A stretch of DNA of 64,000 nt from Panaeolus papilionaceus (taxonomy: Eukaryota > Basidiomycota > Agaricomycetes > Agaricales): positions 124,001 to 188,000 of the forward strand of contig JADNRZ010000017.1 in assembly GCA_015501605.1 (NCBI GenBank), given 5' to 3'. Shown in pieces: positions 1-64,000 of the stretch. The translations under genes and the position numbers were made by a program. Under the pieces are notes generated by a model that was not told the DNA's origin, searched no databases, and saw only the letters and a list, made by a program, of their open reading frames with translations. Position 1 is the stretch's first letter. Every line of letters begins with the position of its first letter.

Positions 1-260
1 GGGTGCAAAGCTTCCCTTCAATGTCTCCGTCGGTCTTGGTGCTGAGTCGAAGCTGTGCCCGCCATCCAAATTGGGCGGTGTCCGAACACCGTAGGTGGTT
101 TGGCTGCCTTCAACAAATCATGTTAAAATCCACATTAGCAGATAGAAAGCAATAAACTTACCTTTATGTTCTCCGAATGCTATAAAGAAGAGTCACAGGC
201 TGTCATAGTATCGTTCATTTCATAATCGTTTGTCTCGGTCACCCTTGACTTTCTGCCTGA
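1..260 (-). other. possible 5' part of a gene running off the left edge
   Basis: On the minus strand a plausible intron (donor GTAAGT, acceptor TTGTTGAAG) lies at about 113-162. It is followed by a stretch with one open frame down to base 1. No start codon could be linked to it and the product is not recognised, so this is only a hint that a gene continues to the left. Confidence 0.2.
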
Positions 261-398
261 TATGTAAATTCTCACGGTAGTGGGCATGTTTCTGGGGCTG
301 CACCTCTTCGGTATTTATATTGCGAACCACCAACATGAAGTGGAATTCAGGACTTTGTTGAGCGTCTTTTAGCTCATAACTTGACATCTATCTGAGCT

Positions 399-3300
399 AT
401 GGCGACTGCCGTCGCTAGCTTTCATCCAATACCGCCTAATACCTGGCCCAACCACTCCCATTCTTTCAGTAACAACACCCATTTCAACGCACAATCGGCT
501 GGCCCAGGAGCAATGCCCGCATTGCAACGCTTTGCCACCGAATCTTCCACTTTATTTATACCCAATTCCGAGGTGGCGACACGCTCTTCCAATAGTTCCA
601 CATCTACACTCGTCAACCCCTCAGGCAGCGGCGTTGGTCCCAGTTCAAATCAGAGTCAGATGGCTCTAGCACATCGTCAGCCTGTATCTATGCCGATGCC
701 AACGGTACCAAACTTCGGTCTCCCACAAGCGGCTTCAACGCTTCCAATGGTCAGTGCTGGTTATCCACCAGTCAACGAGGTGGATATGACGCGGGATTTG
801 CTGAGGCGTGCCCTGGAGCATCTATCCGTCGTAATCGCTCGACCTGAACACTTTGGTGGCAGGCCAATACGTCTTGTCGTACATGGTGGGGCATGCATGC
901 TGCTTCATGAAGGTCTTCAGAGTATTTCACAACATCAGTACCGCGCCAATCCCCAGATGCCTAGACGGACTACAACCAAAGATGTTGATTATATTCACAG
1001 AGGCTTTGTTGCCGAGATGACTAGTTTAGGGATCCCTGACGCTGGTCAACGCTTGCAGAATTGTATTACAGAGACGGCTATCCATTTTCGCCTTGGGTTG
1101 GATTGGATGAATGACCATGCGGATATTGCATTGCCAATGCAATACGGGTGCGCACGCTGACATCCCATCTTGCTGTTGCTTAGCTAACTATAATTTCGTC
1201 AGACCCTACAACCAGAAATTTGACCCCGTGTATACAGCAGCCGTACAAGAGCGCAACATAAAGCTGCACACCGTCTTCACAAGTGAAAACCGTCTGCTCA
1301 CCCTGATAAGTGTCACCCCGTTTTGGGCAGTCGCGCTCAAGCTTGTTCGCTACACCAAATGGGACCCCGGTGATATTTGTTTCTTACTTAGGTTAGTATT
1401 AATCACTCCATTGTTCTTCTCTTCCCTTTCTTCATCGGATTCATCACATCCTATGCTGCATGATCTTCGTCCATTGAGCTGGTGGTTACGCTGTCTCAGG
1501 ACGCGTGAAATTTTCATCGGCAACGGTGTGCATCGACTCATGATGAGTCGGTATTGGTTTTTCTTAGATGGCTGGATACCTGGGAGTCAAGGACGACGAT
1601 ATTGTTGCAGCTGGCAACGAGATGAGATGCGACCATGCTATTTTTAGCCAGAAATGCTTTACTTTCATTTATGCGCTCGCTGTGACAGACTGCATGGGAG
1701 TTGCTGAGTATCTTCAGCGCGGATGCTTTGCTTTCTGTCCGGCATTATCCTTCATTATGCTCGCAGCTACGTTTAGGGTATCGTATTGTACCATTTCGTA
1801 CCTATGCCGAGTGCGTCGATCTCTCTATCCTGTTGGTCGCTGGAATAGCCAGTGACCGTTGGTTGACTGTTTTACTCGCCTTCATCGGCCACCTTTTACC
1901 CTTCCGAGTAATAAACTCTTTCCCCCAATCTAACGAATGATCTATCACCACAGATTGGGAGTAGTTCTCTCACAGCTGGAATGGACACCCGCCATCCTAG
2001 AGGAATGGCTTAGGTCCAACTGCGCTGCCATGGGGTACGCTCACTACGACTTCGTCAAGCTAGGCGTTATGAGGAGCCGGATCAACGATGCACTCAGCAC
2101 ACTCAAGATGTGGAACAGCGCTGTCGGTATCAGCGCTCCATCATCGAAGGAGACCCAGGTTCCGCCGATGTACCAGCCTCCCGCCTTCCCCCAAATTCTT
2201 CCTCCAGGTCAAACCGTCAGTGCTCATGATGCAATGGGTGGGGTGACGGACGCTCCACGAGAAGGCTGGTGGTCCAGCTTTGATCAGAAGGGGAAGAAGG
2301 GGAAGAAGAGTAACAGCAGTCGTGAATCTACTGATCACTTCATTCCACCACCACTCGCCCCCGATCCCTCTTCCACGGCTCCTGCTATGTCAAGGAGACA
2401 AAAGTCGCATAACCAGGACCAGAATTTCAACCCATTACCACCTGGAGTCTACAACGTGGCTGATTGGGGCTCTTCTGATTTAAAGCCATCTTCACGCCAG
2501 AGCAAATCAAGGTCCAAATCTCGTCATCGATCGCGATCACGAGGAAACTCTGACATTTTCGTTCCTCCCCCAATTGAGGAGCTCAATCTGAACGAGGATT
2601 GGAATCTTCTAGGAGATGCAGATGAAAGGCGCCGTGAAAGAGAGAAACGCAGGGCGAGGGAAAAGGCGAAGGTTCAGCAACGGGACCATGACTCAGATAG
2701 GGGACGACAGAGGGGGTACGATGGACGATACGCTCAGACTGCTGGACACGAATCCAGCGTTCTTCCGTCACAACCTTTGTCGAGATATTCCACCCAGCAG
2801 CCTTTTTCATCGTATCCCACAGTTGATCCAGACGCTGGCGCCCGCCTTGTCGTTTTGTCTCCTGGTCGCGTCGTTGTCGACCCCACAGGGACGGACAACA
2901 CCCTAGGAGCTTGGGGAGAGTACAACGGTCCTCCAGAGCGGGAGTTTCGCTTTCAAACGGACGACGATGCCGAGATGGAGGCCAAGAGACGACGTCGGTC
3001 CAAAGGGAGAACAACAGATGAAGAAGGGGAGGTGTTCATTCCTATGCCTGTACCTCCACAACCACAATTTCCCCCTGGTTCCAGTTCAAGGTCTCATGGA
3101 AAGAGCAAGAGTATGGGCCAAGGAACGATATCAGGCTCTGAAGGAGGCAGGCCATTCCCCAGTTATTTCACTCCCTATCATCCACCCCATGATACATCCT
3201 CCCAAACCGTACCTGTGATTCCTTCCCTTGCTCAAGAGTCGTACGACGTAGCCACCGATCAGTTCTATGACTCTTTCAGGAGGGACAAGGGGGCCAGTCG

Positions 3301-4270
3301 CCAGGTCAAGTCATCGCGAGAGAAGGAACGACACAGAACTGAGAAGGCGAGGGTCAAAGGCAGAAAGAGGGACAGAATTGGCAAGTTGATGGGACGAGGC
3401 ATGATCTGGGGTTCTTCTACAGCTGTGGAAACTCCAGGAGAAGCACCTGCTTCATCTTCGTACGTCGACAACGACGACAGTGCTGATGATACCGACACCG
3501 ACACTGAGACTGACGAAGATGAGGAACCGCGAGAACCAGCGTGGAAGACCATGTTCCCGTCACCTTTTGGCCCTCCTGTGTCATCAACACAGAACCCTAA
3601 CGAACGTCATCGGGTCGTGGAGCGCACTCATGGACATTCGCAATCGTTGGCGTTTATTCCAGGCCACAACTCACTCGCAGCCCCTCAGCACCACGTTGTG
3701 AGCCAGGGCTCTCGCCCATCATCGCGGAATCCTTCCAGAAATCCCTCAAGAAATCCTTCACCCAATCCTACTTCAGGGACGAGGAACCCTGCACCTTATA
3801 ATGTCCTTAGCGCTTCTCCTGTCGGCGTCAGTCCAATGAACCTTCCGAATGGACAGGGCTACGCCAGTGGTAACTATACTCAGGGCCAAAGGACCCAGTC
3901 AAGCCGCGCTCAGGTTCCTCACTCTGTTCAAACTCAGATACCGACAGGGAATATGCAGGTGCCCCACGATGCCCCTCCTGTTAGTGCCTCTGTTATGGAC
4001 CCTGCGGACGCTGCACAATTCCAATTCGAGCGACAGAAGATGCAATATGAACAGGAAAGGAAAGAACGAGAACTCCAGATGCAACAGCAGAGAGCAAATA
4101 CGTGGCATAGCTCACAACAACAGCAGCAGCACTCCAATGTTCAGCTATACCAGAATCAGCCTCGCTACTCCCAACCTCAGGCCCCATATTCAACTTCCCA
4201 ACCCCAGCAATATCATCACCAGCAGGTTAATCATCGCGGCGCCACGATGCCATCCTATCCTTATCGCTAG
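399..4270 (+). CDS. 1084-aa protein with nucleotidyltransferase-like N-terminal domain and long disordered RS/Q-rich tail
   Basis: Three exons are seen: 399-1147, 1203-1391 and 1954-4270. The introns are 1148-1202 and 1392-1953, both GT..AG with CTAAC-type branch points. The spliced length is 3255 nt, exactly 1085 codons. Residues 1-128 are Ser/Pro/Asn-rich. Residues about 129-345 look folded, with GGA near 165 followed by TTKDVDYI near 192-199. That is the hG-G...D-h-D arrangement of minimal nucleotidyltransferase folds, so this assignment is inferred from motif shape. The exon 2/exon 3 junction rebuilds a segment ending in WTPAILEEWLRSNCAAMGY. From about residue 400 the chain is low-complexity: an RSKSRSKSRHRSRSR block, basic KEKE-like runs, an acidic DDTDTDTETDEDEE block, NPSRNPSRNPS repeats and a Q-rich coiled-coil-like C-terminus. 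Substrate and role are unknown. The second intron, 562 nt, is unusually long for this genome. Confidence 0.8.
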
Positions 4271-6967
4271 AATTCCGTCTATCTTTTCCACATATAGAAA
4301 ACCTACGCTACTTGACGCCTCAGCACCCTGGCCATGCTTGACAGAGGATACTACTCGCCTTGCATCGGCTGGCCAGGACTGGACATCAGCGCCTCTTCAT
4401 TTTATCTATTTAATATTTCAGAACGTCAACAATCCACCACGCTCTCTTCTTTCGCAAACATGCTTTTTCTTGCACAATGATTGTGACTTCTATTGTACAT
4501 ACATCGCTATATATATTCTCCGCATCTGTTTTTTCATCTGTAACACTGGGACACTCGAAACAAATCTGTATATGTAAAGCACGACAATTACAGTGCTCTC
4601 TGTATTTCATTTTTTTGTCTTCCTCTATCTCTTCTATCATGTTATCTTGTACAATAAATCGCTAATATATATTTTTCAGCATTTTAAAACACGTTTTGCG
4701 TGAGCAATCAAGAATCGGAGGAAGTAATTCAGAACCCTGCATCTGTTAAATTGAGTCTAGTGCCACTAATAACAGGAGCGTTTCCTAAAAGAATCAAATT
4801 TCAGATGAACAATGCAACTTTTATATAGGCGGACCAAGTTGCCTTGCATGCCCTCCCTGTTCTTTCCCTCCCGAACTGATCTCGACCCCCTTTTGGTCTT
4901 CTTCTGACACCCAGCAAAATTAAACTTGCAACTCTGGGTTTCAATCTTGTTCTGGCCTTCGAAACCTTGTCTGATTCTTGTCTGTCCAAGCTTAATCTGC
5001 GTCGATGTGCTAGTCACTAAGAAAATGTGCTCCGGGCAGTGTCCTAGCAGCATGTTATCATTGTCAAGAGCGACACATTACTACGTTGGAGGAACACAAG
5101 GAACTTCCTAGCGGGGATGTCGCGTTTTCGTTTTCCAGTACAGCTGGAAACTCGTGATCCCTTTGAACCCTTCTCTTGAACTGAGAACTAGAGGAAATGA
5201 CGACACGGAAAGACACGGATCGGGACACACAAATGGGAACATCATCAAGTGTTCTCCTGAATCCTGACTTGCTGCAGTTGTGCTTCAATCCCTTGGCTAA
5301 TTATGTGGTTAAACCATCTTTGGTTGTGCAGCGAACTAGTCGACACTAGTGAACTTTATCGTCGGAGCCGCCGCCTGGTTTGGTATTTTGGTCTCTGTCC
5401 CAGTCATAATATTACCTCCCGAAAATTCAACTGCTACTGCTTTCTGGCGTTTTATCATTTAACGGGCTATTCCTTGATATTCTCCGCCTTGGGTCTATTC
5501 TAAATGCAGTAAAAAGGGACTCCCTGGCAACAACAGAAAATACAGTATGATTGTTAGGATGTCGCATCATCCTAAAAATTGGCTAATACACAGCTAATTG
5601 CGTTCAAATTTCATATCACGCTCGTCTTTGCGGCCCCTGTGGTAGTTCCGTGTCCCTGTCTTGGGATCAGAGGCGGCGTTTGACCATCACGCATCGACGC
5701 CTATTTCGTGTTGTATTTGGCCCATAAAGGTAGCGAGATTGGGGATTTCTGGTCGGATGGATTGAGAGCCGCGTGTTTTTATGGTGAGTTTTCGCCACAG
5801 ATCACTCAAATAATTATTTACTTATTCGTTTGACTCCATGTCAGCTTTCAGCATCGTGTTTGCTTATTTTTTGACTGGCAGATACCTGTTATCTGCGCAG
5901 GAATGGAACATGTCCCTTCCCGCGAGTTGTGAACAATTTAACACTTGGCAAAGCTCCGGACCACTGATCGAACATTGATTACATCGATATGACCTCCGCA
6001 TTGCCTGGCTCCTCGAATTCTTCCTCGAGGTTTCGTATCTATCAAAGAGAAGCGACTTGAAGGGGGAATTACCTTTTAATTTCCCTTCGCTACTGGTATC
6101 TTGTTATCCATCGGCCACAGCTTGAAACAACCTGCTCTCGACAAATTCCTCTCCGGTACTTGTCGTAATAAAAAAGTGGAGAAGTCGAGATGCCGCGGGG
6201 TGGATTGATGCTGCTGAAACTGGTGCCTTTGCGGCGTTTTCTGAGCTGTCCAACATCTCTGCAAAAGTTTTCCGTCTATTTGTCCCGATCTTGATTATTG
6301 ATCCACGAATTTAGGTGGAGGAGCCTCTGGGGCAACCTTTCCTAAACTAGAGAACAATGAAGAGCGAGCTGATAGTCCAATGAGGTTTGCCTCCGTGCTG
6401 GCAAGGGTCTTTCGCGGACATCGAATCATGTTGAAATCCTGGCTGCACCATCGAATCCGATCCAGCCCAGAACGGCACGGTAAAGACACTCTTGTTTTCA
6501 CCGGTCGTAAGCACATTACAATACCCTTTCATTGTCTGTCAGTGGGTTGTAATTGACATACTTTTGTTTGGATAGCAAACTCAAGGAACGGACAATATTC
6601 GACATTTTTTAGTGATGAGAGGATAATAACCCTGATAACTCGGATGCGGCTTGCGATCTCATCTCCATGGTCTTTTTTGCCACAGTGCCAACCCTTTATT
6701 ATCCACGAAACTCTTTAAGACAGGCCCATTCACGAGGACCCTGCAACGTGTATGTTTATGACCAGCTAAATAGCCACAAAGGTTCGAACAACTCAAATAC
6801 TCCTCGCTCTAACTCTCAATTTCTCTTCCGCTTTACTTCTCCTAACCGGGATTTGTTGCCATCCCCTCTTCAAAGGCGCCTATATCCCCTTCATCGCCTT
6901 TCCTCGGCCCCTCCCCTCTTCAACATTCTACAATTGTCTCTGATCGACTCCAATATTTCCATAATCG
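4271..6967. other. intergenic region, 2.7 kb
   Basis: Only short random ORFs are seen on either strand. The last 300 bases before the HMG-box gene are pyrimidine-rich, as is common for fungal promoters and 5' leaders. No repeat, RNA gene or conserved motif was recognised. Confidence 0.5.
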
Positions 6968-8448
6968 ATGCCTTCCGCTCGTGCCGTTGCTTGCGTCGAC
7001 ACATCAGATCCCGACATTACTTGGGACTCAGAAAGAGTTGCTGCGTCACTGCCTATACCTGAGTTCCCTTATTCTGACCCGACTAAAAAGTCGCATGCCC
7101 GCAAGCAGGCTCCGGGTCACATCCCTCGTCCCCGCAACCCGTTCATCCTCTTCCGCACCAACTTTGTTCGACAACAGAGGATACCTAACTCCGTGGAGAG
7201 CGACCATCGAAATATTTCTCGTATTGTCGGTAGGCTATGGAACGCGATGACCGAGGAGCAACGAGAGCCGTGGAAGGTGATGGCTGTTCGGGAGAGGGAA
7301 GAACACGCGAAGATTCATCCCGGATATCGATTTACGCCTGGAGTTCCGAGTGGTAGTAGGAAGAAGAAAGCAAAGCGGGGCGACGTCGATGCAGATGAGC
7401 TGGCGTATCGTGCGCACAAGGTCGAAAGTCCCCAATATGTTCTTGACGATACTGGCTATACGCCCCCAAGGCGCCCGTCATCATGCCCGCCTGGTGCTCG
7501 ACATGTACCGCACCTTCACTGTGACTCTCTTAGGCCGCGCGATGATCTGAGCCGACGACCGAGCAAAATCAGTACATTCTATCAAACCTATGATTCCCCC
7601 CTTCATCAAGCCTACCCTGGCCTGGCCGCCATGCAAGATTCTCCTTTCGCAACAGGACACATCCAACCTCTAGCACATGCCCACGGAGACTTGGGGTATC
7701 CGCAATCACAACACTACGACGGCAATGGTCGCTTTGACCACCCTGTTGGTCCCTACATTCCGCAATACAATAATGGAGCCGTCGATCAGCAATATGATGT
7801 CCACCAGTGGAGCGCCTACGAAAACCCCCACCATCCTGTTTCGCATTCGGGTCTTCTTCGAGTGAGTTTCTTTTTATTGTCAAATTGAATTGTGAACTAA
7901 AAACAATTACCGTCTTTTTTTTCTCATTATTTCCATAGGACGATGAACACCTCCCCGCTGTGTTACGCTCCCCGCCGATATTCACTGATCCGTTCTCCAA
8001 TTCTCTCAGCGGTTTAGATCATCGCTATGACCATGCCTCGAGCCTCGTTATGCAGCAAATCATGCGCTTTGAAGATCCAGTAGTCTCGCCTAAGAACGCG
8101 ACCTTCCCTTTTGATATTGCAAGGAAGTCAAGTCATTTCCCTGGGCGCGTTCTCCCCAAACCTATTCCTAATGCGAAGCAGAAGCGGGAGTCGACCGACC
8201 TCAATGGCAATCCATTCTCATTCGATCGTTCTTATCGGAACTCATCCAAGTCATTGACCTCGCTCTACATTGACTATTCTGGAGGCTTGCCGTCTCGCAA
8301 TTCATCAGGCCATTCGAATGGGATTGAATCGACTCAGGAGTACGCTCCCGATGAGCGCGCAGTTCCACTGCTCATCAGAGACATGTGTGCACACTCACCC
8401 ACAGACTCGTCGCTGTCGCCTCATACCTTACGTGATGATTCCCCTTGA
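6968..8448 (+). CDS. HMG-box (MATA_HMG-type) transcription factor
   Basis: Two exons, 6968-7861 and 7939-8448, are joined by a 77-nt GTGAGT..TAG intron and give 467 aa. The HMG box spans about residues 50-125. It begins HIPRPRNPFILFRTNF, continues with NISRIVGRLWNAMTEEQREPW, and ends with REREEHAKIHPGYRF. These are the three-helix core residues of the sequence-specific fungal MATA/SRY-like class. That class binds the DNA minor groove and in basidiomycetes often controls mating, dikaryon or fruiting programmes. A basic KKKAKR stretch just after the box could be a nuclear localisation signal. The remainder is Ser/Pro/His/Tyr-rich and probably an activation or interaction region. The 5' flank is long (2.7 kb), as expected for a regulator. 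Which HMG subfamily it belongs to cannot be settled here. Confidence 0.88.
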
Positions 8449-10270
8449 TTACTATGTCTTTGACCTCCTTTTCCTTCATGCCCCATCTCCATTCTACCTT
8501 GTACTATCTGCTTGTTGAACTTGATCCGGCATACCCTTTCACGACCGCTGCAAGTGCGATATTGATAGACCATTTTGTTCATCTCTTTCAATTTCTCTCT
8601 CTTCATTTGTTTCATTTCTGCGCTTGCGCTTTCGACCTTTCAATGTTACAACTTTGCATGACCTGCTTACCTCCACAGTTGTTTTTTTTTCACCGCCATT
8701 TCTGGAACACATGATTTTTCTTTGTGCTCGACCTTCTTTCTGGTTTGGTGGAGGCATCGGCAATAAGCATGTCAATATTCTATGACAGCACATCGAGGAA
8801 TCACAATCCTTTTTACATGTTGCTCATTTCACATTTTCTGTTCCGTTTCTAGTTCCTTTAGGTTGCAATGCCACATTTAGTTTCTGTTGGTACTTTTTCA
8901 CCCCCTTTGTCTCGATACGACCCTACCTTCCCCATCTGATTTTAACAGCCAAAGCGCCTTCATTTGTACCATAGCCTCATTGTCGAGACATCCCATTCCG
9001 ATTCATCAAACCACACCCACACATCGTATGATACTCTTTTACTTTATAACACCTTTTATATCTGAACGATAGGTTCCTAATATCTCACCAGTCAGATGTA
9101 CATAATTCTTCATTACAGTATTATCTCTTTGTATAAGTAGCTAATTCATTAACTGTCAAATGTCAAATACTCGTCGTTTTCTGCAACGTCATTCAAAAGG
9201 GCTCCATATCTTCTCTCAAGCCTTTGATTTTCTTTGAATGGGGTGGAATAAATTTGGAAAACAGCCTATGGGTTGTAGGAGAAGAAGTAGGATTCATGAC
9301 ATAAGATTTCTGTCAAGGAAAACGTGAACCTCGCTTGGAGTAAGATCGCTCGCACTTCCTTTTCGTGCTGGAGGTTTGCTTGGGTCACGATGCGTAAACT
9401 GAACTCTTTATTCGTACCAGACTTGTGGTTACCACATTCCCCGTAGAGATTTATTTTATCGTCACCAGAATCTTGTTACTTTGATCGTATTCTGTATGGT
9501 TTCAGAAGGACTGCCCAGGTGGGGCGAGCTCTTTGTAGACAGAAGGCTCAACGGTCACTGTGTTCGAATTCGGTGCTCAACGTGTTCTCAGCATGAAATA
9601 TCTGGAAATGGTTTCTATTTCTCCTTCGTAATTTGATTCCTTTGACCGTCGAATATTTGTGATTCCTTTTCTCCTCTCGATGAAATAGGCCGATGTTGAC
9701 TGATGTTAGTGGGTAGAAGAAGATAGGGGCAAAATTACTGCCGCTGATGGCCGGGTGCATTTTCACACATGCGTCCCGCACGCGGTGCCGGGCATCCTTC
9801 CCTCCTTCACCCACAAATATGGTGCCAAAAAAATTTCACGCTTACCTCGTGTTTGCTCTGCAGGGCTTTATTCCTCAAATAATATCGATTTCGCACAAAC
9901 TAGAAGGGTTAATTATCCAAGTTTTGTGACCTAGAACTGCGATACTGTCAACATGCGGTGTCTTCGGAATTTTAGGTTCAGTGGAAGGGAGGACCGCCAC
10001 ACCAGAGCTTCGTTGAACCCTTTAATGAGGCGCTTAAAGTATCCTGATCATATGATAGGGTATTATTACGACCATGTACGTCAATGCTGATGCACTGTTG
10101 ATAGATGCCCATGATGAACGGCGGTTACAACATCTATTTCTATCAAACATGGCTGTGTCGTTTTGATACGAGTATGGGCCTACTTAAAGCAGGCCAAACC
10201 ACATTTACTCGCTCTAATCTTCCTTCTTCACTTCCATTCTTCTGCGACAACTGCATACTTGTTTAGATCC
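8449..10270. other. intergenic region, 1.8 kb
   Basis: The first part is T/C-rich 3' flank of the HMG-box gene. The remainder carries no ORF or repeat I can support. An in-frame extension upstream of the next gene starts only from a TTG, so ATG 10271 was taken as its start. Confidence 0.5.
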
Positions 10271-12600
10271 ATGGCATCCTCCGATTTAAATGCCACTATC
10301 GCAAGTAGCGAACCCACCGCCACAAATCAACCAGGTGATCCTCAGCAAATGACGGACGCCCAGTCAAAAAACCAACAAGAGGGTACAGGGACGAGCTCTG
10401 GGGATACGGAGAAGGGAAAGGAAAAGGGAAAGCAAGCCGAAAAGGAGGGTGGGTCAGGCCACCTTAATCGACGTCTACCGGGCTTCAATCTTCCCTTGAA
10501 CTTCTACGAAAAGAATATGCGGCTCACAAATGCCAGATTGGACGCTTGTCATCAACAATATTTCCCCAGCGCGTTGAATCCGGTCGATATTATGAGCTTT
10601 CGATCTACGTGCGTATTTTCTATCATTTCCTGGTTGAACTGGAATTCAGACTAGTTCATTTTGATTTGTAGGCAGCCTCTCTTGACACTCCGCGAGCTGT
10701 CCATGCTGAGGATCATGAATGAACTGACCGAAAAGCCCAATTGGGAGGAGAAGGTATGTCTCCATCTCCTCGTCCCCTTCCCTTTAACTATAATCAAATC
10801 TCACGTCTACTTAGATATTCAACCCCGAGATCATCGCCAAATGGAAATCTGAAATGGTTTCAACGCCTATTACGCCCTCCATCTCCTCGCAAATGGCAGA
10901 GTACATCATTGCCGAACTCCAATACACTGCGCAATGCTACAAGCACACCGGACACATCAACACCTTTAACGTAGTCGTAAAATCCGATACCGCACTGCCT
11001 GTTTCCTTTATGGAGGAGCTACAGACTGCTATGCGACCACTCGAAGATGTACCAGAGCACCTGAAAGACTGGCACCCAGGATCGGACGGTAAAGTTCTGG
11101 ACCTCGTCCATCCCTCTCTCTTTCCCCTCGTTTACGGTAAAACGCGCATTCTCAACTTCCCAGACCATGTCCCCCTCCTTGAAGCAACTTCATACACAGG
11201 CAAAGGCACTGCACTCCCCATCCCCTCTATATTAGATCTAAACTCGGAATCAACCTGGGTGGACGACCCCGCTTCTCCATTTACCAATCGGAGACCGTAC
11301 AGTACTAAATTCCAATGGCTTCCTTGCGAAGTATCCTTCCTCCCTCCCACTTCCTCGTCTTCTGTCTCAACTTCCGCATCACTTTCACCCTCAACCAACG
11401 ATCTTAAACCCAAAATCGTATCATACATCAACAACCTTCACCCTGTACAACACGCAGACGTGTACAAGCTCGTGGAAATGGTGATAGACGCGGCGTTGCC
11501 TATGTGGGATAAGACCTTGCAGAGAGTGTTGGAAAACATTAGGAGGATTCCCATGAGGAGAACGAGGATCGATTATAATGGGATGTATGTTTCTGAAATT
11601 ATCCAACCTGAGCCCGGGGTGTTCGTCCCTCCTTCACCCCTACCAAAAACGGCGACAGGAGAGGGGCCCTCTTCAACTCCCTCGGCTACAGGTGTCGATG
11701 GCGGGAAGGCAGACCACCCAGAGGCTGTAGACGAAGGCCAAACAGGAGCAGGATCATCCAAAGGCAAAGAATCGACAACAAAGAAGGACAAAAAACCCCA
11801 CAAGCCAAAGAAAGACAGGTCCCCGCCGCCTATTATTGTCAATCTTCGCAAGAAATTCAAAAAACAAGGACTTCAGGTCATCGTCAAATTTGCCAACATC
11901 GAGTTGACGCCCGAAAAACCAAGCTACGATGGTGGCAGCTGGCATTTAGAAGGCCAACTTGTGAGTCTCTCTATCATCATCTCTCTCACCTTAACGACGT
12001 CATAACTCACAAAATAAAAACCTGCAGAACGAAAACATCTGCGCCTCGGCTTTGTATTACTACTCTTCTCACAACATCACAACATCCACACTCGCCTTCC
12101 GCCAACAATCCGATACATCACCTACCAACATAATAGCAATGCCTGACGGGTTCTTACCTGCCATCTACGGTGGCACAGAAAATAACTCTGGGGTTCAAAC
12201 CCTCGGGGGCGTTTCAACACCGCAAGGCCGCCTTCTCGTCTTCCCCAATGTGCTGCAGCACCAAGTACAACCTTTCTCACTCGCCGACCCTACGCAACGG
12301 GGCTGGCGCAAGATTCTGGCGCTGTTTTTGGTCGACCCGAATACGAGGATTATCAGCACGCGGCATGTGCCTCCGCAGAGGCGAGATTGGTGGGCCAAGG
12401 AGATGAAGGTGGGGAGTGTGAGGGGGTTGGGAGCGTTGCCTGTGGAGATCCAGGAGGAGGTTTTCGATGAGATGGAATTTCCGATTGGGATGAAGGAGGC
12501 GAAGGAGTTGAGGGAGGAGCTGATGAGTGAGAGGAAAGACTTCGAAGTTCAGTACGATAAGTCGTTTAATAGCGTTTCGTTTTCTCTGTGCGAGCATTGA
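10271..12600 (+). CDS. DUF4246 family protein, possible 2-oxoglutarate/Fe(II) fold
   Basis: Four exons (10271-10608, 10672-10753, 10815-11960, 12028-12600) give 2139 nt and 712 aa. Residues 1-70 are polar and lysine-rich. The body matches the fungal DUF4246 family as I know it, including RLPGFNLPLNFYEKNM, a block containing HPGSDGKVLDLVHPSLFPLVYG, and the C-terminal SWHLEGQLNENICASALYYY. Within that, H517-x-E519 (WHLEG), H600 (VLQHQVQPF) and a basic pair at 616-617 (WRKIL) form an HxE...H...R-like series. This resembles the metal and co-substrate ligands of double-stranded beta-helix dioxygenases. The enzymatic reading is inference, because family function is unassigned. A Lys/Pro insertion near residues 430-510 is probably disordered. 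The gene is convergent with the farnesyltransferase gene, with 122 bases between the stop codons. Confidence 0.85.
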
Positions 12601-12722
12601 GGGTGATTTGATTTCCTTCGATGTTTATCTTTCCGTTTCATCCAGTCGTTGTTCGATTTAATTGTACATAGATACATTATTTACTTATTTAACTATAAAA
12701 GAACCAAAAGAAAGACTTTGTA

Positions 12723-14726
12723 TCACCCCTTCAATCCATAACTCCACTTCAAAATACTCTCTGTATGTGTCATCGTCAAGTTCGTGATAGGGTGTGTAGC
12801 GTTCAACCTATTCGCAGTACCGCCTACAATATGGGATCCGCCCTCTTCTTCCATCCAACACAAGAGATGAGAATAGGCTCTCAGCCTTGGAGGCAGTGAA
12901 AATGGGTTATGAAGCGTGGGCTCGACGGTAGGGGTGGAGGGGTCGGTTTTGGAGGAGTCTGAAGGGTGATTCTTTACCCACTCTGCTTCGACTTGTGCTC
13001 GTTTGGCTTTTGACGGGAATACGTGGTGTTGAGCGGATGATAAACCGCTTAGGCAATATAGAGTATGATAGGCATCTGCGTGTCTGTGTGGGCAGATAGA
13101 TGGGGTATTTAGAGATCGTCAAGTACAAGAGTGATATGCGCAACCTACTTTGGAGGCTTGTCTCTCAGTCCACCAGCAGGATGTTGACCGGCGTACAACA
13201 AATATTCTTGCAACGCTTGTCGATTGTACAATCCATCTGATGAGCAAGGTCAATCAACGACTCCGCAACCTCCATGTATGTAATTTCATCACTTACCATC
13301 AACATCATCCCAAGCACTTTCAACACCTCCATCAACAGGCACCTCCTCCGTCCCTTCCTTCGCATTCTCCAACCCACCCACCCCAAGTGCCTCAATCAAC
13401 CCAAACGCCCCACCACACCACCACGCATAGCATCCATCCACAAGCTTGTTCGTCCGCCCTTTGAACCCGCCCAACTCAATCTCAGTCCCTTGCATGTGCA
13501 CCAACCACCGGATGAGATTGCTAATGTCAATCTGCGGCGTTTCTGGGGCTGAAGGAGGAAGCAGTTCGATGAAGGGCTGGAGGAGGACCCAGGCTGCGAC
13601 GGCGCAGAAGGTGTACCCGCCGTGAGCTTCGCCGAGGGGTGGACGTGGGGCGTTTGGGATGAGTTCCCCTGAGAGGGAGTAGGAAGGTTGTGATGCTGAT
13701 GCGAAGCCGCCTTCGTAGGTCTGGCATGATGCGATGAATGAGGCAGTGCCTTCGACGAGTTCTGGTGTGAGCATGTCCAGGAGCGTTGCGGTGACAAGTA
13801 GACAATAGATTCCCCTAGATTCGTCGACAATTAGATTGTTGTATGTGAGGAAGGATATGATCAAACTCACCGTACGTCTACTTCGGAGTGATGAGCAACG
13901 AGGAACGAGCCGTCTTTTCGTTTCAAAGACATGAAGAATTTGTACATCTTCTCTCTTGCAAACACATGAATTGTCAACGGGTATTCAAGACTAACAGACG
14001 GAGAAAACATACCTATCAATCTGATCCCAACCACCATTGGGACCAGGTCTTCCAACAATAGCCAAAGCGCACACACTCGCATAGGTAGGAAGCAAATGAG
14101 CAGCCTGACCTGGTCCGCCTGTAAACCCTCCATCAGGGTGCTGCCATGTCATAATCTTATCAATAGCTCTGTTCGAACACAATAAAGGGCCTCCATCAGC
14201 AACGGAATGCAGAGACAGACTCGCAAACTCTCTCTCACCTCTGGCGATTCCCCGGATCTAGCCCAACTTGCAACGCACTAAACGCTTGTAAAGTCCAAAA
14301 CAACAACCATGGCTGACTCGCGTCTTGGCTGACGTATCTAGAAGGAAACCCTTGAATGAGATTTCTTGCGATCCATTGGATGTGAGACGTCTTGTGCAGT
14401 GTGGGCGTCGGAGGGGTGCTTGGTCCCGCAGGCGCAGTAGCAGTAGAGCTAGAAGCAGATGGGGGAGGTGTAGGAAGATGAGATGTTTCTCCAGCTGAAT
14501 CATTGGACTCGCTGCTGGATGTTCCCTGCGTTTGAGATTGCAGTTGAGCATCCAGGGTATCCCTGAGATGCTTTGGGAAATGTTCAATCAAGATGGCTTC
14601 CGTTTCAGCTTGCACCTTGGATGTGGACGTTGGATAGCCATCTATGGGTGTTGGCTTGAGCTTTATGTTGACCTTTGGGTCCGTCGTAGGAGCACCAGAA
14701 GACACAGGGGGTTGCTCCGTGGCCAT
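12723..14726 (-). CDS. RAM1: protein farnesyltransferase beta subunit
   Basis: Six exons on the minus strand are joined by 58- to 69-nt introns (14726-14239, 14168-14013, 13954-13871, 13814-13297, 13236-13149, 13083-12723). They total 1695 nt, or 564 aa. The chain shows the repeated prenyltransferase helices with GG motifs (HPDGGFTGGPGQ, TYEGGFA, GEAHGGYTFCAV, HPAGGLRDKPPK). The zinc ligands are in the expected places: D369 and C371 in LVDGCYAWW, and H451 in DAYHTLYCLSGL, matching D297/C299/H362 of the mammalian enzyme. With the RAM2 alpha subunit this enzyme adds farnesyl to CaaX cysteines of Ras, a-factor-type pheromones and lamin-like proteins. The N-terminal 90 residues are Ser/Thr/Pro-rich and not conserved. 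An in-frame TTG lies just upstream, but ATG 14726 is the first ATG. Confidence 0.95.
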
Positions 14727-15239
14727 CTTGTTCAGAATCAAGATATGTAACCGGGTTTAGAGAGTTGTATCAAATAATACACAGATACCAGCCTTGAATA
14801 TAGCCCCAAAGAATGCGATTATGAAGCTGAGGATCAATTGTGGTAATAAGGGTGGTGGTGGTGAGACAAAGAGGACCAAAACACTTTGATGATGCAGGGC
14901 TGCCAGATACATATGATCATCATGACGCCTCGCATAGATAATCTCTGTTGATCGTGGACTCAATAGTAGCATTCGAATTGATTCGAACCCACGAATGACA
15001 ACTACTTAGATCCTTTAAGCCGTTGTTGGCTATCACATTAACCATCTGAATCCAACTTATAAATGTTTCATCGTGCGTGAGGTATTACAGTAACTTTCTT
15101 GTCGAATGTATATTTTCGTGATCATGTGTAAAATATTTTGCAAGTCATTTCCTCGAGCGCTAATGCTGATGGATTTACACTCCGTGTCACCTCCCTAAAC
15201 CACGGCACTAGGAGCTATCTGAATCCATGCCTAATTACT
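14727..15239. other. intergenic region, 0.5 kb
   Basis: This is AT-rich spacer between the 5' end of the farnesyltransferase gene and the 3' end of the next minus-strand gene. I see no feature in it. Confidence 0.5.
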
Positions 15240-16483
15240 TCAGGTAGTAGTCAAGCCATACCCCTCTTCTGCCCTGATGAATTCGTCCAGCTCTCTCGCA
15301 AATATCTTCAGGTCTGCGTCCACCTTCTTGGCCTCGTTGCGCCAGAATTCCACATGTGTCTCTTTTGAGTTGGACCCCATTGATTCGATCACTTCCTGCG
15401 TCTCCTTTTGTCTGTCTTGGAGGTGTTCCATTCTTGCGATCAGGCCTGCGAGCACGATTTGACGCGCTATTGGGTTCGAATCATCAAAGCCTAATACTGC
15501 TGTATGCATTTCGAATGCTTCAGCGACGATATCCATTGCAGACTCGGGCGTATTCTCAAACTTGAGAATTTTTCCTCCGCCCTCGATGATGTCCTGATTG
15601 AGTAAAACCAACATCAAGTCCATGAATAATATGTATTTAAAAAAGGGGTATTAGAACACACCTTCCAATGACCCTCTGCCAGGTCCTTGAAGCGCTTCTC
15701 GGCGTTTGTCTTCGATTTTCCGCTCTGTAGTTGATCCCACATGCTCGTTATAATACAGGTGCTCTCCGCTGCATGGTTTCCGGCCAGCTCTTTAAAAATA
15801 CGCGCGCTATCTTGTTTGGACCGCGACAGCCGTGTTTCATTGATGCGCTCAAAATATAGCAGTCGATCGATGCGCTTCAATCCGCTACGTGAATTTCGTG
15901 TCAACGCCAAAGGATGAGTCAGGCAAGTCCATATATATATAAACGTGAATTGTGGACACTTACTTTTGTGCCATCCATGCCTTGATAGTCTTGATGACTG
16001 TGGCTTCAGATATAGACGGGTCAGATAAGCCGGGAGTGTCGAGAAAGAAAATCTTGCGACGAGGCCGCACGCGTGGCTTCCGACAGATAAGCTGATATAG
16101 TGCAATCTCCTTCGTGACGCTCTCGATGGTATCACCGGAAATGTGCAATTGGTGGGAGCTCGATAGCTTCTCAACGAACTGAGTGACAAAATAGATCGAT
16201 TAGTCTCTCTCATTGGGCAGAGAAGCGCAGAATTCAAACAGTGCTCTTCCCAGTTCCGGTAATGCCCATCAAACTGGAGTCGCTGAGTGAGTAGAGTCGG
16301 AGGTGGCATAGCAACCTTTGGCCACTCACAGGAATGTCATAGGAATTTGGCTGGGGACCACTGAGATTGGCTGGGATATGGTGATACTGTTGTAAGTTCT
16401 TTGAAGATCCTCCTTCAAAGAATTCGGCTGTCTTTAGTGATTCCTCGTGACCCGGACTTGAGGCGAGTGCTTACCATGGCCAT
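15240..16483 (-). CDS. P-loop GTPase (AIG1/TRAFAC-like), minus-strand paralogue
   Basis: The P loop LMGITGTGKST is read at about 16268-16236. The next exon (from about 16180) reads FVEKLSSSHQLHISGDTIESV and contains the G3 motif FFLDTPGLSDP. A later exon has ITSMWDQ in the G4 position. The last exon is 15593-15240 and forms a helical tail with charged residues. The exon 1 boundaries are uncertain: an ATGGCCATG at 16483-16475 followed by GTAAGC is the most attractive start, but a start at the internal ATGACATTC just before the P loop is possible. The protein is probably a membrane- or septin-like small G-domain protein of unknown role. Its neighbour at 16839 is a divergent paralogue with the same motif order and the same C-terminal style. 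Confidence 0.75.
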
Positions 16484-16838
16484 GTTGCACTTGGTACTAG
16501 CCCTACGTTTTGGGCTTGCAATGGGCTTGTTCAGCGAGTGGCGTCGATCAAGTTCCCCTTTGTCAACAGAGCTGTAAAATCACGCTGTGTGATAAATTAC
16601 ACTGCACGTTGTTGCCTCATGAATAACGCATACCGTCCTGAAGGTCGCAATCATCTGTTAATATTTCGGATATATCGGGTCCGAAATCAGGAATGAGAGC
16701 TCAAAAATATCCATACTTGAGTCTTGTTTGCCTTCGCCCTTCCTCGACTCTTGCTCAACTCATGCATCGTGCCATTCAAGTTCTTCAACCATTGCCCACG
16801 TCTTTTGTCAGCCCACAAGGAGCACTTTACCCCTTAAC

Positions 16839-18232
16839 ATGACTTCAACATCTACCAGCAATAATCTTCCGACCTTTCCTCCCAATGAATATACTATTCG
16901 ATGGGTGCCACTCAATTCGTCGGACGTCAGGTCGCCGATCGTCATTCTGTACGTCTCCTCCGTTTAAATTCTGTAGATCAGATGTGAGGAGTGTGAGGAA
17001 TGGATGTAGCAGGCACTGACTTCGCCGTCTCCCCACAGGCTATTAGGCGCAACGGGCACGGGTAAAAGTGCCGTATGTCACCTTAGATGTGGACAATACT
17101 TGGACATTAACCTGACTGCATTTATGTTAGTTCATCGAGGCACTAGTCGGCGATCCGTCACTGGGCATGTCTGGCGACACCTTGGTGTTGACAACACGAG
17201 AAGTCGCTTCCTATTCTTTGGAAAACATCCGAGCCAAAACGACATCTTCCGACCGGAGCATTGTGATTGTAGATACACCTGGATTCAGTGCTGACATAGC
17301 AGATGTGGAATATACTCATTACAACATCGTTCACAAGATGATCCCTGCGTGGATGCAGGCCAAGTCAGTCTACGGCTCTATTCTCTCTCTTCTCATATGA
17401 CTAATGACCACCTAAACACGCACTAGTGATATCTTTGCCTTTACTCACGTTCTATACTTCGAACGGGTTGGCCCCAGCTATCCGTCGGGTTCTCAGATGA
17501 TTGCAAATAAGCTGTTCAGCACGATGCTGGGTGAGAAAAAGCCACCCAAAGTTCACATCGTGTCAACCTTGTGGGATCGTTCTTTCAACAAGAAAATCAT
17601 CTCCCTCGCAGATCAGCGCTATAACGGGCTAGAAAAACAATGGAAGGTAGGTGAATAGCGGAATATTGGTTGTCATACTATTAAAATGTGTCTTGTTGTA
17701 GAGCATCCTGGGTACAGATTGCCAGATACGCAAATTCAAATTTATGAACACACAGGATTCGGCCCTAGATATCCTGGGTCAGTGTTTGATGGAAGCCGAC
17801 AGTGAAATTTCCTCCAGAACGCACATGAGCCTCAATAAGCCTTGGATGCAAAATTTATATCAAGACCTCCAGGAGAGAGCGGGTCAAGTACAAATGTCAC
17901 TTGCTAATGCCCACGACGATTTCAATGCCTCTTTTCAGGCAAAACGGGACAAGAATTTACTTGATTTTCTTCAGAGTGAAGCACAAAGGATGGAGGGTGC
18001 TATGAAGAGGATTACGCAACAGCTCAAGGAATTCGGTCCGCCACCTGATTCAACTGCACTCCCCGTGGAATCAAATAATGTCGAATCCACTACTGCTGAC
18101 ATTAATCAAGTTGACCCATCTGCTGGGGATCTGAGCGCTATTCGACTTACATCCAACTCAAATTCCACAATCGCTGAATCGCTTTCGTCCAATTTTCAGC
18201 TTTCAGATCAACCGCAAGATAACTTGCCTTGA
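16839..18232 (+). CDS. P-loop GTPase (AIG1/TRAFAC-like), plus-strand paralogue, 375 aa
   Basis: Five exons (16839-16948, 17039-17072, 17131-17363, 17427-17646, 17702-18232) total 1128 nt, exactly 376 codons. G1 is LLGATGTGKSA at residues 38-48, split across two introns. G3 is IVIVDTPGFSAD with D96-T-P-G99. The G4-equivalent is HIVSTLWDRS, where the usual NKxD is replaced by STLWD, as in the minus-strand paralogue (ITSMWD). The last 175 residues are helical and charged, then Ser/Asn-rich. The two genes share a 355-bp divergent promoter, which suggests a local duplication by inversion. An in-frame extension upstream starts only at a TTG, so ATG 16839 was chosen. The substrate beyond GTP is unknown. 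Confidence 0.85.
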
Positions 18233-18436
18233 GAAAGGCAAGTGGAGTCCACCTCAGGCTCGAGCACATGGAAGACATGGAGGTGGTACCTGGGACACTT
18301 TTTGGGTTCTTAATACTCAATGTACATAATCTTTACCTTCTGATGCTCATTAAATACACGCCACTCACTTCCACCTGGAAAGTACCTGTGTTGTTGTATG
18401 TGATTGATCGGTATTAATGACACCTTCAATCGTAAG

Positions 18437-18670
18437 TGTTACGTCTTTTGTTGGGTATAGAGGTCATGAGAGGGAGCTGTAGGTAGACAGACTACAGGTA
18501 GTGTAAGTAAATAGCTAGATAACAAGTGGAATAACTTGTAGCTCACCTCAGTACATGCAATATGGACTGAGGAGAGCCAGTGCGAATAGAAACTAAACTA
18601 AGGGAGTGGACAGAGGTCATGTGATGGGAAGCGAGATGAAGTAAACAAATCTAATCTAATAATTACAACA
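18437..18670 (-). repeat. 3' LTR of a copia retrotransposon
   Basis: Read on the minus strand, a 234-bp segment begins TGTTGTAATTA and ends ACGTAACA, so it has TG..CA ends. It lies directly downstream of the copia RNase H stop codon and next to a purine-rich GAGTGGGCG tract that could be the polypurine primer. The five bases outside it (GTAAG) are a candidate target duplication, but the other end of the element is lost. Confidence 0.7.
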
Positions 18671-18677
18671 CGCCCAC

Positions 18678-19387
18678 TCATCGAGCTGGATTATAAGCAG
18701 GAGAACGAAGTCTGAGATCCCAAACAAACCAAGTGAACTTTTCACGAGCAAGTGCTTTCGTAAGAACGTCAGCAACCTGATCACCAGTGGGTACATATTC
18801 AGGATGAATAATCCTGTTTTCATACTGATCGCAAATATAGCGAAATTTGGTATCAATGTGCTTGGTGCGCTCATTGATCGTACCATTCTTGATGTTGTGG
18901 ATAGCAGGTTGATTATCAATCAAGAGGTTGGTAGGTTCAGAAGGAGGGGTACCAAGGGAAGTAAAGAGAGAACGAAGCCAGGCAGCTTCTTGAGATGCTG
19001 TGGAAGCAGAGATAAATTCGGCCTCAGTACTGGATAGGGAGACACAGGTTTGCTTCCTGGATATCCACGAAATGGCGCCACCTGAAAGAATAGTGACATA
19101 TCCAGAAGTAGACTTATGAGTCTTGTGATCTCCTGCCCAGTCTGAGTCGCAGTAGATTTCAGGTTCATCTGGACCATAGGTGCTGTCATAGACCAGAGCA
19201 TAGTCTGATGTTCCACAGAGATAGCAGAAAATGCGGTTGACAGCAGTGAGATGTACCTCGCCAGGAGCAGCAGAATAGCGAGAGACAACGCCCACTGAAT
19301 AGGCGATGTCAGGCCAAGTACACACCATGAGGTGCATGAGGGAACCTACACAAGACTGGTAGTCAGTGTCAGGGGATCTGTCACAGA
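18678..19387 (-). pseudogene. copia pol, RNase H/C-terminal fragment
   Basis: An open stretch of about 235 codons encodes the end of a Ty1/copia polyprotein. The junction-proximal part reads TDYQSCVGSLMHLMVCTWPD. This is followed by the RNase H hallmarks IYCDSDWAGD, KSTSGYV, SSTEAEF and KHIDTKFRYICD, ending at a stop codon close to the LTR. The fragment is open but is separated from the reverse transcriptase part by a 270-bp insert, so the element is dead as it stands. Confidence 0.9.
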
Positions 19388-19660
19388 ACCCCTACCCTAG
19401 CGCAGTTACGGTGCACAGCCTGGTCATCATCTCTAGATCACTGTACAGCCGCCCGTTGCATCATTGATACCCCTGTTGTAGTGTGCAGCCTCCTTTCCTG
19501 ATTGTTTTGTCACCATCATTTGATATCGCATAGCCTTAGCCTATTCTTAGATTTAGTGCACAGCATACTGGTAGATAGTTTATCCGATGTAGTTTATAGG
19601 CCAGTGGGGATCAGGATGATTCCTCACTTGATTATCAACTTGGCTTCTGGGCATTCCTAT
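19388..19660. mobile_element. short insertion (about 270 bp) with TG..CA ends inside copia pol
   Basis: The copia frame breaks after VDVTDCKG and resumes at SPDTDYQSCVG. The bases between them have no coding match. Read on the minus strand the insert begins TGTAAGGGATAGG and ends TTCTGTGACA, with TGAC on both sides. It could be a tiny solo LTR, a TRIM or another small non-autonomous element. The exact ends are uncertain. Confidence 0.5.
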
Positions 19661-20044
19661 CCCTTACAGTCAGTGACATCGACTTCAGCCTTTTCGAGGG
19701 TAGGCAGTTGGATGTTGGGATCCATGGGAGTAGAGACAGGACGGCAATCAGCCATGCCATGACGTTCAAGAATGGTGTTGATGTATTGTTCCTGTGAGAT
19801 TGAGATGGTGCCTGCTTCGAAATTGCGCTTGACATGCATTCCAAGGATCCAGTTGACTTCACCAAGGTCAGTAATTTCATAGAAGTTGTCCAAAATTTCC
19901 TTGTACTGTTCGATGGTGTTGAGATCCTTGCAGGCGATGAGGGTATCATCAACATAGACAGCTAGGATAACCAGGTTACCATTCTCCTCTGTCTTGTAGA
20001 AGAGAGCATGATTGGCGTTGCTTCAGGTGAAGCCCAAAAGCACG
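19661..20044 (-). pseudogene. copia pol, reverse transcriptase fragment
   Basis: The minus strand encodes HALFYKTEENGNLVILAVYV followed by DDTLIACKD (the YVDD active site), then NFYEITDLGEVNWILGMHV and STPMDPNIQLPTLEKA. This is the palm-to-connection part of a Ty1/copia reverse transcriptase. A TGA stop precedes the segment. The fragment is bounded by the small insert on one side and the 1.37-kb TIR element on the other. Confidence 0.88.
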
Positions 20045-21415
20045 ATGGGTTTTGATTAAACAGGCGCCAGTATTACAGAGAATATTGATTTAATGGCGCA
20101 AATATTTAATCAATGATTAAATGTTTCCACTATAGCAATCCTCAGCCCCTAGGGCAAAAACCTCAACCATGTCTAAACAGTCTGAATCAAGGGATTTAAT
20201 TAAAATTTGTATTTAAACAAGATTGATTAAATACATAGCATTGATGTGCTACCAACACTAGCAAAACTTTGTTTAAACAGTGACACATGATTAAATATAA
20301 AGAGGAATGTGTTTAAACAGTGAATGGCATTTAATTCAACAAATGAAAGAACCAATTAATTGGTATTAAGCAAATATTGGACATTGGAGGAGAGGATGGA
20401 AATGGAAAAGCAGAATAAAACTAATATATGTGGTGAAGCAGGGCTGGGCAGCATGGTGGGGTAGAGTATATGTAGTGGAAACTTACCATGAGACTTAAAT
20501 CAAGGGATCATCTAAGTACGAGCACATCTCCAATGCTGGCAATGGAAGAATGAAGTGTTAGCCTGAAATTGAGAGGCTGGACAACATAGACTCACCAGAA
20601 TTATGTGTCAGTGTCGCTCAGAACAATCAGGCTATGCCAATAGCCTGTAGAGCTTACATGTGAGAACAGGGAGTGAGAACGGGGAATGTTCACGAGGAGT
20701 GACTGGTGATGATGGTAAGGAAAGAAGAGGGAGTGAAGAACAGTGTTCGTCGAGAATCAACCAAGGTCCAAATCCCACGGAATTTCATGCACGTGACGTT
20801 GTTGATTGTTTGTTCTTGATTGCATTTTTATCCAGGAACAAGAACAATGAGACAGTCCCTTTCTTTCTGTTACCATGTCCTCTCAGTCACCTGCCATGAA
20901 TGTACCCCCTCAGTGATGTATCACCTGTAAGTTTCTCCATCCCTACAGCGAGCATTTATTGATGCATATCTAATAGATCAGTGCCACAAGTCAGTTCACT
21001 GCTCTCAAGCTCTCAGTAAGTCAATATTCTATTCCTTCTTCTACAAAACATGACACTAATGATATGGACTGTCTCGCAACTACCCTATCCAGGTGTGTAA
21101 GGATTTTTTGGCCTTTTGTTTAATTATTGGACATGAGTATGTCCTCCATCACATGTAGGCTGTAGCATCCAGTCATTCATATGCTTTCTTGTAGATTTTC
21201 GACTAGTATATCATTTTGATTTTTGTTTGTTTAATTGACTGTAATTTACTTAATTAATTAATTATGAAATAATTTAAATATCACTTCTGTTTAAACAGAT
21301 TCTGAATTTTTGGAACAGCTTGAAAGGATTTGCTCATAATTAAGAGGTAATTAATTACTGTTTTGATTAAATCAAAATTCACTGTAATACTGGCGCCTGT
21401 TTAATCAAAACCCAT
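20045..21415. mobile_element. non-autonomous TIR DNA transposon, 1371 bp
   Basis: The element begins ATGGGTTTTGATTAAACAGG and ends with the exact inverse complement. The terminal repeats match perfectly for 34 bases and imperfectly for about 15 more. It splits the copia reverse transcriptase. No transposase ORF is present. The interior is unusually rich in GTTTAAACAG and GATTAAAT words, mostly near both ends, as is typical of subterminal transposase-binding repeats. A clear target duplication is not visible (AT at most). The superfamily is not assigned. Confidence 0.85.
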
Positions 21416-21705
21416 TGGGTTGTGGTGAAGCCAAGTTCCTTCTCAAGCATGTTCCGGACGACCTTGTACCACTTGTGTGAGGCCTGTTTGAGTCCATACA
21501 GGGCCTTGTTGAGTTTCCAGACATCAGTTGGATTCCCTTCAGTCCAGCCAGGTGGCATCTTCATGTAGATTTCGCGGTTGAGATCTGAGTTGGTGAAAGC
21601 AGATTTGAAATCGACTTGATGCAGGTGCCATTTAAGGCGAGCTGATAGAGTGAGGAGGGAGCGAATGGTAGTTTGCTTGGTGACTGCATCAGGAAAAGGC
21701 CTCTT
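21416..21705 (-). pseudogene. copia pol, N-terminal reverse transcriptase fragment
   Basis: The minus strand encodes AVTKQTTIRSLLTLSARL, then HLHQVDFKSAFTNSDLNREI, YMKMPPGWTEG, and KLNKALYGLKQASHKWYKVV. This is the start of the copia reverse transcriptase. The sequence stops abruptly at about 21700, where the next repeat-rich element begins. Confidence 0.88.
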
Positions 21706-23089
21706 GGACTGAAGGAGCCTGACAGCTCCCTAGGGCTCCCCAGGGCATGCAGGGCGCTCAGGGCGCTCAAGGCATTCAGGTCTACCCAAGGCGCTCTACA
21801 CTCCAAGGAGCATCATAGACTACAGTATCAGGTTACACCAAGGCACCCCAAGGATGCCCTTGGATGCTCTGGGGACACCCTCTGTTGACCTAGAAATGCC
21901 TGGAAAACAGCCTGAAATGCCTTGCCACTGACTTGTACTCTACTGAAGAATCACAACAAGATCAATAATATGCAAAGACATTCATTTTCCCAACTATATA
22001 ATACATGAAAGTGCTACCAAAGTATTAAGCATATTTTCTACACATAAAATAAAAGCAGCTCATGGGTAAAAAAGATAAAATAGGAAAAAGTACAGCAAGA
22101 AAGGAAGGGCATGGAGAGCCAGAAAAAATAGAGAGAATAAAGCTAATATTAATAAGTCAAAAAAGCGGAGCAGCAGTGTAAAAACCATAAAAGTGGAGTA
22201 AGAAGGAGAACATAGAACTTAGAAATGAAGGGAGAGAGTGAGATGAGGAAAAGACAGACAAAGGATAGAGGAATTGTAAATTCCAAAAATCAAAAAAGCG
22301 GAGCAAGAACAGAAATGATGATGGGGATAGTGAAGGCCATAGAGAGATCAAGAGGAAGAAAGAAATAGAATAAAATGAATAGAGATAGAAGAATAGCAGC
22401 AAGAACAGGCATGAGCAGAACATGGAGGACAGAAAATATATAAAAAAGCGGACTAAAACATGGGGACAAAAGAGGAAACAGGGCTCAGAAAGGTGGAGGA
22501 AGGAGATGATGAGATATAGTGAGAGAGAAACAAGAGAGGCCAGAGAATAGTAGAGGGAACAGGTCAAAAAAGCGGACAAGAGGAGAAGGAATAGAGAGAA
22601 ATAGAAGCAACTAGTGAGAAGAAAGCTACATGGAGGACAGAAAACATGCAAAAAGCAGACCAAAATGTAGGGAAAAAATATCAAAGGAGGGTCAGACATA
22701 GGTGGAAGGGTTATAAGGCGACACATGCAAAAGAAAAGAAGAGAGGTCAGAGAATAAAAGAGGGAAAAGGTCAAAAAAGCGGACAAGAGGGAGCAATGGA
22801 GAGGAAAGAACAAGCAGAAGGATAATCAACAGCAGAAAAACCTCAAAAAAGCGGAATAGACTCACCAATAACCCTATACCATCCCATCCCATCCCTCCCA
22901 ACAGATGAATAAAGAGGAAACCATGAAATGTGGTGAGTGTAGAAGTGGGGATGGTGGTGGAAGGAAGGAAAGAAGTGATGATGTGGCAGTTGCTGGCATG
23001 GTCCGATGTTTCAGCTGGAGCATGGGAAATGGGACTTAGACACTTTCAGAAATCTGCTTTCAAGCTCATTTATTTAATTGTGACGCTTT

Positions 23090-23340
23090 CACTGCACCTA
23101 AAATTATGATTTATATATCAAAATAAAGCTAAAATGAGTAGAGTTCGATTCAATTTAGAGTGCTTATGTGCAGTCATTTTATCGGCACAGATATCACAAT
23201 TATGGTTTGACAAAACACTATAGCCACTATTTTGGGAGGATAAAAGTGCGCACAGGATGCGCTCCAAATATATTTGGATTCTACTCATTTTTAGCGTTAT
23301 TTTGATATATAAATCATGATTTTTCGTCCAGTGCAAGGGT
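23090..23340. repeat. imperfect palindrome, unit 1 of 2
   Basis: The left arm begins CACTGCACCTAAAATTATGA and contains TATCAAAATAAAGCTAAAAT. Near 23280-23330 the inverse complement follows (TTTTAGCGTTATTTTGATAT, then ATGATTTTTCGTCCAGTGCA). The whole unit could fold into one long hairpin of about 250 nt. It has the look of a MITE. Confidence 0.75.
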
Positions 23341-23392
23341 GCAATTGAAAATACTGTTGATTTTAAATACTTTTAACTGTATTTATTCAATT

Positions 23393-23660
23393 GTGACACC
23401 TATACTGCACCTAAAATTATAATTTATATACCAAAATAAAGCTAAAATAAAATGGAATTCAACTGTATTTATGGTGCCTTTGTGCGGTCAATTCTTAGGC
23501 TGAGATATGGCAAAATACATCTTCCTAAAACACTATAATTGCTATTTTGGGAAAATAAAAAAGCGCACAAAAGCGCTGTAAATGTAGTTAGATCCCACTC
23601 ATTTTTAGCTTTATTTTGATATATAAATCATAATTTTAGGTGCAGTGTAACAGATGCAAC
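23393..23660. repeat. imperfect palindrome, unit 2 of 2
   Basis: This is a second copy of the same hairpin unit. The left arm has ACTGCACCTAAAATTATAAT and the right arm ATTATAATTT-type sequence ending in GGTGCAGTG at about 23645. Its loop again carries a CACTATA...TATTTTGGGA segment and GCGCAC words. The two units are tandem and direct, with about 50 bp between them. Confidence 0.75.
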
Positions 23661-23989
23661 TAAATATACTGTGCAATTTAAATGCTTTGAAATGTACAAG
23701 TCCATTTTCCCACACTCCGACTTTTTAGCCATCAATAAGTAACAAATCAGAATAAAATGCTTAACATGACTTTTCTTCATTTGTACTTCCTGTTAGTATG
23801 TGCATTGATTGACTTGGCTTTCAGTTTATTCTATATTTTTGGAGGGCAAGTCAAAGGCACTGCCAAGGTGGTCAAGGCAGTCTGGGCATCCTAGGGCACC
23901 TACAAGGCAGTCAAGGCATCACAGGGCACCCACAAGGCAGTCAAGGCATCCCAAGGCACCTCAGGATGCCTTGGAATTTTAGGTTCAGT

Positions 23990-25124
23990 GTCAAGGTTCT
24001 AGAACTTGCTCTCAGAGCAATGATCCTTTTCCTGATGTATGGACTTGCGGAGTTCCAGATTGTTGGGAATATATGTCTTGTTCTTGTAAAAGAGCAGTTT
24101 CCCATGTTCTCCTTCTTCAAAGGACCAGTCGTTTATGGTGGTTCCAGTGGTTACATTGGTGTTTTTGAGTAGGGTCTCCAAGGCTTCCATGGCATTTTTG
24201 TCTAAGGGTCTCGCATCGGCTATCTGCTTCTGGAGTTCAGTGTCGATGAGGCTGATGAATAGTGATTTGGGGAGCATCGTGATGTTGGTGTTTTCTTCAT
24301 TTTCTCCTTCTGGCATGAGGTCTGGTCATCGTGAGAGAGCATCTGACTGAACCATTTTGTGACCCAGCATGTGTTCAAGTTTGATGTCGTATTCGGAAAG
24401 GATAAGGAACCATCGGGCTTGTCGTCGATTAAGGTTCTGGGGGGAATGCCAGTATGTGAGGTTCTTGTGGTTGGAGTAGACGGTGGTTGTGTGAGGGGAT
24501 CCCAGGATATAATGTTTCCATTCTTCAAGAGCTCGGATAACTCCTAAAAGTTCTCGATCGAAGACTTGGTAGTTCTGTTCGGCAGGAGAGAATGAACAAG
24601 AGAGAAAACAGACAGGGTGGCGTTTTCCGTTGCTGTCAACTTGAGTTAGGACAGCTCCGTAAGCGTACTGGGATGTGTCAGCTTCAATTTGAAATGGTCG
24701 GTTTTGGTCCGGCATGGCAAGCACTGGTTCCTTGCTGAATCATTCTTTGAGGTTGTCAAATGCGAGTTGATGGGTGTTGGTCCATAGGAAGGATCAGTCT
24801 TTTCAGAGTAGGTCGTTTAGGGGTCGGGCAAGGTCAGAGTAGTGTCGGATGAATTTTCGGTAGAAGTTTCCAAAACCAAGGAATGATTGGACTTGCTTGA
24901 GGGTCTTTGGTGTTGGCCAATCCTTAATTCCTGAGATCTTGGCAGGGTCCATGGAAATCTTGTTATGTTCAATGATGAATCCTAGGTAGGCGATCTTGGT
25001 TTTGTTGAACTCGCACTTCTCGGGTTTCAGGTAGAGGTCATTTTCTTTCATGATCTGGAGTACTTCTTTGGTGTATTTTTCGAGGTCTTGTTTGTTTGTG
25101 GCATAGATCAAGATGCAGCCATAA
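23990..25124 (-). pseudogene. Ty3/gypsy pol fragment (RT thumb, RNase H, integrase N-terminus)
   Basis: Read on the minus strand, the segment runs through [20 protein letters not shown], the RT connection [20 protein letters not shown], then RNase H (FQIEADTSQYAYGAVLTQVD, VFDRELLGVIRALEEWKHYI). It then reaches the segment before the integrase zinc finger (LEHMLGHKMVQSDALSR and LFYKNKTYIPNNLELRKSIH). At least four in-frame stops are all TGA (near 24327, 24746 and 24800-24815). The catalytic YxDD region is already lost at the KDZ-A boundary. Confidence 0.88.
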
Positions 25125-26482
25125 AGGCTAGAATCATGTATGAAAGACTATAGTTGGACAGTACTGGACCATGCATCCAGACTATGGTTGGACAGTAGTG
25201 TCCACAGACAGTGGGAGCTAGGGAGCACTGCTAGGGGGATTTCTGGGGGTGGGGGATGGGTAGGGGGATGGGTAGGGGTATATAGGGGGTGAAATGGGTC
25301 ATATTCCGGGGGTAGGAGGATGGGTAGGGGGTTGGGGATAGGGGGGATGGATGGGGGGATACCAGATAGGGGCTGGTGGCTTATCTGGCTGGGTGGGGGT
25401 AGGGGGAATGTTGCCAGATAGATATGATATGGGTATGGGGGTGTAGAGAAAAAAATCAGGGTCCCGGAATGGGTATTTTCGGGGTGGGGGGATCAGTGGT
25501 TGGCGAGCAATTAAGGAAATACACTCTCAGAGCCAGTGATAAATCAAAATAAATCGAAAAAATAATATAAATCGCAAATAGTGCGCTCATTTCTGCTCCG
25601 ATTGGGCTGAAATTTTGAACGCAGCCTTTCGCATATGATCCCCATCGATCCATATAAAAATGTTTTTTTACATGGGTCACTTGAAAAGCCCCTATCTTTG
25701 GCCCAAACAGTATCCTGCTCAATATTGCACCGCTCTGAGCACTATTTTAGGTGATCTATATATCATTAGAAAGCTATTAACAGCCTCTATAAGGTCCCAC
25801 CATCCGATCTGCCAATTTGTACCAGCAACCCAGCAGATCAGGTTCGCTTTTTCCGCTTTTTCAGCCCCTATTCCCCCTACTACAATTATTTCCTCAATAT
25901 TGCTTCGCTTTTGGCACCATTTGGGGGGATATATATATCATTAGAAAGGTATACACTATATCTATCCATTCATCCAGTCCGATCTGCCAAATGTGGCCAC
26001 AGAAGCAGCAGATCTGCTCTGGTTATTGTGCATTGATTAAATGAGCCCCTATTTACAAATCAAATCTTCATCCTGATCAGGAATATTCATGTGATGTCAT
26101 TGATCCCATTTAATCTCATCAATCCTCATTAATTAGCTTCGCTTTTTTGGGAAATTGGCATTACTGATCTGCTTCCATGCACTAATGACACCACACTAAT
26201 TAATTAATCCTCCCCCACAAATATTGCAGCATTAATTGCACCGCTTTTTAGCTATTTTTTATTATAAATATATATATCACCAGAAAGCTACAAATGCCTA
26301 CTTTCAGGATCTGAAGATAGATTATAAATGTTGTGCTTATGGAGGGAGCAATTGCATTTCGCATTTTGGGTACTAGAGCGTGGGAACACCCTTTGATCCT
26401 GCTTCTCCTCCTCCCCCCTTCGCTTTTTTGGCTTCATTCCTCCACATCCACTGCAGCTATCAACACGAAACTTGGTACACCT
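25125..26482 (+). repeat. KDZ-A left terminal inverted repeat
   Basis: This arm pairs base for base with 53096-54453, with coordinate sum 79578 throughout 25456-26482 and a few indels only near the tip. It opens with AGGCTAGAATCATGTATGAA, followed by G-rich low-complexity DNA. It then carries two or three degenerate repeats made of a CGCTTTTT word, a TATATATCA word and GAAAGCTA. It contains no credible gene. Confidence 0.88.
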
Positions 26483-27518
26483 ATATATATACCATATATA
26501 TGTCTATATCTCCGCTTATATACAAATTGAAGAGGTTCCACTCATTCTATTCACTAATTACATATCAAAATACTGTATTTGCACCATATATACCTAATAA
26601 TACATCCTTTTGGCTCCTCTACTGCTGAAAAAACTTTTGAATATTACTCATAATATATAAAAGCATTAAACTTGACACTCAACCGCTTCAGAAGTTTAAG
26701 CAACAGAATAGAAAACACTAAATACTGTCTCAGGGTATGCAGAATAGTAATTTGGGAATATCTTCATGAATATTGACCGCTTCAACATGCTCCAAACCGT
26801 TCTGAGGACGCTTCAATCGTGCCTTCAAAAGTAGCCCACCCCCAAAGAATTCTGAGCAGGTCTCAAAATCGTTCAAATTTCCACTGATAAGCTTATGACA
26901 GAGGATCAGAGACAAAATAATTTAATCAGAACATGCAGGTATATGGAGAGACATGATATATAATGTTCACAAAAGGTTTGGAGTGATTTGGATAATTGTG
27001 GAAGGGTAGAGCCTCAAAAAAGCGGTCAGAAGGAGTTTGATGTAGTGGTGATGGTGTGGATTCTTGAAATACCCAGCATCAACTATGATGGTTGCACACC
27101 ATTTTGAACCTACAGATGGCTACACTTGTCCAAATCACTTGGGGTTTTTTGCATCGTGTAACTAGAGTTAATATATTCGTTTCCTGCCATTTATGAAATA
27201 TAATGAGGACTGCTATGGTATAGTAAATTGCAGAATGGTGTATTTTAAGCCCTGCATATATATATGGCTAATATTACAAATGTAGCTCAATATATCAGGT
27301 GGTGGGCTGTGTAGAACATTAAATATGATGTATATGAACACTTGGACAATGCTAGAGATGTTTATATAAAGTGAAACACCCATGGACAAAGCCATAGGAG
27401 GCCACACTAACAGGAATATGCATTTGCCAATTCTACATGCAAATATGGGGATATATAATGCACTTTCATTGGATTTCAGATCTCTAGTATGCAATATTGA
27501 TATAGAAAGACTCGTAGT
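26483..27518. other. KDZ-A internal non-coding region
   Basis: This is AT-rich sequence without a credible ORF. The part at about 26640-27060 resembles 59720-60140 (shared wording such as AATAATTTAATCAGA and TGTTCACAAAAGGTTT). It therefore belongs to the dispersed repeat family also seen on the right of the window. Confidence 0.5.
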
Positions 27519-27570
27519 TGCCAAATTTCTTAAGAATACTCGATGTGTTACTGGGAGGCATTCTAACCAG
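27519..27570 (+). repeat. 52-bp conserved terminus-like motif, copy 1
   Basis: It begins TGCCAAATTTCTTAAGAA and ends CATTCTAACCAG. Two more copies of exactly the same length occur at 52873-52924 (inverted) and 58498-58549. It is followed immediately by the GATTCTTAT array. It behaves like the inward-facing end of a transposon or like a subterminal signal. Confidence 0.75.
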
Positions 27571-28370
27571 TGACCAGTGATTCTTATGTACATATATATA
27601 GCTGATTCTTATTATAATTACCGATCTCATAAATATACTGATTCTTATGCTTGTGCACGCCGATTCTTATTATCTTTATGCCATATACAGCAAAATTGTT
27701 ACTGCGATTCTTATGATTATTCTGGAATTCTTACCTTTATTATGTGCGATTTTGACCGCAATTCTTATGTAGGCGCATGGCAATTCTAATCGGAATTCTT
27801 ATAGCTTTGCGGACGCGATTTTAACCGCGATTCTTATGTAGGTGCGTGCTCATTCTAATGTCGATTCTTATAGCCACACGACACGATTCTAACCGCGATT
27901 CTTATGTAGGTGCGTGCTCATTCTAATGTCGATTCTTATAGCCACACGACACGATTTTAACCGCGATTTTCATGGCTTTACGACGCGATTTTAACCGCGA
28001 TTCTTATGTAGGTGCGTGCTCATTCTAATGTCGATTCTTATAGCCACACGACACGATTCTAACCGCGATTCTTATGTAGGTGCGTGCTCATTCTAATGTC
28101 GATTCTTATAGCCACACGACACGATTTTAACCGCGATTTTCATGGCTTTACGACGCGATTTTAACCGTGATTCTTATGTAGGTGCGTGCTCATTCTAATG
28201 TCGATTCTTATAGCCACACGACACGATTCTAACCGCGATTCTTATGTAGGTGCGTGCTAATTCTAATGTCGATTCTTATAGCCACACGACACGATTCTAA
28301 CCGCGATTTTCATGGCTTTACGACGCGATTTTAACCGCGATTCTGATAGCTTAACATGGCAATTCTTATA
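27571..28370 (+). repeat. subterminal GATTCTTAT array with 68-bp tandem units
   Basis: The core word GATTCTTAT/GATTCTAAC recurs every 11-22 bases. From about 27790 the array settles into near-identical 68-bp units containing GCCACACGACACGATTCTAA and TGTAGGTGCGTGCTCATTCT. A variant unit with TTTTCATGGCTTTACGACGC is interspersed, which makes higher-order repeats. The high identity of the units indicates recent amplification. Confidence 0.88.
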
Positions 28371-28716
28371 CCCATTCCTCAGGCTGTATTGAATGCCAAA
28401 AAAATGACCAAGTCCCAGATGTAAATAAATCACAAAATGCATAAAATTTATATTGAGTCTATGAGTTGGGAATTAGGACAATCAATCTAAAATCTAAATA
28501 TAAAAGAAAAACGACACATGTGATATAGGCAATGGAAAGGAAATGGGTTTACCATGGGGGCAGAGGCGTGCATTAGTAATAATGAGAGAAATTTGTGGGT
28601 ACAGAGGGAAAGCGTACTTCGAGGCACATGTTGATGATGGAAAATCTAGTAGGAGAAGCATAAATGATATGATAGACAGGTAAGATTGAGTGGTGGCAGC
28701 AAGAAAGGGTAAAACA
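28371..28716. other. spacer between array and gene 1-A
   Basis: This is AT-rich sequence without ORFs or repeats that I recognise. It forms the 3' flank of gene 1-A on the minus strand. Confidence 0.45.
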
Positions 28717-29780
28717 TCAGAGAGGGTGGAAAATCTGGCCTATAAGAGCATATGCGTGCAAAATATCAGGGCGGACTATTTCCGGTGTCTGTTGGCAGGT
28801 ATCAGTCTCGAAATCAAGAAGAATACAAAATGGAATGCACTGTTTCGAAGGACCTGCCACCTCCCCACCTATGGAACCGCGTTTGCGAGATGCAATGGCT
28901 GGGGACAGGCGAAGACACTTAACCAGCTGTTCAAGCACCCAGTTGACGTCATCAATGTAATGCCAGACAGTTGTGTTGGATTCAGATGACGTCGCCGATT
29001 CTACAGAGCTGACAGTCCTTATCCACCACGAAAGAGCCATGAGAATAACATGAATTCCCGTATTCCCACCTTTCAGGAGCGAGACCCAGGTTTCATGATC
29101 AGGGCATGCCCGCGAGAGCACCGCTGTGTCGGTACCAGGACACCGCCACTCGGGCTGGAGAGCCCTCCACCACAAGTTAAATTGAGCGGCATATGCATGG
29201 GTGTCGACAGTGATGGCGTCAGTCTTCTTGTTTTTGTGTCGCTTTACCCAAATTCCAACTTCTTCTGGGCGGAAATTTGATGCCAGTTGCTGTTATAGAT
29301 TAAATAAAACATTAGTCTAGAGTTAAAAGGGAGGGAGTGATGGTGAACGTACCTTCTTCGGTGGATTAAGGGCTTCAAATTTGACAAAGTTGGATACCAA
29401 GGATGCCCATGATTGATTATCAGACGTGTTCTTCAGATGATCAAAAGTGACCTTCAGCCATTCCAGGAGGGAAGAGACGTTGATGGGGGATGTTGTGGTT
29501 GTGGTTGTGGTTGGAGTATGAGTGGGGTCAATAGAATCGGATGGCTTGTGGTTGTCGTCAAGGGTGGAGGAGTTGCCATTTTGGGTTATTTCCTTGTTAT
29601 CAACACCATCATCCATCATGTCAACGACTTTGACCTGCTCCTCCACCGTACGGTCACCATCACCATCCCTTCCATCACCCTCAGCTGTGCTATCCCGACC
29701 AACTCCCTCGTCTATGTCCATATCATCCTGCCGCTGTTCCAATGGCCCCGCAATCTGCTCTGTGGTGACAGGTAGGGAAG
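28717..29780 (-). pseudogene. gene 1-A, C-terminal part (cargo gene split by the fold-back element)
   Basis: Two exons are visible. One (about 29780-29355) encodes an acidic, Thr-rich linker and a helical segment VSSLLEWLKVTFDHLKNTSD then SWASLVSNFVKFEALNPPKK. The other (about 29290-28717) begins QLASNFRPEEVGIWVKRHKN. It contains FNLWWRALQPEW, VLSRACPDHETWVSLLKGGN and IHVILMALSWWIRTV. The same block, WDHLQPSWQKSDDGAVVSRC, occurs in gene 1-B, so this is a conserved domain, here called the WW-LQPxW domain. The function is not recognised. The 5' part lies at 34242-36043, beyond the inserted fold-back element. Confidence 0.65.
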
Positions 29781-31752
29781 TTACAATGTAGCGACTTTGT
29801 TGGTCCGCGGACTAGCTACAACGTAATGACTGAGTGTGATCCATGGATCGCCATGGATTTCCTACATTTTGGGTAACTACACTAAATAGTTATTTCATTA
29901 GATAGAATATAAGTGAATTAATTATTACTAGTAGGTGGGCGGGTTGGGTAGGGTGGATTTCCGAGTGAGCGGCGGGTGAGCTGGAATGGGTGGATTGGTA
30001 GTTTTCCAAGGGAATGGGAGGGGGGTAGCGGGTAGGTTGGGGTGGGTGGGTAGTAGTGGATTGGGGTGGATTGGGAGATTTCCGCGGAAATGGGGGGAGG
30101 TTGGGGGGTGGTTTGGGGTGAGTTTATTGTAGTGGATTAGGTTGGAGTGGGCACATTGGGGTGGGTGGGTAGTAGTGGAATAGGGTGGATTGGTAGATTT
30201 CCGCGGAAATGGGGGGGGGGTGGTTTGGGGTGAGTTTATTGTAGTGGATTAGGTTGGATTAGATGAATTTACAAGGGAATGGGCAGGTAGGGATGGGGGG
30301 ATTTTTATATTTCCGCGGAAATGGTGATCCAAAATTGCCCATTTCCGCGGAAATGGGCAAATTTAGGAATTTTTCAATGCATGGATTTTTGAATTTCCGC
30401 AGAAATGGGCAAATTTAGACATTTTAAATACAGGGATTTTTTGAATTTCCGCGGAAATGGGTGAATTTGGACATTTTCAATACATGGATTTTGGATTTCC
30501 GCGGAAATGGGGAATTTTGAAAATGGTGGATTCTTGAATTTCCGCGGAAACGGGTGAATTTGGAGATTTTCAAATGCATGGATTTGTTAATTTCCGCGGA
30601 AATGGGTGAAATTGGAAGTTTTTAAATACATGGATTTTTGAATTTCCGCGGAAATGGTGATTCAATTTTGTAGATTTCCGCGGAAATGGGGAATTTGGAA
30701 ATGGTGGATTCTTGAATTTCCGCGGAAATGGGTGAATTTGGAGATTTTCAAATGAGTGGATTTGTGAATTTCCGCGGAAATGGTGGACTTGTTAATTTGT
30801 GAGCAAAGGTTCCGCGGTATCGGAAATTCATTCCAATATTGAAATGAGTCAATATTGAAATGAGTCAATTGTTGAACTTCCGCGGAAATGGTGGATTTTC
30901 TGTGGAATTGGGTGGATGCCATTCATAGATTTCCGCAGAAGAGGTGGATATTAACAAACTATAACCCAAGGGTGTTGCAAACATTGTCAGCAAATAAGCA
31001 GAAGTAATTAACTCCTGCAGGTTGGGAAATAAGTTTCCAATTAAATTCTGACCCAGTACCATGTACCCGCGGGTAGTCTTTACAAAATGAATCCAAAATC
31101 ATCCAAAACAAGCAACATTTGGCAGAGATACTAATATTTCAAGCATTTTCTGCTTGATTTTACACCGTTTCAGGCGCTCTTGGACCTGTTTTGAAGTCCG
31201 TGGGTACACCAGCTTTCATTCATGACCCGGTACCATGTACCCACCGGTATTCCGCCCGAAACAAGTCCCAAATCATTCAAAACGGCTGTCATTTAGCTAA
31301 GATATCCATGTTTTGAGGATATTATGCTCAATTCTGCACCGTTTTGGGCGCTCCGGGGCTTGTTTTGAAGCCCGCGGGAACACCAGAATACAACCGGAAA
31401 CATATCAGACCATTTACTTCATCCACCCCCAGGTGGAAAAGCAATATTGATTGAGGAAAAGGCAGAAATCATCATACCTGCAGGCAACAAGGTGTATTAA
31501 AGTATGCTTTCCCGCGGGTAGCCCACATTTCATCAAACAACACCCTATCTAACTCTGGCATAAATTAGATGTAACTCCCTCAGTTCTGCATTATTTTGAG
31601 TGATATTGGGCTTGTTATGAGCGGATTATCTATGGCTACAATATGGTATGTATATTCAGGTGTTCAGAGAATGATAGCAGTTGATCTTTGCGATATCTCC
31701 TCTTTTACAGGTACCCCTCTCAGCCCTACATCATAGATAAGGATATTTCTGG
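29781..31752 (+). repeat. fold-back element, left arm with palindrome array
   Basis: The outer part is G/T-rich. From about 30075 to 30945 it carries some 15 copies of the perfect palindrome ATTTCCGCGGAAAT or one-base variants, about 25-120 bp apart. The inner part has a direct repeat containing GTACCATGTACCC followed by CATCCAAAA/CATTCAAAA words. Confidence 0.9.
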
Positions 31753-32264
31753 CAATAGAGAGCATTCAAATAATGCTGATGTTCTAAATTTTAGACTTGA
31801 ATTGTGTTCTACATGTTTCATTCACAACAAAGTTCCAGAATACACCTGACAGACAAGGACTGGACAACTATTTTACAGGATATGGTTCCAATGTACCATA
31901 TTACATCCATTTTTGTAGCTTATATGACTGATACGTCGGATTAATGACCAAGAAAGAAGGAAACAAGAGTCAGAAGCAATTCTTAATGATATCTTGAGAC
32001 TTTCTTCAACAAAAGTACCAAAGAAAACACCCACCAGACAATGGTGAGACAATGGTTAGACAGGATGTTGTTGAAACAGAAGCATAAGTCTCTTCTTCGT
32101 CCTGTTCAAACAACAAAAGTCAAAGAGAATACTGCATGGATATTAAGAATAATAACATGTAGGACATATCTTGTCTCAAATACACTCATATTAGTGTCAA
32201 ATGTTGTTTCTAGCACATACTCCCCTCTCATTGTATCATTATCCAATATATAACCCATGTATTT
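31753..32264. other. fold-back element, central spacer
   Basis: These 512 bp are AT-rich. The only ORF, 32041-32253, is short and has no recognisable content. It is the loop of the potential 1972-bp stem. Confidence 0.7.
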
Positions 32265-34236
32265 CCAGAAATATCCTTATCTATGATGTAGGGCTGAGAG
32301 GGGTACCTGTAAAAGAGGAGATATCGCAAAGATCAACTGCTATCATTCTCTGAACACCTGAATATACATACCATATTGTAGCCATAGATAATCCGCTCAT
32401 AACAAGCCCAATATCACTCAAAATAATGCAGAACTGAGGGAGTTACATCTAATTTATGCCAGAGTTAGATAGGGTGTTGTTTGATGAAATGTGGGCTACC
32501 CGCGGGAAAGCATACTTTAATACACCTTGTTGCCTGCAGGTATGATGATTTCTGCCTTTTCCTCAATCAATATTGCTTTTCCACCTGGGGGTGGATGAAG
32601 TAAATGGTCTGATATGTTTCCGGTTGTATTCTGGTGTTCCCGCGGGCTTCAAAACAAGCCCCGGAGCGCCCAAAACGGTGCAGAATTGAGCATAATATCC
32701 TCAAAACATGGATATCTTAGCTAAATGACAGCCGTTTTGAATGATTTGGGACTTGTTTCGGGCGGAATACCGGTGGGTACATGGTACCGGGTCATGAATG
32801 AAAGCTGGTGTACCCACGGACTTCAAAACAGGTCCAAGAGCGCCTGAAACGGTGTAAAATCAAGCAGAAAATGCTTGAAATATTAGTATCTCTGCCAAAT
32901 GTTGCTTGTTTTGGATGATTTTGGATTCATTTTGTAAAGACTACCCGCGGGTACATGGTACTGGGTCAGAATTTAATTGGAAACTTATTTCCCAACCTGC
33001 AGGAGTTAATTACTTCTGCTTATTTGCTGACAATGTTTGCAACACCCTTGGGTTATAGTTTGTTAATATCCACCTCTTCTGCGGAAATCTATGAATGGCA
33101 TCCACCCAATTCCACAGAAAATCCACCATTTCCGCGGAAGTTCAACAATTGACTCATTTCAATATTGACTCATTTCAATATTGGAATGAATTTCCGATAC
33201 CGCGGAACCTTTGCTCACAAATTAACAAGTCCACCATTTCCGCGGAAATTCACAAATCCACTCATTTGAAAATCTCCAAATTCACCCATTTCCGCGGAAA
33301 TTCAAGAATCCACCATTTCCAAATTCCCCATTTCCGCGGAAATCTACAAAATTGAATCACCATTTCCGCGGAAATTCAAAAATCCATGTATTTAAAAACT
33401 TCCAATTTCACCCATTTCCGCGGAAATTAACAAATCCATGCATTTGAAAATCTCCAAATTCACCCGTTTCCGCGGAAATTCAAGAATCCACCATTTTCAA
33501 AATTCCCCATTTCCGCGGAAATCCAAAATCCATGTATTGAAAATGTCCAAATTCACCCATTTCCGCGGAAATTCAAAAAATCCCTGTATTTAAAATGTCT
33601 AAATTTGCCCATTTCTGCGGAAATTCAAAAATCCATGCATTGAAAAATTCCTAAATTTGCCCATTTCCGCGGAAATGGGCAATTTTGGATCACCATTTCC
33701 GCGGAAATATAAAAATCCCCCCATCCCTACCTGCCCATTCCCTTGTAAATTCATCTAATCCAACCTAATCCACTACAATAAACTCACCCCAAACCACCCC
33801 CCCCCCATTTCCGCGGAAATCTACCAATCCACCCTATTCCACTACTACCCACCCACCCCAATGTGCCCACTCCAACCTAATCCACTACAATAAACTCACC
33901 CCAAACCACCCCCCAACCTCCCCCCATTTCCGCGGAAATCTCCCAATCCACCCCAATCCACTACTACCCACCCACCCCAACCTACCCGCTACCCCCCTCC
34001 CATTCCCTTGGAAAACTACCAATCCACCCATTCCAGCTCACCCGCCGCTCACTCGGAAATCCACCCTACCCAACCCGCCCACCTACTAGTAATAATTAAT
34101 TCACTTATATTCTATCTAATGAAATAACTATTTAGTGTAGTTACCCAAAATGTAGGAAATCCATGGCGATCCATGGATCACACTCAGTCATTACGTTGTA
34201 GCTAGTCCGCGGACCAACAAAGTTGCTACATTGTAA
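32265..34236 (-). repeat. fold-back element, right arm
   Basis: This is the inverse complement of the left arm with the same array of ATTTCCGCGGAAAT palindromes (about 33075-33945). Open frames in it are mirror copies of those in the left arm and not genes. Confidence 0.9.
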
Positions 34237-34241
34237 TTACC

Positions 34242-36043
34242 TTATATCGTGGTGAGACTAGGAGCGTTGGACTCATCAGTAATGGCGTCAGAAGGGAGCG
34301 TTTGCGGGTTTGAGGTACTTGCAATGAAAACAAGGTTAGTACCTCTGATTTTATCTCTTGTTATTAGAAGATGCAACGTACCTTCTTGTCCTCTCTGAAC
34401 GTCTAACGATTTCGCCGACCCCTCCCAAAGATTTTGACCTCGGCTTACGCGATTTGGGTTCCTTTGGGTCAGCAATGGTGAATTTTACCAGTCCCAACTG
34501 CTCGAGTAGCAACTGGTTCTTTGCAATATTCTCCAGGCGTTCTTGGTGGTATGATGTTGTGGACAGTTGAGCTACTTCCTTCATTTGCTGTGCTGTTGGA
34601 ATAGTCGGAGTGGTCGGCGGTGGGTCGCCGTTTGCAGGAGATGGGCCGCTAGGAGATGAGTCGCTGCTTGTAGGAGATGGGGCTTCAGTTGTTGTGGATG
34701 GGGCGACATTTTCTTCGTTGGCACTTTTCTCCATTTCTGTCTCTGCATTTACTTTGGTCTCGTCCTTTTTGTTCTCTGGGTCGACACTATTCTTCGCTTT
34801 CTCCTTTCCTTTTCTCGACCTCTTCGCCTTTTTCTCCTTGCTGACGTCTGCCTGTTGTTGTTGATCTACCAGATCTTTGTCAAAATCTGGTTCCTCGTCG
34901 TCCTCCCTTCCCGACACCTTTGGCAATGCATGTGCTACAGAATTGGTAAGACAACACTCTCACTGTTCCCCATGCTGAACTCACGGAAAACATCATACAG
35001 GAATTCATCAAACAGATCGCAGAAGTACTCCTCGTATTCGTCGCCAAGCCATTGATCAAACGTCTTGCCCTCCTCTCCATCCTCTGCCGATGTTTTTCCA
35101 AAGTGAAGTCTATGGGTATGTACCATCAGGAAACGAGCTTTAAAGTAGCGCTAACAAGACACATACGCAAAGGTCTCAATATGGTTCCCGTTGGCAGGGT
35201 TTGGGCCTCCAACGATTATGCTCATAATGCAGCCGGCCTGAAGCTCCACATTGTTGCCGATACGCATGAGGGAAATGGGGAGTTTGGACATTGCTCTGTT
35301 GGACAGGTCAGTACTATCGTTGAGCTTCATTGATATCTTCACTCACTCCTCTCTCTGACTCTCATCAGCACTGGACATGCGCTGAAGCTTCTCATCTCGT
35401 TGTTCATGACGATACTTGTTGATTTCTTCATCCAACGAACCATTCAGGTCATGGAACTTCGCCCTCATGAAGTTGTTCATGTACGTGAAGTACTTGATGG
35501 GGGTCGTGCTCTCCGCTGCGCACTTTTTTTGGTAAGCTTTGTATTCCTTCACGACGGTATCCTTCCATTGAGACTCATAGGTTAGGTTGTAGTATGCCAT
35601 CAGCCTATTTATGAGGCGAGGCTTGGTGGCGGAGAGGTTGAGTGCCGCAGACGATGCCTTCTGAGTGGGAGCCGGTTCCTTGGTACCCTTGTCCCCTTGA
35701 ACCTGAACTTGAGATCGAATATCCTTCGCGTGGTTGTAATACCATGTGGTGATATGCTTTTATGCATTATTAGGTGAGTCTTTGGGCACAGATACAGACA
35801 CGTCACAGCACTTACTTTTTCATTTACAAAATTACAGGCTGCTAAGGCTCTGTTGCGCACACCATTAGCCTCTGCAATCTCCTCGTCTGTTGGAGGTGGA
35901 AATGGCCATATGGACTTGAATTCACGAATCGTGCCAGGGAAGAACAGCGAGGTCGTCGTCTTCATCGCTTTCACATCCCAGAAGAGTGGTAGACGACTGC
36001 GAAGCCATTTCTCCTGGTCAGGTTCAAAGCTAGTGGGAGGCAT
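34242..36043 (-). pseudogene. gene 1-A, N-terminal part (KDZ cargo gene)
   Basis: The gene starts at ATG 36043. Exon 1 reads MPPTSFEPDQEKWLRSRLPL and has an FKSIWPFPPPTDEE block. The next exon has HITTWYYNHAKDIRSQVQVQ and YESQWKDTVVKEYKAYQKKC. Further exons carry VELQAGCIMSIIVGGPNPAN, an acidic DQWLGDEYEEYFCDLFDEFL segment and a long Lys/Glu then Ser/Pro/Thr-rich linker (34926-34351). The GGPNP block corresponds to SLIAGGPEPAKGGKL of gene 1-B, so the two are homologous in layout. The last exon ends next to the fold-back element, either at a TAA (34242) or by splicing into 29.7 kb. The function is unknown. It is probably nuclear, with charged and basic stretches. Confidence 0.65.
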
Positions 36044-36485
36044 GCTCGCTGCAAGATATAGGTTTGGGTATTAGATTAGACTGGTTAGACTGGAGGTCGT
36101 CGTGTAGAATGGTGGAATGGAACAGGGGTGACGATGTTTCCTGTGAAATGTGTTTTTATACGTGTAACGGGTGACAATTTTGCTTGAGAGACGTGGATTT
36201 TTATACGTATAATGATCAGTCTTGGTTTCTGTTATTCGGATGAAGCCATCATCTGGATCATGGAACCGTTAGCGAGAATGATGTACGTCAATTGATCTTC
36301 TGGTACCCATGAGATAACACTGATTTAGATTTGAGAAATAGGCTATAAGAACTGTAGCGGATGGCTGGAGAGGCTCAAGACCGTAGGTCCTAAAGCCTCT
36401 GTTGACATGGGTAGGTACACTTGCATCGGTGGAGTTTCATTGCTTGACCAACTACGATACTTTAGATAAATGCTTTCAATCTGCA
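36044..36485. promoter_or_regulatory. divergent intergenic region between gene 1-A and gene 2-A
   Basis: These 440 bp separate two head-to-head genes. A pair of related segments at 36153-36165 (TTTTTATACGTGTAACGG) and 36200-36214 (TTTTTATACGTATAATG) forms a short direct repeat and could be a shared control element. This is inferred from position only. Confidence 0.4.
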
Positions 36486-37070
36486 ATGCAAGCCACTCTG
36501 TCTCCTTGTCCTGGTCGTGCCACCCATATCGTTCGCACCTTGGATACTGACCGTTTATCATCTGATGATGATAGTGTGCTGATCGCGACGCCAGACCCGT
36601 TCGACACTCTCTTGCGCCGTGCGGCCGATGAGGCTGATCGTGCACTGCGATATCACGCATTTCTGGTTTTAGTTGAGGAAGCTACTCGGCGAGCCGATGC
36701 AATGTCAAGGGCTCAAGGTCAGGGACCTCTACTTTGCATTTCAGACTATGCTCACAATGCAGAACATCGGACACAACTCACTGAAAACCAACGCGAGACC
36801 ATTCGATCCAGCACCACTCGCATGTTCTCACTTAGGACACCTTCGTCTCTGCCTTCTATGCATCCACGATTTGATGTGTCCAACGCTTTAACAATGAATA
36901 CTTTACCCGGCTCCATCAGGTCAGCAGTGCAGACCCCAGTTCCATTCCATGAACCCTCGTCTACCATCGTCCCATCGTCCTCTGATACCTTTCGCACCTC
37001 ATCATTATCTCGCAATCACCATGTCCAACCAACACCTAACGCACTCACCACAAGCAGCCATAGAGGCTAG
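36486..37070 (+). pseudogene. gene 2-A, truncated by KDZ-B
   Basis: The first in-frame ATG, 36486, starts MQATLSPCPGRATHIVRTLD. The reading continues through DTLLRRAADEADRALRYHAF and a Ser/Pro/Thr-rich region, then stops at a TAG formed inside the KDZ-B terminal repeat. It sits in the same place and direction as gene 2-B, head-to-head with gene 1. Sequence likeness to gene 2-B is not obvious by eye, so the equivalence is positional. The product is not recognised. Confidence 0.5.
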
Positions 37071-37835
37071 AATTATACATGACGGACTATTTCTGGACAG
37101 TGGTCACTCATGTGTCAGACCTGTTGGTGAACAGTCCACTGTCTGTAAACAGTGGACTGTTCACCAACAGTGAGGGGTATTCATAAGCAGGCAAATGGTG
37201 GTTCATATTAGCAGAAAATAATAATAAATGTAAATATTACAAAAATGAGACGGCGGCAGGGTATTCGGCTACAGAGTCCGGGATGATGAAAACGGCGGGA
37301 TGTGATAAAACGGCGGGATGTGATAAAACGGCGGGGGGTGATAAAACGGCGGGGGGTGATAAAACGGTGGGATGTGATAAAACGGCGGGATGGGGTGGAT
37401 ATATGGGATAGGGGTAAATCATGAAATCAGCATGGGCAGGGTTTGGGAGGGGGAATCGGGGTGGCCTGGTAGGGGCGGCTTGATGAATCAAGGGGGAGGA
37501 GGGTCGAGTTCTGGGTAAATTTTGGAGGTGTACGGGGCGGGAATGGGCTAATTTGTTGAGAGGTGCTCAAGCTGTGGCTGCAGCCTCCACCTCATCATCG
37601 CCTCGTCGTTGTCGTCATCATCATCTCCCCACCTCCTCCCCCTCCTTGCCGTTGTATTTTCCCCCTTGCCGTTGTCTTCTCCTCCTCGTCCATGTCATCA
37701 TCATCTCATCTCGTCTTTGTTGTCTTCTCTTTGTCGTCTTCTCGTCATCCTCGTCGTCTCGTCATCCTCGTCTCGTCGTTGTCGTCCTCTCTTCTTCGTC
37801 GTCTCGTCATCCTCGTCTTCTCCTCCCCCTCCCCC
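37064..37835 (+). repeat. KDZ-B left terminal repeat
   Basis: It contains a perfect hairpin: 37121-37141 pairs with 37150-37170 around an 8-base loop. A roughly 110-bp stretch follows that is missing from the right copy. Then come six units of the 18-mer AAAACGGCGGGATGTGAT (37287-37392, with variants) and a pyrimidine-rich TCATCCTCGTCGTC tract from 37600. The Ser-rich ORFs here are readings of that tract. Confidence 0.88.
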
Positions 37836-38537
37836 TCGTCATCACCCCCTCCTCTTCCTTGTTGTCTGCTCATCCGATCCCCCTAGCCCCCTGCCCCTGG
37901 TGGATGTATCAGGAGGGCTCAAGCCGTGACTGCAACCTCCACGTCATCATCGGCTCCCCCACGTCCACGTCCACAACCTTGTCTCGTCCCCGCATCCTCG
38001 TCTCCTCATCCTCGTCGTCATTGTTGCCCTCATCGTCCCGTACCCGTCCTCGTCGTTGTCAACTTTGTCATTCCCCTCCCCTCACCATTGTTGCCGTGCT
38101 CGCCGTAGTCGTCGTTGTTGTCGTGCTCCACATTGCCTTCACTGTCGTCGTCGTCGTCGTCATGATGCGCATCATCATCGTCATGCTCCTCGTCACCGTC
38201 ATCCTGCTGTAAATGAAAACCATCTCAAATGATCAGTGACCAAGGGAATAGCCCAAAATTGAAACCGTTTGATAAAAGAAATTGATTGGGTGAATAAAAA
38301 CAAGTGGAGTACCAGAAATTAAATAAGAGATGTTATTTTAAATAAACTCAAGTTCGGGGAGTGGGGGTGTATTCGTCCAAAAAAAATAAATAATAAAATA
38401 TAGAAGAAATTAAAGGGAATGGGCTCAACTAGCTAATGATAGGGGGGATGGAGGGTTGGGATCTGGTCTGAGACGCAAAAGGAAACCAGGCTTCCAGAGG
38501 AAAAGAAAAAAAAAACGGGGAGAGCCCAGACTGAAAT
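37836..38537. other. KDZ-B pyrimidine-rich and AT-rich spacer
   Basis: Imperfect TCATCCTCGTCGTC/CGTCGTCGTC microsatellite continues to about 38200. AT-rich DNA forming the 3' flank of gene 1-B follows. Open frames here are low-complexity and are not called. Confidence 0.5.
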
Positions 38538-41050
38538 CTAGTTTGATGGCGAGGTGCCGTTGGTAGTGGATGGGGGCGTACGAAGGTGAATAATGGCAGC
38601 AGTGAGGTCCTCCACTGCAAAGGTCCAGGGAAACCTGGTTCGGCCAACGGAGTGGGACTCCAACCCAATGAAAAACAGAGCAGCTACGACGCTAAATAAG
38701 CCGTTCAAGCCCGGAAGATTTAGGGATGACCAGTCCCCATCCACGCACCGACTGACAACTGCACCGTCATCGGACTTCTGCCATGATGGCTGAAGATGAT
38801 CCCACCAAGCCTTGTATTCCTTCTGGGCCTCCTGAATGTTGACGATCTTTGGTCGGAATGTGGTTTTGCGGGCATTCTTGATCCAAACAAAGGTGGATCA
38901 TGGGGGGTCGATGGGTGGTTGAAAGTCGACCTCTCTCCTGGAAACCATTCTCAACCTCAAATAACTCCCATTCTTTCACCAACTGATCCCAGTCCCCACC
39001 CAGGGATTCCTTCTTTGTCCCAATATTCCTGGAGGCGGTCTTGAAAACGTTGAGCCACTGCGAAAACCATTTGGGTTGAGGGGGAGTCGGCAATGTGGTG
39101 GAAGTCGAGAGAGCGGCAGGGGGGGGCGCAGAGGTCGCTATGGAAGAAAGGGAGGGGCGACTTTTGGCAGAGGAGCTTTCTTGGGCTGAGCGTGACCTTT
39201 TCGCTGGTCTCTTAACGGATCCCGTCTCTGAACGCCCACCGACCATCACTGCTGGTTCACCAGACTGAGAGCTGGGCCCGGTATTGACGCAGGGTCGCTT
39301 CCCATTGCCACCGTTGATGGGGTCTGCAGAAACCATATCCGAACTTGAGGGATGGGTATTAGAGGGGTTGGGTTGGGAGGGAAGGGTTTGTGAAGGTCTT
39401 GCAATTGGGTGGGGGAAAGGCACGGGATGAATGGGGGGTGGCAGAACAGGGGATGCAGGCGGTAATGGTGCTGGTGAATTGCCTCTTGGGCCCGGTGGTG
39501 AAACGGGTGGTGAAGGTGGTGGTGAGATAGCAGGCGAATGTCCGCATGAGTGGGGGGGAGAGGGAGACGCAGGGGGAGAAAAGAGAGGGGAACCAGGAAG
39601 GAGGTCGCGGATAGAGGTAAAGCTTGCATTAGCACCCGTCAGCGGTTGAGCAAGAGGGCGTTGAGGGGCTAAGATGGAACCCCCGGGCAATTGGCTGTCA
39701 TTGCTGGTTCCAGTTGTTGCGGGTTGAGACTGAGGAATGGGGATATTGGCTGAGCTGGGAGGGAAACCGGCGTCGTCTATGTTCACATCGGGCGTTTCAT
39801 CACCGTTGCCTGAAAGCCCCACAAAACCCTCCTCTTCTGCCAATGCTCGCTCTTTGCATTCCTCAATGGCTAAAAGTAGGAGTAATTAGCAGGGGGTTAT
39901 CCATGGGAAGTGACATGAGCTTACAATAACATTGCTTCAAAAAAGTTGCATAGGTAGGCGCGACAAGCTTTGCATAGCGAGCGTGCTCCGCGCGCCCAAA
40001 ATTCATCTTCACATCCCCCTTCGTTGTTCCGGAGTGCACGCTATAAAGCCCATGGAGAATGAGTAATTACCTCATACCTAGAGAAGAAGATATCATACCT
40101 CACGATGCTCAATTTTCCGCCCTTTGCAGGCTCGGGTCCACCAGCAATGAGGGAGGCTTTCCAACCGGTAGCTTCACAGATACCGTCCAAAATAGGTTGA
40201 ATGAAACGAGTCAATGACTCAATACATCTAAAATAGAGTAGTTAGAGACAAGGATAAAGTCAAATAAATACAAAACCGACATACCTCTGTCGATCCATGG
40301 GTGAGGTTGAAGGCCCTTGCTTTAGTTGCTCTTGCCAGCGGTTGACAGCAGTCTGGGTCTCCTCAGCTGCAATTCGTTTCCATTCGTCCCTCTCTTCCTG
40401 GGTCAAATCGTTGTACATCTGCTTTACGATTGTCTCTCGGATCCCCACCAAACCAGACTTGCGACTGGCCTTGGTTGCTGTTGCTTGGTCCGACACTCTC
40501 TGAGAAATTTCATCAGCGCTAGTCTTCCGCCATAGATTTTTTCCCGTGATGGTATGGGGAGAGGTTGTGGAAGTGCCGGTGAGACAGGAAAGCAGGGCGA
40601 AGTAAGGGCTCTCAGCGCCAGATTCAACAGGGGGGAGGTCATGGTCCTTGAGGTACTGGTATGTGAACCACCGTTTGATTTGCTGAGGTTACCAACATCA
40701 GCATGTCACATGACAACCGAAAAAGGTAAATGTACAGCATTTCTGTAGACAACCAATTTACGATGAACAGCATGGTCCATCATTGCTAACTCATACTCTA
40801 AGCTAGTTAACGCATCTGCGTCTGGTTCTTGCAATTCGTCGTCTGGAGCATCGTCGTCGACCGATCTGAGATGTTGTTCTGATGGATTCTGATCATGCGG
40901 TAAGGAGGGTGGAAATCTCTTGTGATATTTGCGCTGAATTATAGCAATTGCGTCTTTGGAATGACCGCTGTTAACAGCATCTTCATAGGAAGGCTTTTGG
41001 GACATCAGAAAGTCCCTTCTGAGGCCCTGGAAAGCACCTGGGTTAACCAT
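38538..41050 (-). CDS. gene 1-B, conserved KDZ cargo protein with GGPEP and WW-LQPxW domains (frameshifted)
   Basis: Start ATG 41050 (MVNPGAFQGLRRDFLMSQKP). Successive exons carry KRWFTYQYLKDHDLP, YNDLTQEERDEWKRIAAEET, TGWKASLIAGGPEPAKGGKL, SVHSGTTKGDVKMNFGRAEH and APTYATFLKQCY. A long Pro/Ser-rich disordered region comes next, followed by PKWFSQWLNVFKTASRNIGT and DQLVKEWELFEVENGFQERG. Near 38890 the frame changes between HRPPMI and FVWIKNARK. Beyond it the final domain reads KEYKAWWDHLQPSWQKSDDG and VVSRCVDGDWSSLNL, ending at 38538. The last block is homologous to gene 1-A. One short indel therefore disrupts the reading, unless an unusual intron hides it. The function is unknown. The mixture of short globular blocks and disordered linkers suggests a DNA- or chromatin-associated scaffold, but this is inference. 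Confidence 0.7.
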
Positions 41051-41225
41051 GGTCACCTAGATCCAGACACCAATGTAAGTATTGTATTCATTGAGGGAAA
41101 TTGAGCGACTAACCAGAGTCAATAGAGTAACAATAGGGAGAGGGGTAGGGCAGAGAAAAAGATAGAGCAACGGGGGATGAAGGGCAGTGGCTATTTGAAG
41201 AAAAAGCAACTCAGAGAGGGTAGGT

Positions 41226-42584
41226 GTGCAAGCCGACTTGGACGCCCCAGATATAAGTCAAAACAAAATCGTTCCATTCCCTCTAGATTTATTTGAACAA
41301 TTTCTTTCCGAACTTCCGAACGCACTACCGCTTCGCCAGACCATTACCACACGGATTACGACGAGGAAATCGAGATCTATAATCCTCGATCCCCGCTCTG
41401 CAAACCCGCTCTGCGACCCTGCTTGCTATCCCCGTCCTCTGACGGTATTTATGTCCCAAATATCTTCGTATCGACCAAGAAAACAACTCCCAGAAATATT
41501 CATCGACTTCGTTGCACATCTCAGCCCCACCATGACCCCTGCTTTGGAATATCAACCTGGCTTAGGTATGGTTATATGCCGTTCTGTTCAACATAAACTA
41601 ATCACTCCTTCAGGCGTCTCATACAGAAGATACCTTGTTCTACGACGAAGGGAGCTCCATATCCTGGCCACTCGCTCGGATCGCACCACCGCCACGGACA
41701 CCACATTTGAACAAATGTACCTTCGAAATCTTGAACGGCTGGACAGAGAGGCCCTTCAACAAAATCCCCCCCAACTTTCTTCCACCAGCCATCATGAATG
41801 CACCTGCCCATCCTGTCCTCACCGAGTTAATCCCACCATACCCAATAGCTCTGCCATTCCAATCCCCAGTGCTACTACCAACCAGTCAACTGCAGATGCC
41901 CCTGCTACTCCCACCAGCGGGGTCATTACCTACCAGTCGACTGAAGATACCCCCAACCCAGTCAATCCCTCCATACCCACGGCAATAGTCAACCCAGACA
42001 TCCTCCCAGCACCCACTGCAGCACCAGGTGGAGCTACTGTGGATGAATCAACCATGGACATCCCTCCTCCCCCCTACGAACCCTGTCCTCGATTTGAATT
42101 CCGACCAATCAACTTTGTTAATCCTAGAGATCGCCTACCTCGTTACCGAGAACATGGACCATTCCAGCCACCCGTCACATATCTGGATTGGAGACTCAGG
42201 AATTCCAACGCAATAAGGATTGTTCGACGAAACCCCAGCACATCCAACCGCCCCATTGCAGTTATGGAGGACTCCGATTCCGAAGACGAGCCGGTACATT
42301 GTTTTACCTCTACCCGAACCTCGGCCAGCACCAATGGCATCATCAATGTCAATTCAGTCAACTCAGCCGACAACTCAGCAGAACCAATGGATACAGTCTC
42401 CGAGATTGATGAGCTGAACAGCTCTGAATACGACACCGATCCAAGCATGCCATCGCTTCGAAGTATTAGTGATGACGGCGATGAAGACCGGGACCAATTT
42501 GACCCCAGTAGCGATGATGATTTCCCCCCTGCTAGTTCCTCGCCTGAACCCTCTGATAGCTCAGACAGCGACTTCTATGTTTAG
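41226..42584 (+). CDS. gene 2-B, uncharacterised KDZ cargo protein with acidic tail
   Basis: A frame open from at least 41226 ends at 42584. The true start is not certain, because the first in-frame codon is GTG and the first ATG, at about 41451, gives MSQISSYRPRKQLPEIFIDF. A 52-nt intron (GTATGG at about 41567 to TTCAG at about 41613) probably interrupts it, joining EYQPGLG to VSYRRYLVLRRRELHI. The N-terminal 170 residues look folded (PFPLDLFEQFLSELPNALPL, FEQMYLRNLERLDREALQ). A CTCPSCPH motif follows, then Pro/Thr-rich repeats and a strongly acidic, Ser-rich C-terminus (SSDDDFPP..). It is head-to-head with gene 1-B over about 180-400 bp. The product is not recognised. Confidence 0.65.
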   Translation: MQADLDAPDISQNKIVPFPLDLFEQFLSELPNALPLRQTITTRITTRKSRSIILDPRSANPLCDPACYPRPLTVFMSQISSYRPRKQLPEIFIDFVAHLSPTMTPALEYQPGLGMVICRSVQHKLITPSGVSYRRYLVLRRRELHILATRSDRTTATDTTFEQMYLRNLERLDREALQQNPPQLSSTSHHECTCPSCPHRVNPTIPNSSAIPIPSATTNQSTADAPATPTSGVITYQSTEDTPNPVNPSIPTAIVNPDILPAPTAAPGGATVDESTMDIPPPPYEPCPRFEFRPINFVNPRDRLPRYREHGPFQPPVTYLDWRLRNSNAIRIVRRNPSTSNRPIAVMEDSDSEDEPVHCFTSTRTSASTNGIINVNSVNSADNSAEPMDTVSEIDELNSSEYDTDPSMPSLRSISDDGDEDRDQFDPSSDDDFPPASSSPEPSDSSDSDFYV

Positions 42585-43628
42585 ATGACTTTCCAAACCC
42601 AAACAGCTTTACACCCCAACTTATTAGATATTTAGACTAGAAAAAACATGTTTACAAACTGTTTTCAATGGAACAATATAATATTTTCTGTGATACGATA
42701 TCTGACCTTTCTAATTCCAAATTTCAGTCCAAAATAGTTAACGTCAGAGTCTACCCGACTGCCGTTTTACATATTAGATGCAAGGTCGTAAACCATTTAC
42801 TTTCCTAATACCGGACCATGGGCAATTCCCAAGACTAGGTGAATGGGAATGTGATCGGAGTGAAAACAAATTTATTACAAGAACCCCGTCTAAGGCTTGA
42901 GAACTTGATTTCCATGAAAATTGCTGTTCAATATATGTAAAAAGAATCAGAACAGCAGCCGATGAACCAGTTTGTCCGTCATGACTTGACCAACTCATAT
43001 CAAGCGCTTGGTTGACCAATATTTGTCCCCGAAGCAGGAACGGTGTTCCGTATAAGATGATTATGAAGGAACTTAATGCAAATTAATTAGTGGACCGAGA
43101 TCCGAATGCAAACATGTCTTTAATTTGTGAAGAAAGATCCCAATATTCCGGTTCGATGCATATTGGAAGAGGCCAATTCGACGGAGTCGGCCCATGATTA
43201 TAGTACACATCAGAGTCTGAGTCAATTTCAATCATTTCAAGTTTTCCCTTTCCAAACACATTGGTTAATGTCAATAAGATGATTCCATTTGAGAGGATGT
43301 TGATTGGTTATTGAATGCAATTAATTAGTGGACCAATATCCATAGAAAATGGACTCATCTGAGTTGGTTGTGGAACTTGTGATAATGCGAGATTTTCCCT
43401 TTCCAGACATTGTTGTTAATTGTGCTTCGCTGATTTCACTCAAGAGGGAAAACATATCCACATGAGTCGGTTATGGCAATGCCAGATTTTCCCTTTCTAG
43501 ACATGGTTGTTAAATATATATTGACGGCGCCTCTCAACTGGGTAAAAGTATCTGTATCAAGTACAAGTCAAATGAATCATCAGATTTGCCATGCTAAATA
43601 TAAATTTTACACCGTAAGCTATGGTAGG
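42585..43628. repeat. non-coding stretch with three degenerate direct repeats
   Basis: The word TTTTCCCTTTCCAAACA/TTTTCCCTTTCTAGACA recurs at about 43240, 43393 and 43487, each followed by TTGTTAAT-like sequence. AATTAATTAGTGGACC occurs at 43082 and 43320. These define a repeat of about 100-150 bp between the 3' ends of gene 2-B and the TET/JBP-like gene. Otherwise nothing is seen. Confidence 0.6.
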
Positions 43629-45168
43629 TTAAACAGACGCGGGGGGCTCTGATTCAGATAGCTTCTGCCAAAGAGAAAGCCCCCACTTCCATCTAAGCTC
43701 TTGAGATTTCGTGAACTCTGTCTTTTGCACCGACGACAAACCTGCTTTAAAAGACTCCATGGTCTGGAAGCCAAGATCAACCCATCGGAATAAACTGCCT
43801 GCAGTGTAGGAAGTGAATGAATAGTGGGTTTCTGTTGGGCCGATTTGGGTGTTGCTGTGGCAGATAAGCGCTGATGGAAGTAGAATGGTGGAGCCGGGCG
43901 GAAATTGAATGACAAGTCGACAGTCCCAAAGAACGAGATGCCCGCCTTTGGTGTGATTAAAGCTTCCTAGTGCTGTAATTGCACACCAACCAAAGGGCAA
44001 ATTTGCGAAGTCGGTGTGAGGAAAGCAGATTGTGTTGGGCCCAAGATTGTAAGTAGCAGCTGAGAAGACGCTCTGTTCAAAAGGTCGTTTGAGGGATGGA
44101 TCGTTCTTCAAGAGGGACTCGAGGGTTTCCTTGTAGTATCCATACAACCTCGGCGCCCATGAACCAAATACAGCTGTTGACGTTCATGAACAAAGGTTAG
44201 CGTTTCCAATATGTATGCTGATCAATAAAAACTTTCCAACATACACGACGCAAACCCAGCAATTCTTTGGAATGGCGCTGAATTGTTCAATTCTTGAACT
44301 ATCGGCGTGTGCCTTCCTGTATTTCGAAGATTGGTGGGCCGGCGTTGTCCCCCACCATACGACATGCCGCAACGAAGTGTGGGGAATCTGCCCCGTCGAT
44401 GACCGGCGATGAGTTCATCGGGGTCAATTCGACACCGTAATCGAGCAGCATCAAGCAGTTTTACTGCTTCATCAATGACAGGAGACCAGTTGGATGGTGT
44501 ATCTGGTTGACCAGCGAGAACGGCAAAAGCCCTGTTTTGTGAATCACACAGGGGTATTGGTGTACTATACATTTTAATATGTAAAATGGGATAAAGTTGT
44601 ATGGTTAAGCGGCTTACCACCCATTCCACTCTACCAATGTAAATCCTAAACTACCGGGGCCCACAAGGTCCTCCAATTTGTAGAGCCTCTTCTCCTCAAA
44701 CTTAGACCTGCCACCGATGTAGCTGCCTTTCGTTGTCAGTGCCTCAGCCGTGTCATTTGTGGAGTGGATGGGCAGGTTGACAAGAACGTGCTTTTGAATA
44801 GCATCACGACGAATTTGCACCAGACCGTTCTCCTTCGCCTTTTCAGCGCGCTTCTTCTTTCGGTTGGCATGACCCTTCACTTTCTTTGCTTTCCTCCTCC
44901 TCTCATTCTTTCCTTCCTGTGTGGATGGGATTTGATCGAAGTCGTTGGGAAAGGTGGATGGGGTTATAGGATCGATGGGGATTGAGACCTGCGACGTAGT
45001 TGGGCTTCCGCTCCGAGATGATTCTAATGACGATAAGGGCGATAGTGAGAAGAGATTGTAGAGATCGTCTTCGGGCATTTCAAGCATTTCTGCCTGAGTC
45101 ACGGTTTTTGCAATCTCATCAATATCGAAGGATGGGGGATCAACATATATGACATCTTTCATGGTCAT
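43629..45168 (-). CDS. TET/JBP-family 2-oxoglutarate/Fe(II) dioxygenase-like protein, 460 aa
   Basis: Three exons (45168-44618, 44531-44245, 44173-43629) total 1383 nt, or 461 codons. The N-terminus is acidic then basic (KKVKGHANRKKKRAEKAKEN), a likely nuclear signal. The C-terminal domain has the order seen in fungal TET/JBP proteins: SYGGGQRRPTNL, RIAGFAS, FSAATYNLGPNTICF. Then come the Fe-binding H332-T-D334 (PHTDFANLPFGWCAITALG), GGHLVLWD and FPPGSTILLPSALICHSN with distal H385, followed by YSFTSYTAGSLFRWV. Enzymes of this family oxidise 5-methylcytosine or thymine in DNA, and in basidiomycetes they are known to associate with KDZ transposons. The residue before YSF is H396, where the family usually has Arg for 2-oxoglutarate binding, so activity is uncertain. 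The gene is head-to-head with the transposase. Confidence 0.88.
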
Positions 45169-45749
45169 GGTAAGTGAGGGAGATAAAGTGATTCCATTTG
45201 AGCAAATATGTACGGCTGGATGATGTTGTGTATTACCAAAAGTGAGCAACGCACCTGATCAGAACCGTCGATTTCCAAGATTGCAAATGCGTTCGTTGGA
45301 AATGTTTCGGGACCTATGGGTTTATAGGGTTTGGCGGAAAGGTGGTGGGTCGTGACGGCGTCTGAGCTGGTGGGTGGGGGGTAGATTGTATTCCCGTGCC
45401 CGAGTATTTATCTGGACCCCTTTCACCCAGCCATTCAGTCGTCGGTTTGGTAGTAAGGTGAGTATATATTCCCGTGCCCGAGTATTTTCCTACACCTTTG
45501 CTACTGGGGGGTGGAGGTGGGGGTATTGAGAGGCGGATGTCGCATACCTACTGCCTGCGCATATGGGGGGCGGGTTTGATGGTTAACGGCACAGGGGTTT
45601 GTTGATCGTTTGGGACGGGTTTGTTGATCCGGGCCGCTGAGCCGCAAATGGATCACATGATTTGATTTGACAGTTTGTTGGCTTCAACTTGAACTTCGTT
45701 TAAGTCTTTAACCTAAAGTCACTCCCCCTCATTCTGCCACAGCATCAAT
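45169..45749. promoter_or_regulatory. divergent promoter between TET/JBP-like and KDZ transposase genes
   Basis: These 581 bp contain two identical 20-base direct repeats, ATTCCCGTGCCCGAGTATTT at 45390-45409 and 45468-45487, spaced 78 bp start to start. Their exact conservation in otherwise non-repetitive DNA suggests a binding site controlling one or both genes. The role is inferred. Confidence 0.6.
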
Positions 45750-48700
45750 ATGTCCTTTCCTAACAGGAAGCCCGTCAACAAGCGAACTCAAGACGCGCGT
45801 GAGGGGGGCTCCTCTCACATAACCTTTTCTTTCGGGGACGACGACTATCTATCGGTGGACGCACGGGAGGATAAGGTGCTGAAGCATGGTCCAAGCAACG
45901 GGTTCATCGCTGCTGATACAAAATCGGTGATCAAGATGCAGTCAAACACGCAGTGGTTCAACGCTTCCACATGGGAGCCGTACAATAATTCGGAATTTGC
46001 TTTGGATCCCGATGGTTGGTTGTATGCGGCTGCATGCTCTGCGAGTGTCATGGAGGAGGCGCTGCCCTCATCGACTAGTGGAGATGGGGAGAAAAAAAAA
46101 AAGAGATCAAACCTATCTGTAAGTCATCGGTATTGGCTCATGTCTTACATATGCTGACGGGGACTTCTCTTTCATAGAAACGCCCTCACCGGGTCTGGAA
46201 GGAGAACCGTAGGTCTACCTACCTTGACGAGGTCATTCGGTTCGCAGGTCGTGCTGACTTTGCCCATGCCACAAAGTGCCCGGATTGCGTATCCTTGAAA
46301 AAGGTGGAGCCTGGGTTGCCGTTGTATCGCTGCTGCTCGGAGTGCTATTTGCCAGACCTCACATGCAGGTCCTGCTGTGTCCGCCGGCATAGACGCCTGC
46401 CCTTTCATCGTGTAGAGGTATGTTATCGTGCTGTACACCCTACTGCTTTTATTTACTCATCAACGAAATCTGAAGAAGTGGACCGGCTCAGGCTTCACCC
46501 CCGTATCCCTCAGCTCCCTCGGCTTGAAGGTTGTGTTAAATCATAGTAGCCTGTATTGCCCCGCCCCCCTTCCCTGCCATCAATCCATGCTCGTTTTACA
46601 CACGAATGGTTTCCATGAGGTCAACATTCAGTATTGTGGTTGTGGTAAAGGGGAGCCGCAGCACATTCAGCTCCTTAGGAGAAGGCTCTATCCTGCGACT
46701 CAACTCATTATCAAGACCTGCGCCACGTTTGAGCTACTGGAGCACCTACACAAGTTTACCCTCACCACCAAGTCATCCCTATACGATTTTTACCGCGCCT
46801 TGGAGAAGCTGACGGACCATACCGGGCTGAAGAGAATTCGATCCCGCTACCAAGAGCTTTTTCGGATGTTTATGCAGTGGAAGCATCTCATGTTGTTGAA
46901 GTGGGGGGGAAGGGCGCACGATCCAGATGGCCCAGATGGGACAAAGCCTGGGGAGTTGGCGCTCCAGTGCCCCTCTTGCCCCATTCCCGGCGTCAATATG
47001 ACGGAGGGGTGGCAGTCGCTACCGCCTGATAAAAGGTCTGTTCAATACAATTATGTTCATTATAGGGCGCCATTTCTAACGCTTTTTAGGTTTCTTAACA
47101 CGGCCTTCATCTGCATGGATGCGAATTTCAGGCTAAAAAATCGACTAGTCTCCAACTATGACCAAAGCCCTGGCCTAGGGACGGGCTGGGCCTACTTGGT
47201 TGAACGTGAACCATATGAGACCTATGTTCTCAACCGCACCAATGATGCCGACGTATGTGTTCCCCCTTGATTACTGTGTTTATTTTAACTGAGCATGATG
47301 ACAGGTTAGCTCTTGCGTTGGTTTTCAGGCGTTGGCGCAGGCGAATACACGCTTCTCTCAAGGACTGCGGTACACCGGTGTTGGGGGGGTTTTTTGTGCT
47401 CGGTCGGAAATGGTCATACCCCAGGGAATGGGAAGTCTAGTGAAGGGGGAAAGGTGTGTAAACCCCTGTTATTTTTTTGCTACGGGTGGCTCATGGCGCT
47501 CATCGCTAGGTATTCAAACATGGATTACATCTTTGGCTCGGCGATCCAGGGCTTTAAAACCCTACCCCGAATCCTTATCAGCTATGATATATCGTGTCAG
47601 TGGTCCATAAACTTGGGGAAGAGAATGGGGGAGGACGACTGGCCAAGCGACTTCAAGATACCCCTGTCCACAGTCATCATCCCCGCCGTTCCTAAGCTGC
47701 ATGAGGCCTCACATGAAGCCGCCAATCATCAGGTTTACTCCCTGCATTATATTCCTGGCGCCGCTGAGGTTGATGGGGAGGTTCCGGAGAGGGTGTGGGG
47801 GGCCAACAACGAGGTTGGAAAGTCGACATCAGGACAGGCACCTGGAAACCGTAACGACAACATTGACGACAACTTCAGCTTCTGGAATTACGAAAAAATC
47901 ATCGGTCTTGGGCGTACCGTTCTTCGAAAATACCGCACCGCTCTAGCCAACAGGAACCTCCATCGCGAGGCCCACAGGGGGTTGTCAGAAAACGTAGGCC
48001 AGCAATTATCAACAGAATGGGAGAAGATTTGCCTTTCTTGGGAAGAAGATGGATCTGTGCCGAAGAAGGCCAAGAATCCGTATGAAAATCCAGACCAGGC
48101 AGCCAGTGAGTACAAGTTCTATTTTATTTCGACTCAACTTGTACTTATACTAGTTACAGCAATGTCCAAGGCCCAGGCGAGGAAGGAGCTCGCTGATGAG
48201 GAGCAAGAGAGAATCAAAAAGGGTGGGCCGGCCTACCATGAAACGCCTGCGGCCACCTTTTTGTCCACAGCAATAGAGATCGAGGATGCTCAGTGAGTAT
48301 TTTTTCAATGTTGGTTTTTTTATGGGGTCTAATTATATTTACTAAAGGCAACGCCTATCACAATTTTCGAAATGCGACATGGCAACGGCTACTGCTGCTC
48401 AGGCTGGGGGGCTGACTGAACAAAGAAATCAGCTCATCTCAAGAATCAAGTCCTGGGAAGCTCTGCTCCCAACCTACATGCCTGGATTGCACCGCTACCT
48501 CAAGGATGAAGAAAGCAAAACCCAGCAACCCACGCGCCCTGCCGTCCACCCAGAGCACCACGATCTATGGGTCCCTTCCAAAATCACAGAGGAATACCGG
48601 GACCGTGTTTGCATCCCCGGTCTACTGCGGATTGAGCAAAAACTGCGTGAAGCACAGTGCGGGTCCTCTTTAGAAAAACTCCGCCACGTTCTGCGCATCA

Positions 48701-49560
48701 AAAGCTGGTTGGCGAAGTTCAAGGCTCAGAATCTTCGCGGTCAACGGGAGGGTACAAGGTCAAGGGCGATTATTGAAAGGGTGCAAGGGAGGGCGAAGTT
48801 AGCAGCGGCTCGGTATAGGCATGCTCGTGGCATATTGCTCAAACTCGTGGGCCCTGGGGTTTGGGAGCAGGAGCTCCAGCCGCTGTTGGACGAGGATGTA
48901 CGGAGCTACGACGATATCAAGAAGCCCAAGAAGACGGAGCCGCGAAAAGGAACACTCACCGACAAACAGCTTGCTCTGGATCAGTCCCACCCTCCCCCTC
49001 CCACTAATCCCTCTCAAACCGACAACATCACTTTGCTTCCCCATCAGTGGAACCCAAGGGACGGGTCAGGAATTACCAACAATCAGATGTCTTGGATTTG
49101 GATTGGGAAAAAGCAAGTGCTGGAGGGTGCGGAGGGAGATGCAATCCTGCTGGCAGAGTGGGCGAAGAGTCGGGCTAGGTCAAAGAGGGCTTGGGAGGAG
49201 CTGTTATTGTTGAAGGAGGAAATGGGGAGGATTTTGGCATTTTTGCAATGGAAAGCCGATTGGTGGCTTTCCAGGGCAAGCCTTCGTTCCTGTGGGGTGG
49301 ATTCAGTATTTCGGGAGGCGCTGGCCTCATATGCCATCACCAGGGCCAACCAACTCACCTATTTGGCCGCCGACTTTAAAGCCCTGTGGTGCCAGCCTCT
49401 CAAGGCTTTTCTTCGAGAAAAAACTATCGTGGCACCAAACGGGGTTCTCCTTGAACTTTGTGAGGAGTGGGATGTTGGTGGGGGTGATGAGGATGAGGAG
49501 GGCGTAGAGGATGGCGGTAACGACGAAGAGGGGTTTGGTGAGGATGGGGATGAGGAGTAG
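45750..49560 (+). CDS. KDZ transposase (CxC2-like cysteine cluster), intact, 1140 aa
   Basis: Eight exons (45750-46118, 46178-46417, 46476-47035, 47090-47252, 47305-47453, 47510-48105, 48160-48292, 48348-49560) total 3423 nt with no stop or frameshift. The CxC2-type zinc cluster lies at residues 157-194 (CPDC...CCSECYLPDLTC..CCVRRH). It is followed by a block matching KDZ-associated proteins (LVLHTNGFHEVNIQYCGCGK, LLRRRLYPATQLIIKTCATF, LRYTGVGGVFCARSEM). Candidate RNase-H-fold acids are D400 (FICMDANFRLKN), D520 (LISYDISCQW) and E584/E587 (DGEVPERVW). The C-terminus is helical, then acidic. The protein should bind and cut the AGGCTAG-ended terminal repeats. Homology to the KDZ-A copy is clear from the second catalytic motif onward. 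Confidence 0.93.
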
Positions 49561-49799
49561 GGTTGGGGGGAGATGACAACGACAAGATGATGTGGGGTGC
49601 ACAGGGGCGAGGGGGTGATGATATGGGGACTATGATGACGTGGAGGCTGCATGGGAGGGGGAGACGAGGATGACGGGAGAAGATGAAGATGAAGACAACA
49701 GCGACGGCAAGGAGGAGATGGTAAAGAGGCGATGATGACGAGGGGGTGATGATGACGTGGACAAGGGGGGAAGATAATGGGGAGAGGGGAGGAGATAAT
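49561..49799. other. KDZ-B 3' flank of transposase gene
   Basis: Purine-rich GATGATGACG repeats sit on the plus strand. The Ser-rich ORFs on the minus strand are translations of this tract. Confidence 0.5.
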
Positions 49800-50441
49800 G
49801 GGGAGGAGACAAGGAGAAGACAAGGATGACGAGACGACGAAGAAGAGAGGACGACAACGACGAGACGAGGATGACGAGACGACGAGGATGACGAGAAGAC
49901 GACAAAGAGAAGACGATGAAGACGAGATGAGATGATGATGACATGGACGAGGAGGAGAAGACAACGGCAAGGGGGAAAATACAACGGCAAGGAGGGGGAG
50001 GAGGTGGGGAGATGATGATGACGACAACGACGAGGCGATGATGAGGTGGAGGCTGCAGCCACAGCTTGAGCACCTCTCAACAAATTAGCCCATTCCCGCC
50101 CCGTACACCTCCAAAATTTACCCAGAACTCGACCCTCCTCCCCCTTGATTCATCAAGCCGCCCCTACCAGGCCACCCCGATTCCCCCTCCCAAACCCTGC
50201 CCATGCTGATTTCATGATTTACCCCTATCCCATATATCCACCCCATCCCGCCGTTTTATCACATCCCACCGTTTTATCACCCCCCGCCGTTTTATCACAT
50301 CCCGCCGTTTTATCACATCCCGCCGTTTTCATCATCCCGGACTCTGTAGCCGAATTTTACAGACAGTGGACTGTTCACCAACAGGTCTGACACATGAGTG
50401 ACCACTGTCCAGAAATAGTCCGTCATGTATGTTCCTAGCCT
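49800..50441 (-). repeat. KDZ-B right terminal repeat
   Basis: This is the inverse complement of 37064-37835 apart from a roughly 110-bp segment absent here. It has five rather than six 18-mer units (50239-50332). Only one arm of the terminal hairpin is present (50359-50383). It ends CTAGCCT at 50441, inside the reading frame of the KDZ-A transposase. Confidence 0.88.
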
Positions 50442-52433
50442 TGAGGGGTGCGTTATTACATACGACATTGCGTGTCAATGGTCAAAAAATTTGTATAAGA
50501 GGATGAAACAATTCCCATCAGCGATGCAAATAGACTCACAGAAGACACAACTTGACTTTGCTGTCCCAAGTTGGCACATCAATGGACACGGTCAGTCATG
50601 TCGTGAGAACTTCAACATCGGATTTATGCCGGGTGCTGCCAGGACGTGCGGAGAAGAGGTTGAGATTCCTTGGTCCATTTCAAATGCGCTTGGTCCTAGT
50701 CTGGCGGAAATGGCTGTTGGAGCACAACATGACACACTCAATGATCATTTCGCTGGCTGGAACTTCCGTCGAATTGTGTCACTTCGTAAATATTTTAGTT
50801 TTAATGTGGTCGTGATTGAATCCATTCTCACACATCTCACCAGGCACTCATCTTATTCGTCGTTTGAAAGAGGCTATTAAGCAAAGCAAACGACAGGAAG
50901 AGATATATGAACAGCTCACCTCAACGTTTGACGAGAGGGTCATTGACACTTGGTCAGATATGATGGATAAATGGAACAACGACCACTCTGCGCCAAACCC
51001 TTATGAAGAACCTCAATGTGGTAAGTTTAAAGTTACTTTTGCAATATTGTTGTCCTTTTTATTGATTTAAATTACAGGCACGTCGTTGCAGGACGTTCGG
51101 CTTGCGCTAGCTAAGGAGGATGCCATCGCCGCTGAGAAAGGAAATGGTTCAAGTGCAAAACAACCTCTGGGTGCATTTTTCTGGACAGCTTTTGACATTG
51201 AGGATAGACAGTGCGTATCATATCGGACTGGTAGTGGTATTATGGGATTTAAGCTAATATTTATACAGATTTACATACAGTCGACGCAATACACCAAAGC
51301 CAACCAAGACACGAAAATCGACCACAAAAGACATGGCCGACAGTCAAGAAAAGGAAAATGTGCTACGACGCACGATGCGACAGTGGCGGGAGGACCAATT
51401 GGTCTACACACCATTCGCGGCGTCCCTTGTTGCCTCCAACCCTCTGCTAAATGACCCGGAGAACCCACCCCCAATCGAGAGCATTCCACTATATCTCCCA
51501 TCATCATTCCCAGCTGATGCTCTTGCATCTATTCCGGAAATTGGCGACAAGGAGCGGCGGATGTGTGAAGCTCAAGCGGATGATGCATTGATGGGGATTC
51601 GTCGTCATCATCGGGTTCTTCAAACACTGTCAAAATTCAGATCATCCAACATATCTGGCACCGGAAATCGCTATAACACACGTGCAATGGCAGTCTTCAC
51701 CCAAATCAATGAAAAGATTGATTTATTGGTCGCTCGGTATCGGAGGGCATGGCAGGCATTGCAGATTTTGGATCCAAACGGGAAATGGTCCATTCGACTA
51801 CTGGAGCTCAAGCCAGAAGACATACGTGGACCTGCAAAGACGAAAGAAGACGAAGAGCTCTTCAAGAAGCTAAAGCGGCGGTATGAACCCTCGTGGATTT
51901 GGTTGGTGGCGCGGATGGCGCTCGGTGAAGCAGAGATTACGGCGGAGTTCCATGAGAGTATGAGAGTGGAGTGGGCAAAAGCAAAGGCCAGAATGATGCG
52001 TTGGGTGGAGGAGAGGTTGCTAGTTCAGGAGGAGATGCGACGGGTGCTGGCATGGTTCAGTTATCGGGCTGACTGGTGGGATAATGCTGCATACCAGCGA
52101 ACACAGGGGGATGCTATAGTGCTGCAGGGAGTTTCAGCATATGCCCATAAGCAAGCCGATATCTGTAGAAAGATGGGGGATCGATGTGGTACTCACTGGC
52201 TCCCTGCGATGATCGAATTAGGCATCACACCTGGGTGGGCTGATAAGTACCCTGCATTGATGTTGGAGATTGAATTAAAAAAGAAGAAATTAGAGGAGGT
52301 GAGAAAAGGTAAAAGTACCATGGTGGCGAAAGGTGGGGACCCCCAAGAGGAGGAAGAGGAGGAGGAGGAGGAGGAGGGAGAGGAGGAGGAACGAACAGAT
52401 GATGAGGGTTGTGATGACGATGGTGATGATTAG
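50442..52433 (+). pseudogene. KDZ-A transposase, C-terminal part
   Basis: Coding resumes directly after the KDZ-B end: EGCVITYDIACQWSKNLYKR (second catalytic Asp region), then FNIGFMPGAARTCGEEVEIP with the acidic EEVE motif, and AQHDTLNDHFAGWNFRRIVS. Exons 50442-50785, 50844-51020, 51078-51210 and 51269-52433 join in frame, and the chain ends in an acidic EEEEEE/DDDGDD tail. The exon pattern parallels KDZ-B exons 6-8. The N-terminal half, including the cysteine cluster and the first catalytic Asp, is missing. The 5' part is not found left of KDZ-B, so the gene is dead. Confidence 0.88.
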
Positions 52434-52489
52434 ATAATATTTATGTTTATTTTTATGACAGATTGATAAGAATTTCGCATTGTAAACGA

Positions 52490-52872
52490 TAACCTTACTC
52501 TACATTATAATTTCGTCATGTTAGTCGATAAGAATCGTTGAATAAATTTATGAGAATTATGTGAGAATCACATTAGAATCGCGCACTGTTCCCTCATAAT
52601 AATTGCATTAGAATCGCGCACGGTGACTACCTAAGAATCGCATTACAATTGCGCATGGTTCACTCATAATAATTGCATTAGAATTGTGCACAGTTCATTC
52701 ATAAGAATTGCATTACAATCGTGCACAGTTTACTCATAAGAATCGCATTACAATCGCGCACAGTGGCCACATAAGAATTGCAGACAACAAGGTTTGAAAC
52801 ACATAAGAATCGCACACAGGAAATGCATAAGAATGAATCAGAATGGCAAAATCATTATAATTCCCCCGGCTG
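52490..52872 (-). repeat. subterminal CATAAGAATCGC array, KDZ-A right side
   Basis: The inverse of the left array: CATAAGAATCGC, CATTACAATCGCGCACAG and CATTAGAATCGCGCAC words recur every 15-35 bases between the transposase stop codon and the 52-bp motif. Units are more diverged than in the left array and do not form long identical tandem units. Confidence 0.85.
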
Positions 52873-52924
52873 CTGGTTAGAACTAGTACCGGGAACAGGT
52901 CGGTGGCTCTTAAGAATTTTGGCA
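52873..52924 (-). repeat. 52-bp conserved terminus-like motif, copy 2
   Basis: Read on the minus strand it begins TGCCAAAATTCTTAAGAG and ends AGTTCTAACCAG. It mirrors the copy at 27519-27570, with arrays facing inwards in both cases. Confidence 0.78.
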
Positions 52925-53095
52925 GTTAGTAGTGATAGAAATATGATTTATTCGCATAAATCATACAGAAGTATTGCATTTTGGTGCGCTTTTTTGGGAA
53001 TTTAAGGGAATATGTATTAATATGCTGATAGAATGCAAGATAGTGTGTATTTTATCTATTGGGCTGGTGAGAGACATTTAATAATATTTCTGAAG

Positions 53096-54466
53096 AGGTG
53101 TACCAAGATTCAGGTTGGTAGCTGCAGGGATTGTGGAGAAATGAAGCCAAAAAAGCGGAGAGAGGAGGAGGAGAAGGAGGATCAAGGGGTGTTCCCACGC
53201 TCTAGTACCCAAAATGCGAAATGCAATTGCTCCCTCCATAAGCACAACATTTATAATCTATCTTCAGATCCTGAAAGTAGGCATTTGTAGCTTTCTGGTG
53301 ATATATATATTTATAATAAAAAATAGCTAAAAAGCGGTGCAATTAATGCTGCAATATTTGTGGGGGAGGATTAATTAATTAGTGTGGTGTCATTAGTGCA
53401 TGGAAGCAGATCAGTGATGCCAATTTCCCAAAAAAGCGAAGCTAATTAATGAGGATTGATGAGATTAAATGGGATCAATGACATCACACTAATATTCCTG
53501 ATCAGGATGAAGATTTGATTTGTAAATAGGGGCTCATTTAATCAATGCACAATAACCAGAGCAGATCTGCTGCTTCTGTGGCCACATTTGGCAGATCGGA
53601 CTGGATGAATGGATAGATATAGTGTATACCTTTCTAATGATATATATATCCCCCCAAATGGTGCCAAAAGCGAAGCAATATTGAGGAAATAATTGTAGTA
53701 GGGGGAATAGGGGCTGAAAAAGCGGAAAAAGCGAACCTGATCTGCTGGGTTGCTGGTACAAATTGGCAGATCGGATGGTGGGATCTTATAGAGGCTGTTA
53801 ATAGCTTTCTAACGATATATAGATCACCCAAAATAGTGCCCAGAGCGGTGCAATATTGAGCAGGATACTGTTTGGGCCAAAGATAGGGGCTTTTCAAGTG
53901 ACCCATGTAAAAAAACATTTTTATATGGATCGATGGGGATCATATGCGAAAGGCTGCGTTCAAAATTTCAGCCCAATCGGAGCAGAAATGAGCGCACTAT
54001 TTGCGATTTATATTATTTTTTCGATTTATTTTGATTTATCACTGGCTCTGAGAGTGTATTTCCTTAATTGCTCGCCAACCACTGATCCCCCCACCCCGAA
54101 AATACCCATTCCGGGACCCTGATTTTTTTCTCTACACCCCCATACCCATATCATATCTATCCGACAACATTTGCCCAACCCCCACCCAGCCAGATAAGCC
54201 ATCAGCCCCTATCCGGTATCCCCCCATCCATCCCCCCTATCCCCAACCCCCTAACCATCCTCCTACCCCTGGAATATGACCTATTTCACCCCCTATATAC
54301 CCCTACCCATCCCCCTACCCATCCCCCACCCCCGGAAATCGTCCCAGAAATTGTCCCCTACTGTTATTCTACAGTGGACTGTGGTTGTACAGTCCACTGT
54401 ACAACTATGGTTTGGACACATAACTGGGGACTGTACAACTATGGTCTGCATACATAAAGCTAGCCT
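53096..54466 (-). repeat. KDZ-A right terminal inverted repeat
   Basis: This is the inverse complement of 25125-26482, with open frames mirrored residue for residue. Near the tip it contains a hairpin in which 54371-54381 pairs with 54390-54400 around 8 bases. The stem CAGTGGACTG is the same as in the KDZ-B terminal hairpin. Confidence 0.88.
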
Positions 54467-54472
54467 CAAAGG

Positions 54473-55810
54473 GTGAAATCGAAACCTACCTCTCCATTTA
54501 CTGTATCTCTAACCCAGAAGATTGGGTTGATGCACTCCCTATCCTCGAATTCACACACAACAGCCGAAGGCACTCCGACTGTTACAGTAGCTCGACAGGC
54601 GCTTGCAGTTAAGGCCTTTGAGCTTGGTCGGGTCGAAGGAGATGTTGGGTTCGATATTCGGATCAGAATATAAGTTCAAGTTATCGTACTAAGAATGCCA
54701 CTTCGAGAGTCGCTCGATGGTATTGTCTTAGCAGAGAGCGAGTTGAGAAAGAAGCAGTAGAAGTTATCGTTCTATTGTAGTTAAAGAACTAGCTAAAGAA
54801 CATGGGTATAGCTACTAGGGTTTATATAGGTAGTAGAAACGGTCTGTGCGCAAATGGATATGAGTCTGTATGAGTCGAAATAGCGAGTCAAGGAAAGTAT
54901 GACTTAGTAAAGAGAGTCATAAGTAGGAAGGAAGAGTAAGTATGAGTTGGGGATGAGTCGAGTAAGAGTCAGAAGAAAGGTGAGTCAAAGGTGAAACCGA
55001 GATAAGATAATAGTAGATCAGGTGATGAAAGATAAGATAGGGAGTCACGTGACGAAAGATAAGATAAGGTCATGTGGAGGAAAAGGAGAGAAAGGTAGAA
55101 AAAAGATAAACGAGATATAAGTACATAGAGAGATGATAGTACACTAGTAAGTAGTAGAAAAGTTGTAACACTGACTGCCGACACACCCCATTCGAACTCA
55201 TGCTAGGAACTAACCCCACTCAAATCCCGATCGCTTTCAAACATTCCATTCACCCTTCCGTAGAAGACAAACTTGGAACTCTAGTCCAAATGCGTCAAGA
55301 AGCGATCACTGCTCATACCCACACAAGGAATCGCATGATCATCCGCAGCAAGAATCCTCATACACCTTTCAAACTCGGACAACAAGTTTGGATAGAAGCA
55401 AAGAACCTCAGACTCGGAACTAATAAGAAATCTCCACCAAACATCAAGGACCATTTCCGATCTCCGAAGTCCTAGGACCTGTCACTTATAGACTCCGGCT
55501 CCCCTTCTATTGGAAAATTCACAACGTCTTCCACACCAATCTTCTCACACCCTATCACGAAACTCCAGAATATGGCCCGAATTTCCCAGAACCGCGCCTG
55601 ACCTTATTGGCGGAGAAGAAGAATACGAAGTCGAATCTATCCTCCACCATTGAGGGAAACCACCTAACTGGGAATACATGGTATCATGGAAAGGCTTCCC
55701 ACCATTTCATAATTCTTGGGAACCAGAAAGCAACCTTGTCAACACCCCTGATATCCTTTCTGCCTATAAAAGAAGATGCAAACTCATCTGAAAAATCCCC
55801 AACAATCGCT
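54473..55810 (+). pseudogene. gypsy integrase C-terminus and chromodomain (interrupted)
   Basis: GEIETYLSIYCISNPEDWVD and ALPILEFTHNSRRHSD are followed, after the solo LTR, by the continuation TPFELMLGTNPTQIPIAFKH and FKLGQQVWIEAKNLRL. FHTNLLTPYHETPEYGPNFP and the chromodomain WEYMVSWKGFPPFHNSWEPE come next. An in-frame TGA at 55651-55653 (HH*GK) and at least one frameshift near 55470-55600 kill the gene. Confidence 0.88.
54580..55170 (-). repeat. solo LTR (591 bp) inserted in gypsy integrase
   Basis: On the minus strand it begins TGTTACAACTTTTC and ends GCTACTGTAACA. Flanking bases are CCGAC and CTGAC, a 5-bp target duplication with one change. Removing the LTR and one repeat restores the integrase reading HSDCRHTPFELMLG. 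Its 3' part is related to the LTR at 57075-57555. Confidence 0.88.
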
Positions 55811-55840
55811 CTTTCAACAGCAACAACAATCAATTTCAAC

Positions 55841-57043
55841 ATGACTCCTACCTCTGCTTCTACCTCATCTTCCTCAGCAGCTCCCAAAACTGTCTGCATC
55901 CTCTCCCCCGCTCAAGGATCGTTTTCCGATCCTTCTACCATCGCTTCTCCCGTCTTCCCGCATCCCATGTCCGATACCGAATTTATTGCCCACACCAAAT
56001 CTCTTATCACTCAAGCAAAACAAAGAGGACGCATCCTTGAAGAAGAAGCGAAAGCGTCTGAATCCAAAGTCCCCGAAATCCAAGGCCTCAACAATGTCCT
56101 CAAAACTCTTGTTGCTGCCCACACTATCACCACCAACGCTGCCCTCAACCCCAATAACACTTCAGCTTGGGAAATCCCAAAAGAAACCCCAAGCACCACT
56201 CATGACCGCACCTCTATCACCTTTGACGAGTTTGTCAATATCTTCTGCGACTCAGAAGATTACGAAGCTCTTGCTTGGACACTCCCCTTCAACGATGCCC
56301 TACTCTCCCCAATCTGACTCATGCATAGCCACATTGCCCAAACCCGCGATCAAGTCCTCAAGTTATATGACACCATCAGTGCTCATGAGAAAGCCGCCGC
56401 AACTTATTGGAATATCAGTTGCTCTCAATTCGAGTCGTTCTGCGCCGAACATTTCAACAACCCAGTCTGTCGCAACAGACTCATGCAACTCATCATTGCC
56501 CAAAGAAAGAAATATGCCCATTACAAACCCAACGACCTCTACACCTTCAAACACAACAAAACTTTCCTATATGACTACTCCGCTCAACAAAACCATTACC
56601 CAACTCTAGAAAACCTTGCTCAATGACCCCTAGACAAAATGTTTGATGGTCTCGACTTTACCACCTGCTGCCATGTCCTCAGTTTGATGAAACGAGGACA
56701 AGATCTATGCTGTTCCTGTCCTAACTCGGAAAATCATTTCCGCCAAAATTGCCCAAAATATTGCTGCCCCCATTGCAAGAAACACGCCCCCAACCACCTC
56801 GCCAATGTATGTCCCAAGAAATTGTCCTCGTCAATCAACAAAGGCAAGAAAAAGAAGAACTCATCAAGATCTTCTAATCCTTGGGGAAGGAACAACATGT
56901 GGGAGACTACCTGGACCGACAACAAACCAAGCAAACAATGGACTCCAAAAAACAGCATCAACAATGACGGCACTTGGGCCTATGACTTTTCCGACTATGA
57001 TGACAACATGTGTGACGAAGCCATCCACAACATCAATACCTGA
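55841..57043 (+). pseudogene. gypsy downstream ORF with zinc knuckles (two internal stops)
   Basis: One frame from ATG 55841 (MTPTSASTSSSSAAPK) to 57043 contains two TGA stops (56315-56317 and 56624-56626). The C-terminal third has Cys/His clusters (LCCSCPNSENHFRQNCPKYC, PHCKKHAPNHLANVCPKK) and a basic tail, as in Gag nucleocapsids. Position after pol, just before the polypurine tract and LTR, is known for some basidiomycete gypsy elements, but could also reflect rearrangement. Confidence 0.78.
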
Positions 57044-57074
57044 TTGAGGTCAATCAGCCTTAACAAGGGGGTAA

Positions 57075-57555
57075 TGTTACGCTTTACCTTTTTGTCCTTT
57101 GTCTTATCACTATACCCCTATCTCTTCTTCATCTTATCTGGACTATTATCTTATCTTCGTGTACTATCATCTCTCTTTGTACTGGTAGCTCATCTTATCT
57201 TCTTATCTTTTCCTCTTCTCACTCCACTTCCATTCCCGCTGCTGCCCCACATCTTATTCTTACCTCTGACTCATTTCTCTCTCACTCTTATGACTCGTTC
57301 TCTGTTAGATTCCCATGCACATTCCACTATGACTCCTCTACCCCGTCTTCTGACTCTTATTTATCATATGCACGGACCACCTGTATTACGTATATAAACC
57401 CCAGTATTTTACCCATGTTCTTTAGCTAGTTCTTTAACTACAATAGAACGATAACTTCTACTGGACTTCTTTTACTCGCTCTCTGCTAAGACAATACCAT
57501 CGAGCGACTCTCGAAGTGGCATTCTTAGTTAGATCTTCTCGAACTTGACATAACA
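57075..57555 (+). repeat. 3' LTR of the gypsy element
   Basis: It begins TGTTACGCTTTACC and ends GACATAACA (481 bp). It follows the polypurine tract immediately. Its last 130 bp share wording with the solo LTR (GTTCTTTAGCTAGTTCTTTA, CATCGAGCGACTCTCGAAGT). Confidence 0.82.
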
Positions 57556-57698
57556 CTCTAGACCGACCCCGACCTTTACCTTCAACCCTCGTTCTTGTTG
57601 ACTCTACAGCTGGATTCGTACATGCTGAACAAGTCAACCGTAACACCGCTTTTTGAACACTTTGGGGAACTCTAGTCATTGGGAACTGTTCACAAGTC

Positions 57699-58497
57699 AT
57701 GGCTTCAGAAGGATTTGTTGCAAAGATTAAACCACTATCCAACTCTAATTACCCAGAGTGGTGTGGGGAAGTCAGAGCATGGTTGATGAAGAATGGCTTA
57801 TGGAGGCTTGTTTCTGGGAAGGAGTCAAAACCTAGTGTGGAAACAGATGCTGCCAAGTGGGAATCAAAGGCTGAGAGGGCTGCTGGTGAGATCTATCTCT
57901 TGGTAGAGAATGATCAGAGGGTACACTTTAGAGGGCATGAGGAAGACCCAGTCCAGATGTGGAAGTTGCTAGAGTCTGCTCACCTGTCTAAGAAGCCTGG
58001 GGCACGATTCAATGCTTATGATGATCTTTTCAACATTAGAAAAGAGGATGATGAATCACTGATGAAATTGGGGGTTAGAATTGAGAAGGCTATGGCTACA
58101 ATCCAAAATCTTTGTCCTGAGAACTTTGACATCAAACAACTGGACAATGAACTTCAGTGCATGGCTCTGATTAGAGCACTGCCAGAAGACTTTGGTCACT
58201 TGTCAATGAGTCTGTTGTTACAGGACAAGCTGGATAAAGAGCTTATCCTTCAAGCCTTCTGCAGTGAGGAGTTGAATCGTCAGAGGCACGAAGAATCTGC
58301 CAATAGAGCAAAAGCAGGTGGAAAGAAGCGCAAACCCAACAAGGACAGCACTTGTTTCAAGTGCCTGAAGAAGGGTCATTGGGCAAATTCCTGTCCCAAC
58401 AAGGAGAAGGATAAGGGTACTGGATCAGAGGGTGCCAAGAAGGCAGAGGAAGAGAGGGCAGAGGCAGTTGCAGAGTTTGCTGGCAAGACACTACTAG
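57699..58497 (+). pseudogene. copia gag with zinc knuckle, truncated
   Basis: ATG 57699 starts MASEGFVAKIKPLSNSNYPE. The N-terminal UBN2/retrotran_gag-like region includes YPEWCGEVRAWLMKNGLWRL and YDDLFNIRKEDDESLMKLGV. A CCHC knuckle, CFKCLKKGHWANSCP, sits near residue 220. After EFAGKTLLA the frame runs into the 52-bp KDZ-linked motif, so protease and everything downstream are missing. It may belong to the same family as the copia pol fragments at 18.4-21.7 kb, which are on the other strand. Confidence 0.88.
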
Positions 58498-58549
58498 CTG
58501 CCAAAATTCTTAAGAACTACCGATCTGTTACCGGTAACCCTTCTAACCA
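58498..58549 (+). repeat. 52-bp conserved terminus-like motif, copy 3
   Basis: TGCCAAAATTCTTAAGAACT ... CCTTCTAACCAG begins exactly where the copia gag reading ends. Here it therefore behaves as the outer end of an inserted element. Confidence 0.8.
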
Positions 58550-58815
58550 GCTACTGGACAAATTCTTATGCATTCTTATAAGTAATCACTGGGATATTTC
58601 CTACTACAATTATAATAGATATTCTTATATTGATTGCTTGAACGATTCTTATACATTATTATGATTATCTCTGCAATTATTATGGCGATTCTTATGACAA
58701 TTCTTAGGCATTATTATGCTTATCTACAAGATTCTTATAGCGATTCTTATGGTAATTCTTATAGTGATTCTTATAGTGATTCTTATGGTAATGCTTACAG
58801 CAATTCTTATGTGAT
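58550..58815 (+). repeat. GATTCTTAT array, third locus
   Basis: Runs of ATTCTTATAGTGATTCTTAT and GGTAATTCTTATAG type sequence with the same core word as the two KDZ-A arrays. The array is short (about 265 bp) and has no 68-bp unit. Confidence 0.82.
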
Positions 58816-58839
58816 ATTTTTATAATCTACTGATAATAT

Positions 58840-60150
58840 TCTAATAGATCTGATTAATCAGGGTTCTTATCTTTATCTATATCTGTGCTATATATGGAAA
58901 CCCCCTTATCAATGCCATCAATATTTATTTTCCCCACCATTATTGTAGCATTTATTACACCGCTTTTCTGGCCACTTTATATGGACATATATATATCATT
59001 GGAAAGCTACAATCGCCTACTATTTGATTCTGAATTTTATTCAATTTAATTCCTGCAGGGGAGCAGCCCATTTAGCTGCACTTTTTCCCATCAATTTAGC
59101 CCCTATTCATTTATGCTACCATTCCTGCTGCATTTGCACCGCTTTTTTGGCACTTTTCCTGGTGCACATATATACTATTAGAAAGCCCTAATTGTCTAGT
59201 TTAAGAATCTGCCCTTGTTTTTACAACAGCCCCACTAGGGGCTGCACTATTTAGCTGCGCTTTTTTGGCATTTAATTAGCCCCTATTATGAATCAGCATT
59301 GTTCCTGCTCCATTTTGCACCGCTTTGGTGCAATTATATATGGACATATATATATCACCAGAAAGCTACAAATGCCTAGATTAAGAATCTGAAATCAGAA
59401 CATAAATGTTGTGTCTAGGGAGGGAGCAATTGCATTTCGCATTTGGGGTATTAGAGCGTGGGAACACCCTTGATCACCTCTTCTCCTCCTCCTCCCACAG
59501 CTTTTCTGCCTCCATTTCTCCACATCCACTCCACCCCTCAGCCTATAATTTGGCATGCATGTGTAAAATATGTATTATAAATGGTGTGCAAGACAGGAAC
59601 CCAAGGGGACCACTAGGAATGCAGTTATTCTGCATTTACCCTGTTTTGCTTCTATTTCTGCCAAAAGAGGACCCAATAGTCCCCTATAACTTGCATTTTC
59701 AGTGGGATGAAGCAATTTAAATATGTTATAATATCACCACTATTGTTCTGTACCATGTGCCATGTGTTCACAGCTGTGGATCATATAGAAACAGCCATAT
59801 ACTGTCTCACAAGTTCCCCAAATACTATATTGGGTATATCTCCACCATTTCTGACCGCTTTGGAAGGGCGAAAAATGTTCTGAAATCGCCTCAGGAATAC
59901 CTACAAAACAAGGATACTCGCAGCAAATTATGAGCACTTCTCAAAAATGACTGTTTTTCAGCTGATAAGCCATTTGTACAAGATCTGTATTGAAATAATT
60001 TAATCAGACCTCATAGAGACGAGGGTATACACTATTATTGATGTTCACAAAAGGTTTCAGAACATTTGAGTGAGTGTGGAAGGCTGGACACACAAATGGG
60101 TGCTAGAATGCAGGTTGATGTAGTGTCAATGCACAATGAACTAACAACAC
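58840..60150 (+). mobile_element. dispersed repeat related to the KDZ-A terminal repeat
   Basis: It contains three degenerate tandem units (about 58955, 59130 and 59315), each with CACCGCTTTT-, a TATATA-rich word and GAAAGC, about 180 bp apart. A GGAGGGAGCAATTGCATTTC segment at 59418 is nearly identical to 26341 and its mirror at 53237. The part from 59720 resembles 26640-27060. There is no gene. Confidence 0.7.
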
Positions 60151-60619
60151 TGTGAGACTCCTAAGGAATGAATTTTTAACAGTGTTTCACCCCGATAAAT
60201 ACTGATATTCTACTCAATAAAGTTTAAAATTATTATCTTTGAGATCAAATAAGGGCTTAGTTCAATACATTAAATGTCAAAAAATCCTTTGTGCAAGGTG
60301 TGAATTTCTACCTGTTCATAGCTGAATCAAGGTAATAATTTATTCTGTTTTGGTAAAAATCATGCTTCTAATAGCCGACTTCTTATCGAAATATGAGCAG
60401 TTTCAGCCATTTGATGATTAAATTAAAAAATGACAATTTTTGTATTAGTTTAGGTGACAAAAAAAGAGTAAAATATTTGACAGATAACAACAAAAAATAA
60501 GGGTGATAATTAAGCTGCTATTGATGAACAAAAAACAGCCCCGGAAGTAGTGGAAAAATAATGAAATGTAGGAAGATATATAACATATTGAAAGAAGAAT
60601 AAACCTGGTATGTCAATGC
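60151..60619. other. AT-rich spacer
   Basis: No ORF, repeat or RNA feature was recognised. This is the 3' flank of the next minus-strand gene. Confidence 0.5.
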
Positions 60620-61991
60620 TCACTTTGAGGTCTTCACCTTCTTGGCTTTCTTGGCCTTGCACATTTTTCCCTTCGCCTTCTTCACCTTGATAGGCACTTG
60701 TTCCTCATCGCTGGAGGACTCAGTGTCAGACTTGCTATCCTCCTCGCTACTTGACTCTACAACTCGAGCCCTCTTCCTCCCCTTCCCCTTTCGCTTCTCT
60801 GCCACCTCCTCCTCCTCCTCCTCCTCCTCTTCATCATCCTCAACCACCACCACAGTTGTCTTCTTCTTCTTCAATGCCTGTGCCTTTTTCGCTGGAGGAG
60901 CTGCACTGCCGTCCTCCTCCTCCGAATCTGGAACAACAGGTACCGGTCGCCTAGCAGCTGACAGGTTAATACCTCCAAAGAGCTGTTCAGCAGCAGCATA
61001 GTGCTCTTGCTCAAGCTTGGCAAGAAGCGCCAAGTATGCCCGCTTCCCTTTCATGTATGTCCACATCATCTCGAGGGTGGCCCATCCTCGCTCGTAATTC
61101 TTCAAAACCGGCTGGTGTTTCTCAATCTAGAATACTTATTTATCAGTCATCGTAAATGTAGTATAAAGATGCACATACCAAAGCTTGTGCACTCGCAATA
61201 AATTCCGCATCCTGCTTCCTCCAGTCACTTTGGTATGCTTGAAATTTAGCCTTGATAGTCTCGCGAGCAGTAGCCTAATTCAACAATGATCAGAAAGATT
61301 AATGAGAGTGAATATAAACACTACAAACCCGACAGGCATTATACAAGAGTTTATCGTTCTCCAGTCGCATTTCTGTGAGAAGACAGTAAGGTTTTACCTT
61401 CGGCTCTAGGATGAGCACATCTGAGTGAGGCTTGACATCTTCCCATGCCTTGATGCGCATAAGCGTAGCTGAAGAAATGTTAAATCGAGTGGATAGGAGC
61501 AAAGCAATGAACACATACCATTTGTTGCCTCAAGTCGTGCTGTAAAGTTAAGTAATATTTCAGAATCTTGAAATACAACAACAGCAAATAAACTTACCAT
61601 TAGTTTTCCGGAGCTGCTCCTTGAGCGATGCATTTGTTGCGGCAAGGTCTTCACAATTTTCAGAGGTATTGGTCGCAGGGGTTTGAGGGTTGCTTTGATT
61701 GTTGCTGATGTTGTTGGCATCGGCAACAGCTTGATCCTCACCCGCTTTACCAACATTGGTGTCAACAGGCTGAAGAATAAGTGCCGAACCAGCAGCAGAC
61801 TGCCTGGTGCCACGACGACCTCTAGGTGCTGGCACAGGTTTGGTGACATTGTCAGTGCTGGGAGGTGCATCGATAGCCTTCGTGTTCTTCTTGACAGCGG
61901 GTGCCTTCCAAGTGGCGCTCTTCTTGACAGCTGTGGTGGAAGTGTTCTTGTTTTCCTTGTTAGACTTCAAGGATGCTTTAGTGCGAGCCAT
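60620..61991 (-). CDS. uncharacterised acidic/lysine-rich, probably nuclear protein
   Basis: Start ATG 61991 (MARTKASLKSNKENKNTSTT). Several short exons follow with GT..AG introns. They include one starting CTACGCTTATGCGCATCAAG (MRIKAWEDVKPHSDVLILEP), one with EMRLENDKLLYNACR, one with ARETIKAKFQAYQSDWRKQD, and a last exon from about 61125 to 60620. The last exon holds a helical block (YERGWATLEMMWTYMKGKRA), then alternating acidic (EEEEEEEE, SSSDEEQ) and basic (GKGRKRARV, KAKKAKKVK) runs. The KEKE-like tail and basic N-terminus suggest nuclear or chromatin association. The family is not recognised. It adjoins mobile DNA, so a transposon-cargo origin is possible. Confidence 0.65.
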
Positions 61992-62565
61992 TGGAGTAGA
62001 TGATGCTGAGGGATGAAGAGTTAATGATGTTGTTGTGAGAGATTTATATACATACAGAGAATTCTTTTTTTTAAAATTTCTTTTTTTCATCCTCCTTCAC
62101 ATTACCCAATCTGCAGTTCAACATGCTGTCGTCTCTACTCTGCAACGAATGACAACAAACTTGATGATAAAAATGCAAATAAATTGGTGTCTCAGCTGCC
62201 TCCTCAGGGAAAAAGACTCACCCTGCTGTGTGAGTAACCGATGGCCCTTGAATTTTCCTTTGAAAAGTGCTGGATATTTGGCCTGAGTGTAGGCACCATT
62301 GAGATATCAGTGCGACGCAGAGCGGGTAACCTGTGATTTATTTGCGTAAATCCATCAATTACAAGCATTTTTTTAAAACTATACCATATGAATGCAGAAG
62401 CGGCAAGGGGAAAAATGGTCGGGCTTGGAGTTGAGCACATTCACCGATGATAGCAATGAAACATTATATCAGGGTTGTAAAAAAGGGCGCAATTACCTAT
62501 TTTAGATATCAGTGCGCATGAAAAAATATAAGAATCAAACTCACGAAATTAACATAGTCATCTAT
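61992..62565. promoter_or_regulatory. divergent intergenic region
   Basis: These 570 bp lie between two head-to-head genes. A T-rich tract is found at about 62066-62090. No specific motif was recognised. Confidence 0.35.
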
Positions 62566-63642
62566 ATGACTTCGCCCTTCTCTCGCTATTGTCCTTCTTC
62601 TCCTTTTGCTTATCGCATCGACACATTGCAGCCACTTGACCCTAACGAGTGTCAATGTTACAACCAACTCTGTCACCATCAATCACTTCACACACCTCAA
62701 AATCCAATGTCACGTCAACCTCCATCACAGCGCAAAACCAATAGATACAGTGAGTCAAATTTTAATCCCAAACAAATTCACTAATCCTCTCACCAGATTC
62801 ATCTGAAGTCGAGGACAGTCAAGATGAGGAAAGCCTAGAAAACAAGCAGCATCAGCATCACATCAACGAGAGTGAGACAGAGAGTGAAAGCGAGACCGAA
62901 AGCATGGGTAATGCAGGGAGCAAAGCTGGAAGTAACACAGAACTAGACAACGAAGGTGTTGAAGAAATGACCCAGGACAGCATTGGGGATTTGGGCAACA
63001 AGAATCATACCCCGGATCCTGAGTGGCATGGTAAGTTGATTGCTCACACGAAAAGGAGAAATAAGAAACTTACCACCATTTTTAGTGATAATGAAGCGCT
63101 GATGTCAGAAGGCTGACGCAAGGGCTCTTGCCAATGCCAAAGTGATAAGTGATCCTCCTGGAGACAACAATGTGAGTACGCTCCCTGCTGATGAAGTTGA
63201 AGCCAAAGGGAGAGTGTGCCACAGAGAAGAAGCAGGAGCATGTATGAGTGATGTTCTTGAGGCCAAAGTGGTAGTAACAACAACAGGAAATGTCAAGGAT
63301 AGTGATCCAGGCAGTGGTGAAGAGGTGAGGGCAGCAACAGCGGGAATTGATGAGGATGGAGAAGCACAGGCTACAGAGGGTAATCGGATTGGTGATGGTC
63401 AAGAGACCACGATGAACAATAATGGTCGACAAAGGGGAGAAGCTGTAATCGAGGGTGCAAATTGTCGAAACAGGCACCAACAGGAGAGTTCAATGCCGCC
63501 CACCACAATGAGCAAGAAATGCAAGGTCATCGATATATGTCAAAACTGTAGGGATGAAATGGTAAGCACTCAAAGTTATGAGGAAGAGAGGTGTCGACTG
63601 ACTAGTTCAAAAAAAAAAAAAGGCCGCAACTGTTATGATTAA
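62566..63642 (+). CDS. tentative multi-exon gene, Ser/Glu-rich protein of unknown function
   Basis: ATG 62566 (MTSPFSRYCPSSPFAYRIDT) leads to a GTGAGT..CCAG intron at about 62752-62797. An acidic second exon follows (DEESLENKQHQHH, ESETESESETESMGNAGSKA) up to about 63031. A third exon open to 63642 reads KADARALANAKVISDPPGDN and ends with a basic KKKKGRNCYD after a CQNCRDEM motif. The middle splice junction could not be made to close in frame, so either the model is incomplete or the gene is broken. The product is not recognised. Confidence 0.4.
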
Positions 63643-63767
63643 AATACGACGATCAGGTTCTGTTAAAATATCTGTCAAGCGTCGCCGTAGTCATTAGTTT
63701 TCCTCCTGAAAATACTATCTAGAAAAATCTTACAAAAGGAATAAATATGTTGAATGTGTTTAAAAGT

Positions 63768-63983
63768 TTATTGGACATGGAAAAGGCGATGTGGGATTTG
63801 TGCTGCACGTCCAAAGTAATTATAAAAGGTTTGACAGTAGAATCGCGCTACTGCCTGTTCCAAATCAGACACCTGCACCCGTGAAATGCTGTCTTGAGAT
63901 CTGCACTCATGGAGTGCGAGGATGGCTGGTTTGTCTCCTTCCCAAGAGCTCATCAGCTTGGCAAGTTGAAGAGTGTAGGTCAA
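63768..63983 (-). CDS. possible C-terminal exon of a gene entering from the right
   Basis: A 71-codon frame (containing LAKLMSSWEGDKPAILALHE and VSDLEQAVARFYCQTFYNYF) is open with sensible composition. It has only a TTG at its start, directly after a stop codon, so an upstream intron is likely and the rest would lie beyond 64000. The family is not recognised. Confidence 0.3.
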   Translation of the reverse strand: MTYTLQLAKLMSSWEGDKPAILALHECRSQDSISRVQVSDLEQAVARFYCQTFYNYFGRAAQIPHRLFHVQ

Positions 63984-64000
63984 TCATTCCAAAGGGTCAT

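What the first reader, a model, noticed from the sequence alone, without database searches (positions are those of the whole stretch)
37064..50441. A nearly intact KDZ transposon that encodes a TET/JBP-like DNA dioxygenase next to its transposase
The KDZ transposase splices to 1140 aa without any break. A 460-aa protein with the TET/JBP order HTD...GGHLVLWD...H385 is head-to-head with it inside the same terminal repeats. Literature on fungal genomes has linked TET/JBP expansions to KDZ elements. Here one element shows the complete arrangement together with two further genes. The inferred role is removal or remodelling of host cytosine methylation on the element or at its target sites.
Basis: partly seen in the sequence, partly recalled or inferred. 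Interest (0 to 1): 0.92.

Follow-up and report, generated by a model that had tools for sequence, protein, structure and literature searches.

The report
Mushroom transposon with disabled demethylase gene
A mushroom genome carries a 13.4-kilobase jumping gene in which the transposase sits beside a TET-type enzyme that likely helps it by erasing DNA methylation, but in this copy one amino acid that all 118 relatives compared keep has changed, so this enzyme is predicted to be dead.

Summary

Found here: (1) this TET has His where all 118 other comparable homologues have the predicted 2-oxoglutarate-binding Arg, so it is probably inactive; (2) G4, a conserved partner with a predicted HMG box, lies head-to-head with KDZ also where no TET is found; (3) sister TET+ copies with intact catalytic residues differ by 75 CpG transitions among 89 differences, no better than one TET-less KDZ pair (32 of 38); (4) the element replaced 2,540 bp of another KDZ gene. 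dN/dS of 0.07-0.14 says KDZ, TET and G4 matter over the long term. Demethylation as the role is plausible, not shown.

The parts
37055..50450 (.). Whole element, 13,396 bp, CA...TG termini; no flanking 7-bp duplication
   Evidence: Ends by comparison with C10 and C24 copies and, independently, by the C43 counterpart whose match stops at 37055 and resumes at 50451
37055..37824 (+). Left terminal region/inverted repeat with about five 18-bp GATAAAACGGYGGG... tandem units (about 37304-37392) and 113 bp (37150-37262) absent from the right arm
49812..50450 (-). Right terminal region/inverted repeat
38538..41050 (-). G4: conserved gene with a predicted HMG-box domain; exons 41050-40736, 40682-40285, 40227-40099, 40040-39925, 39869 onward; changes frame near 38.9 kb relative to the C10 copy, stop at 38538
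41199..42584 (+). G3: open frame with acidic, low-complexity C-terminus (likely ATG 41451, intron 41566-41613); start not certain
43629..45168 (-). TET/JBP dioxygenase, 471 aa, exons 45168-44618, 44564-44245, 44173-43629; H343, D345, H396 present
   Evidence: fold of its relative P0087
43824..43826 (-). Codon 407, CAC (His) where all other comparable homologues have Arg: the predicted 2OG-binding residue
45750..49560 (+). KDZ transposase, 1158 aa, 7 exons, CxC2 + KDZ domains, open
37021..37054 (+). First codons (MSNQHLTHSPQ) of the target KDZ gene left of the insertion
50451..52433 (+). 3' part of the target KDZ gene right of the insertion; 2,540 bp between the two flanks are missing here and present at C43

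Best explanation
Window 37055-50450 is a four-gene KDZ DNA transposon with Kyakuja-type ends whose TET/JBP gene likely serves the element by oxidising methylated DNA, and in this copy that enzyme is predicted to be inactive because its likely 2-oxoglutarate-binding arginine is a histidine. Shown: gene order G4(-) G3(+) TET(-) KDZ(+) inside inverted repeats; CA..TG ends; the 7-bp duplication at the C10 sister; purifying selection on KDZ, TET and G4; a site inside another KDZ gene of which 2,540 bp are missing. Inferred: the KDZ protein cuts and pastes the whole unit; TET oxidises 5mC (perhaps 6mA) on newly arrived or newly expressed copies to keep the transposase transcribed; G4, through a predicted HMG box, binds element DNA and helps transposase or TET. 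Inferred: the host methylates these elements at CpG, and deamination erodes them; R407H has the form of such a CpG-to-CpA change. Copies with the full catalytic tetrad elsewhere in the genome (11 of 21 loci read) could supply the activity in trans.
Against: No methylation, expression or activity data. TET+ copies C24 vs C10: 75 of 89 differences are CpG transitions, the same share as a KDZ pair with no TET found beside it (32 of 38), so no protection is visible. The assignment of R407 to CcTet R385 rests on order, strand and spacing after the distal His (11 vs 9 residues) and on invariance; no tool printed a residue-level structural alignment, and the model was of P0087, not of the window protein. 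dS is saturated (about 2.1-2.7), so dN/dS values are rough. An Arg-to-His change may leave some activity. Five KDZ loci in the genome have G4 and no TET listed, so TET is not needed by all.
Confidence: 0.62

Rival explanations
1. TET is a passive passenger: captured by chance between KDZ and G3 and carried along without serving the element.
For: KDZ loci with G4 and no TET listed exist in the same genome (C3, C5, C14, C20:446-454 kb, C70; the gaps of C5, C20 and C70 were read). CpG loss is the same in one pair with and one pair without TET. Of 21 TET loci whose catalytic exon was read by eye (codons), 4 have substituted catalytic residues and 6 have stops or frame changes (four of these six are contig-end copies that differ from the open C23 copy only by gaps, perhaps assembly errors).
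Against: dN/dS about 0.10 over a synonymous distance near saturation, and one conserved head-to-head arrangement at 16 of 29 TET loci.
Confidence: 0.18
2. TET oxidation modifies rather than removes methylation: it writes 5hmC/5fC/5caC as a mark used for repression or for transposase recognition, and may itself promote CpG-to-TpG change.
For: Oxidised methylcytosines are enriched on transposable elements in C. cinerea and L. bicolor, and that paper suggests a regulation/suppression role (PMC8889193, passages). CpG transitions dominate in TET+ copies.
Against: The pair without TET shows the same CpG share, so a TET beside the gene is not needed for the mutation pattern.
Confidence: 0.15
3. The unit is a rearranged composite: two insertions 2.5 kb apart in the target KDZ gene recombined through their inverted repeats, leaving one hybrid element, so the present unit was never a single transposition event.
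For: No matching 7-bp duplication (CCACAAG left, CGTTATT right), 2,540 bp of target missing, and the two end types swapped relative to gene order compared with C10 and the right end of C24.
Against: Both ends sit exactly at canonical termini; a single aberrant transposition with a flanking deletion explains it as well; the end swap could be old, since the families are strongly diverged.
Confidence: 0.45
4. The His at 407 is an assembly or base-calling error and the TET is intact.
For: Only one assembly was available; the annotated protein P0088 comes from a contig of the same length; gap errors seem to exist elsewhere in this assembly.
Against: The rest of the gene is open and matches the family at 37 of 38 highly conserved columns; substitutions, unlike gaps, were absent between the suspected error copies, and the change has the commonest form seen in these elements.
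Confidence: 0.07

Closest known systems
TET+ Kyakuja transposons of Agaricomycetes (Kojima 2025, PMC12730594: abstract, sections 1, 3.2, 3.4, 4.2 and figure legends read)
   Same: KDZ transposase plus TET/JBP; 5'-CA..TG-3' termini and 7-bp TSD (C10 copy); mushroom host
   Different: The two Laccaria families described there have no TIRs; here about 600-bp inverted repeats start about 11 bp inside the ends. G3 and G4 are not mentioned in the sections and passages seen. The window copy lacks a TSD.
TET/JBP-KDZ linkage in fungi (Iyer et al. 2014 PNAS; not held, recalled and seen only through citing papers)
   Same: Expanded TET/JBP genes beside KDZ transposases
   Different: Unknown whether G4 was described there; the text could not be read
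CcTet of Coprinopsis cinerea (PMC11040006; cofactor section and passages read)
   Different: 11-16% identity in the structural alignments; spacing H to R 11 versus 9; positions H+5/H+11 are Asn/Cys in this family, not the Gly331/Asp337 of CcTet (ungapped count); window copy R to His
Zisupton (KDZ with TIRs; Kojima introduction read)
   Same: KDZ transposase with inverted repeats
   Different: Zisupton makes 8-bp TSDs; the C10 sister has 7 bp and CA..TG ends
Anti-silencing proteins of Vandal/MuDR transposons (named from Kojima's introduction)
   Same: Would work alike if TET/G4 lift silencing of their own element
   Different: Different proteins; no evidence here of sequence-specific action

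Membership tests
KDZ transposon | KDZ transposase domain with CxC2 cysteine cluster | tested here: met
   PF18758 165 bits, PF18803 122 bits, both above cut-off
KDZ transposon | Element bounded by repeats, shown against an element-free site | tested here: met
   C43 counterpart continues through the site; C10 copy has a 7-bp TSD
TET+ Kyakuja | CA..TG termini and 7-bp TSD | tested here: met
   C10: ATCTTCT on both sides, CACCC...GGCTG; the window has the termini but no TSD
TET+ Kyakuja | No TIRs (published for two Laccaria families) | tested here: not met
   Long inverted repeats in window and C10
TET+ Kyakuja | Transposase groups with Kyakuja in a KDZ tree | not tested
   No reference Kyakuja/Zisupton/Dileera set was at hand
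TET/JBP dioxygenase | Pfam Tet_JBP over gathering score | tested here: not met
   13.0 bits vs 34.9 for the window protein; P0087 28.3 bits
TET/JBP dioxygenase | TET fold | tested here: met
TET/JBP dioxygenase | HxD...H iron triad | tested here: met
   H343, D345, H396
TET/JBP dioxygenase (active) | 2OG-binding Arg after the distal His | tested here: not met
   H407 in the window; R in 118 of 118 other comparable homologues among the 120 listed
AG-type TET (Kojima) | Gly/Ser and Asp at CcTet 331 and 337 | tested here: inconclusive
   Asn and Cys at H+5 and H+11, but no structure-based residue alignment
HMG-box protein (G4) | Pfam HMG match | tested here: not met
   No HMG family listed for two window G4 pieces or four G4 homologues
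HMG-box protein (G4) | HMG-box fold | tested here: inconclusive

The most novel reading that the evidence does not exclude
KDZ transposons carry a conserved HMG-box partner (G4) beside the transposase, and some have added a TET eraser to it: together these form a targeted anti-silencing module that reads the tandem-repeat-bearing inverted repeats and oxidises methylcytosine there. The host answers with CpG erosion that disables the erasers themselves, as in the R407H copy.
Probability: 0.15. Interest if true: 0.8.

Novelty: new variant of a known kind. Interest (0 to 1): 0.5.

Why it matters
Whether transposon-borne TET enzymes really defend transposons is an open question: Kojima 2025 states that their function is not experimentally validated. 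This genome offers a natural test: TET+ elements with full and with broken catalytic sites, and KDZ elements with no TET found, side by side. The first comparison here finds no sign that TET shields the element's CpGs. It also points to a conserved partner gene (G4), named only 'hypothetical protein' or 'SERTA domain-containing protein' in the records listed, that accompanies KDZ with and without TET.

Tried and rejected
PDB sequence searches for TET: none; fold search settled it. Idea that C24 is truncated on the left: not upheld, its G4 lies at 377-378 kb, about 9 kb from TET; its left end was not seen. Idea that C43 is the other allele of the window region: not supported, since window 53-62 kb is a nest of repeats with no C43 match in order among those listed (40 of 429 candidates scored); C43 is treated as another copy of the target KDZ locus. 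CpG hypermutation as new for Agaricomycotina: rejected, already reported for Tricholoma matsutake (PMC6980582, passages) and Rhizoctonia solani AG8 (PMC4014442, passages). RIP of the TCG type: no TCG preference (TCG 17/107, CCG 20/72, ACG 16/84, GCG 11/71). G4 fold: no match at E<=0.001 in Foldseek. A diverged TET in KDZ-G4 gaps: none in the three of five gaps read (C5, C20, C70); only two short spurious-looking hits (44 and 51 aa, E 0.001) in C70. CpG dominance is not universal: inverted-repeat arms of window and C10 show 2 of 6 and 4 of 11 differences; a repeat at 58.4-60.2 kb shows 5-8 of 16-32 (about 9- to 25-fold over other sites); a more diverged repeat at 55.2-57.7 kb 79 of 278 and 88 of 349.

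Absence in print: G4 and the HMG link were sought only, in an open-licence library that does not hold Iyer 2014.

Full report
What is there. The window lies at C9:124001-188000 of a 50.85-Mb, 71-contig fungal assembly. A protein annotated in Panaeolus papilionaceus (BJ165DRAFT_1329838, partial, P0088) is 100% identical to the window's TET over the 58% it covers and sits on a contig of exactly C9's length, so the species is taken as P. papilionaceus (inference). The element has inverted repeats of 518 nt at 99% plus terminal blocks of 96 nt at 93%. Inside, from the left: G4 (minus), G3 (plus), TET (minus), KDZ (plus). KDZ splices through seven exons to 1158 aa with no stop, and Pfam finds KDZ and CxC2 well above cut-off. 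TET splices through three exons to 471 aa with no stop.

The true ends. A second, diverged copy at C10:947737-962070 has its own inverted repeats (618 bp, 95%), TET and KDZ in the same layout, G4 with the same splice sites and a G3 relic with stops. It is flanked by ATCTTCT on both sides and begins CACCC and ends GGCTG. That is the 7-bp TSD with CA..TG termini reported for two Laccaria TET+ Kyakuja families, which are said to have no TIRs (PMC12730594, section 3.2). By the same rule the window element runs 37055-50450.

The insertion. An element-free counterpart of both flanks exists at C43: window 35000-37055 matches at 98.9% and 50451-52569 at 98.4%, and 2,540 bp of a KDZ gene lie between. 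The window element therefore sits in another KDZ gene, exactly at its own termini, with 2,540 bp of target lost and no TSD. The CAGCC-type end is on the TET side here but on the KDZ side in C10 and C24 (of C24 only the right end was seen). Recombination between two insertions, or aberrant transposition, would explain the loss (inference). C43 is not shown to be an allele: no C43 match follows in order further right among the hits listed.

The catalytic change. Of 547 homologues found, the 120 best were listed and aligned. The iron ligands H343, D345 and H396 are present. At position 407, Arg is found in 118 of 120, one has a gap, and one has His: that one is the window's own protein. Of 38 columns conserved at 95% or more, the window departs at this one alone. 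The other genomic copies found by the motif scan have Arg, in all six codons; the window has CAC. In CcTet the conserved Arg385, nine residues after the distal His376, salt-bridges the cofactor, and its loss to Ala abolishes activity (PMC11040006). Here the Arg is eleven residues after the His, on the next strand in the model of P0087 (R405, strand 404-411). Equating the two is inference from order, strand and invariance. The window TET is therefore predicted to be inactive.

Other TET loci. Reading by eye the catalytic exons, which covered 21 of the 29 TET loci: 11 keep H, D, H and R without a stop in that exon; 4 have a substituted residue (window; C9:1094906 and C21 with D to N; C12:643233 with both His changed); 6 have stops or frame changes (C32, C61, C15, C20, C39, C57). 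The last four are contig-end copies: C15, C20 and C57 are identical, and C39 and the open C23 copy differ from C15 only by 4 and 12 gaps, with no substitution, so their frame changes may be assembly errors. Published predictions for L. bicolor and C. cinerea (47 of 74 and 32 of 47 active; PMC8889193, passage) show a similar mix, so dead copies as such are not new.

Selection. Nei-Gojobori estimates, window against C10: TET dN/dS 0.099 (457 codons), KDZ 0.073 (1138), G4 0.137 (517), with dS about 2.2-2.7, so rough. All three are constrained over the long term, which speaks against TET as a mere passenger.

Arrangement across the genome. Counted by eye, 16 of 29 TET loci have a KDZ gene head-to-head within 3 kb. 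One search scored 40 of 217 candidates, so this is a lower bound; on the other hand five of the 16 (C15, C20, C23, C39, C57) are one near-identical sequence. G4 hits fall at 21 loci: 14 lie head-to-head with a KDZ gene within 10 kb, 9 of them with TET between and 5 without a listed TET (C3, C5, C14, C20, C70). The remaining seven: C24 at about 12 kb, C55 13, C54 15, C21 about 20, C16 about 37 and on the wrong side, C33 with no KDZ listed, and C43:64 kb, which is 6.3 kb from the target-type KDZ gene (not's list). In three TET-less gaps read (C5, C20, C70) there is no convincing TET; in C5 and C20 an acidic open frame stands in G3's place. In other mushrooms G4 and TET homologues share a contig length in 7 cases (Galerina, Gymnopilus dilepis three times, Pholiota molesta, Flammula, Hypsizygus); only the three Gymnopilus cases, on 13-kb contigs, have consecutive locus tags, and Hypsizygus tags are five apart, while the others show no more than one contig. 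So KDZ plus G4 looks like the core, and TET like an added module (inference).

Does TET protect the element? C24 and C10, two near-identical TET+ copies with the catalytic tetrad kept, differ at 89 of 9,014 aligned positions: 75 CpG transitions, 4 other transitions, 10 transversions. Among four TET+ copies, CpG losses are 41 (C61), 39 (C32), 24 (C10) and 7 (C24) against 7, 5, 6 and 0 other minority changes. Other TET+ comparisons, not independent of each other: 40 of 42, 49 of 63, 47 of 69, 42 of 51, 21 of 29 and 21 of 31; C15 against C23 and C39 shows no substitutions. The target KDZ locus, with no TET listed beside it (the nearest, C43:80569, belongs to another KDZ pair), gives 32 of 38 between window and C43. 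Relative to other sites CpG change is about 51-fold (TET+) and 48-fold (no TET) higher, and the CpG shares do not differ (Fisher p = 1.0; the 850 CpG positions for the first pair are twice the 425 cytosines counted). Other material is less extreme: inverted-repeat arms 2 of 6 and 4 of 11, a repeat at 58.4-60.2 kb 5-8 of 16-32, a diverged repeat at 55.2-57.7 kb 79 of 278 and 88 of 349. So no protection is visible, at one clean pair each. TET may act only briefly, around transposition, or in trans on all copies, which this test would miss. The R407H and the two D-to-N changes have the CpG-to-CpA form; direction is inferred, and the closest relatives have CGA at codon 407, not CGC.

Novelty. TET-carrying KDZ elements are published. 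What I did not find in print, within the searches named under Tried and rejected, is the long-inverted-repeat variant with Kyakuja-type ends, G4 as a partner, and the TET+ versus TET-less comparison. Iyer 2014 could not be read and may cover G4.

Noticed in passing
L028-L031 (ends of C15, C20, C39, C57) and L016 (C23): Four near-identical TET copies lie exactly 1,129 bp from four contig ends that finish with the same sequence and no telomere repeat; they differ from the open C23 copy by gaps only. Probably assembly breaks at one repeat, or a shared chromosome-end block.
   Followed up: partly
L068 (C5), L069 (C20), L070 (C70): KDZ loci with G4 but no TET found; C5 and C20 show an acidic open frame beginning M(V/A)PFPTP between them, in G3's position.
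   Followed up: partly
window 53000-62000: Nest of several high-copy repeat families (many copies at 92-98% on many contigs).
   Followed up: no
window 30001-34000: GC skew of +0.53 at 30-31 kb and -0.53 at 33-34 kb, like two strongly strand-biased arms facing each other; AT skew of +0.56 at 22-23 kb.
   Followed up: no
window 37150-37262: 113 bp, starting with a palindromic copy of the neighbouring GTTGGTGAACAGTCCACTGT, present in the left arm only.
   Followed up: no
P0114 (contig of C67's length): A 723-aa annotated protein joins a phosphoglycerate mutase N-terminal domain to a weak TET match; probably a gene-model fusion.
   Followed up: no
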